DNA of 64,000 nucleotides from Rhodothermales bacterium. Lineage in GTDB: Bacteria; Bacteroidota; Rhodothermia; Rhodothermales; Bin80. The DNA lies in contig CATQHT010000002.1 of NCBI GenBank assembly GCA_958296045.1, forward strand, positions 496,001 through 560,000, read 5' to 3'. The position numbers were made by a program, and so were the translations under genes. Within the stretch, counting starts at the first letter, position 1. Every line of letters begins with the position of its first letter. This document shows, in pieces, positions 1 through 64,000 of this stretch. The notes under the pieces were generated by a model. That model was not told the origin of the DNA and ran no database searches. It saw nothing but the letters and a program-made list of their open reading frames with translations.

Positions 1-169
1 GCATCTGGCACGATATGGTAAGACACTACCTGATGACCAGCCTCTTGCACCAAAGAACGCATAACGCTACCGCTGCGATCGGTTCGCTCCGTCCTGGTAT
101 CACTCACGGTAAGGATCGCACAGCGCAGAGCGCTCAAAGCCGCCGCATTCTCCTTATGTTCGCGGACGC

Positions 170-445
170 TCATGACGTGGCTGAATTGTCAGCCTCACGC
201 GGCTCGGAAAACCATCGTGGAGGGTCGTAGCCAACGCCGCCCCACGGGTTGCAGCGAATAAGGCGCCACCCTGCAAGGATGCACCCTCTGATCGCACCAT
301 AGCGTTTGCATGCCTCAACGGCATATTCGGAGCATGAGGGGAAGTAGCGGCAGGTCCCGGGCACGAGCGGCGACAAAAGCAGCTGATACGTGCGAATCAG
401 GACAATACAGACGCGCCGCGGGGCGCTTTTAATCCACGACACCAT
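170..445 (-). CDS. yidD: Membrane protein insertion efficiency factor YidD
   Basis: MVSWIKSAPRRVCIVLIRTYQLLLSPLVPGTCRYFPSCSEYAVEACKRYGAIRGCILAGWRLIRCNPWGGVGYDP: classic YidD motifs (YQ..LSP..P..CR..PSCS.Y...A....G...G..L...R..RC.P...GG.DP). Start moved from the ORF-track ATG to the internal ATG at 445. Confidence 0.95.
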   Translation of the reverse strand: MVSWIKSAPRRVCIVLIRTYQLLLSPLVPGTCRYFPSCSEYAVEACKRYGAIRGCILAGWRLIRCNPWGGVGYDPPRWFSEPREADNSATS

Positions 446-516
446 GCTGTTCTTACCGAGGCAGCGGCGCTTTGTTACGGAGGACGTCCTTGCAATCACG
501 TAGCACACCCCATCCA

Positions 517-852
517 ATGGAGACCATCTTGGATCAGGTGACGTTTGACGGCAAAGGTCTGGTAGTAGCCGTTGTGCAGGACTTTCAGTCCCAGGAAGTG
601 CTCATGGTCGCCTACATGAATGCAGCCACGCTGCGCCAGACGCTGGAAACAGGCCTGATGACCTTCTGGAGCCGGCGCCGCCGGTGCGTCTGGATGAAGG
701 GTGCCACGAGCGGCAATCTGCAGCAGGTACAGAGCGTTCGCGTCGACTGTGACGGCGACGCGTTGCTTTTCGCTGTGAAGCAGTCGGGTGGGGCAGCCTG
801 TCACACCGGTGCGCGCTCCTGCTTTTTTCGCCAGCTCGACATCCAGCCATGA
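517..852 (+). CDS. hisI: Phosphoribosyl-AMP cyclohydrolase
   Basis: FWSRRRRCVWMKGATSGNLQQVQSVRVDCDGDALLFAVKQSGGAACHTGARSCF: HisI signature with metal-binding DCD and CHTG..CF motifs. Confidence 0.94.
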   Translation: METILDQVTFDGKGLVVAVVQDFQSQEVLMVAYMNAATLRQTLETGLMTFWSRRRRCVWMKGATSGNLQQVQSVRVDCDGDALLFAVKQSGGAACHTGARSCFFRQLDIQP

Positions 853-1595
853 CACGCCTATTGGTTTTCGTACTTGGTGTAGCTGCCTGCCAAGCGCCAG
901 CGCTGCCATTTCCTGAGCCCGATTGGGTCGCAGATGGGGCCGACGTGCTCTCGAGCAATGAAGAGGCAGCACTGGTGGGCATGCTGATGGACCTGAATGA
1001 AGGGACCTTGGTGGAGATGGCCTGCGTCACCACCGACGATACCGGGGACCTGCTAACCTCCGCTTATGCGGAACAGCTGCTGTGGAGGTGGGAGGTCGGC
1101 ATGCCTGGAGTGTACAACGGCGTCGTAGTGGTGATTAATACGCGCGAAAGGGAAGTGCACTTGGCCGCAGGAGACGGCATGCGCTGGATCCTTACAGGAG
1201 AGGCAGAGGCTGCCGTGCTGGACAGCATGACGACGTACTTAGCAAATGCCCTTTACCGTCAGGGGCTGCAAGCGGGAATAGAGGGCATTGGCCGCCTCGT
1301 GGCAGATGTGGCTTGGGATGTGACCCACTTTAGTCTGGCCAGAATCCCTACAATCGGCGCTGAAGGCAGCATCGTGTCGTTTGATGCTGTCGTACAGAGG
1401 GTAAGCGGAGACACGGTGGTCGTCATGGATGACGACAGCGTCCATGCCAGTGTACTGCTGCTGCCGGGCACCACGCCCGCAGTGCTTGACGACCGGTGGG
1501 TGATCCACGGACGCGTGCAGCAACGTGATCCCCTGGAGTTGCAGCTGATGGGCCTCGAAGCAGAATCACTGGAATCTGCTCCAGGCCTCTTCTGA
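849..1595 (+). CDS. TPM domain protein (YgcG/TPM_phosphatase family)
   Basis: N-terminal signal-like segment then DWVADGADVLSSNEEAALVGMLMDLNEGTLVEMACVTTDDTGD...; overlaps the hisI stop (ATGA). Confidence 0.8.
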   Translation: MTRLLVFVLGVAACQAPALPFPEPDWVADGADVLSSNEEAALVGMLMDLNEGTLVEMACVTTDDTGDLLTSAYAEQLLWRWEVGMPGVYNGVVVVINTREREVHLAAGDGMRWILTGEAEAAVLDSMTTYLANALYRQGLQAGIEGIGRLVADVAWDVTHFSLARIPTIGAEGSIVSFDAVVQRVSGDTVVVMDDDSVHASVLLLPGTTPAVLDDRWVIHGRVQQRDPLELQLMGLEAESLESAPGLF

Positions 1596-1602
1596 CAGGA
1601 TT

Positions 1603-3012
1603 ATGCCTGCGATGCCAGAGCCGGAGCAGGACGGACTGTGGGCCGAATTGGTGGCCGTGGTGCGCGGCGAGATGCGCGACTACACGCGTGGCAGCATGGC
1701 ACGCAACATCGTGCTGCTCGCGATCCCAATGGTGCTCGAGATGCTCATGCAGAGCGTCTTTGAGCTTGCCGATGCTTACTTCGTCGGGCAGCTGGGGCCA
1801 GCCGCACTGGGTGCCGTAGGGGCGGGCGCCTCGCTGATCATTATAGTCTTTGCCATCGGTTTCGGGCTCGCTATGAGCGTGACGGCGATGGTGGCGCGGC
1901 GCATCGGGGAAGGCAACAGCGAGGGGGCCTCGCAGGTAGCGATGCAGTCCATCATCGCAGTTGTGGCTGTCTCGATCCCGTTCGCGGTGCTGGGGGCGCT
2001 GTATGCGCCAGAGCTGTTGCGCCTGATCCAGGCACCGGAATCAGTGGTGGCCGCGGGTGCAGACTATACCGCTATCCTCTTCGGGACGAATATCGTCATC
2101 CTGCTGCTGTTTCTGATCAATGGCATCTTTCGCGGCGCTGGCGATGCAATGCTTGCGCTAAAGGCGCTGGCCCTGGCGAACATGCTGAACATTGCGCTGG
2201 ATCCGCTGCTCATATTCGGGTGGGGTCCGGTACCGGCTATGGGCGTGACGGGCGCTGCTATCGCGACATCGGTGGGACGCGGTATCGGCGTGACTTTTCA
2301 GCTGTACCTGCTCTTTGGCGGCAGCGGGCGCATTCGTCTCCATATGCGTCGCATGCGCGTGCTATGGCAGCTGATGCGTCGCTTTATCTCGCTTTCAGCC
2401 CCGGCGATGCTCCAGATGTTCATCGGCACAGCAAGTTGGATGTTGGTCTTTGCGTTTGTCGGCGTTTTCGGGGAGGCTGCAACGGCTGGCTATACCGTAG
2501 CTGTGCGCGTCGTGGTATTTGCCCTTCTGCCAGCCTGGGGCATGGGCAACGCGGCCGCTACGATGGTGGGCCAGAATCTGGGTGCCCAACAGCCGGCGCA
2601 GGCGGAGCGGGCGGTATGGGTCACCAGCTTCGCCAACATGGTATTTCTAGGCTCCGTGGCCCTGGTGATGCTCTTCTATTCGGAGCCGCTGGTGCTGGTG
2701 TTTTCCAGTGATCCTGCCGTGGTGGCGGTCGGCGCCTCGTGTCTCCGAATCGTTGCCTACTCGTACCCGCTCCTGGCCTTCGGAATGGTCATCACGCAGG
2801 CGTTCAATGGAGCGGGCGACATGTGGACCCCCACGTGGATAAACCTCATCTGCAGCTGGCTATTCCAGCTTCCGCTCGCCTGGGCACTGGCTTTTGCTGC
2901 GGATTGGGGAGTGGACGGTGTATTTGCTGCGATCACTGCAGGGCAGGCGATGCTGGCCGGAGCGGGGGTTCTGATCTTCAGGCGTGGCACCTGGAAGTCC
3001 AAAGTGGTGTAG
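1603..3012 (+). CDS. MATE family efflux transporter
   Basis: 12-TM-like protein with MATE features (LAIPMVLEMLMQSVFELADAYFVGQLGPAALGAVGAG; MVGQNLGAQQPAQAERAVW). Confidence 0.93.
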   Translation: MPAMPEPEQDGLWAELVAVVRGEMRDYTRGSMARNIVLLAIPMVLEMLMQSVFELADAYFVGQLGPAALGAVGAGASLIIIVFAIGFGLAMSVTAMVARRIGEGNSEGASQVAMQSIIAVVAVSIPFAVLGALYAPELLRLIQAPESVVAAGADYTAILFGTNIVILLLFLINGIFRGAGDAMLALKALALANMLNIALDPLLIFGWGPVPAMGVTGAAIATSVGRGIGVTFQLYLLFGGSGRIRLHMRRMRVLWQLMRRFISLSAPAMLQMFIGTASWMLVFAFVGVFGEAATAGYTVAVRVVVFALLPAWGMGNAAATMVGQNLGAQQPAQAERAVWVTSFANMVFLGSVALVMLFYSEPLVLVFSSDPAVVAVGASCLRIVAYSYPLLAFGMVITQAFNGAGDMWTPTWINLICSWLFQLPLAWALAFAADWGVDGVFAAITAGQAMLAGAGVLIFRRGTWKSKVV

Positions 3013-3087
3013 GCAGACCATTGCGACCGGTAGCACAAGTCCACGGTCCTGAGCACGGGCCCAGGTTGTGCGCTTCCCTTAAGAATT

Positions 3088-3104
3088 GTACCTTTCAAAG
3101 GTAC
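3088..3104. repeat. Perfect 17-bp inverted repeat GTACCTTT-C-AAAGGTAC upstream of the GH5 gene
   Basis: Direct reading: gtacctttcaaaggtac, 23 nt upstream of the ATG at 3128. Confidence 0.7.
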
Positions 3105-3127
3105 CGTAACCTTACCTGTGGGACCTC

Positions 3128-5764
3128 ATGAAGAAACTTGGCTCCAGAACCTCGACATTGTTTTTGATGGTTGCGACCTTGGTGGGCAGTCAGGCGGCCC
3201 ATGCCCAAGGTGTAGCAACGTACCGCGTGATTTTTGATGCTACCTGGAGCTCACAGACGCATCCGCAGGATTTTCCGCCCAACCCACACTTTTCCGGGCT
3301 CATCGGGGCCGTACATAACACCCAAGTAACGTTCTGGGAAACGGGTAGTCTTGCTTCGCAGGGGATTAAGAATATGGCAGAGCTTGGCAGCAAGACCGCG
3401 CTTAGGTCGGAAGTAAACCAAGCGATTTCGGACGGCCACGCCTACAAAATCGTCGACGAGGGTGGGATCGGCAACTCGCCCGGCGTCCGGTCCTTTGAGA
3501 TTGAGCTCGACCCCTTCTGGCCGCTTGTCACGGTAACGAGTATGCTCGCGCCAAGCCCTGACTGGTTTGTCGGTACGCGCGGTCTGGCACTCCTGCAGGA
3601 CGGTTACTGGCTAGATACGCTGGAGGTGGAAGCGTTTGTCTACGATGCAGGAACGGACAGCGGCACCTCGTACACATCCCCAAATGATCCGACCAACCCG
3701 CCGGAAAACATCAGCCGCATAGAGATCGAGCCCTTTCTGGTGAGCGGCGCGGTAAGGCCTGTAGGTACATTCCGGTTCGAGCTGGTGCGCGTGGAACTCT
3801 CGAGTCGCGGATATTTCGGCTCGGACGGCGAAGAGATTCTGAATTCGTCCGGTGTGCCAACCCTGATCAAGGGGATTGGGCTCGGTGGCTGGTTCGTGCC
3901 CGAGGGCTACATGTTTCACATATCGACGCCGGGGCGCCCGGACGGGCCGACCGCGATTCGCGAGCAGATTGTGGACCTTATCGGCCAGACTGATGCGGAA
4001 GAGTTTTATCGCCTGTTTCGCGAGAACTTTGTTAACGAGAAAGATATCGAGGCCATCAGGGGATGGGGCTTCGATCACTTGCGGCTGCCGTTTCATTACC
4101 GCGACTATTACGATCCCGACTCCGACTCATTCGTGGAGGAAGGGTTTGACTTCCTGGATACTTTTCTGGACTGGTGCCGTACCCATGACATGCGCGTAAT
4201 TCTGGATATGCATGCGGCGCCCGGGGCGCAAAGTGACGGCGGTATCGCCGACAGCGATGGCGAGGCACGCCTATGGACGGAAAAGGAGAAGTATTGGCCG
4301 CAGGCGATCAAGATCTGGCGGGAGATTGCACGCCGTTACGCCCAGGATTCCCTCATCATCGGTTACGACTTCATCAATGAGCCGGTAACGCCGGACTCGG
4401 ATCCCAGGGTTGAGTCGTCCGACCTGCGTAAGCTGTACGAACAGATCATTGCGGCGGTGCGCCCCATTGATCCGAACCATCTGTTCTTTATCGAAGGCAA
4501 CTATTTCGCTACTACGTTCGGCGACCTGGAGCCCCACCTGGGCGAAAAGACGGTCTATACCTTCCACAAGTACTGGAACGGGATAGGGCAGAACTCCATC
4601 CAGTATCTCCTCGACCTGCGTGACCGGCAGGATACACCGCTCTGGTTGGGCGAGACTGGAGAGAATTCCAATCCGTGGTTTCACGCGGTGACGAAGCTTA
4701 TGGAGGACAATCAGATCGGCGTAAACTGGTGGACCCACAAGAAGCTTGAGACGACCACCAGTCCATTGTCAGCGCCGTTTGCGCCCGGATATGAGGACGT
4801 CATCCGATTCTGGAGGGGTGAAGGTGCCCGTCCCACGCAGGAGTATGCGCGGAATGCACTGTTCGCTATGGTGCGCTCTTTGCATATTGACTCATGCAGA
4901 GTAAACCGGGGGCTCCTTGAGTCTCTGACCAATCCCAGCTTCAGCACGGAGCGCATCCCGATGAAGCACCACATGATACCGGGTATTATTAGCGCCAGCG
5001 ATTACGACATTGGCGATCAGGGTGTCACCTATAACGACACGGACGTGATGGCGACTACCGGTTCTCCTGGTGGCGGCAACTCGGGCACCAAGTATCGCAA
5101 CGACGGCGTGGATATTGAGGTGGTAGCTGATACGGCAGGCAATGGGTACAGCGTTGGATGGACGAAGCGCTTGGAGTGGATGACGTACACGGTGGATGTG
5201 GCCGACTCTGCCGAATACGATATTGCCGTCCGGGTGGCCAGTGCCGTGGATGGCGGTGAATTCCGGTTGTTATTTGACGATCAGGTGCTGCCTCCAGGCG
5301 ACGTTGAGGTGGGCAACACTGGCGGCTGGCAGACCTGGGAGACCCGGATGCTTTCGGGAGTTATGCTGCCAAAGGGTGCACACATACTCAAAGTGCTGAT
5401 AACCGAGGGCGACATCAACATCAACACCATGCATTTTCGCAAGACCGGTACCACCGGCGTTGCAGAAGATGTCGCTTTGCCGAGAGCGCCGGAGCTGCGC
5501 GCGGTATACCCGAACCCGGTTCGTGACGTGATGCAGATCGAACTGTTCTCGACCTCGCTCACGCACTATGACATCACGTTATATGATGTGCTTGGGCGTC
5601 GTGTGCTAGAGCGCAGTCTGGAGGCGGCTGCTAAGGGCAGTCACACGTTTGAAGTGCAGCTCAATGGCATGGCGCCTGGCATGTACATGCTCCAGGTCGT
5701 GACGGAGTCGCCGCGCACGCGCGTACTTCACCAATTTTCGCGAGCGGTCATGGTGATGCGCTAA
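3128..5764 (+). CDS. Secreted glycoside hydrolase family 5-type cellulase with C-terminal CBM-like and T9SS type A sorting domains
   Basis: Signal peptide; GH5 acid/base context IGYDFINEP and nucleophile context LWLGETGENS; C-terminal RAVYPNPVRDVMQIEL...YDVLGRRVLE...GMAPGMYMLQV (Por-secretion-type domain). Confidence 0.88.
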   Translation: MKKLGSRTSTLFLMVATLVGSQAAHAQGVATYRVIFDATWSSQTHPQDFPPNPHFSGLIGAVHNTQVTFWETGSLASQGIKNMAELGSKTALRSEVNQAISDGHAYKIVDEGGIGNSPGVRSFEIELDPFWPLVTVTSMLAPSPDWFVGTRGLALLQDGYWLDTLEVEAFVYDAGTDSGTSYTSPNDPTNPPENISRIEIEPFLVSGAVRPVGTFRFELVRVELSSRGYFGSDGEEILNSSGVPTLIKGIGLGGWFVPEGYMFHISTPGRPDGPTAIREQIVDLIGQTDAEEFYRLFRENFVNEKDIEAIRGWGFDHLRLPFHYRDYYDPDSDSFVEEGFDFLDTFLDWCRTHDMRVILDMHAAPGAQSDGGIADSDGEARLWTEKEKYWPQAIKIWREIARRYAQDSLIIGYDFINEPVTPDSDPRVESSDLRKLYEQIIAAVRPIDPNHLFFIEGNYFATTFGDLEPHLGEKTVYTFHKYWNGIGQNSIQYLLDLRDRQDTPLWLGETGENSNPWFHAVTKLMEDNQIGVNWWTHKKLETTTSPLSAPFAPGYEDVIRFWRGEGARPTQEYARNALFAMVRSLHIDSCRVNRGLLESLTNPSFSTERIPMKHHMIPGIISASDYDIGDQGVTYNDTDVMATTGSPGGGNSGTKYRNDGVDIEVVADTAGNGYSVGWTKRLEWMTYTVDVADSAEYDIAVRVASAVDGGEFRLLFDDQVLPPGDVEVGNTGGWQTWETRMLSGVMLPKGAHILKVLITEGDININTMHFRKTGTTGVAEDVALPRAPELRAVYPNPVRDVMQIELFSTSLTHYDITLYDVLGRRVLERSLEAAAKGSHTFEVQLNGMAPGMYMLQVVTESPRTRVLHQFSRAVMVMR

Positions 5765-6779
5765 CGTGATGCCCGCAGGCGTCCGTCTGCAGGCGCGTGC
5801 GTATCCCGCTTCACCAACGGCACCTTTGATGCTGAATGCTTGTGGCTTGGCCAGCCGCTTTTCAGGCTGGCTGGAAAGTTCGCGGCGCCAGTGTAGGCGT
5901 ACGGTTGCTGCTTATCAGCTGCGGCGTTGTCTGCTGGTCTTAGCCAGATTGCTCACGAGGCGTTAGAAGCCTCCAGTATTCCACGGGCCTTATCGGTCAG
6001 TTACCAACAAGTGAGGACGATCTTTTCTAGAGCCCAATCGCTGCGGCTGGTGCGCAGGACATACCCTCCGAACGCCTGATCGGCCTATTCCCTTGCTTTT
6101 TCGTTTAAAGCGAGTTACCGCCGCCGACTCCGTTGGCAATGATTCGCCCCGGTGACCCGCCTGTGCCATTCGATGAGCGGCGGATTCAAGTAGCCTTTCA
6201 GCCAAGATTGTTGGCATCGTCCGCTCGCAGTGGCCGCGCTGATGTTGGAACGCCTCCTAGGGCTTCAGCTGCAGTCAGGCTTCGAATATCGACGCTCCGT
6301 GCGCGCTGCCTGTGTGTGCACGCCCTCCTTGTCGTTAGGTCATGACACGAATAGAGAAGGAACTGGTGCTGTCCTGTGCGCTCGAGACTTCGTGCTGAAC
6401 CAGGGCACGGACACCCAAGTGCGTGCTATGGCGGAACCGCCGCGTGCTTTAAAATGTCTAATTTCTAGAAGCGCTCCAGTGGGCAAGCAAAACGCCCAAT
6501 CAGAGTCCGCTGTCCGTCACTAGCAACGTTGCTCGAATTGTTGTGATCGTAACCCTTCTGGTCTTCGCAGCCGTGGGTCGAGTCTGTACGGCGACAGGGT
6601 TAAGGTAGCCTGGAACACTATGTTGTGCTGTTTCAACAAGGGCGACAACAGCCCCATCCGCCCCTTGCGAAGCCTAGTTTCAACCGTATGTTGACTCGCT
6701 TGCGCAGGAGGCCGACAAGAGCCACGCTGTCTCCTCTCTCTCCGCCATGTGTACCGTCTCCAGCAGGTAATCGCTCAAG

Positions 6780-7771
6780 CTGGCTTGGCTCTTATCACGG
6801 CGATGGCTGGCGCAGCCCGGGAACCCGTGGCACAGGATTGCGCATTTGTCGTCAACACCTTCTCGCTTCTGATTTAGGGCGCACTGGCCATGGGGATGTG
6901 AATCGGTCTCGCTGTGATGGAACCTGGATCAGTGCGCTACAAGATCAAAATGGTAATCTGCGTCAAGAGAATCGGATCTCACGCGATCGCGGGGCTCACC
7001 TACTATATCGTCAGCTGCAACTATGTGTACAACGATGTTGGCGGTGGTTTCATCGGGGCACTCGAATGCTTCTTCGGGCCCTGGGCCAACGAGGCAGCAC
7101 TGCTGAGCGGGACTGGGGACACTGCAGCGCTCGTTTTTGCAAACAACTACGCCGCTACGTAGGACGGGTTTTTTCCGATTGTGGTCGGAGCGACGACAGC
7201 CTCGCTTGTCTCCAGTGCGCTAGTCGAACGGATCTACCTCTGAGCCTTCACCGCTCCTCGCACGACCATCATATTCCCCATCGTGGGTGCCTGGAAAAGG
7301 GGCTGGGCCGCTCCCGCAGGAGCAAACGCGGTGGACTCCCGTTAGCGCAAGTTACGCAAGGGTGGTTCGGTGAAAATTATCGCGCCCTCCAACATCCCTG
7401 CGGTCACGGTTGCGGTGTTCGTCCCTTAGCTAGGGTAGTTCGGCTTCAACGGCGCTCTCGGCTGACCCTTTCCAGTGCCGCCGACGCGGTGGGGATGAGC
7501 AGGGTGAACCTCGATGTCAATCTGGCGGCCGTGGCCGGGATGGTCACCGTGATCTCCGTGTTGGGATCGATCCTGGAGCGCACAGATCTCTTTGCCATAC
7601 TGAATGGGGCCATCGCTGGGCTGGGGGTGATTACGGCTGGTCCGAGCATTGTCGGCGGTAAGTGGGCCATAGTGATCGGCGCGGTTAGTATGCTGATTTG
7701 TACAGTGGGACTAAAGATTCTGGAGCGCGCGCACATAGACGACGGACTTGATGCCAGCGTTGCCGCGTCGG
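6780..7771 (+). pseudogene. Degenerate ammonium transporter (Amt) relic
   Basis: Amt-like blocks across several frames: DCAFVVNTFSLLI*GALAMGM*IGLAVMEPGSVRYKIKMVICVKRIGSHAIAGLTYYIV; DGFFPIVVGATTASLVSSALVERIYL*AF; LSSAADAVGMSRVNLDVNLAAVAGMVT; AILNGAIAGLGVITAGP; HIDDGLDASVAASG. Internal stops and frameshifts. Confidence 0.85.
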
Positions 7772-7773
7772 GA

Positions 7774-9204
7774 ATGTTCACCCACTACCACCTGGACTCC
7801 CGTTTCTTCGACGAGCTATTCCGCGAGAACGGCATTCCGCGTGCAGTTTGTCGCTCCCTCAGCGAGGCGCTCGTCCGCATCCACGCGGACGAGCTTGTTC
7901 GGATCCAGGACAGTGTGCACCGACATTTCGTGCACGAGGGCATCACCTTCACGACTCTCGGCAAAAAGGAGGTGTCCGAACAAATAATCCCCATCGATTG
8001 CGTGCCGCGCATTCTCACGGCCGCGGAGTGGGCGCACATCGAGGCGGGAATCAAGCAGCGTCTGCGCGCCATAAACCTCTTCCTGCGCGACATCTACCAC
8101 GAGGGACATTCGCTGCGCGACGGCGTGGTGCCGCTCGATCTGGTGCTGGGCTGTCCACAATATCGGGTCGAGATGCGGGGAGTCCGGGTACCGCACGACA
8201 TTTATGTAGCAATCGGAGGCACCGATGTGGTGCGCACTGACGAGGGCTTCATGGTGCTCGAAGACAACATGCGCGTCCCGTCTGGCGTCTCCTACATGCT
8301 GGCATGCCGCGCGGCAATCAAGAGAGTGCTTCCCACCCTGTACCGTGAACACCGGGTGCACGAGGTGTCCTCCTACCCCGAACGCCTGTACTCGACCCTC
8401 GTTTCTTTGAGTTCGGCAGTGGGAACGCCGCGCGTGGCAGTGCTGACGCCGGGCCGGTACAACTCGGCGTACTACGAGCACGCCTTTCTCGCTGGCGAGA
8501 TGGGAGTTGACCTCGTAGAGGGGCGAGACCTGGTGGTGCACAACGCCGCCGTCTACGCTCGCACCGCCTCGGGACTACGCCGCATCGATGTCATCTACCG
8601 CCGGAAAGACGACGATTTCACCGACCCCGTCATTTTCCGCGAGGATTCGATGCTGGGGGCGGCCGGTCTCTTCCACGCCTACCGTGCTGGCAACGTGGTG
8701 ATGGCCAATGCTCCCGGCACGGGGGTGGCGGACGACAAGGCGGTGTATGCCTTCATTCCCGACATCATCCGCTACTTCTTAGGCGAAGAGCCCATATTAG
8801 CAAACGTGGACACTCACCTGTGTCGCACGCCCGATGGACTTGCCTTTACGCTGGACAACCTGCAGGACCTTGTAGTCAAGGAGGTGGGAGGCTCGGGCGG
8901 CTACGGGATGCTGGTGGGCCCCCAGTCCACTGCACCAGAGCGGGAAGCCTATGCGGCCCGTTTGCGCGCGGACCCGGATAACTTCATTTCCCAGCCCGTT
9001 CTTCCCCTTTCGCGGGCCGCATGCTTCGTGGACGGTAGCCTCCAGCCCCGTCATGTCGATGTGCGCCCCTTCACCTTGTGCGGTGGCAGTGGCCAGGAAG
9101 TGGTACCAGGCGGGCTCTGCCGTGTGGCCCTGCAAAAGGGGAGCCTCGTGGTGAACTCCAGCCAGGGCGGGGGATGCAAGGACCTCTGGGTCCTGAAGGC
9201 CTGA
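7774..9204 (+). CDS. Circularly permuted type 2 ATP-grasp protein
   Basis: Starts MFTHYHLDSRFFDELF; LFLRDIYHEG, GTDVVRTDEGFMVLEDNMRVPSGVSYML, LVVKEVGGSGGYGMLVGP typical of the family. The ORF track merges it with the upstream amt relic (6625..9204). Confidence 0.93.
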   Translation: MFTHYHLDSRFFDELFRENGIPRAVCRSLSEALVRIHADELVRIQDSVHRHFVHEGITFTTLGKKEVSEQIIPIDCVPRILTAAEWAHIEAGIKQRLRAINLFLRDIYHEGHSLRDGVVPLDLVLGCPQYRVEMRGVRVPHDIYVAIGGTDVVRTDEGFMVLEDNMRVPSGVSYMLACRAAIKRVLPTLYREHRVHEVSSYPERLYSTLVSLSSAVGTPRVAVLTPGRYNSAYYEHAFLAGEMGVDLVEGRDLVVHNAAVYARTASGLRRIDVIYRRKDDDFTDPVIFREDSMLGAAGLFHAYRAGNVVMANAPGTGVADDKAVYAFIPDIIRYFLGEEPILANVDTHLCRTPDGLAFTLDNLQDLVVKEVGGSGGYGMLVGPQSTAPEREAYAARLRADPDNFISQPVLPLSRAACFVDGSLQPRHVDVRPFTLCGGSGQEVVPGGLCRVALQKGSLVVNSSQGGGCKDLWVLKA

Positions 9205-9230
9205 CCAATTATATACAGGATAGCGCGACG

Positions 9231-10232
9231 ATGCTGGCTCGAGTGGCAGCTAATTTCTACTGGATGGGCCGATACCTGGAGCGGACCGAACACACCGCGC
9301 GCCTGCTCCGCTACCAGTTGTCGGGACTAGTGGACGCGCCAGCTGACGAAATAGCGCTGGGCTGGCGGGTCGTGTACCGGACGCTGGACCAGCCCGCGCC
9401 GAGTGCGCCGGCGGATGCAGACGAGGCGGAAGTCTTCCTTATTGCCGACGCCTACACACTGGCCGGGAGCCTAGTAGAGGACTACACCAATCCAGATTCG
9501 ATGATTTCCTGTTGGGGGAAGGCGCGTGAAAACGCCAAGCAACTTCGCCCCCAGCTTCCCCTGCAGGTCTGGACCTGTCTCAACCAAGGGTTTCTGTGGC
9601 TCCGCGACTGCGAATTTCCCGCAGCGTGGCGGGTCGCGCCAGCGCAACTTGTCTCAGAGGGGATCGATCGGTTGCACCTGCTGGCGGGGGTGATTCACGT
9701 GATCATGCCTCGTGACGACGCTTGGCAGTTTCTGGAGTTGGGCCGGTTCGTGGAGCGATTTCAGCACCAGGCGGCTCTTTTGGACAACTGGGATCGGATC
9801 GGATGTCTTACAGACCACAAACCCAGGCTATCTTGGGCCGATCTCCTGCGCGTGTGCAGTGCCTACGAGCTCTACTGCCGCCGCCACACAATGACCGTCC
9901 GTCGCGCAGAGGTGCTCGATTTCATGATCCGTGACCCGGAAGTACCCCGTTCGCTGCGTTTCGCGGTGCACCGTATCGAGAACTTGCTCCAGGGTATCGA
10001 CCCGCTGGGCAATCGCCACCCGATGGCGCCGCCGCACCGAATGGCGCTGCGGCTGGCAGCACTGGTGGAGGCCAATGTGGGAGGTCTGGTGCCAGTGGGT
10101 GCTGGTGGCCCAGAACGGGGGCAGCTGGAGGAGGGGATATTTGACCAACTTGCAGGCGACGCAAATACCTTTCACGACCTTGTCATATCTGCCTATGTAG
10201 ACTACCCTGTAGCCGAGGGCCTGCCCCAGTGA
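9231..10232 (+). CDS. Alpha-E domain-containing protein (DUF403)
   Basis: MLARVAANFYWMGRYLERTEHTARLL... is the Alpha-E N-terminus; sits between the cp-ATP-grasp and transglutaminase-like genes as in the well-known trio. Confidence 0.93.
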   Translation: MLARVAANFYWMGRYLERTEHTARLLRYQLSGLVDAPADEIALGWRVVYRTLDQPAPSAPADADEAEVFLIADAYTLAGSLVEDYTNPDSMISCWGKARENAKQLRPQLPLQVWTCLNQGFLWLRDCEFPAAWRVAPAQLVSEGIDRLHLLAGVIHVIMPRDDAWQFLELGRFVERFQHQAALLDNWDRIGCLTDHKPRLSWADLLRVCSAYELYCRRHTMTVRRAEVLDFMIRDPEVPRSLRFAVHRIENLLQGIDPLGNRHPMAPPHRMALRLAALVEANVGGLVPVGAGGPERGQLEEGIFDQLAGDANTFHDLVISAYVDYPVAEGLPQ

Positions 10233-11083
10233 TCGTACGTCACCAGATCGAGCACACGCTGTACTTTCGGTACAATGCGCCGGTGCACTCGTCCGTCATG
10301 ACCCTCTACCTGTGTCCCCTCCAGGACCGCAACCAGGTACTGCTGGATTTCGCTCTTGTGAGTGACCCCAGTGGATCGGTTTTTACCTTTCGCGGTCCGT
10401 TCAACAATTGGGGTCATTTTCTGAACCGCCCAGGTCCGTACGATAGCCTCGTGATTGGTGCCCGAAGTCGCGTGGAGGTGGGCCCTGCCCAGAGCCTGCC
10501 CAACCGGCTGGGAGCAAGCGCGTGGTCGAGACTGGAAGGAAGCACAAGAGACCCGGAATTGTGGCTCATGTTGCAACCTAGCCGATTTGCTCGCTCTTCC
10601 CCAGCCTTGGAGCATTTCATGCAAATCAATGGCCTGGAGACGGGAGAAGACCCCCTCACAACCGTCTTGCAGCTGAGGGATATCCTTCACCGCATCTTCG
10701 AGTATGCTCCAGGCAGCACGGCAGCCGATTCGCCCATCGAGCGCATCCTGGAGAGCGGGCGAGGTGTGTGTCAGGACTATGCTCATGTTATGACATCTAT
10801 TCTGCGCATCTGGGGCATCCCATGCCGCTATGTATCGGGGTATCTCGGGCCTGATGCGCCGGGATCCGTTACTGGAGAGAGTCACGCGTGGGTGGAGTGT
10901 TGGCTTCCTGGCTTGGGATGGGTCGGATTGGATCCGACGAATAACAGCGAAGGCGATGAGCGTCACGTTCGCGTAGCGGTCGGCCGCGACTACGCAGACG
11001 TACCACCGACACGGGGCGTATATCGGGGATGGGCGGAGTCGGTGCTGACGCCCACAGTGACCGTTACGCGCGAAGACCCGTGA
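10229..11083 (+). CDS. Transglutaminase-like cysteine peptidase family protein
   Basis: GVCQDYAHVMTSILR (Cys), ESHAWVECWLPGLGWVGLDPTNN (His/Asp): transglutaminase core; overlaps the stop of the Alpha-E gene. Confidence 0.93.
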   Translation: MIVRHQIEHTLYFRYNAPVHSSVMTLYLCPLQDRNQVLLDFALVSDPSGSVFTFRGPFNNWGHFLNRPGPYDSLVIGARSRVEVGPAQSLPNRLGASAWSRLEGSTRDPELWLMLQPSRFARSSPALEHFMQINGLETGEDPLTTVLQLRDILHRIFEYAPGSTAADSPIERILESGRGVCQDYAHVMTSILRIWGIPCRYVSGYLGPDAPGSVTGESHAWVECWLPGLGWVGLDPTNNSEGDERHVRVAVGRDYADVPPTRGVYRGWAESVLTPTVTVTREDP

Positions 11084-11676
11084 CAGGAACGCTCGCTGAG
11101 GGAGTAGCGGGCAGGTAAGGAATCGATCATTACCCCATAAGTGCCAACCTGCCTGACGCCAACAAGAGTTCGGAGTGCTACACCTGCAGGCTGGTCAGTG
11201 TGTTGGTAAGTGTAGACAGACGATTGCGAAGAATAGGGAGTTCAGCTCTATGTGCCGCTGCTCGAGCAGTTCTCCCGTAACCGTCCCGTAGAGAGCATTT
11301 AAGCCAGGAGGTTTGCCCTGCATATATTTGGGTGCGGTCTTCTATGGCTATGCGGTAACCTCGGCTTCGGGCAGGTTGAGGTATCCTCAACTCGGCAGAG
11401 CAGCCATGACTGGTAGCTCTGACAGGTATCGCTATTCGCCGATGTTCTTTGGGAGTCTGGTAGCGGGTACGGGTGATCTTCTATTGAGGGCGCACCGAGT
11501 CAATGATCGAGCGGCTATGTGGCTGCAGTGCGGACTGGGATTGAAGTGCTTTTTTGGCATGTAGGCGGCGTAGTCACGCAGGTGTGGCCGCGTATAGAAG
11601 GGCGGATCGTAGGTGCAGTATTACGTACGGATGGAGGCAGCAGAGCATGGTTCATGGTCTTGCTCCGCGCATCCTT

Positions 11677-13329
11677 CTATGGAGGTGCCGGGGGATGGAG
11701 TGGCTGCCACTGGTGGGGTAGTAGCAGGTGGATCTTTTTGGCTGGATGGCCCGCAGCAATGCGTGGCAGCACATCTTCGAGCCATTTTACGGGATTAACG
11801 CCGTGCAACCGGCACGTTGCCAGGAGCGTGTAGAAGGTGGCCATCTGCTTAGCTGCGTGGTGGGATCCGCAGAAGAGGTAGTTTTTGCGGCCGATCGCAA
11901 CCGTGCGCATGGCCCTTTCGACGGCGTTGGTATCAATTTCCAGGCGTCCGTCGTCGATGTATCGGCACAGCCGGTCCCACCGCGCCAGCGTGTAGTGCTT
12001 GGCCTTGCCCAGTAATCCCTTTGGGAGCGTATTCTGCTGCTGGAGCCACGTTTTAAGGTGGCGCAATACGGGTTTGGCCTTTTGCTGCCGCGCGATGCGT
12101 CGTTGTTCTGCAGAGGCATGGTTCTCGCGCAGCTGCGCTTCTATCCGGTAGAGCGTTCCTATTTGCTTCAGCACGAAGGCGGCTCTGTCGGGATCGGTAC
12201 GGAGGGCTTGGTAAAATTTGCGTCGCGTATGGGCCCAGCAGTTGGCCAGTATGATGCCGACATCCCGAATGAAGGTCTCGTAGGCGACATATCCGTCGGT
12301 ATGCAGCACGCCCTGGAACCCATGCAGGAATCCTCGTGGCACCTTGCTTCCGCGTCCGGGTGCGTATTGGTAGACCAGCAGCTTCTGTTTAGGGCAATGG
12401 TAGACCCAGAAGTATCCGCGATGAGTGGACCCTTTCTTCTTGCGATCCTGCACGCGGATCGTGGTCTCGTCCACCTGCAGGTATCCGCTCTTGCGTACCT
12501 GATCGGCCACGGCAAGCGCGAGCTGTTCCAGGTCAAAGCCTACCTTATCCATCCAGTTTCCCATGGTGGACGATGGGATCTTATAGCCCGAGCCGCGCTC
12601 TATTATCTTGGCTAGGCGGTGAAGCGGTAGACCATCCTCGACTTTGGACGTAACAAGGTGCGCCAGCAACGATTCATGTACTCGCCCGCTGGGAATAGTG
12701 CGCGCAGGGAGTGGAGCGATACGCAGCCCCTTCGAAGGATCGGTGCTATGCGCAAATACGCGGCGCCTATAGTGGATCTCCTTCAGGTACCCTGGCACCC
12801 ACGCTACCACCTTGGTACTCTCAATTCGAATCGGTTTCCAGCCTTCCAGGTCCCCTTCGGGGTTAAGAAAGATCTCTTCACTTGGCAGGTCGTCTGGCAG
12901 TTTGCTACGCTGCCCTTTGCGCCGCGTCTTGGGTTTGGCGTTCGCGCGATGGTCCTTAGTCGGTGTGCCCTGTACACCCGGGCGCGAGGCCGACGTATCT
13001 GCGGTCGCTGATGGTGGCGGCTTCTGATCCGCTGTCGCGCGGATGTCGTCGCTCACAGGCGCCTTTGGCTTCACAGGCGCCTTTAAGCGCTCGCTTGTGC
13101 TGCCGAAGAGCTTTTGGGAGAGCTCACTGAGCTGGTCTTTGAGCTTGGCCATATCCTCGGCCAGACCTGCGGTCGTTGCCTCCGACCGCTGCCGTTGCGT
13201 ACGCTCCTCGCTATGCAGGCGCCGCCAATGGTCACGCTCCGAACGAAGCCGCTCGACCACCGCGCGATGGTCCAGCTCGAGCCTCGCGCAACGCGGACAG
13301 GGGCGCTCCTGGGCAGGGATACTTGGCAC
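11677..13329 (-). CDS. tnpC: IS66 family transposase TnpC
   Basis: HTDGYVAYETFI...CWAHTRRKFYQAL, DGRLEIDTNAVERAMRTVAIGRKNYLFCGSHHAAKQMATFYTLLATCRLHGVNPVKWLEDVLPRI: IS66 DDE domain and C-terminal domain. Confidence 0.96.
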   Translation of the reverse strand: MPSIPAQERPCPRCARLELDHRAVVERLRSERDHWRRLHSEERTQRQRSEATTAGLAEDMAKLKDQLSELSQKLFGSTSERLKAPVKPKAPVSDDIRATADQKPPPSATADTSASRPGVQGTPTKDHRANAKPKTRRKGQRSKLPDDLPSEEIFLNPEGDLEGWKPIRIESTKVVAWVPGYLKEIHYRRRVFAHSTDPSKGLRIAPLPARTIPSGRVHESLLAHLVTSKVEDGLPLHRLAKIIERGSGYKIPSSTMGNWMDKVGFDLEQLALAVADQVRKSGYLQVDETTIRVQDRKKKGSTHRGYFWVYHCPKQKLLVYQYAPGRGSKVPRGFLHGFQGVLHTDGYVAYETFIRDVGIILANCWAHTRRKFYQALRTDPDRAAFVLKQIGTLYRIEAQLRENHASAEQRRIARQQKAKPVLRHLKTWLQQQNTLPKGLLGKAKHYTLARWDRLCRYIDDGRLEIDTNAVERAMRTVAIGRKNYLFCGSHHAAKQMATFYTLLATCRLHGVNPVKWLEDVLPRIAAGHPAKKIHLLLPHQWQPLHPPAPP

Positions 13330-13384
13330 GCCCTATTAACTCATGGCATTTGCAAGCAGTTTCGAGAAGTTTATGTGAAGATAG

Positions 13385-13714
13385 TTATGAATCGGAACCC
13401 CGCAATCGGCATCGATAGCGTACCGTCGAAAGCCGTACCCCGTCCAAGGGCATCATGGGCTCCGTCCATAAAGGCGTCGCGGTCTCTGGCAGCTCAAACG
13501 TCCGCGACTCGAGACGCTTGTTGTACAAAACCCATCCGCTGCGATCCCAAACCAGAAATGTGATATGTGTCCGACGGCAGTTGATGAAAACGAACACATC
13601 GCCCAAGAGAGGATCTCGCTTCATGCCCGAGCACACCAGACCGCACAACCCGTCAAAGCCTTTGCGCATGTCCGTAGGCTCCCGGCAAAAATGAAACACG
13701 TGCGACGGCCCCAA
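13385..13714 (-). CDS. tnpB: IS66 accessory protein TnpB (Orf2); TTG start
   Basis: CREPTDMRKGFDGLCGLVCSGMKRDPLLGDVFVFINCRRTHITFLVWDRSGWVLYNKRLE: IS66 Orf2 signature. Confidence 0.95.
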   Translation of the reverse strand: MGPSHVFHFCREPTDMRKGFDGLCGLVCSGMKRDPLLGDVFVFINCRRTHITFLVWDRSGWVLYNKRLESRTFELPETATPLWTEPMMPLDGVRLSTVRYRCRLRGSDS

Positions 13715-13716
13715 TG

Positions 13717-14030
13717 CTAATATGACTGGCTCCGCTCACGCTGTAACGCAGACCCGAGAAAGTCCGCCGATACCGGCGTGTACCCGCGCAGACGCGCGCC
13801 GCCTGGAAACTCGACCTCCATCAACGCCCGCTCATGTACCTCCGGTGACGATACATCCACAAACGCGCCCGAAGCCCGAGACACAGATGCCGCGTACTTC
13901 TTGCGCCAGTAGTAAAAACCACGCTCCGACAGGCCGTGCTCAAGGCCAAACGCCTTCAGGCTCTGCGCACAACCAAAAAACGCTCCACCAGCGGAAACAT
14001 GTCGTCCAAACTACGACGTAACGATGCCAT
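13717..14030 (-). CDS. tnpA: IS66 TnpA-like protein requiring a -1 frameshift
   Basis: Zero frame MASLRRSLDDMFPLVERFLVVRRA*; after a -1 shift at TTTTTTG (13980-13974) it reads GCAQSLKAFGLEHGLSERGFYYWRKKYAASVSRASGAFVDVSSPEVHERALMEVEFPGGARLRGYTPVSADFLGSALQRERSQSY*, ending just before tnpB. Confidence 0.75.
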
Positions 14031-14473
14031 TGCACCCCCCAGTTAAGTTGCTCACTGACCGACGCAACAATATCGGCAGCTCAAGCCCCTCAACGTAATA
14101 TGTACACTACGGGACACTTCTTCCCCGCCGGTGACGACCACTACATGCCTGGAGCAATCCCATAGACACCTGCTCGGTATCGCAAATCCAAGCCGTCAGG
14201 TCACGACTGAGAATGCTCCCAACCTGCCTGGAGCAGAGGCTACGGCATAACCACATAGAATCCCATCAAAACATAAGATGGCCACATGGCCTGCATTCAA
14301 TGTAGTCTACGGGACGGTTACGTTCTCCCCACGCCTCACCCGCGGAGAATAGCGCTTGGCAGATACTTAGACGTATCCGGTAACAGGCGGTAGTAATCTA
14401 TCCCCACGCTTTAGGGCACCGGTTCCCTGAGGTAAAGGCCTATATACCCTCACCCCATATGCTGAGACCGCTC

Positions 14474-14851
14474 TCAATCACCTGATCTAACCAAGCCCGA
14501 AAACGCTCTTCCGCCGCTTCCCCCTAAAGGCCAAGTAAGGAATGCAGCTGTTGCGTAGAGGTCTGCAGCTCGGCTCACCGCATGCAGTGAGATAACGAAC
14601 TGGGTGGCCCCTACTTGGAACTCGAGGATTCTGAGGGACAGCGAAATCCAACGGTGTGACCTATTGAGTTCAGCGTAGTAGGCCTGTTTCTTTGCGGCTT
14701 CGATAATCTGCCAGGCCCACCAGTCTTGCTTATCTGGCTCATCTGGCTGAACGCGAGCCTCCAACTGAACATCTTTGTTGCGGAAGGCACGCTCACGCTC
14801 GCCTGCCACTTCCTTTAGTCGATCGTGGGCCACGGCAAGTAGATGTTCCAT
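14474..14851 (-). CDS. Small ORF coupled (TAATG) to fic; likely the displaced C-terminal part of a longer Fic protein
   Basis: Start codon overlaps the fic stop by one nt; WWAWQIIEAAKKQAYYAELNRSHRWISLSLRILEFQVGATQFVISLHAVSRAAD resembles C-terminal segments of longer Fic proteins (from memory). Confidence 0.45.
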   Translation of the reverse strand: MEHLLAVAHDRLKEVAGERERAFRNKDVQLEARVQPDEPDKQDWWAWQIIEAAKKQAYYAELNRSHRWISLSLRILEFQVGATQFVISLHAVSRAADLYATAAFLTWPLGGSGGRAFSGLVRSGD

Positions 14852-15837
14852 TACCTTCCTGGATTGCTCTGTGACTGGATCTTGTGGTGCATTGCCCGCT
14901 CCGCCATCGTTTCCGACATGCGGATTATCGATTCGCCTCGAAGTTCTCTGATGGAGCGGATCGCTTCGTTCAGGTCGCCGATCTGGATGTCGGCGAAAAG
15001 GTCCACCAGGGGCTTCAGGTCGCCACGGTCACCAGCCTCCAAGGCGTCTAGGTAACGTTCCTTGTGCTCTTCGTTACGAACGACCAGAGCGAGACAATTG
15101 GCCCTCAGGAAGACGGCTGTGATGAGCGCGCGTGCGACGCGGCCGTTGCCGTCTTGGAATGGATGAATCTGCGTGAACCGGTGATGGAGCCACGCGGCTT
15201 CGACTTCGGGACAAACTCCAGCGTGCCTCAAATGTAACTCAAGCAGCTTCTCTATTTCGTCCTGGACGAATCTAGGTGGACAGTACTCGTGTATTGATCC
15301 GTCTGGGCGCATCGGGTTGTTCGAATGCTGCTTCCACTGTCCCTTTCGGAGCTTTACCTGGATACGGTTCCCATACGGATCCACGGCATCACATGTCTCT
15401 TGACTCAGGGTAAGGCGATGATGGAGTTCCTTGATGTAGGAGTCGGATAGGTCACGAGCACTGCCCACAAAATCCAGAACCATCTCCAGGGCTTCACGCT
15501 GGTCGGCGATTAATGCACGGGCTTCCCTGGAGATGGCACCCCGCGCGTGGAAACGGCCCAGTGCATCCATTCCGGCGTCGAGGATTTGAATGGTGATGCG
15601 GCGATCGACGGTGTATAGACGCTCGATAATCCCTGTCTCGATGGCCCAGCGGAGTGCGATCTCCTCACGGATCTTCTGGATCTTGGTGCCATCCCGAATG
15701 AGAGCACGATCGTGTTTCCACTGTCTTTGGATCGCGCTGAGGTCTTCACGGCACAGGTCCCGCCAGTTCGTTGGCAGATCTTCAAGTGATTGCCACTTGT
15801 GAGACAATGCCGGCGCCATCGTGTTAGTCTGGTTCAA
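14851..15837 (-). CDS. Fic/DOC family protein (predicted AMPylase)
   Basis: Core motif HPFQDGNGRVAR matches HPFx(D/E)GN(G/K)R; N-terminal WAIETGIIERLYT block. Confidence 0.92.
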   Translation of the reverse strand: MNQTNTMAPALSHKWQSLEDLPTNWRDLCREDLSAIQRQWKHDRALIRDGTKIQKIREEIALRWAIETGIIERLYTVDRRITIQILDAGMDALGRFHARGAISREARALIADQREALEMVLDFVGSARDLSDSYIKELHHRLTLSQETCDAVDPYGNRIQVKLRKGQWKQHSNNPMRPDGSIHEYCPPRFVQDEIEKLLELHLRHAGVCPEVEAAWLHHRFTQIHPFQDGNGRVARALITAVFLRANCLALVVRNEEHKERYLDALEAGDRGDLKPLVDLFADIQIGDLNEAIRSIRELRGESIIRMSETMAERAMHHKIQSQSNPGR

Positions 15838-16279
15838 AAGGGCAATGGAAGGTATAAGACTACAACTCGGCGTTAAATCGACGAAAGTTCCTAGTGTTCT
15901 GTCCCGTTAATGCGAGACGCTAAATGCTGAACCCTGCTAAAGACCGAGTCCGCCGTCGCTACCCACGCAAACAGCTTCTTCTCCGCATTGTACACCGCGA
16001 TGTACCACGCTATGGTTGCGAAGCGCGGCATCGAATCCGGTGCAAGCGCGCCACTTACATACTCGTATGTGCATGATTGGCTTCGGGGCATTTGGAGCTG
16101 ATGTGTTCGGGGGGCATAGCGTCGCGTAGTAGGTCTCTTAGTCATCGTTTATCCGGGTCTTTGTGTGATCAGGCAAGCGTCCCAGAGCCATGGTAGCTTG
16201 CCGTACTCCCATGAAGAGAGTAGGGCACATTTTGGCGCTCTGCTCTGAGCGGTCTTATTCTGAGCGCCGTTGAAGTAAG

Positions 16280-16685
16280 CATGCGGAAGTCAGTCGTCGC
16301 ACGGTATCTCGCGCGCTCTCGCGGTTGAAGCAGGCGGGATCGACCTGGGCGTAGTGCAAGGAGTTGAGCGATTTCGACCTGAAAAAGAAGCTTCACTGCT
16401 CGTCTGGACCGCAGCGCGACACGAATCATCCATTACCGGACTGGGGTAGGGTCCAAGGGCAGCGGCTGATGTATTCGTATGTGACGCGGCAAATGCTGTG
16501 ACTCGAGTACAACGAAGACTATCCGAATCGCTTGGAATACCGTCAGTTCTGCAAGCGGTACGGAGACTGGCGCCGGAGCGATCCGAGCGTGGACATGCGC
16601 GTGGAGCATCGTGCGGGCGACAAGCTATTCATTGACTACGAATTGCTGCGTGAACCAGGGTGGCCGGTGAGCACCACCCCCTGAA
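16280..16685 (+). pseudogene. IS21 family IstA remnant
   Basis: Reading frame with stops: SRRTVSRALSRLKQAGSTWA*CKELSDFDLKKKLHCSSGPQRDTNHPLPDWGRVQGQRLMYSYVTRQML*LEYNEDYPNRLEYRQFCKRYGDWRRSDPSVDMRVEHRAGDKLFIDYE, matching IstA blocks (YSQFC..Y..W, M...HRAGEKLFVDY). Confidence 0.8.
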
Positions 16686-16730
16686 CGAGGGCTCTGGCAA
16701 AGGCGTACCAGAGGTTTCACAGGTCGAGCG

Positions 16731-18407
16731 ATGAACGAAGAGCAAGTTGGACATCTCCTGAACTCGCTGCCGCAGGCGCCGCTGCTCAGGGCCGTGGGGG
16801 AAGAAGCCGCACGCCTTGGCATCGAAGCCTATGCGGTGGGCGGGGTAGTGCGCGACATGCTGCGGCAAGCGCCAACCCAGGATGTGGACCTTGTGACCTT
16901 GGGCATTGGCAGTGGCATACGCCTGGCACGAGCCGTAGGCAAGCACTTGGGCGGGCTGACGGCCCATGTGTACGACCAGTTCGGTACCGCGGCATTACGC
17001 ATTCGGCAGGATGATGGAGACGTGGCCGAACTGGAGTTTGTGGCGGCGCGCAAAGAAAGCTATCGCGCTTCCTCGCGAAAGCCGAGTGTTCAGGCGGCCA
17101 CACTATACGAGGACCTCCTACGGCGTGATTTCACGGTTAACGCTATGGCCGTGAGTGTAATGCCAGACCGGTATGGGGTCTTACTCGACCCCTTTGGGGG
17201 GCGGCGGCACCTGGAAAAGCAGTGGCTGATTACGCCCCGCCCGCCGCGGCGCACGTTTGCGGATGATCCGCTCCGAATGATTCGTGCGGCCCGCTTTGCT
17301 GCACAGCTGAACTTTACGATTGACGAGCGTCTGATGCATGCCATGCGCCAGGAGGCGCACCGGCTATCGATCCTGAGCCAGGAACGGATCACCGAGGAGC
17401 TGGAGAAAATTATGGCCAGCCGGCTTGCTTCTTATGGGTTTGAGCTCATCGACCAGGGCGGCATGCTGAGCAGGATACTGCCCGAGGTGACGGCGCTAAA
17501 GGGTGCGCAGACCATTGCTGGGCAGCGTCATAAAGACAATTTCCATCATACGCTGAAGGTGCTGGACAACCTTGTTCTGGCCACTGGCGACGAAGAGAAT
17601 CCGCCTGCCCGTTCTTACTGGCTGCGCTGGGCGGCGCTGCTCCATGACGTGGGCAAGCCGGCGGCAAAACGATTCGTTCCTGGAACGGGATGGACCTTCC
17701 ACGGGCACGAAGATCGGGGTGCCCGCATGGTGCCAGGGATCTTCCAGAGGCTTAAGCTCCCGCTTGACGACCGCATGCAGTATGTGCGGCGGTTGGTGGC
17801 GCTCCACCACCGGCCGGTGGCGCTCGTCGATGACATGGTCACGGACTCCGCGGTGCGCCGCCTCCTATTTGACGCGGGGCCCGATATTGATGAGCTGATG
17901 ATGCTGGTACGCGCGGACATCACTTCGCGCAATCCACGCAGGGTGGCCCGATATCTGCGGGCCTTTGACCGTGTGGAGGACAAGTTTGCCGAGGTGGAAG
18001 CGAAGGATCACCTGAGAAACTTCCGCCCGCCGATAGATGGCAAAGAGATTATGGAGCGCGTGGGCATCCGGGAAGGCGTGGCGGTTGGCCTAATCAAGGA
18101 TGCTATACAGGAAGCGATCCTGGACGGCGACATACCCAATGAGCGCGAGGCAGCGCTCGCATTGCTCACGGAGGTGAAAGGCGATGCTGTAAGGCGCGCG
18201 GCGCTGTACGAAGAGACGGTACTGACGCTGCCGCGCAGCGAGAGACAAACGTCGCTGGCTGTTAAACAGGCAGTGCTCTACGGGCCGCTACCGCCCGGCC
18301 GCGAGGCCGCACTGACGTATGTGCATGCTGTCCGCAACAAGGCCGAGCAGGAGGCACAGAACCGCCTACCTGCATCGGAGGTTACGTCGGCCGCACATCC
18401 CAGGTAA
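16731..18407 (+). CDS. cca: tRNA nucleotidyltransferase / poly(A) polymerase family with HD domain
   Basis: AYAVGGVVRDMLRQAPTQDVDLVTLG, RRDFTVNAMAV, DDPLRMIRAARFAAQLNFTI; HD domain LRWAALLHDVGKPAA. Confidence 0.92.
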   Translation: MNEEQVGHLLNSLPQAPLLRAVGEEAARLGIEAYAVGGVVRDMLRQAPTQDVDLVTLGIGSGIRLARAVGKHLGGLTAHVYDQFGTAALRIRQDDGDVAELEFVAARKESYRASSRKPSVQAATLYEDLLRRDFTVNAMAVSVMPDRYGVLLDPFGGRRHLEKQWLITPRPPRRTFADDPLRMIRAARFAAQLNFTIDERLMHAMRQEAHRLSILSQERITEELEKIMASRLASYGFELIDQGGMLSRILPEVTALKGAQTIAGQRHKDNFHHTLKVLDNLVLATGDEENPPARSYWLRWAALLHDVGKPAAKRFVPGTGWTFHGHEDRGARMVPGIFQRLKLPLDDRMQYVRRLVALHHRPVALVDDMVTDSAVRRLLFDAGPDIDELMMLVRADITSRNPRRVARYLRAFDRVEDKFAEVEAKDHLRNFRPPIDGKEIMERVGIREGVAVGLIKDAIQEAILDGDIPNEREAALALLTEVKGDAVRRAALYEETVLTLPRSERQTSLAVKQAVLYGPLPPGREAALTYVHAVRNKAEQEAQNRLPASEVTSAAHPR

Positions 18408-18768
18408 GCATCTGCTCTATGGACGCGTAGTCGTATTCTCCGTCCAGGTCCGTAAACCTGTAGTCACCGGTAGTGGCACGCATGATGGTGCTCATCCGCT
18501 TCCACGAGACGTCCTCTTGGTCTGCGAATTCATCGGGAAAAGGGCAGGGCACTCGATAGGAAGGGTTATAGTGCTTATACGTCTGATGGGCCTGGTAGAC
18601 CGCCGCGCGACGCGCACCGGGCCGAGTCAGGCTCTGGCCGACAACGCGGTAGGGTGCGACAAAGATCGATGCTTCCACGCGCCCTCCGTCCAAGTCAACA
18701 TAGTCGGGTCGCATAACTTCGAAGGCGCTGGGAGGCGGATAGGCGCTGCGTTCTGAGGGACGGTGCAT
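18382..18768 (-). CDS. Hypothetical protein (possible truncated remnant)
   Basis: 129-codon ORF converging on cca with a 26-nt overlap; no family recognised. Confidence 0.3.
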   Translation of the reverse strand: MHRPSERSAYPPPSAFEVMRPDYVDLDGGRVEASIFVAPYRVVGQSLTRPGARRAAVYQAHQTYKHYNPSYRVPCPFPDEFADQEDVSWKRMSTIMRATTGDYRFTDLDGEYDYASIEQMLTWDVRPT

Positions 18769-19100
18769 CAGGGTGTAAGGTGACAGGTTCAGCCGGTGAA
18801 ACGACGAATCGGGCCGATGGATTCCAAGGTTCGCCGCATTCGTAGGGCTGGTATGCTAGTGCTTGCCAGAAAAAAGGGCCTACCTTGCGTAGACGGCTAC
18901 ATGGGATTCAGCAGGAGGCAAGATACGCCAGAAATAGGCGTGTTTGCTTGCTAACGGTCCTTCGAACCCACGTTGAACCTAGGCTGTGCCCATTCCGGCC
19001 AAGAGCTTGAATCCGCAAATGTTGGCTCAGATCTGGCTTTTCTCTGCGATAAGCATGATGTTGAGCTCTGAACCTGCCCACATTCGCCCGATTCATACAC

Positions 19101-19740
19101 ATGAGAGCGGTCCTTAAGTCCCAGTCGGATCTGTGGGTCACGCTGATTAAGCAGATTGAGCTGAATCCCAAGTCTAGGGACGATATTCCCCCGGTATTGC
19201 GCGGCCTGCAGTCCCTGTTTGCGGATAAGGATGTGCGCGACGAGGTGCTAGGCGTCCTCTCGCGCAGGATTCTTCCCGGTGTAGATCGGACTCAGGGTCG
19301 CCCTGGCATAGATTTCTGGCAGAGAATCGTGTTGGGTGTAGTGAAGTTCGCACTCAACTGCGACTATTATCGTCTGGAGAATCTGGCCAACCACCATATT
19401 GCGGTGTACCAGATGCTCATGATCAGCGACGTCAGTAAGAAGCGGTTTTCTGTGCAAACACTGGTCGACAATGTGTCCCTGCTGACGAGGGAGGCGCTCG
19501 ACGAGATTTACTAGGTGGTTGGTCGCTAAGGGTCATAAGGAGCTCAAGCATGGCGCCAAAGATGCCTTGCGCAGCCGCGCGGACTCGGCCGTTGCGCGTA
19601 CTAACGTGGAGTGGCCCACGTACGTACGGCTTCTCTGTGATGCGTTGCGCAGTCTGGTTAACGAGTTGTACGCACACTGCAAGGCGATAGGAATGAAGGG
19701 CTGGCGCAAGGCCCGCTGGTGGGTGAAGTCAATAACGACG
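19101..19740 (+). pseudogene. ISNCY-type transposase remnant (N-terminal part, frameshifted)
   Basis: KQIELNPKSRDDIPPVLRGLQSLFADKDVRDEVLGVLSRRILPGVDRTQGRPGIDFWQRIVLGVVKFALNCDYYRLENLANHH; continues in another frame LVAKGHKELKHGAKDALRSRADSAVARTNVEWPTYVRLLCDALRSLV, then lost. Confidence 0.75.
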
Positions 19741-19884
19741 ATCTATCGCCGTTGCTGGCCCGTAAGAATGGCTTTCTCGGCCGCGTACATTACTTCCTTA
19801 CGATTGCGCGCCACCCTACGCTTTGCGTCAGGGGCACGAAATTGGCCTTTGCGCACATGTGTATGTGTCATGCCTGGTCGTAGG

Positions 19885-20392
19885 GTTTGATGCTTCGCAG
19901 GGCGTGTGTTTTGTGCATGGACTCACCCTTGAGTAAGATGTGGTGCGCATTGTGAATCAGTCGGTCAAGGATGGCATGGGCCAAGGTAGGATCTTCCATG
20001 GTGTCGTGCCATTGTTCCACGGGGAGTTAGCTGGTCGCGATGGTGGACCGACTCTGGTATCGGTCGTCGAACAGCTCCAGGAGGTAGCGTTGTTGCGTGA
20101 CGTTCACTTCGCTGGTGCCCCAGTCGTCGGTGATCAGGACGTCGATTTTTGACATCTTGCTCAGGAGTTTCCGATAGGTGTCATCGGCGCGCCCTAGGTG
20201 CCTATCCTGCAAGAGTCGCGGAACACGTTGGTATTGTGCCCGGTAGTTTTCCAGGCATGCCTTATGCGCCAGTGCACAGGCCGAGTAGATCTTGCCCGTG
20301 CCTGTTGCGCCGGTGATGATGACATTGTTATGCCGCTGAATCCACTGACAGCTGGTCAGATGCAGCATGAGTCGTTTGCTGAGGCCATGTCC
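19885..20392 (-). pseudogene. IS21 family IstB ATPase remnant (N-terminally truncated, internal nonsense codon)
   Basis: Walker [98 protein letters not shown] where IstB normally has Q. Confidence 0.85.
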
Positions 20393-20501
20393 CTTCCTAA
20401 CGTCATGCGCGACAGCGCGACCTGCGGGAGGAGGCGTGTGCGTTTACGCGCACGCACAGATCTGTGCGGGGCCCCAGGGGAAACCCTGGGGCTACCGCGA
20501 C
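20393..20501 (+). pseudogene. Group II intron 3' remnant (degenerate domain V, domain VI, 3' end CTACCGCGAC)
   Basis: Domain-V-like GAGGCGTGTGCGTTTACGCGCACGCACAGATC (20431-20462), domain VI stem CCCCAGGG-GAAA-CCCTGGGG, bulged A 8 nt before the 3' end; next base begins an nrdJ exon. Same element at 23703. Confidence 0.75.
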
Positions 20502-20765
20502 GAAAGCGCGCGCCTGTTCAAGTACGGGTTGGGCGTCGGCGCGGACTGGTCTACCCTCTGGTTTACATGCGATAAACTATCGGGTGGCGGGCAGCCTAGC
20601 AGTCCGGCTAGCTTCATGTGCGTGCAGGATGCGACCGGTGGCACAATCAAGAGCGGTGGCACGACGCGGCGGGTGGCGGTCATGCAAACGCTCAAGGTGT
20701 GGCACCCCGGCATCGCAGAGTTTATCTGCGCTAAACGGGATAAGGAGCGAAAAGCGAGGGCATAA
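20502..20765 (+). pseudogene. Partial, diverged second copy of nrdJ (3' exon fragment)
   Basis: ESARLFKYGLGVGADWSTLWFTCDKLSGGGQPSSPASFMCVQDATGGTIKSGGTTRRVAVMQTLKVWHPGIAEFICAKRDKERKA aligns with intact NrdJ ESARLFKYGSGVGADWSTLRSTCEKLSGGGQPSGPVSFMRVQDATGGTIKSGGKTRRAAIMQTLKVWHPDIVEFVSAKKDEERKA. Confidence 0.95.
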
Positions 20766-20886
20766 CGGGCTATTTGCCAGCAAAAACCCTGCATTTTAGC
20801 GTAGTCTGCCCCGCAGCGAGTGGGATATTCACACTAACCCCCTATAAGTCCGAGTTTTCTGACAAGCACTACGTAGTCCGCACGGC

Positions 20887-22047
20887 TCATAACGGGCGGA
20901 CCACTAGCTCGGCAACACTGAGCACATAGAAGTCACTTTCATTTTTCCGCCGAAGGTAGATGCGGCCTGCCGCATCCTGCCACAGGATGGACATGGAGGT
21001 CTTGACCCTCTTGTCGCCATCCAACCCGGGATCATTTAACTGTAGCGGCCCATACCCCACAAGGGTGCCGTCTCGGCTGAACATTTCCGCGCTGGTATAT
21101 CCAGTGTCACCGAGCGGGGTCTGCATCGTAAAGTTGACAATATCGCCATTGGCCAGAATTATGAGGCCTATACTCCAGTTTAAGATTTTCGCACGGAAGA
21201 TCCCCTCCGATGTTGAGCTCAATATAGCCGCTTTTCGATAATCCAGGTTCGCCTCCATGTCGCGCTCGCTTACGAGGATATATGGGGTTTCGGGAGCTGG
21301 CCCGCCTTTCAGCTTGCCCATTACCCAGGTGTCATTCGACCTTGTGTATCGGTAGACGTATCCATCGTAAACCTGTGGGGCTAAGACTATCGTATCCGAC
21401 CCGTCCGTTGCGACCCTTAATCCATCTCGGCTACGGGACCGTGACCTCTGGAAAGGTATATCAAGGTTAAACAGGTTCCCCAGCTGCGCAAACGACCCGA
21501 GCCGGTCCAACTCGGTGGCGTGCAGGTGCAGCACCGAGCGTTGCCCAGCAGGATCGCCTCTAAAGTTCACGTACTTGAGTACAAATGAATCTCCAAGTGA
21601 TAGGATTGGACTTGGATAGATGGTCCCCTCCACCTCGAAGGCTTTTGTTTCGTGGCTATTGCCAAGATCTGTGAAGATCGTGAACCGTGCGAGCATGGCA
21701 TCGGATACGATCAGCCGATCTTGGCCATCAACGTGTATGCCGTCGATGCGCTGCATTTCCCCCGGACCTTCGCCTCTGCTTCCGATCGTGGTGACGTACT
21801 GCCCCCTAGCGTCGAACACGCGAACGTCCGCCCGCCTTCGATCCTTCACATAGATTCGGCCTTTCGAGTCCGTCCGGACCCGCTCGGGAAAAGTGAAGAG
21901 GTATTCGGCGGCCGCCTCCTCGTCATTCCCTAAGACCAACTGCTCTACGAGCGTGAAGGATAGCTCCTGGGCCGAGACTGGGGCCAGGATGCAAGGCACT
22001 ATGGCCAGGGCGACAAGGAATCGCCGCAAAGCAACATGACCGTTCAT
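20887..22047 (-). CDS. Secreted 6-bladed beta-propeller protein
   Basis: Signal peptide MNGHVALRRFLVALAIVPCILAPVSA; repeated blades ...DSKGRIYVKDRRRADVRVFDARGQYVTTIGSRGEGPGEMQRIDGIHVDGQDRLIVSD. Confidence 0.82.
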   Translation of the reverse strand: MNGHVALRRFLVALAIVPCILAPVSAQELSFTLVEQLVLGNDEEAAAEYLFTFPERVRTDSKGRIYVKDRRRADVRVFDARGQYVTTIGSRGEGPGEMQRIDGIHVDGQDRLIVSDAMLARFTIFTDLGNSHETKAFEVEGTIYPSPILSLGDSFVLKYVNFRGDPAGQRSVLHLHATELDRLGSFAQLGNLFNLDIPFQRSRSRSRDGLRVATDGSDTIVLAPQVYDGYVYRYTRSNDTWVMGKLKGGPAPETPYILVSERDMEANLDYRKAAILSSTSEGIFRAKILNWSIGLIILANGDIVNFTMQTPLGDTGYTSAEMFSRDGTLVGYGPLQLNDPGLDGDKRVKTSMSILWQDAAGRIYLRRKNESDFYVLSVAELVVRPL

Positions 22048-22237
22048 AATCCGTCTTTGTGGACCGAAGAGCTGCATCAGATGCCGGCCGCGAAAAAGCC
22101 AGCGCTGAGTCCAGGCATTATCCAGTGACTGCTCCATATCAACGACTTAAGTAGTTAACTGACCGACTCAGCTGCTTGACCGCAACGGACGTGGGACCAT
22201 CTAGGGTCGGCCGGAAGAGATGACCATCCGTCTTAGG

Positions 22238-22546
22238 CTACTCGTCGCCGCTGCAACCGCAAAACTCCCCGCTCACCTCGCAGCCAATAACATCGCCAGT
22301 ATCGGGGTGAAGGATTAAATCGCAATCCTCGAAACCCATGCTATAGTCAGCGTTAAAATAGTCTGTGCCGAGTAGGCAGTAACCCACCGAACCGCAGTTC
22401 TTGCAACACTTGTCTGGCGCCACGACCTGAACGGTGTCGCTCCCCAAGACCGAAGTCTGCTCGCTGTACACAAAGACGCACAGGCAGCAGAACGCGAATG
22501 CAAGCACCCGCTGCTTGAGATTGGCCGTCCTTCCTTTCTGTTTCAT
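22238..22546 (-). CDS. Small Cys-rich secreted peptide
   Basis: Hydrophobic leader VLAFAFCCLCVFVYS, then an acidic mature part with 8 Cys (CCKNCGSVGYC...EDCD...GCEVSGEFCGC); starts 4 nt after the upstream gene. Confidence 0.65.
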   Translation of the reverse strand: MKQKGRTANLKQRVLAFAFCCLCVFVYSEQTSVLGSDTVQVVAPDKCCKNCGSVGYCLLGTDYFNADYSMGFEDCDLILHPDTGDVIGCEVSGEFCGCSGDE

Positions 22547-22549
22547 GAT

Positions 22550-23173
22550 CTAGCCTCCTGAGTTGGTTTGAGTTGTTTCGCTGATAAGTGCCTCATATGC
22601 GTTGTGGGCTTCCCATAGAATCTCCTCCCTGACCTCCGGCGGAGACCTTAGGCCCACAGCAAGGCGTGCCCGAAAAAATATGCGCCCTTCACCTGGATCA
22701 ACCAGCATCATCTGGTGTGTTACAACGATCTTTCCAAACGAGTGAAGCAGCCGATTGTAGGCCTGATCCGAGCCGTATAGGACCTCCTGCTCGAAATCGT
22801 TGGTCTTAGCGAAACGCTTAGCTGCCATCAGATCATCACCTACCACGACGATTTCGGCCTGCACCGGCTTGCCACTAAAACCGCGTTGCTGGAATAGCGC
22901 ACGCAAGGCATGCACTTCATTCATGCTGTCAAGGCACGGATCAGCAGGCACGGTGAAAACAGCCAGAATATGACCCGGCTCCCGAAGGGCTGGCGGTCCG
23001 TAAGATCGGAACCCCTCCGAGGCTCGAAGCGCATCGAAGTCGAAGGCATCACTGGTCGCAAGATAGCGGGTTGGTACATCGGCACTCTTCGTCGTACCGT
23101 ACCAAGCCTTGCCCGCGAGGAGAAGAAATCCTACACCAACAACGTAAAAGCCAACTGCAAACCTGTCTGTCAT
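22550..23173 (-). CDS. Membrane-anchored thioredoxin-like-fold protein lacking a CXXC
   Basis: N-terminal TM segment FAVGFYVVGVGFLLLAGKAWYG; periplasmic part with GHILAVFTVPADPCLDSMNEVHALRALFQQ...VQAEIVVVGDD resembling redoxin strands. Confidence 0.5.
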   Translation of the reverse strand: MTDRFAVGFYVVGVGFLLLAGKAWYGTTKSADVPTRYLATSDAFDFDALRASEGFRSYGPPALREPGHILAVFTVPADPCLDSMNEVHALRALFQQRGFSGKPVQAEIVVVGDDLMAAKRFAKTNDFEQEVLYGSDQAYNRLLHSFGKIVVTHQMMLVDPGEGRIFFRARLAVGLRSPPEVREEILWEAHNAYEALISETTQTNSGG

Positions 23174-23702
23174 TCTGCCGGATGGATCGGTACGACCACG
23201 CTGGTCTGCCAGGTTAAGCAATACAGTGTCCCTTAATCAAGTGCTCAAAAAAGTTGACCCTACCCTGTGACCCACGGTCCGTGTTAGCACGCAGCGCAAT
23301 CGGCTCTCTAAGCAGTTGGTTGGCCGCGTAAAGATGTGAACTAGGGCGTATTCCGCTGATTCAGATGCATGTCGTCCCTCCGACTGGGTCTTGGTCACCT
23401 AGCACGGGCCTGCATGCTGTGGGATTGCCAACCTGCACCGCACGCCAAAACCTTAAGAGGGCTAGTCCCAGAACGATAATGTACCTGTGCGCAGCACGCG
23501 CGAACCTTGTTGCCTGGGGGAATTGATACGTCTGAGCGATCTCTTCCTCAGCCCTGAAATCCTCTTCGCGTATGTCCAACATTGACAGGAAACGTAGGGT
23601 CGGGGTCTGGGCCGGATTTCGTGAATCTGTGCAATGGCTGTGGACTCAGAGCCACAGTCGGGGCGCAGGTGTACCGCTTATGGCTGGAGGTGGGTATCCC
23701 CA

Positions 23703-23809
23703 CTTCCTAACGCCATGCGCGACAGCGCGACCTGCGAGGAGCCGTGTGCGCTAACGCGCACGCACGGATCTGTGCGGGGCCCCAGGGTTTCCCCTGGGGC
23801 TACCGCGAT
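23703..23809 (+). pseudogene. Group II intron 3' remnant with well-preserved domain V and domain VI
   Basis: Domain V GAGCCGTGTGCGCTAACGCGCACGCACGGATC (23739-23770, AGC triad present); domain VI stem CCCCAGGG-TTTC-CCCTGGGG; ends CTACCGCGAT with bulged A at 23802, 8 nt from the end. Confidence 0.78.
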
Positions 23810-24183
23810 GCCGTCAATTGTTGCAGCATGTCGGTGCAGAGCTTCATCAGAAGCCGACGCGAGTCATCGGGATGAGTCATCTGGGCATCTGTAGGAACCT
23901 CCGTGCTCCCCAAGACATGCTGGGACGGGTTCATATGAACGCAAAGTAAGGGTGGAGAATAGGGGTCACTCCCACAACAACTCACCGAGAGCCAACTGGA
24001 TATGGTGCAATGCCTAGCCGGGGATCGACGCGCCCAGAGGGGCGTACTCAGAACGCCGAGAATCGCAAGACATGCGTGGACTATTAACGGACATACAGGA
24101 CAGCAATGACGATCAGGCGGGCTACAAAGGGCGAGTATGCTACCAAATACATGCAAAATCGGACCAGACAGCCCCTTTTTAGG

Positions 24184-24202
24184 TTATCCACACTGTGGAT
24201 AA
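24184..24202. promoter_or_regulatory. Two perfect DnaA boxes as an inverted pair (TTATCCACA-C-TGTGGATAA) upstream of nrdJ
   Basis: Direct reading of ttatccacactgtggataa; each 9-mer equals the canonical DnaA box TTATCCACA. Confidence 0.7.
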
Positions 24203-24330
24203 CTTGTGTACGAATAACGGACATTCCTTAGCCGCAGGCCCGGGCTTGAGGTGTATCTTACCGTGCCTTAGCGTCGCTTTGGCAGTGGGATTGACGAGTT
24301 GCTGCTAAGGCGCGGCGCAGTCGCCCGCCC

Positions 24331-27330
24331 GTGAAAGCCGATCAGAAACTGATCACGACAGTAATACGAATGACGAACGAGAGCAGCCAAACGGGTGATA
24401 AGAGGTTAGGGGGGGGGGACACTGCACTACCCCATGCGGATGGCCTGGTCGTTGAGCGGGTGTTTTCCGCCCAAGGGGCGAACCCGCTCGACTCCGTCGA
24501 GTGGGAAACCCGGGACGCGGTAATCCGCAATCAGGCTGGCGAGGCGATCTTTGAACAACGAGGCGTAGAATTCCCCAAGAGCTGGAGCACACTGGCTTCC
24601 AACGTCGTGGCCTCTAAGTACTTTTACGGGGAAAATGGGTCGCTCCACCTGGAACCCGACGAAGGAGGACGCGAGCATTCGCTCCGGCAGCTTATCCACC
24701 GGGTGACGCGGACTATTGCCGACTGGGGTCTTGCGCAAGGCTACTTCGCCTCCGAAGCAGATGGTGAACGCTTCTATGACGAGCTGACCTGGCTGTGCGT
24801 CAACCAGTACGGCGCGTTTAACAGCCCGGTATGGTTCAACGTCGGCCTGCACCATCGCTACGGAGTGACGGATACGGGCAATAAGACCATCTCTGGATGG
24901 GATCGTCTGCGCCGCCAGGTGACAGACGTAGACCCGTACATCCGTCCGCAGGCATCCGCGTGCTTCATCATCTCCATCGATGACTCCATCGACGACATCT
25001 GGCAGCTAATGGGCGAAAGCGCACGCCTTTTCAAGTACGGGTCGGGCGTGGGCGCGGACTGGTCTACCCTGCGCTCTACATGCGAGAAACTCTCGGGCGG
25101 CGGGCAGCCCAGCGGTCCGGTCAGCTTTATGCGCGTGCAGGATGCCACCGGAGGCACGATCAAGAGCGGTGGCAAGACGCGGCGGGCGGCAATCATGCAG
25201 ACGCTCAAAGTGTGGCACCCAGACATCGTGGAGTTTGTCTCCGCCAAGAAAGACGAGGAGCGCAAAGCCTGGGCGCTAATTGAGCAGGGATACGATGGCT
25301 CATTCAACGGACCAGCCTACGGATCAGTAGCTTTCCAGAATGTGAACCAGTCCGTCCGCGTGACGGACGAATTCATGCTCTGCCTAAAGACCGGACGTCC
25401 GTTTCCACTGCGTGCGGTCACCACGGGCGACACGGTCACCCGCATTGACGCGAAAGGGCTCTTACGCGAGGTGGCTGACGGCACGCATGTCTGTGGCGAT
25501 CCAGGTCTGCAGTATGAGGATACGATCCAGAAGTGGCACACGTGCAAGACCAGCGGGCCGATCAACTCGAGCAATCCCTGCTCCGAGTACATGTTCCTCG
25601 ACAACTCGGCGTGCAACTTAGCTAGCCTCAACTTGTGCAAATTTCAGAGGGAGGATGGCAGCTTTGATGTGGGGCGTTTTCGGGCCGCCACGCGCTTGTA
25701 TCTGACGGCTATGGAGATTCTGGTGGACAACGCCGGATATCCGAGTTCTCGTATTGCAAAAAACAGCCACGACTATCGCCCCCTGGGCCTCGGCTTCGCT
25801 AACCTGGGCGCCTTGCTCATGGCCATGGGGTTGCCCTATGACAGCGACGAGGGACGTGCCGTTGCCGGTGCCGTCATGGCTATTGAGCATACAGAAGCGT
25901 ACGCGCGCAGCGCGGAAATCGCCGCCAACCAGCGGCTGGGGCCCTTTAACGGGTTTAAGGAGAACAGGGAATCCATGCTGCACGTGATCGGCCTGCATCA
26001 GGCGGCTACGCGCGAGATCGGGGATGCCTGTCCAGAGTACCTGGCGCAGGCCGCGCGGGAATCCGCTGATCGGATGCTGGCGCTGGGCACGAAGCACGGA
26101 TTCCGCAATTCGCAGGTCACTGTTCTGGCGCCTACCGGGACTATCGCTTTCATGATGGACTGCGACACCACCGGCATTGAGCCTGATATCGCGCTGGTGA
26201 AGTACAAGCTCCTAGCAGGCAAAGGGGAGGGCACCCTCAAGATTGTTAACAAGACGGTTCCTAAGGCGCTGACAAGGTTGGGATACAAGGCAGACCAAGT
26301 ACACGACATCCTGGACTATGTCTATGAGAACGACATGATCGAGGATGCGCCGCATTTGCGCCCGGAACACCTGCCGGTGTTCGACTGCGCCTTCAAGCCA
26401 TTTAACGGCAAGCGGAGTGTGGCTCCGTCCGGTCATGTCAAAATGATGGCAGCCTGCCAGCCCTTTGTGTCTGGAGCGATCTCCAAGACGGTCAACATGC
26501 CGGAAGAGTCCACCGTAGACGAGATCGCCGACACATATGTCAGCGGGTGGAATATGGGCCTGAAGGCGCTGGCCATTTACCGCGAAAACTCCAAGCGCAG
26601 CCAGCCGCTGGCTACCTCAAAGGGCGGCAACACCCAGCCGCAGGTCAGTGAGCCCGCAAGCTCCGGCGATGGACTACCAAACGGATACGAGCCGGAAATA
26701 GCCGAGCGGATCGTCGAGCGCGTCAAGTACCGGCCGGTGCGCCGGCGCCTGCCGGATGAGCGCCCTGCGGTGACCCACAAGTTCACGCTGGCGGGGCATA
26801 AAGGCTATCTGACGGTTGGGCTGTATCCCGATACACGGTTGCCAGGCGAAATCTTCATACGCATGGCGAAGGAGGGGTCCACCATTTCGGGCCTCATGGA
26901 TGCGATAGCCACCTGCACCTCTATCGCGTTGCAGTATGGTGTACCGCTGGGCGATCTGTGCGAGAAGTTTAGCTACATGCACTTTGAGCCGAGCGGCTTC
27001 ACCAACAATGAGCGGATCCCGATGGCAAGGTCCATCATGGACTACATCTTCCGCTATCTGAAGCTGAAGTTTCTACCAGATGTGGCAGACGACGATGAGG
27101 GCGATGCGTCAGAGTTTGAATCAGTCGTCCAGCGCGACGGACCTGCGGAGGATCAGACTCAGTTGTCTTTGCCGTTTAAGCAGCGGGCTGCTGCTATGCA
27201 GACCGCCACGGTTGCCGCACACGGAACGCAGGCGGATGCACCGCCTTGTTCTCGGTGTGGGGCGATGACCATCAGGAGTGGGGCCTGTTACACCTGCATC
27301 CAGTGCGGCACATCCAGCGGGTGCGGATAA
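24331..27330 (+). CDS. nrdJ: Adenosylcobalamin-dependent (class II) ribonucleoside-diphosphate reductase
   Basis: NSPVWFNVG, SACFIISIDDSIDDIW, NPCSEYMFLDNSACNLASLNL, LAPTGTIAFMMDCDTTGIEPDIALVKYK; C-terminal zinc-ribbon-like CSRCGAMTIRSGACYTCIQCGTSSGCG. Confidence 0.97.
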   Translation: MKADQKLITTVIRMTNESSQTGDKRLGGGDTALPHADGLVVERVFSAQGANPLDSVEWETRDAVIRNQAGEAIFEQRGVEFPKSWSTLASNVVASKYFYGENGSLHLEPDEGGREHSLRQLIHRVTRTIADWGLAQGYFASEADGERFYDELTWLCVNQYGAFNSPVWFNVGLHHRYGVTDTGNKTISGWDRLRRQVTDVDPYIRPQASACFIISIDDSIDDIWQLMGESARLFKYGSGVGADWSTLRSTCEKLSGGGQPSGPVSFMRVQDATGGTIKSGGKTRRAAIMQTLKVWHPDIVEFVSAKKDEERKAWALIEQGYDGSFNGPAYGSVAFQNVNQSVRVTDEFMLCLKTGRPFPLRAVTTGDTVTRIDAKGLLREVADGTHVCGDPGLQYEDTIQKWHTCKTSGPINSSNPCSEYMFLDNSACNLASLNLCKFQREDGSFDVGRFRAATRLYLTAMEILVDNAGYPSSRIAKNSHDYRPLGLGFANLGALLMAMGLPYDSDEGRAVAGAVMAIEHTEAYARSAEIAANQRLGPFNGFKENRESMLHVIGLHQAATREIGDACPEYLAQAARESADRMLALGTKHGFRNSQVTVLAPTGTIAFMMDCDTTGIEPDIALVKYKLLAGKGEGTLKIVNKTVPKALTRLGYKADQVHDILDYVYENDMIEDAPHLRPEHLPVFDCAFKPFNGKRSVAPSGHVKMMAACQPFVSGAISKTVNMPEESTVDEIADTYVSGWNMGLKALAIYRENSKRSQPLATSKGGNTQPQVSEPASSGDGLPNGYEPEIAERIVERVKYRPVRRRLPDERPAVTHKFTLAGHKGYLTVGLYPDTRLPGEIFIRMAKEGSTISGLMDAIATCTSIALQYGVPLGDLCEKFSYMHFEPSGFTNNERIPMARSIMDYIFRYLKLKFLPDVADDDEGDASEFESVVQRDGPAEDQTQLSLPFKQRAAAMQTATVAAHGTQADAPPCSRCGAMTIRSGACYTCIQCGTSSGCG

Positions 27331-27434
27331 GCCTCCAGCAGGCACAGGTCACCTGGCTCTTGCGTTCGTGCCAGTAACGCGGTCGCACAAAATCTGACGC
27401 GTCACGTGTCACCTTGATACCGTGCTGCCGCGCG

Positions 27435-29288
27435 CTAGGGCATGCGCTGGAAATACATCAGACCACCGCCCATGCCGCCGCTGAAAAGGTCTGCCAAGCC
27501 ATCCTGATCCAGATCCGCAAAGGCTGGCGCGGAATAAAAAGGCAGCACCACATCCAGCGTGCCAAAGGCTTCGAAACGGAAAGAGGTGGTATCTCCGCGG
27601 TTTAGGTACACCAATGCCTCGCCAGCTTCGCAACCGATGACAAGGTCCCAATCCTGATCTCCATCTAGATCCGTGAATGACGGTGCGCTCATGCGCCCAG
27701 CATCGATGTCGTCGAAGTTGTCGCTGATAAGCACGAATCGCGGCTCGATAGCGGTGCCGTCATTGCGGTAAAAGTTGAGCTCCCCGGAAGCCTCTCCCAC
27801 AAATAGATCGTAATCCCCGTCGGCATCAATATCCACCAGCGCAGGCCTGGCATAGCTGCCGCGCGTCAACTTGAATGACTGTGCTTCCACCTCCGTGAAG
27901 CGGTAGGTGCGTCTATCTCCGTCATTGCGAAAGTAGCGGAGCCCGTCATTCCAGGTCCCCGCCACCATGTCCAAGTCGCCGTCGCCGTCCAGATCCTGGA
28001 GCGCTGGAGCAAAGCTGTGGTAGCCCTCCAAGGGCAGCCGACCCTTCAGATGCAATGCCACCTGACCCGCCTCGGACCGGTTCTCAAAATGATAGATGTG
28101 CCCGGTACCGGCATCCTCCTGGTCAATCTTGTTGGAAAGGAGCAGGTCCTGGTCCCCGTCGCCATCCAGATCCGCAAAGGTCGGGTACGAATCCGCACCG
28201 ACATCAATCTGCGCGACGAACTGGCGCGTCCGAAGCTCGTATCCGCCATCGGCGGACTCCAGAAAATAAAAGTTGTGGACCGCAGTGCGCGCCGGCCGAA
28301 ATGCGCCGCCTAAGACACCTACAAAAAAGTCATGGTCGCCATCCGCATCCACATCTGCAAAATACGTGGCATTGTAGCCGCTGGTCAGAACCGGGTTGGC
28401 TTCGGGAAACACCTCTGGCTCGTTACGCAAGTTGGGCGCAGCGCACGTGCCGGTGTTGCGAATCAGCAAGACGCCTGCCTCAAAAAAGTCGCCCCAGAAT
28501 AGATCTGGATCGCCGTCGTTGTCCACATCGTGGAAGGTGAGCGCGTTGGCGCCATGCAAGGACCCGAACTGGGCCACTATCTCGATGTCTTCGAAGCGCT
28601 CTGTGATAAGCTGCATTCGCGGAATGCCCTGTGCATCGTCTCCAACGGACTCGTAATGGTGTACGGTACCATCGAGCCTCCCGACAAACAGGTCCAAAAG
28701 CCCGTCGCAGTCGACATCAATCAGGCTGGGGATGTTCTGGCGATCCGCAAAAAGTGGTTCGCCGGATGCGTCCCGCAATGAGTCGATGACCGTCCCGAAA
28801 TCGGGTACCTCTGGCGTGCCGTCGTTGCGAAACAGCCGGACATACGCGTAGGGTAACTCACCCAACAGGTCTAGATCGCCATCCTGGTCCAGATCCACGA
28901 AGCGATACCACTCTCCGACATCTAGGCCACTGTACCGATTCGTGCGCCACACAAAGGCGGGCTCCTTAGCGCTGCCGATATTTTCAAAATGCATGAGCTG
29001 GCCCGTTAACTCCTGCAGAAACAGGTCCAGATCCCCGTCGCCGTCAATATCGACCAGCTGCGGACGCGGCAGGTTAAGACCACCCAGGAACGGATGATCT
29101 ACAAGCGCACCCTCCGCATCGTGCACTTCAAAAGGATAGATCTGGTGCTGGTAGACGGGTGGAAACGTTGTCGTAGCGGGAGCCGCGGTCTGAACCTGCG
29201 ACTGATGGACGCCGGAGCAGCCAGCAATAGTAACGAGAATGACTAGACAGCCCCCAATCCCCCAGGGCACACACTTAAACGTCGTCAT
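27435..29288 (-). CDS. FG-GAP/VCBS repeat lipoprotein
   Basis: Lipobox-like LVTIAGCSG; repeated FxDxDxDGDxDLF motifs (LVDIDGDGDLDLFLQE, FVDLDQDGDLDLLGE, LQDLDGDGDLDMVAG). Confidence 0.9.
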   Translation of the reverse strand: MTTFKCVPWGIGGCLVILVTIAGCSGVHQSQVQTAAPATTTFPPVYQHQIYPFEVHDAEGALVDHPFLGGLNLPRPQLVDIDGDGDLDLFLQELTGQLMHFENIGSAKEPAFVWRTNRYSGLDVGEWYRFVDLDQDGDLDLLGELPYAYVRLFRNDGTPEVPDFGTVIDSLRDASGEPLFADRQNIPSLIDVDCDGLLDLFVGRLDGTVHHYESVGDDAQGIPRMQLITERFEDIEIVAQFGSLHGANALTFHDVDNDGDPDLFWGDFFEAGVLLIRNTGTCAAPNLRNEPEVFPEANPVLTSGYNATYFADVDADGDHDFFVGVLGGAFRPARTAVHNFYFLESADGGYELRTRQFVAQIDVGADSYPTFADLDGDGDQDLLLSNKIDQEDAGTGHIYHFENRSEAGQVALHLKGRLPLEGYHSFAPALQDLDGDGDLDMVAGTWNDGLRYFRNDGDRRTYRFTEVEAQSFKLTRGSYARPALVDIDADGDYDLFVGEASGELNFYRNDGTAIEPRFVLISDNFDDIDAGRMSAPSFTDLDGDQDWDLVIGCEAGEALVYLNRGDTTSFRFEAFGTLDVVLPFYSAPAFADLDQDGLADLFSGGMGGGLMYFQRMP

Positions 29289-29292
29289 GACA

Positions 29293-30660
29293 CTACCTTA
29301 GCGCGGTCCCGAGGCCCGTAGCATTGGGTCCGACCTCAAGCATTCGCTCCACTGTACGCGTCTTACGGTCGATGACGGCTACCACGCCGGGATGATATCC
29401 AAAGTTGTAGCGCGACGTATACTGCCCACCCAAGTTGTTGTTGGAGATGTAAACATAAAGTCCGTCTGTGCGCATCGCGGAGCCGTGCGGCTGCGCCATT
29501 CCTTCGATCACGGCCGCCACTTTCCGTTTTTCCATATTCACCACCGTGACGGTCCCGGCCATCTTATTGCCGAACCAAACCTCCTGGCCGTCAGGGCTGA
29601 ATACGGGATGCCAGGGGGCCGCACCTACATCGATAGACTCTTCAAGTACCGGCTGCGAAGGATCCGACGTGTCAAAAAAGAACAACTTGCCAGTGAGCTG
29701 CCCGCCTGCTACCATGGTTTGGGCGTCTGGCGTTACCGCAAACTGCACAAGCGTGTGAATCGGCCCTGCAATAGGTAGCAACGAAATGTCACCAGTGACA
29801 TGATTGATCGCAGCTATCTGGTTTTCGGCTAGGCTTCCCACAAACACATCTTTGCCAGCTGGGTGGATAGCTAGGGCGTGAGGTCGAGGAAAAAATACAT
29901 CGATCTCTTCGACCTCCATGCTCGTGCGCCCGACCATGCCGATGCGCTGTGGCGGGTTGACGGCCTTCATTGAGCGGCCCACGAAGAGTATATCCTCGTC
30001 TGGATGCAGCGCCAGCATCCCTGGGCGCTCAAATGCCACCTGTCCGACGAGCTCATGATTGCGGTCAAACTTGAGGACCACATCATCGCCGATCAACGAA
30101 ACGTACCATGCTGAGCCGTCCGGCTCCACAGCTACATGGTGTGGCTTGGCGTCTGCAGAGAAGCCGAGAGACTCCAGCCGGATCGTACGAACCACGAGTT
30201 GGGCATCCATGTCAATGACAGAAATCGCCGCTGCGCCCTCGTTGGCCGCAAATAGCAGGTTGCGGCTGTCCGCGTACGCCACATCGCCGTCGTCATTGCG
30301 GGCCCCGTGCTCTATCCAGCTCCGAACTGTAGCAAGGTCCTCAGGGGTGAGGCCATCGGCATAGGTGCGCAGCGAATCGGTGCTGTCAAGCTGGGTCGCC
30401 AGCCTGATGAGCAGGCTGGCTGCTGCGTCAAACGGGATTACTAATTCCCCAAAGTCGGATCCCGCCATCAGGGATTCCCATGATTTCAGGCTCAGGCCCG
30501 ATTCACGCTGTAAGAGCGGCGCGAACTTGTCCTGCAACAGCGGCAGCACCTCGGTGGAGAATTTCGGTGCGCTCTGGGCATGGCTCTCGTAAAGCCCAAG
30601 AGCAGGAAGGCTGATGAATGCAGATAGCAGCAGCGCACGTGTAACCATAGAAGAGGGCAT
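29293..30660 (-). CDS. YVTN-type beta-propeller with N-terminal PSCyt1-like domain lacking the heme motif
   Basis: Signal peptide MPSSMVTRALLLSAFISLPALGLYESHA; TEVLPLLQDKFAPLLQRESGLSLKSWESLMAGSDFGELVIPFDAAASLLIRLAT resembles planctomycete-type cytochrome c domains without CXXCH; then NHL/YVTN blades. Confidence 0.75.
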   Translation of the reverse strand: MPSSMVTRALLLSAFISLPALGLYESHAQSAPKFSTEVLPLLQDKFAPLLQRESGLSLKSWESLMAGSDFGELVIPFDAAASLLIRLATQLDSTDSLRTYADGLTPEDLATVRSWIEHGARNDDGDVAYADSRNLLFAANEGAAAISVIDMDAQLVVRTIRLESLGFSADAKPHHVAVEPDGSAWYVSLIGDDVVLKFDRNHELVGQVAFERPGMLALHPDEDILFVGRSMKAVNPPQRIGMVGRTSMEVEEIDVFFPRPHALAIHPAGKDVFVGSLAENQIAAINHVTGDISLLPIAGPIHTLVQFAVTPDAQTMVAGGQLTGKLFFFDTSDPSQPVLEESIDVGAAPWHPVFSPDGQEVWFGNKMAGTVTVVNMEKRKVAAVIEGMAQPHGSAMRTDGLYVYISNNNLGGQYTSRYNFGYHPGVVAVIDRKTRTVERMLEVGPNATGLGTALR

Positions 30661-30982
30661 TTGAGTATGCAGTACTGAGTCTAGGCGTCGGACGTTGGTG
30701 CGGCGCGTGCCAGACTGATGGCCAGCCAGCGCCACTTTGGCAGACGGAGCGCTGCTGGCGATCGGCCTGGAATCGTTCCGCTGGACGCAGGCCATATAAT
30801 TGAAACGCAGCCGCCTAGGCAGGTTTCCCGGGCCCGTCATCACAGCGCGCGCCAGACGGATCCTCACCCGACCGGCGCGCGCCAAACTTCATATAAGTAC
30901 GGGTGCAGCCGGGGCGCCTCGGATAGCACCGCACAAGAGTGCTGATTCGGCCAAGCCGCCTTAGTCGCCTATTCGGGCACGG

Positions 30983-33352
30983 TCAGATGTCCAGAGCTTG
31001 CCGCTTCAGGATAAACAGGCCTTCGCCCATGCTGGAAACGATGATGGTTCCGCTATCGAAGTAGGGATAGTTGCTCCAGGAGCCTGCAAACCCTGGATCG
31101 TCGTCACCGGCCGGGAAGGTGTCGAAGAAGCCCACCACCGTCGGGTTCGCACGGTCGGTGATGTCAAAGATGCGCAGCCCGCTCTTGTAGTTGGACTGGT
31201 ACATGACGTCGCCCCGGATGTAAAGGTTGTGGTCGCTGGACAGGTTTTCCGACTTATATTCGGTCACCAGCGTGGGGTCGTCCAGATCCATGAGGTCCCA
31301 TATCAGCGTACGTGTACCGACTACCTCGCCTCCGAGCTCATCCAGCTCATCATTCATATAGAAATACCGATGGTCGTCTGTAAGCCATCCCTGGTGGGCA
31401 TAGCTCACGTTGGGGTAGTCGGCCGAGCTGAGCGCTACAGGATTCTCTTTGTCGGTCACATCCGCGATGCTGAGCGCCGTTTCGTTCGATCCAAGGCATA
31501 TCTCCTTGCCCAGATAATCCTCATCGGGACCGTGGTAGATGACGCATTGCGCGTCGTGAGAGTAACCGGTACCTGAACGGCCTGTCCCCTCGTGCGCAAA
31601 GCATCCCGCGAATGTCGGATTTAGGGGGTCTTGGATGTTGATCATATGGAGGCCGCCGCCACAGCCCTCGCCGCCGCCCCTGGCGCCTACCGCATAGGCA
31701 AACCCCGTGTCTTCGTTGATGACGATGTTATGGGCGCTAGCGATGCCTGCGTAATGCGCGGTGGCCTCATACGCCACTGGAGGAGATTCAACGTCGCGAA
31801 GCTGCATGAGGTCAAATACCTGCATGCCATGCTCACCTGCGCCGTCGGCGACGATAAACGCGTGATTGTTGAACACCTTGATGTCACGCCAGACGGCGGC
31901 GCGGGCACCCTCAGTCATGGCCAGACTGCCCAGGTAAACCGGGTTTGTGGGGTCACCGATGTCGATAAAGGCTGTACCGTCACTACGTCCTAATAGCGCG
32001 TACTCGATGCCCGAATCCGGGTCTGTCCAGCCCCAGATATCCGAGGCGGTCACGCCTTCGCCGCCGCCAATCGCCGAGATCGGCAGGAATGCCAAGAGAT
32101 CGACGTTACTGCAGCCGAACTGCCAGGCCAGACTGTCCGCACACTCCGAAGGGCCATCGCTGGGGACCATGTCAATGCCGGCTGTTTCTGGCTCCGGCGG
32201 CTCTGCGCCGGAATCCACCGAGCCCTCCTGCTGCCAGCCGTCATCAGAAGCCCGAAACACATATGCGGCTCCTATCCCGCTTCTTGCCGCAGGCGCCGTG
32301 ATGACAAGTACATCGCCTTCTAGTGCCATCGCCAGCCCGAAAGTGACCGTGCCTTCGGCCGAGATGGTGTCGGTGCCATGCCACTGGTCGTCATCATTTT
32401 GCGAATACCGTATCACGCGTCCCTGGAACTCTTCGGCCAACGGCGCGCTGATCAGGACATCGGATTCATATGACAGTATGGCACGACCGAAGAAGTCATA
32501 CCGTTCGGTTGGTCTCAGTGACAGAGTTTGTGATTCAGTCCAGCTGCCTTCCTCACCTGGAGTGAAGACGATGACAGCGCCTGGTGGTGGCGGAGCTGTC
32601 GGCTGACTGTTGGGCCCGATGCCTGGTGCGCCGACCAGTAGCATGCCAGAGTCAAGAAAGTGAAGGGATCCACCAAAACCTATCAGTGTAGTGTCGGATG
32701 CGCTGAGCATCGCCTGATAGGAACCGTCCTCGCGACTGAAGATGTGAACAACACCGGCGCCGTCTAAAGCACCGGGAGCTCCCACAAACAGAGACGCGTT
32801 GCTCATAGCTAAGGACGTACCGAACGCGTCACCTTCGCCAATCCCGTCCATGGTGACGATGCCCGTCCGCTCCCAAGCATCCTCACCCCGCGTGAAGACC
32901 GTGACATGGCTCCCGTCACTGACGCCTCCCGAGTATACCTCCGCTCCGAAAAAGTGCACCGATGCACCAATCCTATCTTCCTCGGAACCCACTATGGATT
33001 CCACGTGAATTATGTCTCCAGTGTCCGCTGCGCGCTCTAAGACATGGATGACCCCTTGGCTGGTGTCTTGCGATGGTGCACCGACGAAGAGCTGGCCAGC
33101 GTGCACTTTCATGAAGTAACCGAAGAAATCTTCATCCGCCGGTTCCGCCGCCATTATGGTGTCGGTGCGCTGCCATACGCCGTCGTCATCCTGATTAAAT
33201 ACGAAAATCATTCCCGGGCCTTCCCCGATGGGCCGGCTGACTAGCACCTCATTGCCGTAGACCGAGGCGCTGATGCCAAAGGAGCCAAATTGCGCGACGG
33301 CTGGCGCCGCGGTTAACACCACGAGCAGTGTCGTAGAAAAAAGTCGTTGCAT
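30983..33352 (-). CDS. Choice-of-anchor B family protein with FG-GAP-like N-terminal repeats
   Basis: Signal peptide MQRLFSTTLLVVLTAAPAVA; NVDLLAFLPISAIGGGEGVTASDIWGWTDPDSGIEYALLGRSDGTAFIDIGDPTNPVYLGSL; LWDLMDLDDPTLVTEYKSENLSSDHNLYIRGDVMYQSNYKSGLRIFDI. Confidence 0.88.
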   Translation of the reverse strand: MQRLFSTTLLVVLTAAPAVAQFGSFGISASVYGNEVLVSRPIGEGPGMIFVFNQDDDGVWQRTDTIMAAEPADEDFFGYFMKVHAGQLFVGAPSQDTSQGVIHVLERAADTGDIIHVESIVGSEEDRIGASVHFFGAEVYSGGVSDGSHVTVFTRGEDAWERTGIVTMDGIGEGDAFGTSLAMSNASLFVGAPGALDGAGVVHIFSREDGSYQAMLSASDTTLIGFGGSLHFLDSGMLLVGAPGIGPNSQPTAPPPPGAVIVFTPGEEGSWTESQTLSLRPTERYDFFGRAILSYESDVLISAPLAEEFQGRVIRYSQNDDDQWHGTDTISAEGTVTFGLAMALEGDVLVITAPAARSGIGAAYVFRASDDGWQQEGSVDSGAEPPEPETAGIDMVPSDGPSECADSLAWQFGCSNVDLLAFLPISAIGGGEGVTASDIWGWTDPDSGIEYALLGRSDGTAFIDIGDPTNPVYLGSLAMTEGARAAVWRDIKVFNNHAFIVADGAGEHGMQVFDLMQLRDVESPPVAYEATAHYAGIASAHNIVINEDTGFAYAVGARGGGEGCGGGLHMINIQDPLNPTFAGCFAHEGTGRSGTGYSHDAQCVIYHGPDEDYLGKEICLGSNETALSIADVTDKENPVALSSADYPNVSYAHQGWLTDDHRYFYMNDELDELGGEVVGTRTLIWDLMDLDDPTLVTEYKSENLSSDHNLYIRGDVMYQSNYKSGLRIFDITDRANPTVVGFFDTFPAGDDDPGFAGSWSNYPYFDSGTIIVSSMGEGLFILKRQALDI

Positions 33353-33577
33353 GCAAAAACGTGCCCAGGGAGGGCGTTGTGGAACCGTAACCCAATTATA
33401 CGGATCTCCCCAAGAGAAGGGTTCAAGGTACAGACCGGGGCTCGCATGTACGCGGAGGGCGCCACAGGTTCGAGGGATTGCATGGCGGATCGGAATTGCG
33501 CGATCCTGCCTGATCTCGGCCGTTGTAGCGATGCCGACCTGGTGTGCTCCAGCATCAGCACGGCCAGAGGCTAGTAC

Positions 33578-33895
33578 ATGACCAGAACGCCAGGCTCCTG
33601 GTCGCCGGCTGGCACCGTATTGCTTGTCCACGCCGCAGATAGCGGCATGCCGCTGCCGCCGGCATCGCTGTTCACCCACACGGTACAGCTGCTTAGCTGC
33701 GGCACGCTGAGGCACCCGTCATGGCGGGGCAGGGACGTGCAATCCAGCACAACCACCAGCGACTGCCCAGCGCTCGCGCGCGCTGGATAGGCCAACAGGT
33801 TGTGAATCGCATGCTCGGTGGCCGCATCCCTCTTCAGCTCTCGTCATGCCATAGGGTGGAGCGCTGCCTGTGCAAGGTATTCAGGTCCGTGGACC
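33578..33895 (-). pseudogene. Degenerate 3' fragment of a second glgB
   Basis: ASAGQSLVVVLDCTSLPRHDGCLSVPQLSSCTVWVNSDAGGSGMPLSAAWTSNTVPAGDQEPGVLV aligns with Glg[70 protein letters not shown]; nucleotide similarity continues into the WHDES region. Confidence 0.9.
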
Positions 33896-34568
33896 GCGCA
33901 TTTAGTGGGTCGTCTTCCGCGGCCTCCTTAGTCTCCCGGTCAAAGTTCTTCTGCAGAAAGGAGGGCCAGCGCTGGTAGATTGCCTCGCCCACCGCGGTTA
34001 ATTGCCACTACTCCATGAGATCGGCATTCTTCGCGTCCTCCCGCTGATGGAGCTGCTTCTCCCCGTTATCTTCTATATCTTGCCTCCACACAGCAATTCT
34101 AGATTTAGATACCCGTTAAGGGTTTGGTCGTATCGTCATCCGCCTCCGCTGGATCCTTCCGGGGCCAGAGCCTCAACGATCTGTATGCTAAACAGGATCA
34201 CCGGGTCTTCCAGATACCTGGAAGACCGTCGTATCTCTCGGGAGGATGGATGGCGCCCAAATGTGGCTTCTCATTACTCGTTCCAGCCCTTTCAACAGCT
34301 TCCTCTGCAACTCGCGTGCGTGTATCTCGCAAAATGATCCGTTCCTCCACCGAAAACCTCAAATTCAGAATTGCTGGCCTCCACATAGGAACAAACTGAT
34401 TTGTCCGTAGATGTTGTACTTTGGGTTGTCATTGGCATAGGGAAATCGCCTACCTGCTTTACGACTTGTTCAGGAGACTCAATGCGACCACCGGCTACCA
34501 ATACAGGTTTTGAGGGCGGGATTCGGCCATCTCGCGTCACATCGATTTCCAGAGTGCGCCGAGCTCCG

Positions 34569-36587
34569 ATGTTCGCTGAGGAGCTTCTTGTATTCCTGCT
34601 CAACAAGCGGAGTGGCCATTTGCTACACATGCCGGACCGGACCCTTCATTACGCACTGGCAGGAGCAGTTCTGATGGATCTGGCACTCGAAGAACGCATC
34701 GATACCGACCTAGAGCGCCTGTGGGTGGTAGATTCGACACCGGTGGGCGAGGACCTCCTCGACCTGGCGCTCGCATTGATCGCCAAAGACGCTGGCAGCC
34801 ACGACGCGGCCCACTGGATCGAGTGTCTCGCCGTGACGGAGATTGCTGGGCAGATTCGGGAAGCGGCGATCACACGATTGATCGAGCGAGGCATCATGGA
34901 GCGAGATGCGGGCGGCTTTCTGTCTGTGACCCGTCTGGTGAGGAGAGCCCAACGATACCCCACAGTTGATGGTCTTGCGGGCCGAGAGGTCGAAGCGCGC
35001 ATCATGCGGATCCTCTTTACCGACGATATCCCTGACCCCCGTGATGCCATGCTCATCGCCCTTGTCGATGCCTGTGGCATTTTCGAGCGCGTGCTAACCC
35101 TGGAAGAGCGGGCAGAGGTTGCGGACCGCATTGATCTGTTGCGACGTCTCGATCTGATCGGTCGGACGGTAGGCGAGACGATTCGCTGTTTGGGGGCTCT
35201 CGAGCCCGAGGGTGCGCCCGAGTCTGGGAGCATCATCTTAGACGGCGAAGAGTGCGCCCAAGTGCTTGCCAGGCAGCCGATGGTCCCCGGCGGTCTGCCG
35301 ATTCTCGGGCACGGGCTCAGCCTCGCGACCGATCCGATGGCGTTTCTCACCAAGCAGTACCTTACCCACGGTCCCGTCTTCCGTGTCCGTGTGCCCGGCA
35401 ACAACATCACGGTTCTTGCTGGTCCAGAGGCAAACATCTTCATGCAGCGCCAAGGCCGCCTGTACCTGCGCTCGTACAAGGCCATGGGGCCCTTGGTGCG
35501 GCATTTGGGCGCCCACAGGGCGATACTCAACATGGATGGTGACGAGCATTTCCGGTTGCGTAAAGTCATGAACAAGAGCTTTTCGCCCAAAGTCATCTTT
35601 ACGCACCTCGACACAACGTGCGATGTTGCCGCCGAGGAGCTCGCCACCTGGCCCGAGGGGAAGCCTCTGGCGGTGCTTCCGGCGTTGCGGCGCATCTTCA
35701 TTGAGCAGACCTCACAGGTATGCACCGGAACGTCCGCGCTCGAATGGGTCGATGATCTCACGTATTACATTGAAACGATCATTACGTGCTTTGCTCGGCG
35801 TTCCCCCCAATGGAAGCTGCGGTCGCGGCGCATGCGGCGCGCGCGTGCTAGCGCGACTCGGCTGGCGGAGGTTGTGCTGAATGCTCACGACCCAGAGCTT
35901 CGTGCAGGCACGACGCCCGACATGATCGACGACTTGATCGAGCTGCACCGCGCCGACCCCCAGTTCTTGCCGCAGAACGAGTTGCGTGCGACCACCCTAG
36001 CCCCCTTCTTAGCAGGTCTCCACACCACCACTGCTTCGGCTGCCTTCATGCTCTACCAGGTGCTCAGACACCCCGAGATTTACGCCGCCATGCAGCGCGA
36101 AGCGGACGCGCTGTTTGCAGGCGAGGGCCTGACACCGGCCAAATTGCGTAAGATGGACGTAACGCACCGAGCCCTGATGGAGACCCTGCGCCTGTATCCG
36201 GTCGGGGGGGTGTTGCTGAGGGATGTCGTCAACACCTTCGAGCTTGCAGGCCACACGATTCCGTTTGGCGAGCTAGTCATGGTCCCCGTTACCGTACCCC
36301 ACTTCTGCGAGGAGTATTTTCCCGATCCCCTGCGGTTCGATATCGACCGCTACCTTCCCGAAAGGAACGAGCATCGGCAAAAAGGAGTGTATGCGCCGTT
36401 CGGTATCGGGACGCATCGTTGCATCGGTGCCCGCTTTACGGACGTGCAGGTCGCGCTGACCTGCGCGACGCTGCTGCGCCGTGCTGACCTTGCGCTCCAT
36501 CCACCGAACTTCAAGCTGAAGCCCAAGTACGCTCCGGTCCTCACGCCAGGCAAAGCGTTCAAGATTACGGTTGCGCCCAGGCACTGA
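34569..36587 (+). CDS. GPP34 (GOLPH3-like) domain - cytochrome P450 fusion
   Basis: N-term LHYALAGAVLMDLALEERIDTDLERLWVVDSTPVGEDLLDLALALIA...LIERGIMERDAGGF...RRAQRYPTVDGLAGREVEARIMRILFTDDIPDPRDAMLIALVDACGIF (GPP34). C-term P450: ETLRLYP (ExxR), FGIGTHRCIG (heme Cys), I-helix AGLHTTT. One uninterrupted frame. Confidence 0.88.
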   Translation: MFAEELLVFLLNKRSGHLLHMPDRTLHYALAGAVLMDLALEERIDTDLERLWVVDSTPVGEDLLDLALALIAKDAGSHDAAHWIECLAVTEIAGQIREAAITRLIERGIMERDAGGFLSVTRLVRRAQRYPTVDGLAGREVEARIMRILFTDDIPDPRDAMLIALVDACGIFERVLTLEERAEVADRIDLLRRLDLIGRTVGETIRCLGALEPEGAPESGSIILDGEECAQVLARQPMVPGGLPILGHGLSLATDPMAFLTKQYLTHGPVFRVRVPGNNITVLAGPEANIFMQRQGRLYLRSYKAMGPLVRHLGAHRAILNMDGDEHFRLRKVMNKSFSPKVIFTHLDTTCDVAAEELATWPEGKPLAVLPALRRIFIEQTSQVCTGTSALEWVDDLTYYIETIITCFARRSPQWKLRSRRMRRARASATRLAEVVLNAHDPELRAGTTPDMIDDLIELHRADPQFLPQNELRATTLAPFLAGLHTTTASAAFMLYQVLRHPEIYAAMQREADALFAGEGLTPAKLRKMDVTHRALMETLRLYPVGGVLLRDVVNTFELAGHTIPFGELVMVPVTVPHFCEEYFPDPLRFDIDRYLPERNEHRQKGVYAPFGIGTHRCIGARFTDVQVALTCATLLRRADLALHPPNFKLKPKYAPVLTPGKAFKITVAPRH

Positions 36588-36686
36588 GCGCGCGGCATCG
36601 CCGACCCCTTTTGTGCTCACAGACGTATCTGCGGGTAGCCGACACCGTCGGCGCGACACTTGGAGGGAAGGAGCGAGATCGCGCTG

Positions 36687-37889
36687 CTACCGCCGTTTGA
36701 GCTTCCCTGCGGCGCGGCGCACCCGATAGCCCCAGGCGGATAACAGTGAGAACATTCTTGCGGGGCTTAGCAACGGGCGGGGACTAGGAAGCAGCTTACC
36801 GGCGTCCAGATCCTTGATCGCGATAGCGAGTCGCTTCAGTAGCAAATCCATCCCCTCCGCCATGCGGCGGTCAGAAATGTCCACCACACCGCATCCTACG
36901 ATTAAGGGCATCAGCACCGCTAGTATGTTGCTGCGATAAGCGCGCCAGCACTCCTCGAAAGAGATATCGGCAGCGCCCTCGGCGCAGATGATACGATGGT
37001 ATTCCTCGAGTGCCGGCCGTTCAATCTCACGGCGAATCTCGGACGTCACGCTGTTGATGAAGAAGAAGGCGATATCGTACAGTCCGCAGTGCATCGATGC
37101 CATCTGCCAATCGATCACCGTCACCTCGCTGGAGCTGGGCTCTGCGAAGAACATATTGGTTGTGCGATAGTCTCCGTGTACGAGTGTGCGGGGCATCGTG
37201 GCGGCTAGGTCCGCGAAATGGTCGGCGAGTCTGGGGCCATAGGCTTCTGCGAGCCAGCTCATGTCGCCGCGCAATATGTCCCCGAATCTGTCCAACGCAT
37301 GGCCCAACATGGCCAGATAGTAGAGCTGGAGCAGCACACGACGCCATAGGCTCGCGAATTTGGGAATCCGCGCCAGCACCAACGATCCTTCGCGATCCCA
37401 GAACGCCGCGTGCAACCGCGCCGCTGCCCGGATGGCCGTCATCACCTGATCGGGATTGGCTCCGTCCCTGAACTGGACCGACTCCATGCCAGCCAGATCC
37501 GCAAGCAAGAGAACGAAGCTGTGGTCTTTCGGGTTGAAGTCCCCGTACAGGAGGGCCGGGGTGGCGACTGGGGCGTTCACTGCAATGCGCAGGTAGAACT
37601 CACACTCGACCTTATAGACGGACATCAGCCAGCTCGTCCTTCTGACGCTGCGTTTTGCTGTGGGAAGCTTCACGATCACTGTCTCAGGACCCGGTCGGCC
37701 ACCGCCTTTGCGATAGGCTATCTCGGCGCGGAAGGTGTCGCTGACCGCACCTTGGTCAATGGCATCCATGTCCTCGAAGACTAGCTTTTCCACTGGTGCG
37801 CAGTCGGCCAGTCCTCCTGCGACCAGAGCCCTGCGCATCCAAGAGGCCGTGATGTCGTCCCGCGAGGCGGGCAATGGTGGTTTTATCAT
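36687..37889 (-). CDS. Ecdysteroid-kinase-like / aminoglycoside phosphotransferase-fold small-molecule kinase
   Basis: APH-fold motifs LVHGDYRTTNMFFAEPSSSEVTVIDWQMASMHCGLYDIAFFF; VIVKLPT lysine strand; layout like EcKinase/DUF1679 proteins. ATGA overlap with the upstream MFS gene. Confidence 0.83.
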   Translation of the reverse strand: MIKPPLPASRDDITASWMRRALVAGGLADCAPVEKLVFEDMDAIDQGAVSDTFRAEIAYRKGGGRPGPETVIVKLPTAKRSVRRTSWLMSVYKVECEFYLRIAVNAPVATPALLYGDFNPKDHSFVLLLADLAGMESVQFRDGANPDQVMTAIRAAARLHAAFWDREGSLVLARIPKFASLWRRVLLQLYYLAMLGHALDRFGDILRGDMSWLAEAYGPRLADHFADLAATMPRTLVHGDYRTTNMFFAEPSSSEVTVIDWQMASMHCGLYDIAFFFINSVTSEIRREIERPALEEYHRIICAEGAADISFEECWRAYRSNILAVLMPLIVGCGVVDISDRRMAEGMDLLLKRLAIAIKDLDAGKLLPSPRPLLSPARMFSLLSAWGYRVRRAAGKLKRR

Positions 37890-39118
37890 TGGGCCGCCTC
37901 CGAGGTTGGTTCCACTGGTCTCGCAAACGCGAATGCTAGTATTGCGATGAGCGCGCACCCTGCGATGCCGATGGCGGTGGTGGCCAGCGTGCCACCGTGG
38001 AATGCGTCCAGCCCCGCCCCGGCCAAGCCCCCCACCACGTTGGGCAGGGAGCCCACGATGCCAGACGCGATGGCACGCGAGCCGGGAAAATGCGCCAAAA
38101 AGCATGCGATAGCGTTCCCGGCGATAATGCCCAGCGTGCCCGAAACCACCGTCGTTAATGCGATGACGACGGGAAGGGAGGGTGGCATGAGCATAACATG
38201 CGCCAGTAGCAGCAGAGCGGCAAGGAACTGGGCGCCGCATGCCATGGGGACGAGCTGCTCGGCGTGGTGCTTAACGATGAGGCGAAGATTTAGTATGGCG
38301 CCACCCATGTACGCCACCGTGCTTAAGGCCAGCAGCAGGCCGAAGGGTCTCGGACCGACGCCGAACCACTCCATGTAGACGAATGTTGCGTCGGTAAAGT
38401 AGACGAAGCTACAGCCCGCCGCGAAGCTCAAACCGATGGCATATGCCATTGCGCGAGGCTTGCCGAGCACCTCCTGGTAACCGCGGATCGCCTGGCGAAC
38501 GATCGCAGGATGCGGCTCTGTGGACCCAGAGACTGTCTCGGGAAGCTGGATCCATAGGAGCCATCCGAGGAGGCCGCAGCACACTAGCAAAATCACGAAC
38601 GAGGACTGCCACACGAACACGCCCACTAGTAGCGCGCCGACGATGGGGGTTAGGATGTATCCGATGGCCTGGGCAATCTGGATCAGGCTAAGCGAACGCG
38701 CTGTGTTTTTGGTGGTGCCCAAGTCCGCGATTACGGCGGCGATGTTGACCGCGGCCATGCCCAGGACAGCGCCTTGGACGAATCGAAACACTACAAACAG
38801 GTCCGCGGTAGCGGAGAATAGGATACCGATCGTCGAAGCCGCGAAAAGCCCCAGCCCCAGCTGGGTCGATGATCTTCGGCCGAACCGGTCGGAGATGGGG
38901 GCACCCACGATCTGCCCGATGCCAAGCCCGACAAGGAACATGCTCACGGAAAGCTCGATCCGCTGAATGTCGACCCCGAACCACTCGCCAATGTCAGGCA
39001 GGGCTGGCATGTAGAGGTGCATCGCCAGTGCCGGCATAATGGCCAACGCCGCGAGGGCCAATATGGGGATCTCCCCAGACCGTCGATCGTTAGAGGCTGC
39101 GATCTCGACTTGGGTCAT
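37886..39118 (-). CDS. MFS transporter, Bcr/CflA-like
   Basis: LHLYMPALPDIGEWFGVDIQRIELSVSMFLVGLGIGQIVGAPISDRFGRR (MFS motif A, Bcr/CflA N-terminus), 12 hydrophobic segments. Confidence 0.92.
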   Translation of the reverse strand: MTQVEIAASNDRRSGEIPILALAALAIMPALAMHLYMPALPDIGEWFGVDIQRIELSVSMFLVGLGIGQIVGAPISDRFGRRSSTQLGLGLFAASTIGILFSATADLFVVFRFVQGAVLGMAAVNIAAVIADLGTTKNTARSLSLIQIAQAIGYILTPIVGALLVGVFVWQSSFVILLVCCGLLGWLLWIQLPETVSGSTEPHPAIVRQAIRGYQEVLGKPRAMAYAIGLSFAAGCSFVYFTDATFVYMEWFGVGPRPFGLLLALSTVAYMGGAILNLRLIVKHHAEQLVPMACGAQFLAALLLLAHVMLMPPSLPVVIALTTVVSGTLGIIAGNAIACFLAHFPGSRAIASGIVGSLPNVVGGLAGAGLDAFHGGTLATTAIGIAGCALIAILAFAFARPVEPTSEAAQ

Positions 39119-40248
39119 CTAAATCTCTCATAAGAACCGCGCCACAGGTAGTTTGTCTTCTGTAGGCGAGGAAAATAAGGGACTGGAACTTCCGCTATTG
39201 GAATTTTCAAAGGTATCCAACCGAAGCCTCCAAGAAAACGGAGGCACCCATGTTCTGTGGAAGAAAGATTCTGTGTTCCTAGACAGTGCTTGTCACAAAA
39301 TCAGGACTTACGTTGCGTTAGTGTGCACGTGTCACTCAAGAAGGGACATTGTACAGTAACCAGCAGGGGTCTTGGTGTTTCATGGCTCTGAAGGTCAAGG
39401 CATGGCCCACGTCTGTCCTACGCTTGGTACCGCGAATGTTAATGCATGACTAGCTTTGCTGCGCGAAAAGCGCAACCATTGCTCCCAGATCTACAAGACG
39501 AACGCACTCCCGCTCTTCCTGCCTGATCAACGAAGCACTATCAAACGCACTGGTGCTTGACAGACCTTTACCACCTGTGCTAGCCTGAATGAGCTCACAC
39601 GAGGAGACGTACGATTTGTAACCGAGCATCGCCGGGCACCAAGCGACACCAAAGCCGTGACCGAAGTCCTTACTGCGGCTGGGTGCCCGCTGGGCTAATT
39701 TTACGTCAGCCGAAAATTCCAAGCCGCGCGACTCCACAGTACATAGACAACCGTCTGCGGCCACCAAGGCCCTCTGAGACATTTATGGGGACACGGATCT
39801 GGATCATAACAACGCCACATTGCGCCTAACCCAAGTACATGAAGGTAGTGCCTGCCAAACTCATTAACTTCTATGCGCGATGCATGCAAATCGAAAACAC
39901 ATTGGCGGACGCCATTGAGTTCTTCCATCTGGACATCCACAGCAGTGCGGGGCCTTGGAAGATCGAAGTCAATCTGCAACTCACGCTCATGGCCAGCAGA
40001 GCAAGGACTCGAAACAGCGAAGCGCGCACCATCTCTAGAAGCTGGCACGAAGCCGAGCCAAAGTAGAAATCCTACCTGACGACGTCATCGTCACACGGGC
40101 GAATCGCGCCAGCTCTCCACACTTGATGGCCCCTGGATACACTGGCGCCGACGAACGTATTCTATGGCTGAAAAACAAGAATCTCTGCATCTGATTCCAA
40201 TGAGTGCCGAGCCAGAAATGTCATGTTTGAACTTGAATTAGGTCACAA

Positions 40249-42126
40249 TCACCATGGGTATGCAGGGAACCTGGAGTGCTCCAAGTACAGCACGGCTAGA
40301 GGTGGGAGCGTGACCAGAATGCTGTGCTCGTGGTCGCCGGCGGGCACTGGATCGCTCGTCCACGCCGCAGGCAGTGACATGCCGCTGCCGCCGTAGACGC
40401 CGGCATCGCTGTTTAAGCGCACAGCATAGGTGCCTGGCTGCGGCACGCCAAGGCGCCAGGCGTGGCGGGGCAGGGGCGCGAAATTGAGCACAATAGCTAG
40501 CGACTGCTCAGCGCTCGCGCGCTGGTAGGCCAACAGGTTGTGATCCGCATGCTCCGCGAGCCACAGCCATCCAGAGCTCTCGTCATGCCACAGGGCGGGG
40601 GAGCGCCTGTACAAGGTGTTCAGATCCGTAATCCACCGCATCAGGCTGGCGCGCAGCGGGTCCTGTACCAACTCCCAATCCAGAGCGCGGTCGTGATTCC
40701 ATTCGGAAGTCTGACCGAACTCGCTGCCCATAAACAGCATGTTCTTGCCCGGATGGCCCCACTGGTGGCCGTAAAGTATGCGCAGGCTGGCAGCCTTCTG
40801 CCAAGCGTCTCCTGGCATCTTGTTCCAGAGCGAACCCTTACCATGCACTACCTCGTCATGCGAAAGCGGCAACAGATAATGCTCCGTAAAGGTGTACATG
40901 AATGAAAACGTAAGCCGCCCGTGATGGTACCTGCGATATGCCGGGTCCTGCTGCAGGTACGCCAGGATATCATGCATCCACCCCATGTTCCATTTGTACA
41001 GGAATCCCAGCCCGTCATCATAGGTGGGGGCGGTCACGCGAGGGAATGCCGTGGACTCCTCGGCCAGCGTGAAGGCGGTGGGGAATCTCCGGTAGATGGC
41101 TTCATTGGCTTTCTTGAGAAAATGTATCGCCTCCAGGTTCGTGTTGCCTCCGAACTCGTTGGGAGTCCAATCGGAGCGCGAATAGTCGCGGTACAGCATG
41201 GAAGCGACCGCGTCAACGCGCAGTGCGTCGACGTGGTACTTGTCGAGCCAGAAAAGCGCGTTGGAAACAAGAAAGTTGCGTACTTGGGGCTTCGAATAGT
41301 CAAAGATGCATGTGCCCCAATCCGGGTGCGTGCGCATCTTCTCGTCTTCATACTCATAGAGCGCCGACCCATCAAACCATACCAGCCCCTGAGGATCTAC
41401 TGCAAAGTGGGCTGGCACCCAGTCCAGGATAACCCCGATCCCGCGCTGGTGCAGCGTATCAATCAGATACATCAGGTCGGACGGCGAGCCATGCCGAAAC
41501 GTCGGAGCATAATAGCCGACGACCTGGTACCCCCAGGAGCCGTAGTATGGGTGTTCGGCCACCGGCAGCAGCTCCACATGCGTGAACCCGAGCGCGCTCA
41601 CATGGTCGGCCAGTGGCACGGCAATGGCGCGGTAAGAGAGTGATTCGCTGGGTGCGCCGTGCCTCCACGAGCCCAGATGCACCTCATAGACCGATATCGG
41701 TCCGTGTAGGGTTGCAGGACCCTGCCGACGCTGCATCCAATCCTCGTCGCCCCACTGGTACGTGAGCGGGTCAATGATTGCCGCGAGCCCATGCGTGTTG
41801 CTGCCCTGGGGAGGCTCAAGGGCAAACGCGTAGGGGTCAGCCTTGTCGGTCGCGTAGCCGCCCCTCCAGATACGAAACTTGTACCGGTGCCCGGGCTCGG
41901 CTCCATGGGCAAAGCCTTCCCACAGACCGGCGCCGGTGTGCTGCAGGACGCACTTGTCCACCTGCCAGCCATTGAAGTCTCCGATAACCGAGACGGCATC
42001 CGCATTGGGAGCCCAGACAGCCATCCAGGCGCCACCGGGAGCCAGATGCGCGCCAAGGCGCTCATAGCTGTCCTCAAACTCGCCCTGATCCCAGTAGTAG
42101 CGATCCTCTGTACTCAGCCACCCCAT
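40249..42126 (-). CDS. glgB: 1,4-alpha-glucan branching enzyme
   Basis: [71 protein letters not shown]. Confidence 0.98.
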
Positions 42127-42149
42127 ACGCGCTCTGCTATGTTACGTTA

Positions 42150-44069
42150 TCAGACCCGATAGATGGCTGCGGGCATCACATGCGGGTTCAGCCGGATATG
42201 CTGCCAAACGCCCTGCCAGGTAAAGCTGCCCCCGCCCAAGAGGTCTTCCACCGTGAAGGGCTCATGGCCAGACAGACCCAGATAGTCCAGCGGCAGGACT
42301 ACATCTGCTGCCTGCTCATGGAATGGATCCAGGTTCACAAAGCAGACGATGCGGCTGTCGCCACTTACCTTGCAGTAGCCGAGGATGTGCTTATTGCGTA
42401 CGTCGAAAAACCGGATGGAACGAAGCTGCTGCAGCGCAGGGTGGGCCCGGCGGAGCTGATTGATTCTTTGAAAAAGTGGCTGCAAGGATTCCTCGTCGTG
42501 CCAGTTCCAGTGCCGGACCTCATACTTCTCATTGTTCGCATATTCCTCCCGCTCTGGATGCTGCCGGCAGTCCACATGTTCGAACGGGGGCCCGTAGACG
42601 CCGTAGGTCGCAGATAGCGTGGCTGCTAGGATGAACCGGATCACGTGGGCAGGGCGCCCGCCCTGGACCAAAAACTCGTGCAGGATGTCTGGGGTGTTAG
42701 GCCAGAAATTCGGCCGAAAGTACTCCGCCACATCCGAATGCGCAAGCTCCGTCATGTACGACGTAAGCTCCTCCTTCGTGTTCCGCCACGTGAAATAAGT
42801 GTAGGAGTTGTTAAAGCCCAGTTTGGCCAACGTATACATCGTTCGCGGCTGGGTGAAGGCTTCGGCCAGAAATATGAGGTCGGGATCCTTGGCGCGCAGC
42901 TCCCCCAGGCACCATTCCCAGAAGGTAAACGCCTTCGTATGGGGGTTATCTACGCGAAAAATCCTGACGCCGCGCTCGATCCAGAACTCAAAGGCCCGTT
43001 TTAGCTCTATCCACAGCGAGGGCGCTTCTTCGCTGGTAAAGTCGAGAGGATAGACATCCTGGTACTTTTTAGGCGGGTTTTCCGCATATCGGATAGTGCC
43101 GTCGGCGCGGCGCTGAAACCATTCGGGATGCTTGCGAACGTACGGGTGGTCAGGCGAGCATTGAAATGCTATATCCAGTGCCACATGCAGGCCCAGCGAC
43201 TTTGCGCGCCCCACAAATCGGTCAAAGGCCGCCAGCCCTCCGAGTTCTGGATGCACGGCGGTATGGCCGCCTTCCCGGCTGCCGATAGCCCAGGGGCTGC
43301 CGGGCTCGCCTGGCGCGGCAGCAGGGCTATTGTCTTTACCTTTGCGAAAGGTCGTCCCAATGGGATGCACCGGCGGGAGGTAGACCACGTCGAACCCCAT
43401 GGCCCGGATACGGTCCAGCCGGTCGGCCGCGTCGTCTAGCGTGCCGTGGCGGCCAGGCACCGCAGATGCGGAGCGTGGGAAGAATTCGTACCAGGCTGCG
43501 AAGCCAGCAAGCGGCGGATCTACTTCGAGCACGTACCACCTGGATGTGGTGGCGCCGCGCTTACGGTCGTGGCGGCGCATCAGCTGTGACAGCTCCTCGT
43601 CGAGCGCGGCCGATGCTTCGCAGCGTTCCATGGCTTCTGCGAAGCGCTCCAGCGCCTGGGGGTGAGCGATGCGTCTTGCTGCTTCGCGGACAAGCGCGGC
43701 GCCCGTTAGGAGCTCCACTGTGACCTCCTGAGCGTCGGCATGGTGCTCGACCCTGCGCCGGAACTCGTCCTGCCACGTGGCAAACTCGTCAACCCAGGCG
43801 CTAATTCTGAACCGATAACGGCCAGGTGTCGGGCAAGCGAAGGAGCCGACATATTCGTCGTTCCATCGCAGCTTCAGGCGCTGGGTTGTGGGCTCACCGG
43901 CTGGCGGTCTGACCTCGATCAGGACCGCGAGCTTGTTGTGACCATCGGCAATCACTCCAGCCATCACTGAGACTGTTTCTCCAGCAGCGCGGCGGGCTGG
44001 CCATTGTCCGCCGTCGACCGAGGGTGCAACGTCGGTGATGATGGTTCGGTGATGGCGTGCGACCTGCAT
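42150..44069 (-). CDS. glgE: Alpha-1,4-glucan:maltose-1-phosphate maltosyltransferase
   Basis: GlgE N-terminal domain (YRFRISAWVDEFATWQDEFRRRVE), FDVVYLPPVHPIGTTFRKGKDN, FRVDNPHTKAFTFWEW, LIFLAEAFTQPRTMYTLAKLGFNNSYTYFTWRN. Confidence 0.97.
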   Translation of the reverse strand: MQVARHHRTIITDVAPSVDGGQWPARRAAGETVSVMAGVIADGHNKLAVLIEVRPPAGEPTTQRLKLRWNDEYVGSFACPTPGRYRFRISAWVDEFATWQDEFRRRVEHHADAQEVTVELLTGAALVREAARRIAHPQALERFAEAMERCEASAALDEELSQLMRRHDRKRGATTSRWYVLEVDPPLAGFAAWYEFFPRSASAVPGRHGTLDDAADRLDRIRAMGFDVVYLPPVHPIGTTFRKGKDNSPAAAPGEPGSPWAIGSREGGHTAVHPELGGLAAFDRFVGRAKSLGLHVALDIAFQCSPDHPYVRKHPEWFQRRADGTIRYAENPPKKYQDVYPLDFTSEEAPSLWIELKRAFEFWIERGVRIFRVDNPHTKAFTFWEWCLGELRAKDPDLIFLAEAFTQPRTMYTLAKLGFNNSYTYFTWRNTKEELTSYMTELAHSDVAEYFRPNFWPNTPDILHEFLVQGGRPAHVIRFILAATLSATYGVYGPPFEHVDCRQHPEREEYANNEKYEVRHWNWHDEESLQPLFQRINQLRRAHPALQQLRSIRFFDVRNKHILGYCKVSGDSRIVCFVNLDPFHEQAADVVLPLDYLGLSGHEPFTVEDLLGGGSFTWQGVWQHIRLNPHVMPAAIYRV

Positions 44070-44150
44070 TCGATCCTCGATTCCTTATTCTTCGACGCTT
44101 ACGGATGCAGCATTGCTGCCAGAGGGTGAAGGTACGGATTTGGGCATCGT

Positions 44151-46232
44151 ATGAACCTTGCGAAAAAGAACGAGAAGGGCAACGTTGTGAAGAGCGGCCA
44201 GCCTATGCCTCTGGGCGCACGCTGGGATGGCCAGGGGGTCAACTTTGCATTGTACAGTCGCCATGCACGGCGTGTTACGCTCTGTCTGTTTAACAGTCCA
44301 TCTAGCACGGCGCCAGCGCGCGTCGTTCCAATGAAGGATCGTCACGGGCCGGTCTGGCATGCCTATGTGGCGGGCCTGGGGCCCGGGCAGCTGTACGGGT
44401 ACCGAGTAGATGGGCCCTTCGCACCCAGGTCCGGCCATCGTTACAATCCGAACAAGGTGCTTCTTGATCCTTATGCACGGGCCATCGGCCGCATGCCGAG
44501 ATGGGATGCCAGCCTGTATGGTCAAGACAGGGACGACTTGTCGATGTCAACTCTAGACAGTGCTCCGCACGCGCCGCTGGGGGTGGTTACCGATGCGGTG
44601 CCACTGCACACGGAGCGCCCCCATATCCCCTGGGAGGACACCATCATTTACGAGACCCATGTAAAGGGGATTTCCCGGTGCCACCCCGAGGTGCCGCCAG
44701 AAGTGCGCGGGACGTTTTTGGGCCTTATCAGCTCGCCGGTGCTTGGGCATCTCAAGCGGCTGGGCGTCACTGCAGTGGAGCTTCTGCCCGTGCATGCGGC
44801 AGTGCAGGATGAGCGCCTGATCAAACAGCGGCTGGCGCAATACTGGGGGTACAACACCCTGTCGTTTTTTGCGCTGGACCCGCGGCTGGCCGCCGGTGAC
44901 GGCGTGCGGGCTATCGCGGAATTCCAGGAGATGGTGCGCAGCCTGCATGCGGAAGGCATTGAGGTGATATTAGATGTGGTGTACAACCACACTGGAGAGG
45001 GGGAACACCTGGGCCCGACGCTGTCATTCAGGGGTCTGGATAACTACGGGTACTACAAGCAGCGCCCCGACAATAGCCGTTTCGTGATGGACTATACCGG
45101 GTGCGGAAACACTTTGGATACCGGTAATGCGGCGGTGAGGCAGCTCATTATGGACAGCCTGCGCTACTGGGTTCAGGTGATGGGGGTGGACGGGTTTCGT
45201 TTTGATTTGGCTTCCGTCCTTGCCAGGGAGCGCTACGAAGTCAATATGCAGGCCTCTATGCTGCACATGATCCATCAGGATCCGGTGTTAAGGAATACAA
45301 AGCTTATTGCCGAGCCTTGGGATGCGGGACGCGACGGGTATCAGTTGGGGGCATTCCCGTGGCGATGGAGCGAGTGGAATGACCGGTATCGCGACACTCT
45401 TCGCCGCTTTTGGCGAGGCGATCCGGGCATGGCTGGCGAATGTGCCACGCGTCTGGCAGGTTCGAGCGATCGCTTTGCGCGCAGGCACCGGCGGCCGTGC
45501 GCCTCGGTCAACTTCGTTACTAGCCACGACGGGTTCACACTGGAGGATCTGGTGAGCTATTCCCGCAAGTACAATGAAGCCAATAAGGAAGGCAACCGTG
45601 ACGGCAGCAGCCAGAACTACAGCACAAACTGCGGAGTCGAGGGGAGCACCCAGGAGGTTGCGGTGCTTGCGCGGCGTGATCGTCTAAAGCGAAGCATGTT
45701 TGCCAGCCTTCTGGTATCGCAGGGGGTACCGATGATTCTGGGCGGCGACGAGCTTTCTAGGACGCAGCGGGGCAACAACAACCCTTACTGCCAGGACAAT
45801 GTCATCAGCTGGTATGACTGGACGCTGGATGCACGTCAGGAGCGTTTCTTGGACTTTGCCAGGAAGGTGGTGGCCTTGCGCCGGGCACATCCGAATCTAC
45901 GTCGGACTCATTATCTGACCGGACAACCCAACGAAGAAGGCAGGCGCGACGTCACTTGGTGGCATCCTGCTGGCCGCGAAATGAAACCGGGTGACTGGTC
46001 GCGCGCCCGCTGTTTCGCGATGCAGATTGACGCAGGGCCTGTAGACGCCACTGCCCTACTGTTGGTGTTCAACGCCGCCTCAGAAGAGGCGAACGTTGTG
46101 TTGCCCGCTGGGCGCTGGCGCGTAGTGCTGCACGAGGGATCAGACGAAGTCTTTGACGCTGACGATGCGTTGCGGATGCTGCCGTCGGCGTTTGCAGCGC
46201 TGGAAGCCGTGCGGGCTGCGCCGTCCCGGTGA
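44151..46232 (+). CDS. glgX: Glycogen debranching enzyme (isoamylase type)
   Basis: [103 protein letters not shown]. Confidence 0.97.
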
Positions 46233-46405
46233 GGGCTACCAGCATATCACTGGTGGAGAAAGGATTCGGCCAGCTCAATGCCATCACATGGCGTAGCAGG
46301 CCGGTGCCGCACCCTGTATGGCTTGAGCGATGTTAAGGGCCCAGAGCGGATGTGCGTGATTACCATTTAGGTCAGGAATCGGGCACCAAGTGGGTGGGTC
46401 GGCCC

Positions 46406-47908
46406 TCAGCTGCCGCGCCGATGGGTCCGGGTGAGGCTGCGCAGGTGGCTGGTTACCTCGCCCACCATCGCGGCCATATCGTTATGGCGTAAGCGCCAGG
46501 CCCAGTTGCCAAACGCGGTGCCAGGCGTGTTCATGCGCGCTTCGCCTCCTAAGCCGAGCACATCCTGGACAGGAAGGATCACCACAGCGGCGTCGGATGC
46601 CATGAGCACATGCGCGGACTGCCAGTGCCCTTCTGTTGCCGTAAGGCCAAGGTAGCGCTGGGCAAAAGCCCGGACGTCAGCAGGAGCCCGGGCCACCCAG
46701 CCACACCACGTATCGTTATCGTGCGTACCGGTAAAGGCAACTAGGTTGGGGCCGTAGTTGTGCGGCAGGTACGGGTTCGCTTCGTCGCTGTCGAAGGCAA
46801 ACTGCAACACGGCCATCCCTGCGAACCCGAACTGATCTTTGAGGGCCAAGACATCCTCAGTTATCACCCCTAGGTCCTCGGCGATGACCGGCAAGGGGCC
46901 GAACGCATCGGTCAGCCGGTTAAACAGCGCTGGACCCGGTCCGACAACCCATCGGCCGTTTACCGCCGTCGGCTCCGAGACTGGGATTTCCCAGTACCCG
47001 GCGAACCCGCGAAAATGATCCAAGCGCACCACATCGAACAGGTCAAGGGCCCGTCGGAACCGGCTGCGCCACCAGGCGAAGCCGCGGTGTTGCATCGTGT
47101 CCCAGCGGTATAAGGGGTTGCCCCAGCGCTGGCCGGTATCACTGAAAAAGTCAGGAGGCACCCCACCGACGGCCAACGGGTCGCCCTGGTCATCTAGCTG
47201 AAACAGCTCCTGCGCGGCCCAGACATCTGCGCTGTCGTGAGACACGTAGATGGGCAGGTCTCCGATGATCTGGATTCCGCGCTCGCGACAGAACGCTCGC
47301 AGGCGTTGCCACTGCAGCTGAAAGACGAACTGCCCAAAGCGCGCGTGCGCCCAATGGTGGGAGAGCCGCTCTTGGGCATAGGTGACTGCGCGTGCCACAT
47401 CCTTACACAGGAGCTCGGGCCATCGGGTCCATGGCTTGCCAAAGTGTTCCCCAAGTGCCACAAATGCAGCATAGTGATCCAGCCAGTAGGCTTCCTTCTG
47501 ACAGAAGCGCGCAAAACCCGATGACGCCCGCTGTGCAGCGAATCGCTTATATGCCTTGGTGAACAGAGCAGACTTGGAGACGACGACGCGGGCATAATCC
47601 ACAGCGGCACTTCCGGCCACATGGTGCCTTTCTAGGTCGGCTGCGCTCAAGAATCCGTCGGATACCAGATCCTGGGGGCTCACCAATAGTGGTTCCCCGG
47701 CGAAGCAGGAGGTCCCGGCATACGGCGAGTTGCCCAAACCGACGGGTCCTACCGGCAGTACCTGCCACCAGCACTGCTCTGCTTTTGCCAGGGCGCGGAC
47801 AAACTGGCGGGCCCCCGGCCCCATGTCGCCAATCCCAAAACGCGAGGGGAGGGAAGTGATGTGCAGCAGCAGTCCGCTGCTACGTGCGAAATTCATAGAT
47901 GAGGGCAA
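46406..47908 (-). CDS. malQ: 4-alpha-glucanotransferase
   Basis: RSSGLLLHITSLPSRFGIGDMG, WWQVLPVGPVGLGNSPY, RLDHFRGFAGYWEIPV, VIAEDLGVITEDV, FTGTHDNDT. Confidence 0.97.
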   Translation of the reverse strand: MPSSMNFARSSGLLLHITSLPSRFGIGDMGPGARQFVRALAKAEQCWWQVLPVGPVGLGNSPYAGTSCFAGEPLLVSPQDLVSDGFLSAADLERHHVAGSAAVDYARVVVSKSALFTKAYKRFAAQRASSGFARFCQKEAYWLDHYAAFVALGEHFGKPWTRWPELLCKDVARAVTYAQERLSHHWAHARFGQFVFQLQWQRLRAFCRERGIQIIGDLPIYVSHDSADVWAAQELFQLDDQGDPLAVGGVPPDFFSDTGQRWGNPLYRWDTMQHRGFAWWRSRFRRALDLFDVVRLDHFRGFAGYWEIPVSEPTAVNGRWVVGPGPALFNRLTDAFGPLPVIAEDLGVITEDVLALKDQFGFAGMAVLQFAFDSDEANPYLPHNYGPNLVAFTGTHDNDTWCGWVARAPADVRAFAQRYLGLTATEGHWQSAHVLMASDAAVVILPVQDVLGLGGEARMNTPGTAFGNWAWRLRHNDMAAMVGEVTSHLRSLTRTHRRGS

Positions 47909-47943
47909 AATGATATCTTGCGGTGCAAAGGTACCGTGCGGAC

Positions 47944-48393
47944 ATGAACTGCAGCATCAGGCTTTGTGGCGAGCGGCATGTGGGCCTGGCCGTAGAGCTA
48001 TTTGAGCAGTATCGGCAATTCTATGGCATGCCGCCAAACAAAGATGGCGCGCATGCTTTCTTGACGCGGCGTCTGAAGCAGAAGGATTCAATCTTTCTAA
48101 TGGCAGAGAGCGAGCGGGGAGTGCCGCTGGGATTTGTTCAACTCTATCCCATGTTTTCTTCGACGCGGATGGTACGGCTTTGGGTGCTCAACGACCTCTT
48201 TGTGGTCCCTGATGCCCGCCGCAAGGGTGTTGGGATGCGCCTGATGGAGGCTGCTCGGTCTCATGCAGAGCGGCACGGCGTAAGGGCCATAGCGCTGGCC
48301 ACGCAGAAGCACAACGCTGCAGCCAGGAAACTCTACGAGGGCCTCGGCTACCGGCTGGACACGGAGTTCGATCACTTCGAACTGACATTGTAA
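47944..48393 (+). CDS. GNAT family N-acetyltransferase
   Basis: LWVLNDLFVVPDARRKGVGMRLMEAARSHAERHGVRAIALATQKHNAAARKLYEGLGY: GNAT motifs A/B. Confidence 0.92.
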   Translation: MNCSIRLCGERHVGLAVELFEQYRQFYGMPPNKDGAHAFLTRRLKQKDSIFLMAESERGVPLGFVQLYPMFSSTRMVRLWVLNDLFVVPDARRKGVGMRLMEAARSHAERHGVRAIALATQKHNAAARKLYEGLGYRLDTEFDHFELTL

Positions 48394-48423
48394 CCTAGCG
48401 CATCTGCTTACGTCTGAAGGAAC

Positions 48424-49155
48424 ATGAGAGATATTCTCCATCCGCTTAATGCGGCGGATTACCACTTCATTGTTAGCATCATCAAAGGACCCAGACAGCG
48501 GACCATGGAGTCGCTGGTGGATTCTGTCGGAGCGGGAGATGAGGATGCGCGTGAAGAGCTGTGCGTCATACTCGAGCACGAAATCCGCTATCTGGGAAGC
48601 GGAGACATACCATACCAGGCGCGCAAGCTTTTGGGTATGGTGCCTGGAGTGCCGCTGCGTGTCATCATTCGTGATACCGGGAAGGTGCTGAAGGTCCCGG
48701 TGCGGCGTCTGACCACCGACCGCGAACTGCTTCTAGGTCTTGCAGAAGACTATGCTACCGCGGAGTTTGCACGACTGGATCCGGCAGAGCAGCAGTCCAT
48801 GCTCGAAAACCTGGGCATTGACCGGCAGCGGGCGGCAGCCTTTCTCAAGCAGGGCGCCGGCGTGTTTGCGGTGCCTGTCATGATCGAGGCCTTCGGTCTG
48901 ATAGTGGTTCAGGGTCTGATTAAGACGGTGATATTCGGGATTATCGCTAAAGTGATCGGTCAGCAGCTCGCCAGTCGATTGTTGGCCTTCCTGTTTTCGA
49001 GGGTGCCGTGGTGGGCGGGGTGGATTTCGCCGATGGCCTGGGCACTTTCTGCTGGGTGGACGGCCATCAGTCTTCAGGGACCAGCGCGCCGCAAGACGGT
49101 GCCCGTACTGCTCTATCTGGGGCTTTGCGCAATGCGCGAAAACGAAACCGCATAG
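48424..49155 (+). CDS. YaaW-like (UPF0174) protein, tentative
   Basis: Helical N-terminal region plus hydrophobic C-terminal segments (FAVPVMIEAFGLIVVQGLIKTVIFGIIAKVIGQQ); resemblance to YaaW recalled, not searched. Confidence 0.45.
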   Translation: MRDILHPLNAADYHFIVSIIKGPRQRTMESLVDSVGAGDEDAREELCVILEHEIRYLGSGDIPYQARKLLGMVPGVPLRVIIRDTGKVLKVPVRRLTTDRELLLGLAEDYATAEFARLDPAEQQSMLENLGIDRQRAAAFLKQGAGVFAVPVMIEAFGLIVVQGLIKTVIFGIIAKVIGQQLASRLLAFLFSRVPWWAGWISPMAWALSAGWTAISLQGPARRKTVPVLLYLGLCAMRENETA

Positions 49156-49312
49156 CCGGACTGGAATCTGCCGCAAAAAGCTCGACCAGGCGGCAGGCGG
49201 CAGGTGGCAGGCCTGGCAGCTGCATCAGGCGCGCCAGGCTGGCCAGCTGACAACAGCGGCCACCTCACTCGTTACGAATCCTGAGCCCAGCGCAGGTCTT
49301 TTCGACCTTCGG

Positions 49313-49660
49313 ATGGTGACTCGTGAGCCTGGCGGCGCAGCCACATGTGCAGTGCGTGTGGACGAGGTAACAGCCTACCTTCCGCGCGACTGTGGCTCTC
49401 CCTATGCCGGTGCCACTGTCTATGCTGTGCAGCAAGCGCTGACGATAGCCGGGAGCGGATCCGGCGTGGCCAGCGCCGAAGACTTCGTCCCCGTAAACGA
49501 CTTTACGCTAATCATTGGCGCCGAAGCCGCCGAAGCCGCCGCACCCTTCACGCGTACGCCCGTAGACTACCAGCACAGCAAATCCGACGAAACCATCATT
49601 CTGCGCAGCGACTACTCGATCGTGCTCACGAATAACGACGGACCCACCAGCACGGACTAG
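49313..49660 (+). pseudogene. Remnant of a Calx-beta-type surface protein
   Basis: GSGSGVASAEDFVPVNDFTLIIGAEAAEAAAPFTRTPVDYQHSKSDETIILRSDYSIVLTNNDGPTSTD resembles a Calx-beta repeat; flanks show no continuing frame. Confidence 0.5.
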
Positions 49661-50294
49661 GCGAAGGTGGCCGCTGGGATCAGCTTCATCCCACCTTACT
49701 CGAACCCCAGCACGGGCTCCATCACATTCACGATCACCGTACACGAATACCTGGGACCGGTCAGTTTGTGACTCTTCAAAATCCTGGGTAAGCGGGTCGC
49801 CACCTCCTCGATGCCACTCTGCGGCTAGGCGAATACACGGTACGCTGAAGTAGCCACCGCGTGCCCGCTGGGGGGTACGCCTATGTGCTGGTTTCCAACG
49901 GGCACCAGCAAAGCGGGAGCCTAGTGGTGACTCGTAAGAAAGGTGCCGCCAACGGTACCGATCCTGAATCAACGAATCTGTTTCCAAAGGTACCTCCAAA
50001 CCAATAGATTGAAGGGATCACCCTGCGAGTGCCCAGATCCCGCCCCCAGCCTCGCTTCACCGTCCACCCAATAAGCACCTCGCGGTACGATGCGGGCCCT
50101 GTATTAACTGGTTGCGGCGGTAAGGAAATGGCTTTATCCTTCGAGACTGATCCGATGGGACGATGCGCACCTGATAGCGGTGAGCAGCATCACCGACACG
50201 CCGAAACAAGACTATTGCACTACTGCGGCTCTTGGCCAGTGTCTTTCCAGCAAGTAAGGCAGACCAAGGGACAGCGTCAAGATGCGTGCCGCCT

Positions 50295-52973
50295 CTAGGC
50301 CTCGCGCTTCTCCCTCGAGCGGCGAAACCACATCGCCGCCTTCACAAAGTCTCGCGGCACACCCCTTCCTAGACGATAGGCCGCAGACAGCCTTTCCTGG
50401 CTGTCTACATGCCCCTGCTCGGCCGCCAGCTCGAACCATTTCGCCGCCTCCACGTCGTCTTGAGCCACCCCACGCCCCTCAGCATATAGCGTACCGAGCT
50501 TGAACTGGCTCTCTGCATAGGCCCGCTTCGCAGCCAAACGAAACCATTGAATCGCTGCTTCCTGGTCCTGAGGCACTCCGATTCCGGCCTCATAATAGCA
50601 GCCAAGCTTGTATTGACTTTTCCGGTATCCCTTATCGGCCGACAACCTGTACCACGAAATCGCCTGCGTCTCGTCCTGGGGCACGCCCCTGCCAGCCTCA
50701 TAGTAACAGCCAAGCTTGTACTGACTCTTCCTGTTCCCCTGGTTGGCCGACAACCTGAACCAAGAAAACGCCTGAGTGTCATCTTGGGGCACGCCCCTGC
50801 CGGCTTCATAACAGCAGCCAAGCCTGCATTGACTTTTCCGGTATCCCTTATCGGCCGACAATCTGTACCACGAAATCGCCTGCGTCTCGTCCTGGGGCAC
50901 GCCCCTGCCAGCCTCATAGTAACAGCCAAGCTTGTACTGACTCTTCCTGTTCCCCTGGTTGGCCGACAACCTGAACCAAGAAAACGCCTGAGCGTCATCC
51001 TGGGGCACGCCTCTGCCAGCTTCATAACAGCAGCCGAGCTTGTGCTGACCCTTCGCGTACCCGTGGTTTGCCGCCCGTTTGTACCACGCTGCCGCCTGAG
51101 CGTCATCCTGCGTCACACCATTGCCCGTTGCGTAAATGATGCCCAGTTTGAGCTGGCCTCTCGGATAGTCCAGCTCCGCCGCCATACGGTACCACCTGTG
51201 AGCCTCTGCCAGATCTTGGGCTACGCCCTGGCCGTGCTCATACATCAGACCCAGATTGACCTGGCTGGCGCTATAGCTTTGGTCTGCCGCCCGGCGATAC
51301 CATTTTACGGCCTCTTCTTCATCTTTGGCTACCCCGCGGCCACTCGCATACATGTTGCCCAGGTTGCACTGGCCTCTCGGATAGCCCTGGTCTGCCGCCC
51401 GGCGATACCACTTTACGGCCTCTTTTTCATCTTTAGCCACCCCGTGGCCACTCGCATACATGTTGCCAATATTGCATTGGCTTGACAAATATCCCTGCTT
51501 CGCCGCCAGCATATACCACTCTGCTGCCTCAACTTCGTCTTTTTCGACCCCCCGGCCATTAAGAAGCATCTTTGCCAGATTGGATTGGCCTCGCGCGTAT
51601 CCCTGCCGCGCGGAGCGGCGGTACCACTTGACCGCCTTTCCCTCGTTCTTGGTCACCCCCTCGCCCAAGGCGTACAAGTTGCCCAGATTGCACTGAGCCG
51701 GCGCGTATCCACGCTTGGCCGACTGCTTGTACAGCTCCGCTGCCCGAGTTTTGTCTTGAGCTACGCCCCTACCATCCGCGTACATCCTGCCAAGCTTGCA
51801 CTGGCCACGGGCGTACCCCTTAGAAGCCGCCAGACGGTACCACTTCACGGCCTTGGCCTCGTCCCGAGCTACCCCTTTGCCCCTAGCATACATGGTACCC
51901 AGATTGCACTGGCCCGGCGCATAGCGCCGCTCAGCCGAGAGGCGATACCAGTAAAAGGCCTCGTCCTTATCCTTCGGAACGCCTTTGCCATGTTCATATA
52001 GATGGCCAAGGGCACACTGAGCGCGCGGGTACCCCTTGTTAGCTGCCTCCCGAAACCACCTGACTGCCTCATCCTGATTTTTTTCCACGCCTTTGCCTGC
52101 GGAATACATGTTCGCCAGATTGCACTGAGCAGGCAAAAACCCCTGCTCCGCCGATCGGCGATACCATTTAACCGCCTCCTGAGCGTCCTTGCGAACGCCT
52201 CTGCCTAATGCATACATGTACGCCAAGTTGAACTGGCCCCATGGATTCTCCTGGTCGGCAGCCCGCCGGTACCACTTCACGGCCTTGTCCCAATCCCTGG
52301 GCACGCCCCAGCCTCTGTCATAAATCCTGCCCAGTTGCCCCTGACTCTTTGCACATCCCTGCTGGGCAGCTAATCGTATCCACTTGGTTCCTTCAACCGC
52401 GTCTTTGGGCACCTCTCGGCCAAACAGGTATGTCTCACCCAGTCGGGTCTGACTGCGCAGATGGCCCTGCTGAGCAGCCAGCCGCCACCACTTTATTGCC
52501 TCACTTCGGTCTACGAGCGCGTCCCGGTCGGACACCAACAGTTGCCCGTAGTGATACTGCGCTTTAGCGTAGCCATTTTCAGCTGACCGCCTAAACCACG
52601 CGGCTGCTTCGACCTCGTCGCTTCGAACGCCTCTGCCGACTTCATAACAACGGCCCAGCCTGTACTGGGCGGGTGCGTACTGCTGCCGTGCCGCCCGGTG
52701 GTACCACCTTAATGCCTCCACGGTGTCTCTAGCCACGCCACTGCCCGACTCATACATGGAACCCAGCCTGTACTGGGCGGGCGCGTGACCCTGTATTGCC
52801 GACTTCTTGTACCAGCGGGCGGCTTCCTTACTATTCAGCGGAACGCCGTTGCCGCCCTCGTACTTCAGGCCGGTATCGTATTGCCGAAAGGCATCTGCCA
52901 GCTGATCCGAAGCCGCTCGGCGCTGGTTAGCTTCGAGATCCGCTAGATGATTCTTGTCGTGACTTAGCGACAT
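50295..52973 (-). CDS. SEL1-like repeat protein (many 36-aa repeats)
   Basis: Repeated A(xx)WYRxAAxQGYxxxQxxLGxMYxxGxGVxxDxxEA units from MSLSHDKNHLADLE onward. Confidence 0.95.
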   Translation of the reverse strand: MSLSHDKNHLADLEANQRRAASDQLADAFRQYDTGLKYEGGNGVPLNSKEAARWYKKSAIQGHAPAQYRLGSMYESGSGVARDTVEALRWYHRAARQQYAPAQYRLGRCYEVGRGVRSDEVEAAAWFRRSAENGYAKAQYHYGQLLVSDRDALVDRSEAIKWWRLAAQQGHLRSQTRLGETYLFGREVPKDAVEGTKWIRLAAQQGCAKSQGQLGRIYDRGWGVPRDWDKAVKWYRRAADQENPWGQFNLAYMYALGRGVRKDAQEAVKWYRRSAEQGFLPAQCNLANMYSAGKGVEKNQDEAVRWFREAANKGYPRAQCALGHLYEHGKGVPKDKDEAFYWYRLSAERRYAPGQCNLGTMYARGKGVARDEAKAVKWYRLAASKGYARGQCKLGRMYADGRGVAQDKTRAAELYKQSAKRGYAPAQCNLGNLYALGEGVTKNEGKAVKWYRRSARQGYARGQSNLAKMLLNGRGVEKDEVEAAEWYMLAAKQGYLSSQCNIGNMYASGHGVAKDEKEAVKWYRRAADQGYPRGQCNLGNMYASGRGVAKDEEEAVKWYRRAADQSYSASQVNLGLMYEHGQGVAQDLAEAHRWYRMAAELDYPRGQLKLGIIYATGNGVTQDDAQAAAWYKRAANHGYAKGQHKLGCCYEAGRGVPQDDAQAFSWFRLSANQGNRKSQYKLGCYYEAGRGVPQDETQAISWYRLSADKGYRKSQCRLGCCYEAGRGVPQDDTQAFSWFRLSANQGNRKSQYKLGCYYEAGRGVPQDETQAISWYRLSADKGYRKSQYKLGCYYEAGIGVPQDQEAAIQWFRLAAKRAYAESQFKLGTLYAEGRGVAQDDVEAAKWFELAAEQGHVDSQERLSAAYRLGRGVPRDFVKAAMWFRRSREKREA
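50611..51042 (-). repeat. Near-identical tandem duplication of a 216-bp (two SEL1 repeats) unit
   Basis: 50611-50826 and 50827-51042 read almost identically; peptides AFSWFRLSANQGNRKSQYKLGCYYEAGRGVPQDETQAISWYRLSADKGYRKSQ occur twice. Confidence 0.9.
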
Positions 52974-53133
52974 GCTGTATCTGACTTGGAATTGTCTGTA
53001 CGTGTGCCTTATAAATATAACCGACAAAGTCGCCCGGAACAGAGTCGTCGACTGCGAAACGGCATCACCGAGCTTTGTCGCCTGCTGGCAGTGCCTTATG
53101 GCTGCACGCGAAACGTGTCCAAGTAGCGAAACA

Positions 53134-54630
53134 TCACGTGCCCGAGCCCGCGATGCTGGCACGCAGCCCAGCATAAAGCGCCTCCAACAACGTATCCGCA
53201 GCCTTTGTAGGAAGATCCACCACGCGCGGATAACGGAGGACTCCAGCACCCGCCGTGTCAGGCGTCACCGTACACAGCCCCAATCGCCGCTGAAACCATG
53301 TGCCATTGACACGAAACGTCTGCAGACGCTCAAAAGGTACAACCCAGATCTTCTGCTTAAAGACGCCGTGTCGGATATACACGGTGTCCGCACCCACCAC
53401 GTATCCGTGATTGCGGTACTGAAGCCATGCCATAACACCCAAGAGTGGCAGAGTGCTGAGTCCCCACAGTGCTGCACTCCCCAGCCAGAGCCCCAACGGC
53501 AATAGCACCACGATAAGTGCCCGAACGTACCGAAGAAACGTGCGCCTGATGGCCAAAGGTGAGACATGCTCATAGGACTCCGGTAGTTCAAAAGGCCGGA
53601 TGCGCGGTCCTACCTGCGCAATCTCGTCAAGGCGCGCCAGGGGTATCGCCATGTTGCCGCCGCGGCGTGACACGTCATATCCGATAGTCTGCAGCTCGAT
53701 CCTGAACCACCCGAAGGCACGCATCAGGGGGTTGGACCGTACGATAAGCGCTTGGATGCGCTTCAGCGGGATGGTGGCCTCCTGTAACGTGAGAAGTCCG
53801 TGGCTGCGCACGAGCTTGTCCTCCATGCGCCGCAATCGGTACCTGTAAAAGCGTACCACCGTCGCGACTATCCCGCTGATCCACGCCAGCACAATGGCTA
53901 GCACAACGGCGAAAACAGCAATGCCCCACATTTTGGGAACATCCATCACCAGGTTTGTGCCCCCGTTACTGAGCAACCAATCCATCACTGCCTGTTCTAC
54001 GGTGCTGTTGAACTGTTGCGCGTACGCTACTGCGGAAAAGATGATGGCGATATACACCAGCGAAAACCGAAAGGCCCCGGCCAGGAATACGCGTCGCAGC
54101 GGCATATCAACCAGCAGCTGTCCAGTCGCGGGCTCAGTGTCCGAAAAAGCCACGTCCGGCTGTATGACCTGAGACCCCTTGCGGACCAAATCACGTATAT
54201 CCAGTGCAACGCTCTGGCTGGTGTATTCCAGCACACCCTCTGCCTCTGCACTGCCAGCCGTCATAATCTTTACACTTGACAAACCCGCCAGACGGGGGAG
54301 CAGGCTGCGCTCAATAGCTACGTTCTGGATGCGCTCTAGCGGAATGTTGCGCTTGCGGCGCCGAAAAACGCCGCTGCGGATAATGATTTCGCGCGGTGTG
54401 ATGCGATAACTGAATTTCAGAAAGTGCGCAATGATCAACGGTACCGCCACAAATGCATACGCGGCGGACAATCCCAACATGATGAAGTTCTGAAACCGCT
54501 GTTGCCCATCCGGGACTGCAGCCGTGGAGGACAGTATGGCTATCGCAAGCGCGGGGATGCTCTTAGCGAAGCGTAGCAGCAACGTCAGCGGATGCAGGCG
54601 CCGCAAGACGCCCTCAGACGGCATACTCAT
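53134..54630 (-). CDS. Bacterial PH-domain membrane protein (YdbT-like)
   Basis: SYRITPREIIIRSGVFRRRKRNIPLERIQNVAIERSLLPRLAGLSSVKIMTAGS; later PH-like strands RYRLRRMEDKLVRSHGLLTLQEATIPLKRIQALIV with TM segments. Confidence 0.88.
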   Translation of the reverse strand: MSMPSEGVLRRLHPLTLLLRFAKSIPALAIAILSSTAAVPDGQQRFQNFIMLGLSAAYAFVAVPLIIAHFLKFSYRITPREIIIRSGVFRRRKRNIPLERIQNVAIERSLLPRLAGLSSVKIMTAGSAEAEGVLEYTSQSVALDIRDLVRKGSQVIQPDVAFSDTEPATGQLLVDMPLRRVFLAGAFRFSLVYIAIIFSAVAYAQQFNSTVEQAVMDWLLSNGGTNLVMDVPKMWGIAVFAVVLAIVLAWISGIVATVVRFYRYRLRRMEDKLVRSHGLLTLQEATIPLKRIQALIVRSNPLMRAFGWFRIELQTIGYDVSRRGGNMAIPLARLDEIAQVGPRIRPFELPESYEHVSPLAIRRTFLRYVRALIVVLLPLGLWLGSAALWGLSTLPLLGVMAWLQYRNHGYVVGADTVYIRHGVFKQKIWVVPFERLQTFRVNGTWFQRRLGLCTVTPDTAGAGVLRYPRVVDLPTKAADTLLEALYAGLRASIAGSGT

Positions 54631-55081
54631 TGATGGCGTGCTTTACCTCGCTGCGCAGCCGCTCTGCCTCTTCAAATTCAAGTCCTGGCACCACAACACT
54701 GCTGCCCTGGGTACCGGCCGTGTGGACTATGAGGCGACCCAAGCTGAAGTTGCGCTCGATGACATCCTGCGAAACATCAAGGTGTTGTATACGACGTAGC
54801 GGAACGACCGTGTGCACCCGATTCCATATGCCACGCGTCAAGGCCAGCTCTTCTGTGCGCAGCTCGTAGCGCCAGAAACGGTGACGCAGGACCGGCAATA
54901 ACGTAGCGAGCAATCCGCCAATCAGCACCGTGGTGCCAGAAATGACTCCCAGAGGAATGGCGCGGTCGGCCTTGGCTATCCCAGCAATATCTATCACCAA
55001 GGCCACCATCAGCAGGAAGCACCAGAAAAGAACGATCTTAATGCGCCAGACAGTTTTTATGGCCGGAGCCAGGGGTCGCAT
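54614..55081 (-). CDS. Bacterial PH-domain protein (YdbS-like)
   Basis: FWRYELRTEELALTRGIWNRVHTVVPLRRIQHLDVSQDVIERNFSLGRLIVHTAGT; two TM helices; overlaps the downstream YdbT-like gene. Confidence 0.88.
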   Translation of the reverse strand: MRPLAPAIKTVWRIKIVLFWCFLLMVALVIDIAGIAKADRAIPLGVISGTTVLIGGLLATLLPVLRHRFWRYELRTEELALTRGIWNRVHTVVPLRRIQHLDVSQDVIERNFSLGRLIVHTAGTQGSSVVVPGLEFEEAERLRSEVKHAINEYAV

Positions 55082-55157
55082 GCGCAGCACGGTGGTGGAG
55101 CACGAAGAAGGGACTGCTGTAACACTGCGCCATCTAGCCTGTTTCACAGACATCCTC

Positions 55158-55964
55158 ATGGCACAGAAGACCATCAGCATATTGGGATGCGGGTATCTGG
55201 GGCTGCCCGTGGCCCGCGCCCTTCTTGCAAAGGGGTGGCGGGTGCGTGGCTCAACCACTCGTGTGCAAAGGCTGCGCGTGCTGCTTGACGCTGGTATAGA
55301 TCCTTTTCTTCTGGAGCTGACGCCGACGCTGCAGGGCCGGGCACTAGTAGACTTCTTCAGCTCTCCCACCATCCTGGTCAACTTTCCTCCAGGCAGGCGA
55401 CGCTCTGATGTCGAGACGTTTCTGCCAGCAGCCATGCGTGAGATCCTGGTCCGGATGGCCAACACGTCCCACCTGATCTTTGCCAGCTCCACCAGCGTCT
55501 ATGGGGAAGGGGTGGTTGATGAAAAGAGCCTAGCGCCGCCACGAACACCTTCCGGGCGTGCTCTCAGGCACGCGGAATCGTTGCTCACCGCGCGCGGTGA
55601 CTTCACGACAACCGTGCTCCGCTTTGGCGGTCTTTACGGCTATGCGCGCACCCCGGGCAGGTTCATGCGCTGCATCGCCAATGGCGCAGCACACGTCAAT
55701 CTCGTACACCGTGACGATGCTGTCGCGGTAACCGTACTGGTGGCCGAGAACCTGGAAGCAGCAGCAGGCACCTATAACGTGGTTGCCGACAGCCACCCGA
55801 CCAAAGCGGCCTTCTATACGCAGGCCGCGCGCTGGCTTGGCAATCCGCCGCCAGCGATTGAATTTGATTCCGCCATCCCGGACAAATATGTAAGGAATGA
55901 CTGGCTTCGGCAGCGGCTGGGCTACCGGTTCAAGGTTCCCGATCCCATGGTGCGCGCGCCATAG
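55158..55964 (+). CDS. NAD(P)-binding epimerase/SDR family protein (YeeZ-like)
   Basis: ISILGCGYLGLPVARALLAKGWRVRGSTTR (Rossmann), IFASSTSVYGEG, LRFGGLYGYARTPGRF. Confidence 0.9.
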   Translation: MAQKTISILGCGYLGLPVARALLAKGWRVRGSTTRVQRLRVLLDAGIDPFLLELTPTLQGRALVDFFSSPTILVNFPPGRRRSDVETFLPAAMREILVRMANTSHLIFASSTSVYGEGVVDEKSLAPPRTPSGRALRHAESLLTARGDFTTTVLRFGGLYGYARTPGRFMRCIANGAAHVNLVHRDDAVAVTVLVAENLEAAAGTYNVVADSHPTKAAFYTQAARWLGNPPPAIEFDSAIPDKYVRNDWLRQRLGYRFKVPDPMVRAP

Positions 55965-56008
55965 CGGTGGCAACCTGAACGCCATTTTCCGGTACCACGA
56001 CTTAGACG

Positions 56009-56401
56009 ATGCCATATTGGGCCATGGCGACACGCAATCTGCTGACGAGACAGGAGCAGTACATCCTGCTCCACAAGGGTACAGAGCGTCCGTTCACCGG
56101 CAAGTACAATGACCACTACGAGTCGGGCACGTACCTGTGCAGGGCGTGCAATGCGCCACTGTACCGCTCAGAAGCCAAATTCAAGTCTGGATGCGGATGG
56201 CCCAGCTTCGATGAGGAGATCGCAGGCGCGGTAACCCGGAAGCCCGATGCCGATCAGCGCCGCACTGAGATTATCTGTACACGGTGCGACGGCCACCTAG
56301 GACATGTGTTTGTCGGCGAGCGGTTCACCAACAAGAATACACGCCACTGCGTCAATTCACTTTCGATGAAGTTTGTCGCGGACCCCTGCCCCGATACCTA
56401 G
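56009..56401 (+). CDS. msrB: Peptide-methionine (R)-S-oxide reductase
   Basis: [70 protein letters not shown]. Confidence 0.97.
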
Positions 56402-56435
56402 CGGGTATGATTCATTCGCTGACAGGAGCAGCCGG

Positions 56436-56518
56436 TGCCGGAGGTGGGATTCGAACCCACACGCCATGCAAGGCACAGGTTCCTAAGACCTGCGCGTCTA
56501 CCATTCCGCCACTCCGGC
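56436..56518 (-). tRNA. tRNA-Leu (anticodon UAG)
   Basis: Minus strand GCCGGAGTGGCGGAATGGTAGACGCGCAGGTCTTAGGAACCTG...GGGTTCGAATCCCACCTCCGGCA; acceptor stem pairs, anticodon loop CTTAGGA; no genome-encoded CCA. Confidence 0.96.
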
Positions 56519-56604
56519 TCGTGCCGCTCTATTCCCTTGCCTTACCTTTTGTTCCACTCTATCGCGGGCATGTCGCCCGCTACGGCGCTGGGCCAGTCCT
56601 GCTT

Positions 56605-57666
56605 ATGGTGTCCATGCTGCTGTTCCTAGTGCCAGCGTCCGCGCAGCAGGAGCCTGCCCGATGGCAGCTGGGACTGGAATCCCCGGTACGTCTGGACAGC
56701 ATCTGGGTGGAACACCTTCAGCAGGGAGCTGTGCGCCTGGGAGGCTGTACGGCGACATTTGTGTCCTCCACCGGATTGCTGGTTACCAGTTACGCATGTG
56801 CTCGGCGCAATGTGCGCAGTGCTTGGCGCGTGGAGCATGTGCCGATGGAAGCGGGCTTTTATGCACCGGACCTGATGGATGAGCGGCGTGTACCATTGCT
56901 GGTGGCGGATCGGCTGCTGCAGGTGCGGCGTGCCAATGGGTCGATGCCAGCAGACTCAGTATGGAGATCGAACGACGGTCTGATGGTGACGGAGGTGCGC
57001 CTAGCCGCAGACAGCACAACCTACCTGACGTACACGTTCCGCCGCTACGAAGATGTGCGTGTGGTGATGCTTCCAGAGCGAAGCGTTGCCTGGCTCGGAG
57101 GCGAGTCGGATAAAGGCACCTATCCGCGGTTCAGTTTGGGAGTCGGGTTTCTGCGCGTGTACGACTATGACGGTCACCCGGTGCTGACAGAGTCGTACCT
57201 TCCGCTAAGCGGCGCAGGCGTACTTCCGGGTGAGGCACTTTACAGCATTAGCTTAGATAGGCCCGGTCCACACATCGGGTTCGGGCATGCCCGTGGCATG
57301 CCCTACAACGGAACGTGGGCACCCCCCTATACGACGCTGTTTGGGTTGTTCGATCTGCACTATGCACATGGGTCCGGAACCGCATGGGAGGTGCCTGCAT
57401 CCTGGCATGCGCAGGTGGCGGTGATGGATCTGTCGGCGCAGCTAAACGTGGCTTCCACTACGCCATGTGTGGCGGACGGGGCTCCGCTGGTCAACACGGA
57501 CCTGGAGGTTCTGGCCGTGTCGTTCGATGTCACATCTGTTAAGAGCGACACCCGTTGTATCGGCGTTGTGGGGCCCGGCATCTTTGAGGTGTTGCGCTCG
57601 GTGTATCAGGCTGCCGCATTGGTGGCGGAGCTCGACCTGGAAGGGCTGGACGATTATGTCGAATAG
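56605..57666 (+). CDS. Catalytically dead S46 peptidase paralog
   Basis: GGCTATFVSSTGLLVTSYACARRNV, MEAGFYAPDLMDERRVPLLVADRLLQV, WLGGESDKGTYPRFSLGVGFLRVYDYDGHPV align to the S46 protein at 57656 but lack the catalytic His, Asp and Ser. Start codon uncertain. Confidence 0.82.
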   Translation: MVSMLLFLVPASAQQEPARWQLGLESPVRLDSIWVEHLQQGAVRLGGCTATFVSSTGLLVTSYACARRNVRSAWRVEHVPMEAGFYAPDLMDERRVPLLVADRLLQVRRANGSMPADSVWRSNDGLMVTEVRLAADSTTYLTYTFRRYEDVRVVMLPERSVAWLGGESDKGTYPRFSLGVGFLRVYDYDGHPVLTESYLPLSGAGVLPGEALYSISLDRPGPHIGFGHARGMPYNGTWAPPYTTLFGLFDLHYAHGSGTAWEVPASWHAQVAVMDLSAQLNVASTTPCVADGAPLVNTDLEVLAVSFDVTSVKSDTRCIGVVGPGIFEVLRSVYQAAALVAELDLEGLDDYVE

Positions 57667-59845
57667 TTGGCTTTTGGTGCTTGCGCTTCTGCTCTTAGCG
57701 GGCTGCGGAGCCGCTCAGGAGGTGGCCGTGGTAACCCAGCGCGCCGAACGCACCGACCTTCCCGAAGCCGCTCCAGTAGCCGAGCGTGGCGGCCAGGCCA
57801 TACCCATCGATACCACTGCGCTTGCTGCGATGCGCGGCCGTTTTGACGGCGGCAAGATGTGGACCTTTGATGACCCGCCGCTGGCATACCTGGCCGAGCA
57901 GTTTGGCTTCAGCCCGGACTCTGCGTGGCTGGCAGCGGCGATGCGGGGAGCGCTTCGCTTCGGGCGCAACTGTTCGGCATCCTTTGTGTCCCAGCGCGGA
58001 CTGGTGATGACCAATCACCACTGCGCACGCGAGAGTATCACAAGGGTGGACCAGGCCGAGGAAGGTCTGCTGCGTGATGGCTTCTATGCCGCCACCACGG
58101 AGGACGAGCGCCGGGTGCCGGACCTGTTTGTCGAACAGCTGATGGCCATCCAGGATGTGACTTCCAGCGTGCATGCCGCCAGTCGCAGGGTTCGCGGTGA
58201 CGACGAACGCTCCCGGGTGCGGGCGCAGCGCGCCGCGGAGATAAGCCGCAGAAGGACAGCGGCATTGGCCTTAGAGGATTCCACCCTGCGCGTTGAGGTG
58301 GTGGAGTTGTTCAGCGGAGGCAAGTACGCGGCATACACGCTGCGCCGGCTGCGGGATGTGCGCCTGGTGATGGCACCCGAAAAACGACTCGGCTACTTCG
58401 GCGGTGATGCGGACAACTTCACGTTTCCGCGCTATGCTTTGGATATCGCGTTTTTTCGTGTCTACGGTACCGATGGCCAGCCACTGGCTACCGACGACTA
58501 TTTCCGGTGGAGTGCGGGTGGCGCCGCGATCGGGGAGCTGGTCTTTGTGGTCGGCAATCCCGGTTCCACTAGCCGTCTGGGAGCTGTAGCCAGCCTGGAG
58601 CACGAGCGGGACTACGCGCTGCCGCTCCAGATCGAATGGCTGGAGGCACGCGCGGATGTGCTGGCACCGTTTAAGGAATATGATGTGGCTGGCAATGCGT
58701 ACTTCGCGCTCCTGAACAGCCTGAAAGCACTCAACGGGCAGCAGGCAGGCCTGTTGGATGGGGAGCTGATCCGACGCCGCGCCGCGGATCAGTTGCGCAT
58801 GCAGGCCGCCATCGCCGCGTCTGATTCCCTGACGGAGCTGTACGGAAGCCTGTTCCGGGACCTGGAGGAACTGCAGATTTCAAAGCGGTCAGAGATCGCC
58901 CGGGCCCGAGCCTTTGCCTTCTTTGGCACATCGCTAGGGTCACGCGTCCTGACACGCGCGCTGTACGCCTACTACTATGCGACGTTGAAACGCCGCGGCT
59001 ATACGCCCCCCGAAGAGCTCAGAGATATCCGCAAGGAAGCGATGTCTTTCGAAAGCCTGCCACCGGAGGCGGAAGAGGCCCTCATCGCGCTTCGCCTCGA
59101 TGACCTCAAGGAGGCGCTTGGCGAGGGGGATCCCTCTTTCCGCCGGATCACCGGAGGGTTGCCGACCGACAGTGTGGCGGGGAAGCTTGTCGACGCGACC
59201 GCTTTAGTGGATACCACCGGCCTTGACTCGCTTCTGGCGGGCAGCTATCTGAACAGTGGCGACGCTAGCGTTCCCGTGATTGAGGTGCTAGCGCCGCTGG
59301 TGCTGACCGCCCAGGGCCAGGCGCAGAGCTTCGAAAACCGAGAAGTGCTGCTGGAGTCTTCGCTGGCGCAACTTAAATTTATGCTCAACGGGTCCGATGT
59401 GGCGCCAGACGCGTCTGGATCGCTTCGTCTGGCCGACGGGGTCGTGCGAGGGTACGAATACAACGGCACACGGGCTCCGGCCTTCACCACGTTTTTCGGT
59501 CTGTACGACCATTACTACGCCTATCGTGCCATCAGCACTGAATGGGACCTGCCGGATCGTTGGCTCACACCACCAGACTCGTTTGATCTCTCTGTACCAG
59601 TCAACCTGGTCAGCACCAATGACATCACCGGAGGCAATTCGGGGTCGCCGCTCTTGAATCAGGAGCTGGAGGTGGTCGGGCTTATCTTCGATGGCAACAT
59701 CGAGTCTTTGCCCAACGTGTACATCTTCTCCGACAGGACCGCGCGCGCCGTCTCCGTTGACAGCCGCGGCATCCTAGAAGCGTTGGAGCACATCTATGAG
59801 GCCGACCGCCTCGTGGCGGAAATCCTCTCAGCGGCAGATAAGTAA
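57656..59845 (+). CDS. S46 family serine peptidase (DPP7/DPP11-like)
   Basis: GLVMTNHHCARESI, GGDADNFTFPRYALDIAFFRVYGTDGQP, NDITGGNSGSPLLNQELEVVGLIFDGNIESL; lipobox LLLAGC. Confidence 0.96.
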   Translation: MSNSWLLVLALLLLAGCGAAQEVAVVTQRAERTDLPEAAPVAERGGQAIPIDTTALAAMRGRFDGGKMWTFDDPPLAYLAEQFGFSPDSAWLAAAMRGALRFGRNCSASFVSQRGLVMTNHHCARESITRVDQAEEGLLRDGFYAATTEDERRVPDLFVEQLMAIQDVTSSVHAASRRVRGDDERSRVRAQRAAEISRRRTAALALEDSTLRVEVVELFSGGKYAAYTLRRLRDVRLVMAPEKRLGYFGGDADNFTFPRYALDIAFFRVYGTDGQPLATDDYFRWSAGGAAIGELVFVVGNPGSTSRLGAVASLEHERDYALPLQIEWLEARADVLAPFKEYDVAGNAYFALLNSLKALNGQQAGLLDGELIRRRAADQLRMQAAIAASDSLTELYGSLFRDLEELQISKRSEIARARAFAFFGTSLGSRVLTRALYAYYYATLKRRGYTPPEELRDIRKEAMSFESLPPEAEEALIALRLDDLKEALGEGDPSFRRITGGLPTDSVAGKLVDATALVDTTGLDSLLAGSYLNSGDASVPVIEVLAPLVLTAQGQAQSFENREVLLESSLAQLKFMLNGSDVAPDASGSLRLADGVVRGYEYNGTRAPAFTTFFGLYDHYYAYRAISTEWDLPDRWLTPPDSFDLSVPVNLVSTNDITGGNSGSPLLNQELEVVGLIFDGNIESLPNVYIFSDRTARAVSVDSRGILEALEHIYEADRLVAEILSAADK

Positions 59846-59932
59846 TTGCGGGGCCTACAAGTTCTGAACAGGAGCGAGGTCCCGCAAGATGCATGGCGCA
59901 CGCCCAATCAGATGATAGGCTTCTTAGGACAT

Positions 59933-61675
59933 ATGAGAAAATGCGCGCTATGGCTGGTCCCGTTGCTTCTTATAGTCCCGCAGTCCTTGGCGCAGGTATT
60001 CCGCGGTGCAGTGACGGACGCGGTAAGCGAAGAATCGCTACCCAGCGCGACTGTGCAGGTACTGGGCACGTATCGCGGCACGATCACGAGTGAAGAAGGT
60101 CTGTATGAGTTGAGGGTGGACGCGGTGCCGGTGACGCTCGTGGTGCGCTTTATCGGCTATGAGACGGCTACGCGGACGTTGACCGCTGTTGACCCTGTCC
60201 TGCAGAATTTCAGCCTGTTGCCGTTGCCTGTCGAGATGGCGGCGCTCACGGTAACCGGCGCAAACCCCGCTGTCAACATCATGCGCGAGGTGATTGCGCG
60301 AAAACGGGTGTGGCGCGGTGGGCTTCGCACCTATGAGGCCCAAGCATACAGCCGGTTCAGTCTGTCCGGTGATAGCAGCATCGTCTGGGTAAGCGAGTCG
60401 GCCTCCACGGCGTTCTGGGATCGCGACCGCGGCATGAAAGAGCGCATCACGGGCAACCGTTCCACTTCCAACCCATGGGCGTCCGATGCGGTGATGCCGG
60501 TGGCCCAGACGGTGGCCAACCTGTACGACGACAATATCTTTATCGCCGGTCACAACTTGGTTGGTGTAACACATCCAGATGCGCTAGGCACATACCGTTT
60601 TATGCTGGAAGGTACGCGCGTGTTGGACGGCCTTACGGTATACGATATCCAGGTGGCGCCACGCAACCGGCTTGCTAGCGCCTTTGAGGGCCGGGTGTCC
60701 GTGCTGGACAGCGCGTTTGCAATGATAAGCGCGGAGCTGACTCCCGGCGAGTCGTTTCTGTTTCCTCAGCCTATACAGGAGTATGATGTCACGTATCGCC
60801 AACAATTCTCTTCTTTTGGCGGCGAGTACTGGATGCCAGTGGACTTTCAGAGCGCTATCGTGGCAAAGGTGAGCATGCCAGGCATACTGACGTATCCCCG
60901 ATTCAACATCAGTCATGTGGCTCGTTTTTCTGACTACCGGATCAACACAACGATTCCAGAAGATCTCTTTGCAGACGATAAGCCTATAGTGGTCGACTCG
61001 GCTGCGGTGGAATCGGGCGAAGTTTTTGGCGAGCCTGGACTGGTGGTTCCGCTGACGTCTGAAGAGCAGGCTGCTTATGACAATCCAGATATTGGTGACG
61101 ACCTAGTGGAGACGTTCACGCCTGGGGGCTTGCTGGGTCGATTGATGCAACGGTACGGAGAAGGACCGGGGAGTGGTCGCGCTGAAACAGACAGTTCGGA
61201 CAATGGAAGGCGAGCCTTATTCTCGAATCTGTTACGTCCTGGCATCTGGTATAACAGGGTAGATGGAGCTCACCTGGGGTTAGGTCTGGCAGCGGACCTG
61301 GGGTCCCGCGTGACCGTCGGGGGAGGCGGAGGATGGGCGTCTGGTCTGACGGGGCAAGATCAATGGACCTGGCATGTTACCGCGGGGGTAGAGTCCGAGG
61401 GCACCAACTCGGTGTTCCTCAGGGGTCGTGCAGGAAGTCGTACCGCGCGCCGCTACGGAGAAAAAAGTAAGATTCCGCCACTGTATAACGGGCTGGTGAT
61501 GCTCTCTGGGCGCGAAGACCACTTCGACTATTACCACAATGAAGGGTGGGAGCTGACGGCTGGGCTCAATCTGTCCCGGCTGGACATGCGCCTTGAGGGC
61601 ACGTACAGGAGCGAAGACCATCGGGCGCTGCCCATGACTACAAGCTACGACCTGTTAGCTAGGCCTACCCGGTAA
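59933..61675 (+). CDS. Carboxypeptidase-regulatory-like / DUF5686-type outer membrane protein, apparently C-terminally truncated
   Basis: Signal peptide MRKCALWLVPLLLIVPQSLAQ; VFRGAVTDAVSEESLPSATVQVLGTYRGTITSEEGLYELRV...VRFIGYETATRTL; ends in TRPTR* about 300 bp before an IS4 transposase. Confidence 0.75.
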   Translation: MRKCALWLVPLLLIVPQSLAQVFRGAVTDAVSEESLPSATVQVLGTYRGTITSEEGLYELRVDAVPVTLVVRFIGYETATRTLTAVDPVLQNFSLLPLPVEMAALTVTGANPAVNIMREVIARKRVWRGGLRTYEAQAYSRFSLSGDSSIVWVSESASTAFWDRDRGMKERITGNRSTSNPWASDAVMPVAQTVANLYDDNIFIAGHNLVGVTHPDALGTYRFMLEGTRVLDGLTVYDIQVAPRNRLASAFEGRVSVLDSAFAMISAELTPGESFLFPQPIQEYDVTYRQQFSSFGGEYWMPVDFQSAIVAKVSMPGILTYPRFNISHVARFSDYRINTTIPEDLFADDKPIVVDSAAVESGEVFGEPGLVVPLTSEEQAAYDNPDIGDDLVETFTPGGLLGRLMQRYGEGPGSGRAETDSSDNGRRALFSNLLRPGIWYNRVDGAHLGLGLAADLGSRVTVGGGGGWASGLTGQDQWTWHVTAGVESEGTNSVFLRGRAGSRTARRYGEKSKIPPLYNGLVMLSGREDHFDYYHNEGWELTAGLNLSRLDMRLEGTYRSEDHRALPMTTSYDLLARPTR

Positions 61676-61986
61676 TCACTCAAGCAGCTTGACAACGAGC
61701 CCTCAAGGTGCATAGGGCGGGCAGAGTTTGGCCCTTCACCACGCGGTTACCCGACAAGAATAGCATAGCCCTCGTAGCGGGAGGCCGGAGCTTCACGCTG
61801 GAGGTGAATGTTACGCTATTCTAAGTGGTAGATGCGAAGGGTCAAGGCTATTCGCGTAGCGAGCGTGAGTTAAGGGTGTATGCGCCGACCGCGACGGGCG
61901 CGTATATTCCCCTCGCTTTGCGGGCATGCACCTTGCGGAGCGTGCGGTGAGCGAAACCGTTGAGATTGCCGAGCCTACGCCATGCG

Positions 61987-63987
61987 CTATGGTGGCTGGC
62001 GCTCCACAAGGTCGTAAATCGCTCCGAGTTCTTCGTAGGCTATGGCGCGCATCTGCAGACTTGCGTACCCACGCCACATGATTTCGTGCCCCGGCGGCGG
62101 GTCGTGCTTTCGGTTCATGTAGCCGCCCATCATCGCCATCAACAAAATTCCCGAGGCGAGGTCCTTAAGTTCGGGAAGGTCGTAATTGCGGGCATAGACC
62201 CGCAACATATACATCTCCGCGTCCGTGAAAATCACTTCCGCGTCCATGCTGGCAGTTACACGCCCCAACAGCGTCATGAGCATGAGCCGCCAGGACGTGA
62301 CGATATACAGCGTTATTACCCGGTGCAGGTTCTCTGCCTGCTGCATACGCAGCTTTTCGACGCGGCAACCCGTCTTGAGTACCCGAAAGGTGTCCTCCAC
62401 GCGCCAGCGCAGGGTGTAGTATTCCAGTATCTGCTCTGCCTCCTGTAGTGAGGTAACCTCCACGGTGGTTAGCAGAAACCACTCAATCCGATCTGCACCT
62501 TTGGGCGGTGCTATCTCACGAACGTGGACCGCGGAGACCTTCACGGGATCTTCGGCAGACCCGCCTGTTGCTGGCAGCCTCACTTGGCGAAAACGCACCT
62601 CCATGCGTGCATTGCGCTTCGGACGGCCCTTGTGCGTGATCCGACCAGACTTCGCCCGAAGACTCAGACGCTCTACCAAGAGCTCCAGCACACCGGCAGC
62701 AGGTCCACGGCGCATGGCTTTAAACAGGCGATCATGGTTCTTACCCAGATTCCGATCGTGTTTGGCCCGAATCAGCACATCGGTCCGCTTCAAAGTGCGC
62801 TGCGCCGCAAAGATCTCGAATGCATCCGCTTCCCGGTCCATCACGCTAAGCACGCGCGTCTTGCGCGGCAGCGTCTGTGCAGCCTCATCTATGTCGCGAA
62901 GCCCGTCAATCCATTGATGCGTCGTGGTTTGCCCTTCCTCTTTTCTGTACGAACACCGTAATACTCCCAAGGGCAATCCCTCGTCGTTCAACGCCAGGGT
63001 CGCGTGCAGATGTACGCCGCGCGCCTGTGCCTTGGTCTGGTTACTACCGATTACTTCCAATCCGTCGCACTGCGGACGTGTGCTGTAACTAATGTCTGTA
63101 CCATCCTGCACGCACAGCACCGTTTTCTGGGTGCGCATCCGCTCAATGGTCCGCTGCCGGTGCGGCGCCAGTATCTTCGCAGGTGTGATGCCGAACCTAT
63201 CGGCCTTCTCGATGAATCGCCAATATCCCCTTACAGCAGCTAAGTCTCGGTTAGGAACCGTGGTTACGGGCTTTCCCATCGTCTTTGCTACTAGTGCCGC
63301 GCTCTTTACCAGACGGGCGGTGCGCCGAATATGGCCCAACGCTGCACCGCCGAATTCCTGTTCCGCCCAAGAGTCGCTCGCCAGCCCAGCGCCCACCTCC
63401 AGCCGGGGTCGCAATTCCACATGCGGTACGCCCAGACGATCGCGCCACGCAGGATCCAGTTCATAGGCGAATACCTTCTTCCGTGAACGCTTTCCCACGC
63501 CGCTCGGTGCATGCCGACCGCGCCCCTGGGTGAGACCTAAGTATTGGAAGCCTGCTGCCTTGAAACACGTACCCTCGTAACGTGGACACACGAAGGTCTC
63601 TACCACGTAAGGTACATACTTATACCGGGCCATGAAGTCGGAGGACAATCGCCGAAACACGCGACCCAGCACGAAGCTCGCCAGATTCTTGCACCGAACA
63701 CTTGGACGAATCAGAAAACGACTCAGGTTCACTACGCGCTTAAGATGGCCGCTGCGCTGCTCATGACTCCAGGCCATCCACCGGTCCCGCGCCTTGAGAT
63801 AAAGCGCAGCGGCAGAGAAACCGACCGCCCCCAGATAACCGTGGGCGCTCTTAATTAGGTAGCGCATTTGTGCTCCCGCAAAGGTGGTCACCCCCCGCGG
63901 ATGCTCTTCGTCCATGAGCGTATTCCAGATGGCGCGATCTTGTGCGCTGTCTACTCGGACGATCTCGAAATCCTCGATCTCGCGCAC
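61987..63987 (-). CDS. IS4 family (Tn5-like) transposase with N-terminal DruA/DUF4338-like domain
   Basis: N-term RFLIRPSVRCKNLASFVLGRVFRRLSSDFMARYKYVPYVVETFVCPRYEGTCFKAAGFQYLGLTQGRGR (DruA-like); C-term VQDGTDISY, VLSVMDREADAFEIF, and YREK motif YYTLRWRVEDTFRVLK. Confidence 0.9.
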   Translation of the reverse strand: MREIEDFEIVRVDSAQDRAIWNTLMDEEHPRGVTTFAGAQMRYLIKSAHGYLGAVGFSAAALYLKARDRWMAWSHEQRSGHLKRVVNLSRFLIRPSVRCKNLASFVLGRVFRRLSSDFMARYKYVPYVVETFVCPRYEGTCFKAAGFQYLGLTQGRGRHAPSGVGKRSRKKVFAYELDPAWRDRLGVPHVELRPRLEVGAGLASDSWAEQEFGGAALGHIRRTARLVKSAALVAKTMGKPVTTVPNRDLAAVRGYWRFIEKADRFGITPAKILAPHRQRTIERMRTQKTVLCVQDGTDISYSTRPQCDGLEVIGSNQTKAQARGVHLHATLALNDEGLPLGVLRCSYRKEEGQTTTHQWIDGLRDIDEAAQTLPRKTRVLSVMDREADAFEIFAAQRTLKRTDVLIRAKHDRNLGKNHDRLFKAMRRGPAAGVLELLVERLSLRAKSGRITHKGRPKRNARMEVRFRQVRLPATGGSAEDPVKVSAVHVREIAPPKGADRIEWFLLTTVEVTSLQEAEQILEYYTLRWRVEDTFRVLKTGCRVEKLRMQQAENLHRVITLYIVTSWRLMLMTLLGRVTASMDAEVIFTDAEMYMLRVYARNYDLPELKDLASGILLMAMMGGYMNRKHDPPPGHEIMWRGYASLQMRAIAYEELGAIYDLVERQPP

Positions 63988-64000
63988 ATCAGCCGGAACG

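Follow-up and report, generated by a model that had tools for sequence, protein, structure and literature searches.

A GOLPH3-like GPP34 domain fused to a cytochrome P450 with sterol-pathway relatives in a Rhodothermales genome

In a 64,000-nucleotide stretch of a Rhodothermales genome (the whole of which is called the window here), one reading frame seems to join a GPP34 (GOLPH3-like) domain to a cytochrome P450, which raises the questions whether both belong to one genuine protein and what a GPP34 domain might contribute to an oxygenase. Bacterial GPP34 proteins have so far received little functional characterisation.

The region 34569-36587 (+) is a single open frame of 672 codons, and the strand opposite to it has many stops in the same register. 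A sequence-only reading had assigned the gene to this span; its open frame was confirmed, while its start was not, since the frame is already open from 34401 and an ATG at 34482 with a preceding AGGAG appears to be the better start. The locus has the following features:

34472..34476, + strand: possible ribosome-binding site AGGAG, as read from the sequence
34482..36587, + strand: GPP34-P450 gene, likely the full gene, about 701 amino acids with an Arg-rich N-terminal tail, starting at the ATG behind AGGAG
34575..35186, + strand: GPP34 (GOLPH3-like) domain (Pfam PF05719 and GOLPH3/Vps74 fold match)
35187..35279, + strand: flexible linker between the Pfam domains, with low pLDDT
35280..36563, + strand: cytochrome P450 domain (Pfam PF00067; best PDB match CYP51)
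36012..36029, + strand: I-helix oxygen-activation motif AGLHTT
36180..36191, + strand: ExxR motif (ETLR)
36399..36428, + strand: heme-cysteine motif FGIGTHRCIG
36687..38240, - strand: convergent neighbour, ecdysteroid-kinase-like/APH-family protein (PF02958, 57 bits), functional link to the fusion unproven

The fusion gene is solitary, with one divergent and one convergent neighbour. Inspection of the adjoining frames and their Pfam domains revealed no operon with lipid genes, and promoter and terminator scans found nothing. Elsewhere, the window contains an alpha-glucan cluster with GlgE, GlgB-like, debranching-type and 4-alpha-glucanotransferase genes (40249-47908), a protein combining Spondin_N, GH5 cellulase, CBM6/35 and T9SS sorting domains (3128-5764, +), a protein with about 23 Sel1 repeats (50295-53249, -), a Tn5-type transposase frame with a DruA-like match at the N-terminus (61987-63987, -), and a DUF5686 domain. 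Also, a frame at 6625-9204 (+) consists of a short ammonium transporter piece followed by a complete circularly permuted ATP-grasp, possibly due to a join or frameshift. The T9SS sorting domain and DUF5686 point to a lineage of Bacteroidota type; a 16S search of the genome gave no match.

Both parts of the fusion protein score far above their Pfam cut-offs. Numbered from 34569, residues 3-206 match GPP34 with 123.9 bits (cut-off 29.1) and residues 238-665 match p450 with 182.2 bits (cut-off 22.8), and the P450 hallmarks, i.e. the heme Cys, the ExxR motif and the I-helix Thr, are all present. The claim that one frame encodes GPP34 and a full P450 was thereby borne out. Structure prediction had been suggested as a further check, and AlphaFold2 gave a GOLPH3/Vps74 fold next to a P450 fold. 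The model of the whole fusion has a mean pLDDT of 91.5, with values below 50 only in the linker (residues 212-225), and its top structural matches are P450s with CYP51 first. The GPP34 part modelled alone (pLDDT 88.8) matched GOLPH3 and Vps74 and no other structure below an E-value of 0.001 (best E 4e-8, TM about 0.66).

The joining of two separate genes through a sequencing or assembly error would be the simplest alternative, and a search for the same architecture in other genomes had been named as a way to decide. The genome of the window (4.78 Mb, 4 contigs) has a second GPP34-P450 fusion on a different contig; the two copies share 60% identity in GPP34 and 49% in the P450. In addition, 23 further full-length fusions were found in 18 other genomes from two families, in the same order, with some genomes carrying two, and one more on contig L031 of a named MAG. 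The chance of an artificial join is negligible in view of the second copy and of the complete fusions that recur across many independent genomes. Apart from the two fusions, no P450 was found in the genome of the window, and the sole P450 found in genome G002 is likewise a fusion.

The search of 245 genomes of the class gave no additional fusions; it yielded stand-alone GPP34 in two f14 genomes, fragments in G040, which lie at contig ends and were left out of the fusion counts, and sub-threshold noise. Weak GPP34 matches in G006, G024 and G045 were rejected, as all were below the cut-off; the G006 frame resembles PriA and the G024 frame an ABC permease, hence neither is GPP34. Among 396 genomes drawn from the phylum, GPP34 occurring outside the two families was stand-alone, except in G275, where it is joined to an FdhF/YdeP-like oxidoreductase. 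Such a fusion with a molybdopterin oxidoreductase of the FdhF/YdeP family, at L153:1-2865 (-), is a second case of GPP34 tied to a redox enzyme. The scan of named genomes was queried with the window protein alone and returned close relatives only, with the fused L031 and the GPP34-only L032 as the relevant ones of three loci, so that the spread of the fusion outside the class is poorly sampled. L032 carries a tandem pair of GPP34 frames with an overlap of a few bases (197-1601, +) in a MAG labelled Chromatiaceae. In open-access literature pairing GPP34 with P450 or Actinobacteria, no description of the fusion was found. The GPP34-P450 architecture is genuine and conserved, and apparently undescribed.

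Phylogenetic trees were obtained for each domain. The fused P450s form one clade (support 100/100, and 95/95 after adding further outgroups), as do the fused GPP34 domains (99/98). Since the fused sequences are monophyletic in each domain tree, GPP34 and P450 were probably joined only once. Both trees set off the same clade B of 17 sequences; for clade A (9 sequences including the window protein), the P450 tree does not firmly establish a single group. The clade A members have I helices of the usual type with some variation (AGLHTT, VGLDTT, SGLHTT, AGMHTT). In clade B (for instance L036:8548-10680), the I-helix Thr and one further residue are gone in all 17 members and an invariant Tyr and Gly are shared instead (e.g. 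ASIY-LGSG), while the ExxR Glu and Arg and the heme Cys are retained. This replacement by conserved residues, as opposed to random loss, suggests that clade B has an altered chemistry rather than being decayed.

For the substrate, the gene neighbourhoods of the relatives are informative. The nearest stand-alone P450 found is WP_227398350 from a Planktothrix agardhii plasmid (33% identity, 243 bits), which groups with the fused P450 clade with a support of 100/100. Its gene cluster comprises a squalene epoxidase, an OSC-type cyclase (VSDCTAE), a CYP51 (AGQHTS), a 3b-HSD-like SDR and a KshA_C Rieske oxygenase. A KshA_C gene over the cut-off was present in 11 genomes, in 8 of which the only copy lies at most about 2 kb upstream of a clade B fusion on the same strand, and in four genomes a clade B fusion has a sterol methyltransferase gene close by, at a distance of 250-410 bp for three of the fusions and 6.3 kb for the fourth; such neighbour counts, being taken across related genomes, do not represent independent events. 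Clade B fusions also often adjoin RND and membrane-fusion genes or an FAD oxidase. Beside one fusion, a short Rieske-related frame (L053:9699-10373, -) may be a decayed Rieske gene; no KshA_C match was found in its genome, G003.

The neighbourhoods of clade A vary and include sulfotransferases (L034, L057), a chalcone-synthase-like gene (L031) and an acyltransferase (L037). At L057, the sulfotransferase is located about 4 bp ahead of the fusion, the end of which overlaps the open frame of a gene of the geranylgeranyl-reductase family, to which a bacterial sterol C-24 reductase belongs (PMC12004948). An OSC was present in seven fusion-bearing genomes, with a separate bona fide CYP51 in the OSC cluster where the contig let it be seen, which makes the fused P450 a further enzyme in these genomes. 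At L087:8816-12307 (-), and also at L066, L068, L069, L070 and L071, squalene epoxidase and oxidosqualene cyclase are encoded in one open frame of about 1160-1200 amino acids (Pfam-checked in L087 only), a fused two-step sterol enzyme that adjoins CYP51, ERG24-like, Rieske and SDR genes. Rhodothermia with sterol clusters have been reported from sponges (PMC9531527).

The guess of a lipid substrate for the window protein thus holds up, given the sister P450 in a sterol cluster, the KshA-type Rieske and sterol methyltransferase genes beside clade B, and best structural matches to sterol P450s (CYP51s, and for clade B also CYP46A1). Which lipid the window copy itself would use is uncertain, because SHC/OSC, sterol methyltransferase and KshA_C genes were all searched for in its genome and not found; the nearest relatives lie in sterol clusters, but signs that this genome itself makes or modifies sterols were not found. 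As a cyclase is missing, the substrate is probably either imported or made from squalene or a carotenoid. Three SQS_PSY-type (squalene/phytoene-synthase) genes, two of them adjacent, are present, and together with the missing cyclase they favour a P450 acting on carotenoids, retinoids or a terpene instead of sterol-like rings, with GPP34 still as a membrane dock. Pointing the same way, the match to CYP120 (2ve3, 1.2e-34) is about as good as the best PDB match, CYP51 (1e-35), and the nearest NCBIfam models, all far below cut-off, are the albaflavenone and pentalenene (terpene) P450s. We nevertheless consider such a specificity unlikely, since both the closest stand-alone P450 and, by its gene neighbourhoods, the second subfamily are of sterol type.

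The role of the GPP34 domain was assessed by alignment with Vps74, the PI4P-contact residues of which we take to be W88, R97, K178 and R181. The equivalents of W88, R97 and K178 are not kept in the fused GPP34 domains, that of the window protein included, and are mostly absent from stand-alone bacterial GPP34 too, and R181 is kept in clade A only. Binding of phosphoinositides, which the initial reading mentioned for eukaryotic GPP34 domains, was consequently not supported here, with three of the four contacts lost. The wider proposal of that reading, that GPP34 may dock the P450 at a membrane, is still plausible; as the domain occupies the same place in every full-length fusion, it would most likely serve for docking, either to a partner protein or to the membrane in some other way.

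Eukaryotic GOLPH3 acts as an adaptor with its clients and COPI. GPP34 could correspondingly be a protein-protein adaptor that recruits a redox partner or the next enzyme and does not bind membranes; the missing PI4P residues in fused and mostly in stand-alone bacterial domains would fit this, and the fusion to an FdhF/YdeP-like oxidoreductase in G275 hints at a general enzyme-attached module. However, the two subfamilies share no partner gene, and the window copy is solitary, so we regard a pure adaptor as improbable. Still further from what we expect is that GPP34 survives only as a passive remnant or assists folding, and docks nothing: the lost eukaryotic functional residues and the flexible linker speak for it, but GPP34 has kept its position in every full-length fusion, and the two copies in the window's genome differ no more in this domain than in the P450, which makes such a reading very improbable.

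Judging from its relatives, we propose that the window protein belongs to a P450 lineage that tailors sterols or triterpenoids, acts as a heme-thiolate monooxygenase and carries an N-terminal GPP34 docking module, and give this an even chance of being right. The P450 would oxidise a bulky membrane-soluble isoprenoid lipid (a sterol, triterpenoid or similar), while GPP34 would keep the protein attached to the face of the membrane or to a partner enzyme. Thereby, GPP34 would play in a soluble bacterial P450 a role similar to that of the N-terminal membrane helix in microsomal P450s. With the fusion, bacterial sterol metabolism would gain an uncharacterised oxygenase; the pathway is relevant to sponge sterols and sterane biomarkers. 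Because GPP34 is covalently tied to an enzyme with relatives among sterol genes, its role becomes testable with and without the domain. A more general idea, possible but doubtful in our view, is that bacterial GPP34 is a docking module for lipid and redox enzymes at large, and that the fusion uses the fold without phosphoinositides to present enzymes to membrane isoprenoid lipids. If so, clade B would represent a P450 with altered, Thr-free chemistry in a bacterial sterol-modification operon.

Among known systems, CYP51 is the best match in sequence and fold, and a His precedes the I-helix Thr of the fused P450, as it does in AGQHTS. That the fused P450 is CYP51 itself was rejected, as it scores 127 bits to CYP51 structures, where the stand-alone CYP51 from related genomes reaches 336, falls into a separate clade and is devoid of the CYP51 B' signature, presumably of the YxxFxxPxFGxxVxYD type (aligned region SYKAMGPLVRHLGAHRAILNMDG). 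The Methylococcus capsulatus CYP51-ferredoxin, which is among the best structural matches, likewise combines a bacterial P450 of sterol type with an additional domain, but its partner is a redox domain, whereas that of the window protein is a non-redox GPP34 at the N-terminus. The P450 of Planktothrix agardhii, unlike the fusions, has no GPP34 domain. With GOLPH3 and Vps74, the fused GPP34 shares the Pfam family and the predicted fold, but it is attached to an enzyme and its PI4P pocket is not conserved. Streptomyces SCO4440, a separate gene linked to peptidoglycan phenotypes (PMC12402492), also encodes a bacterial GPP34 domain, but without an attached P450.
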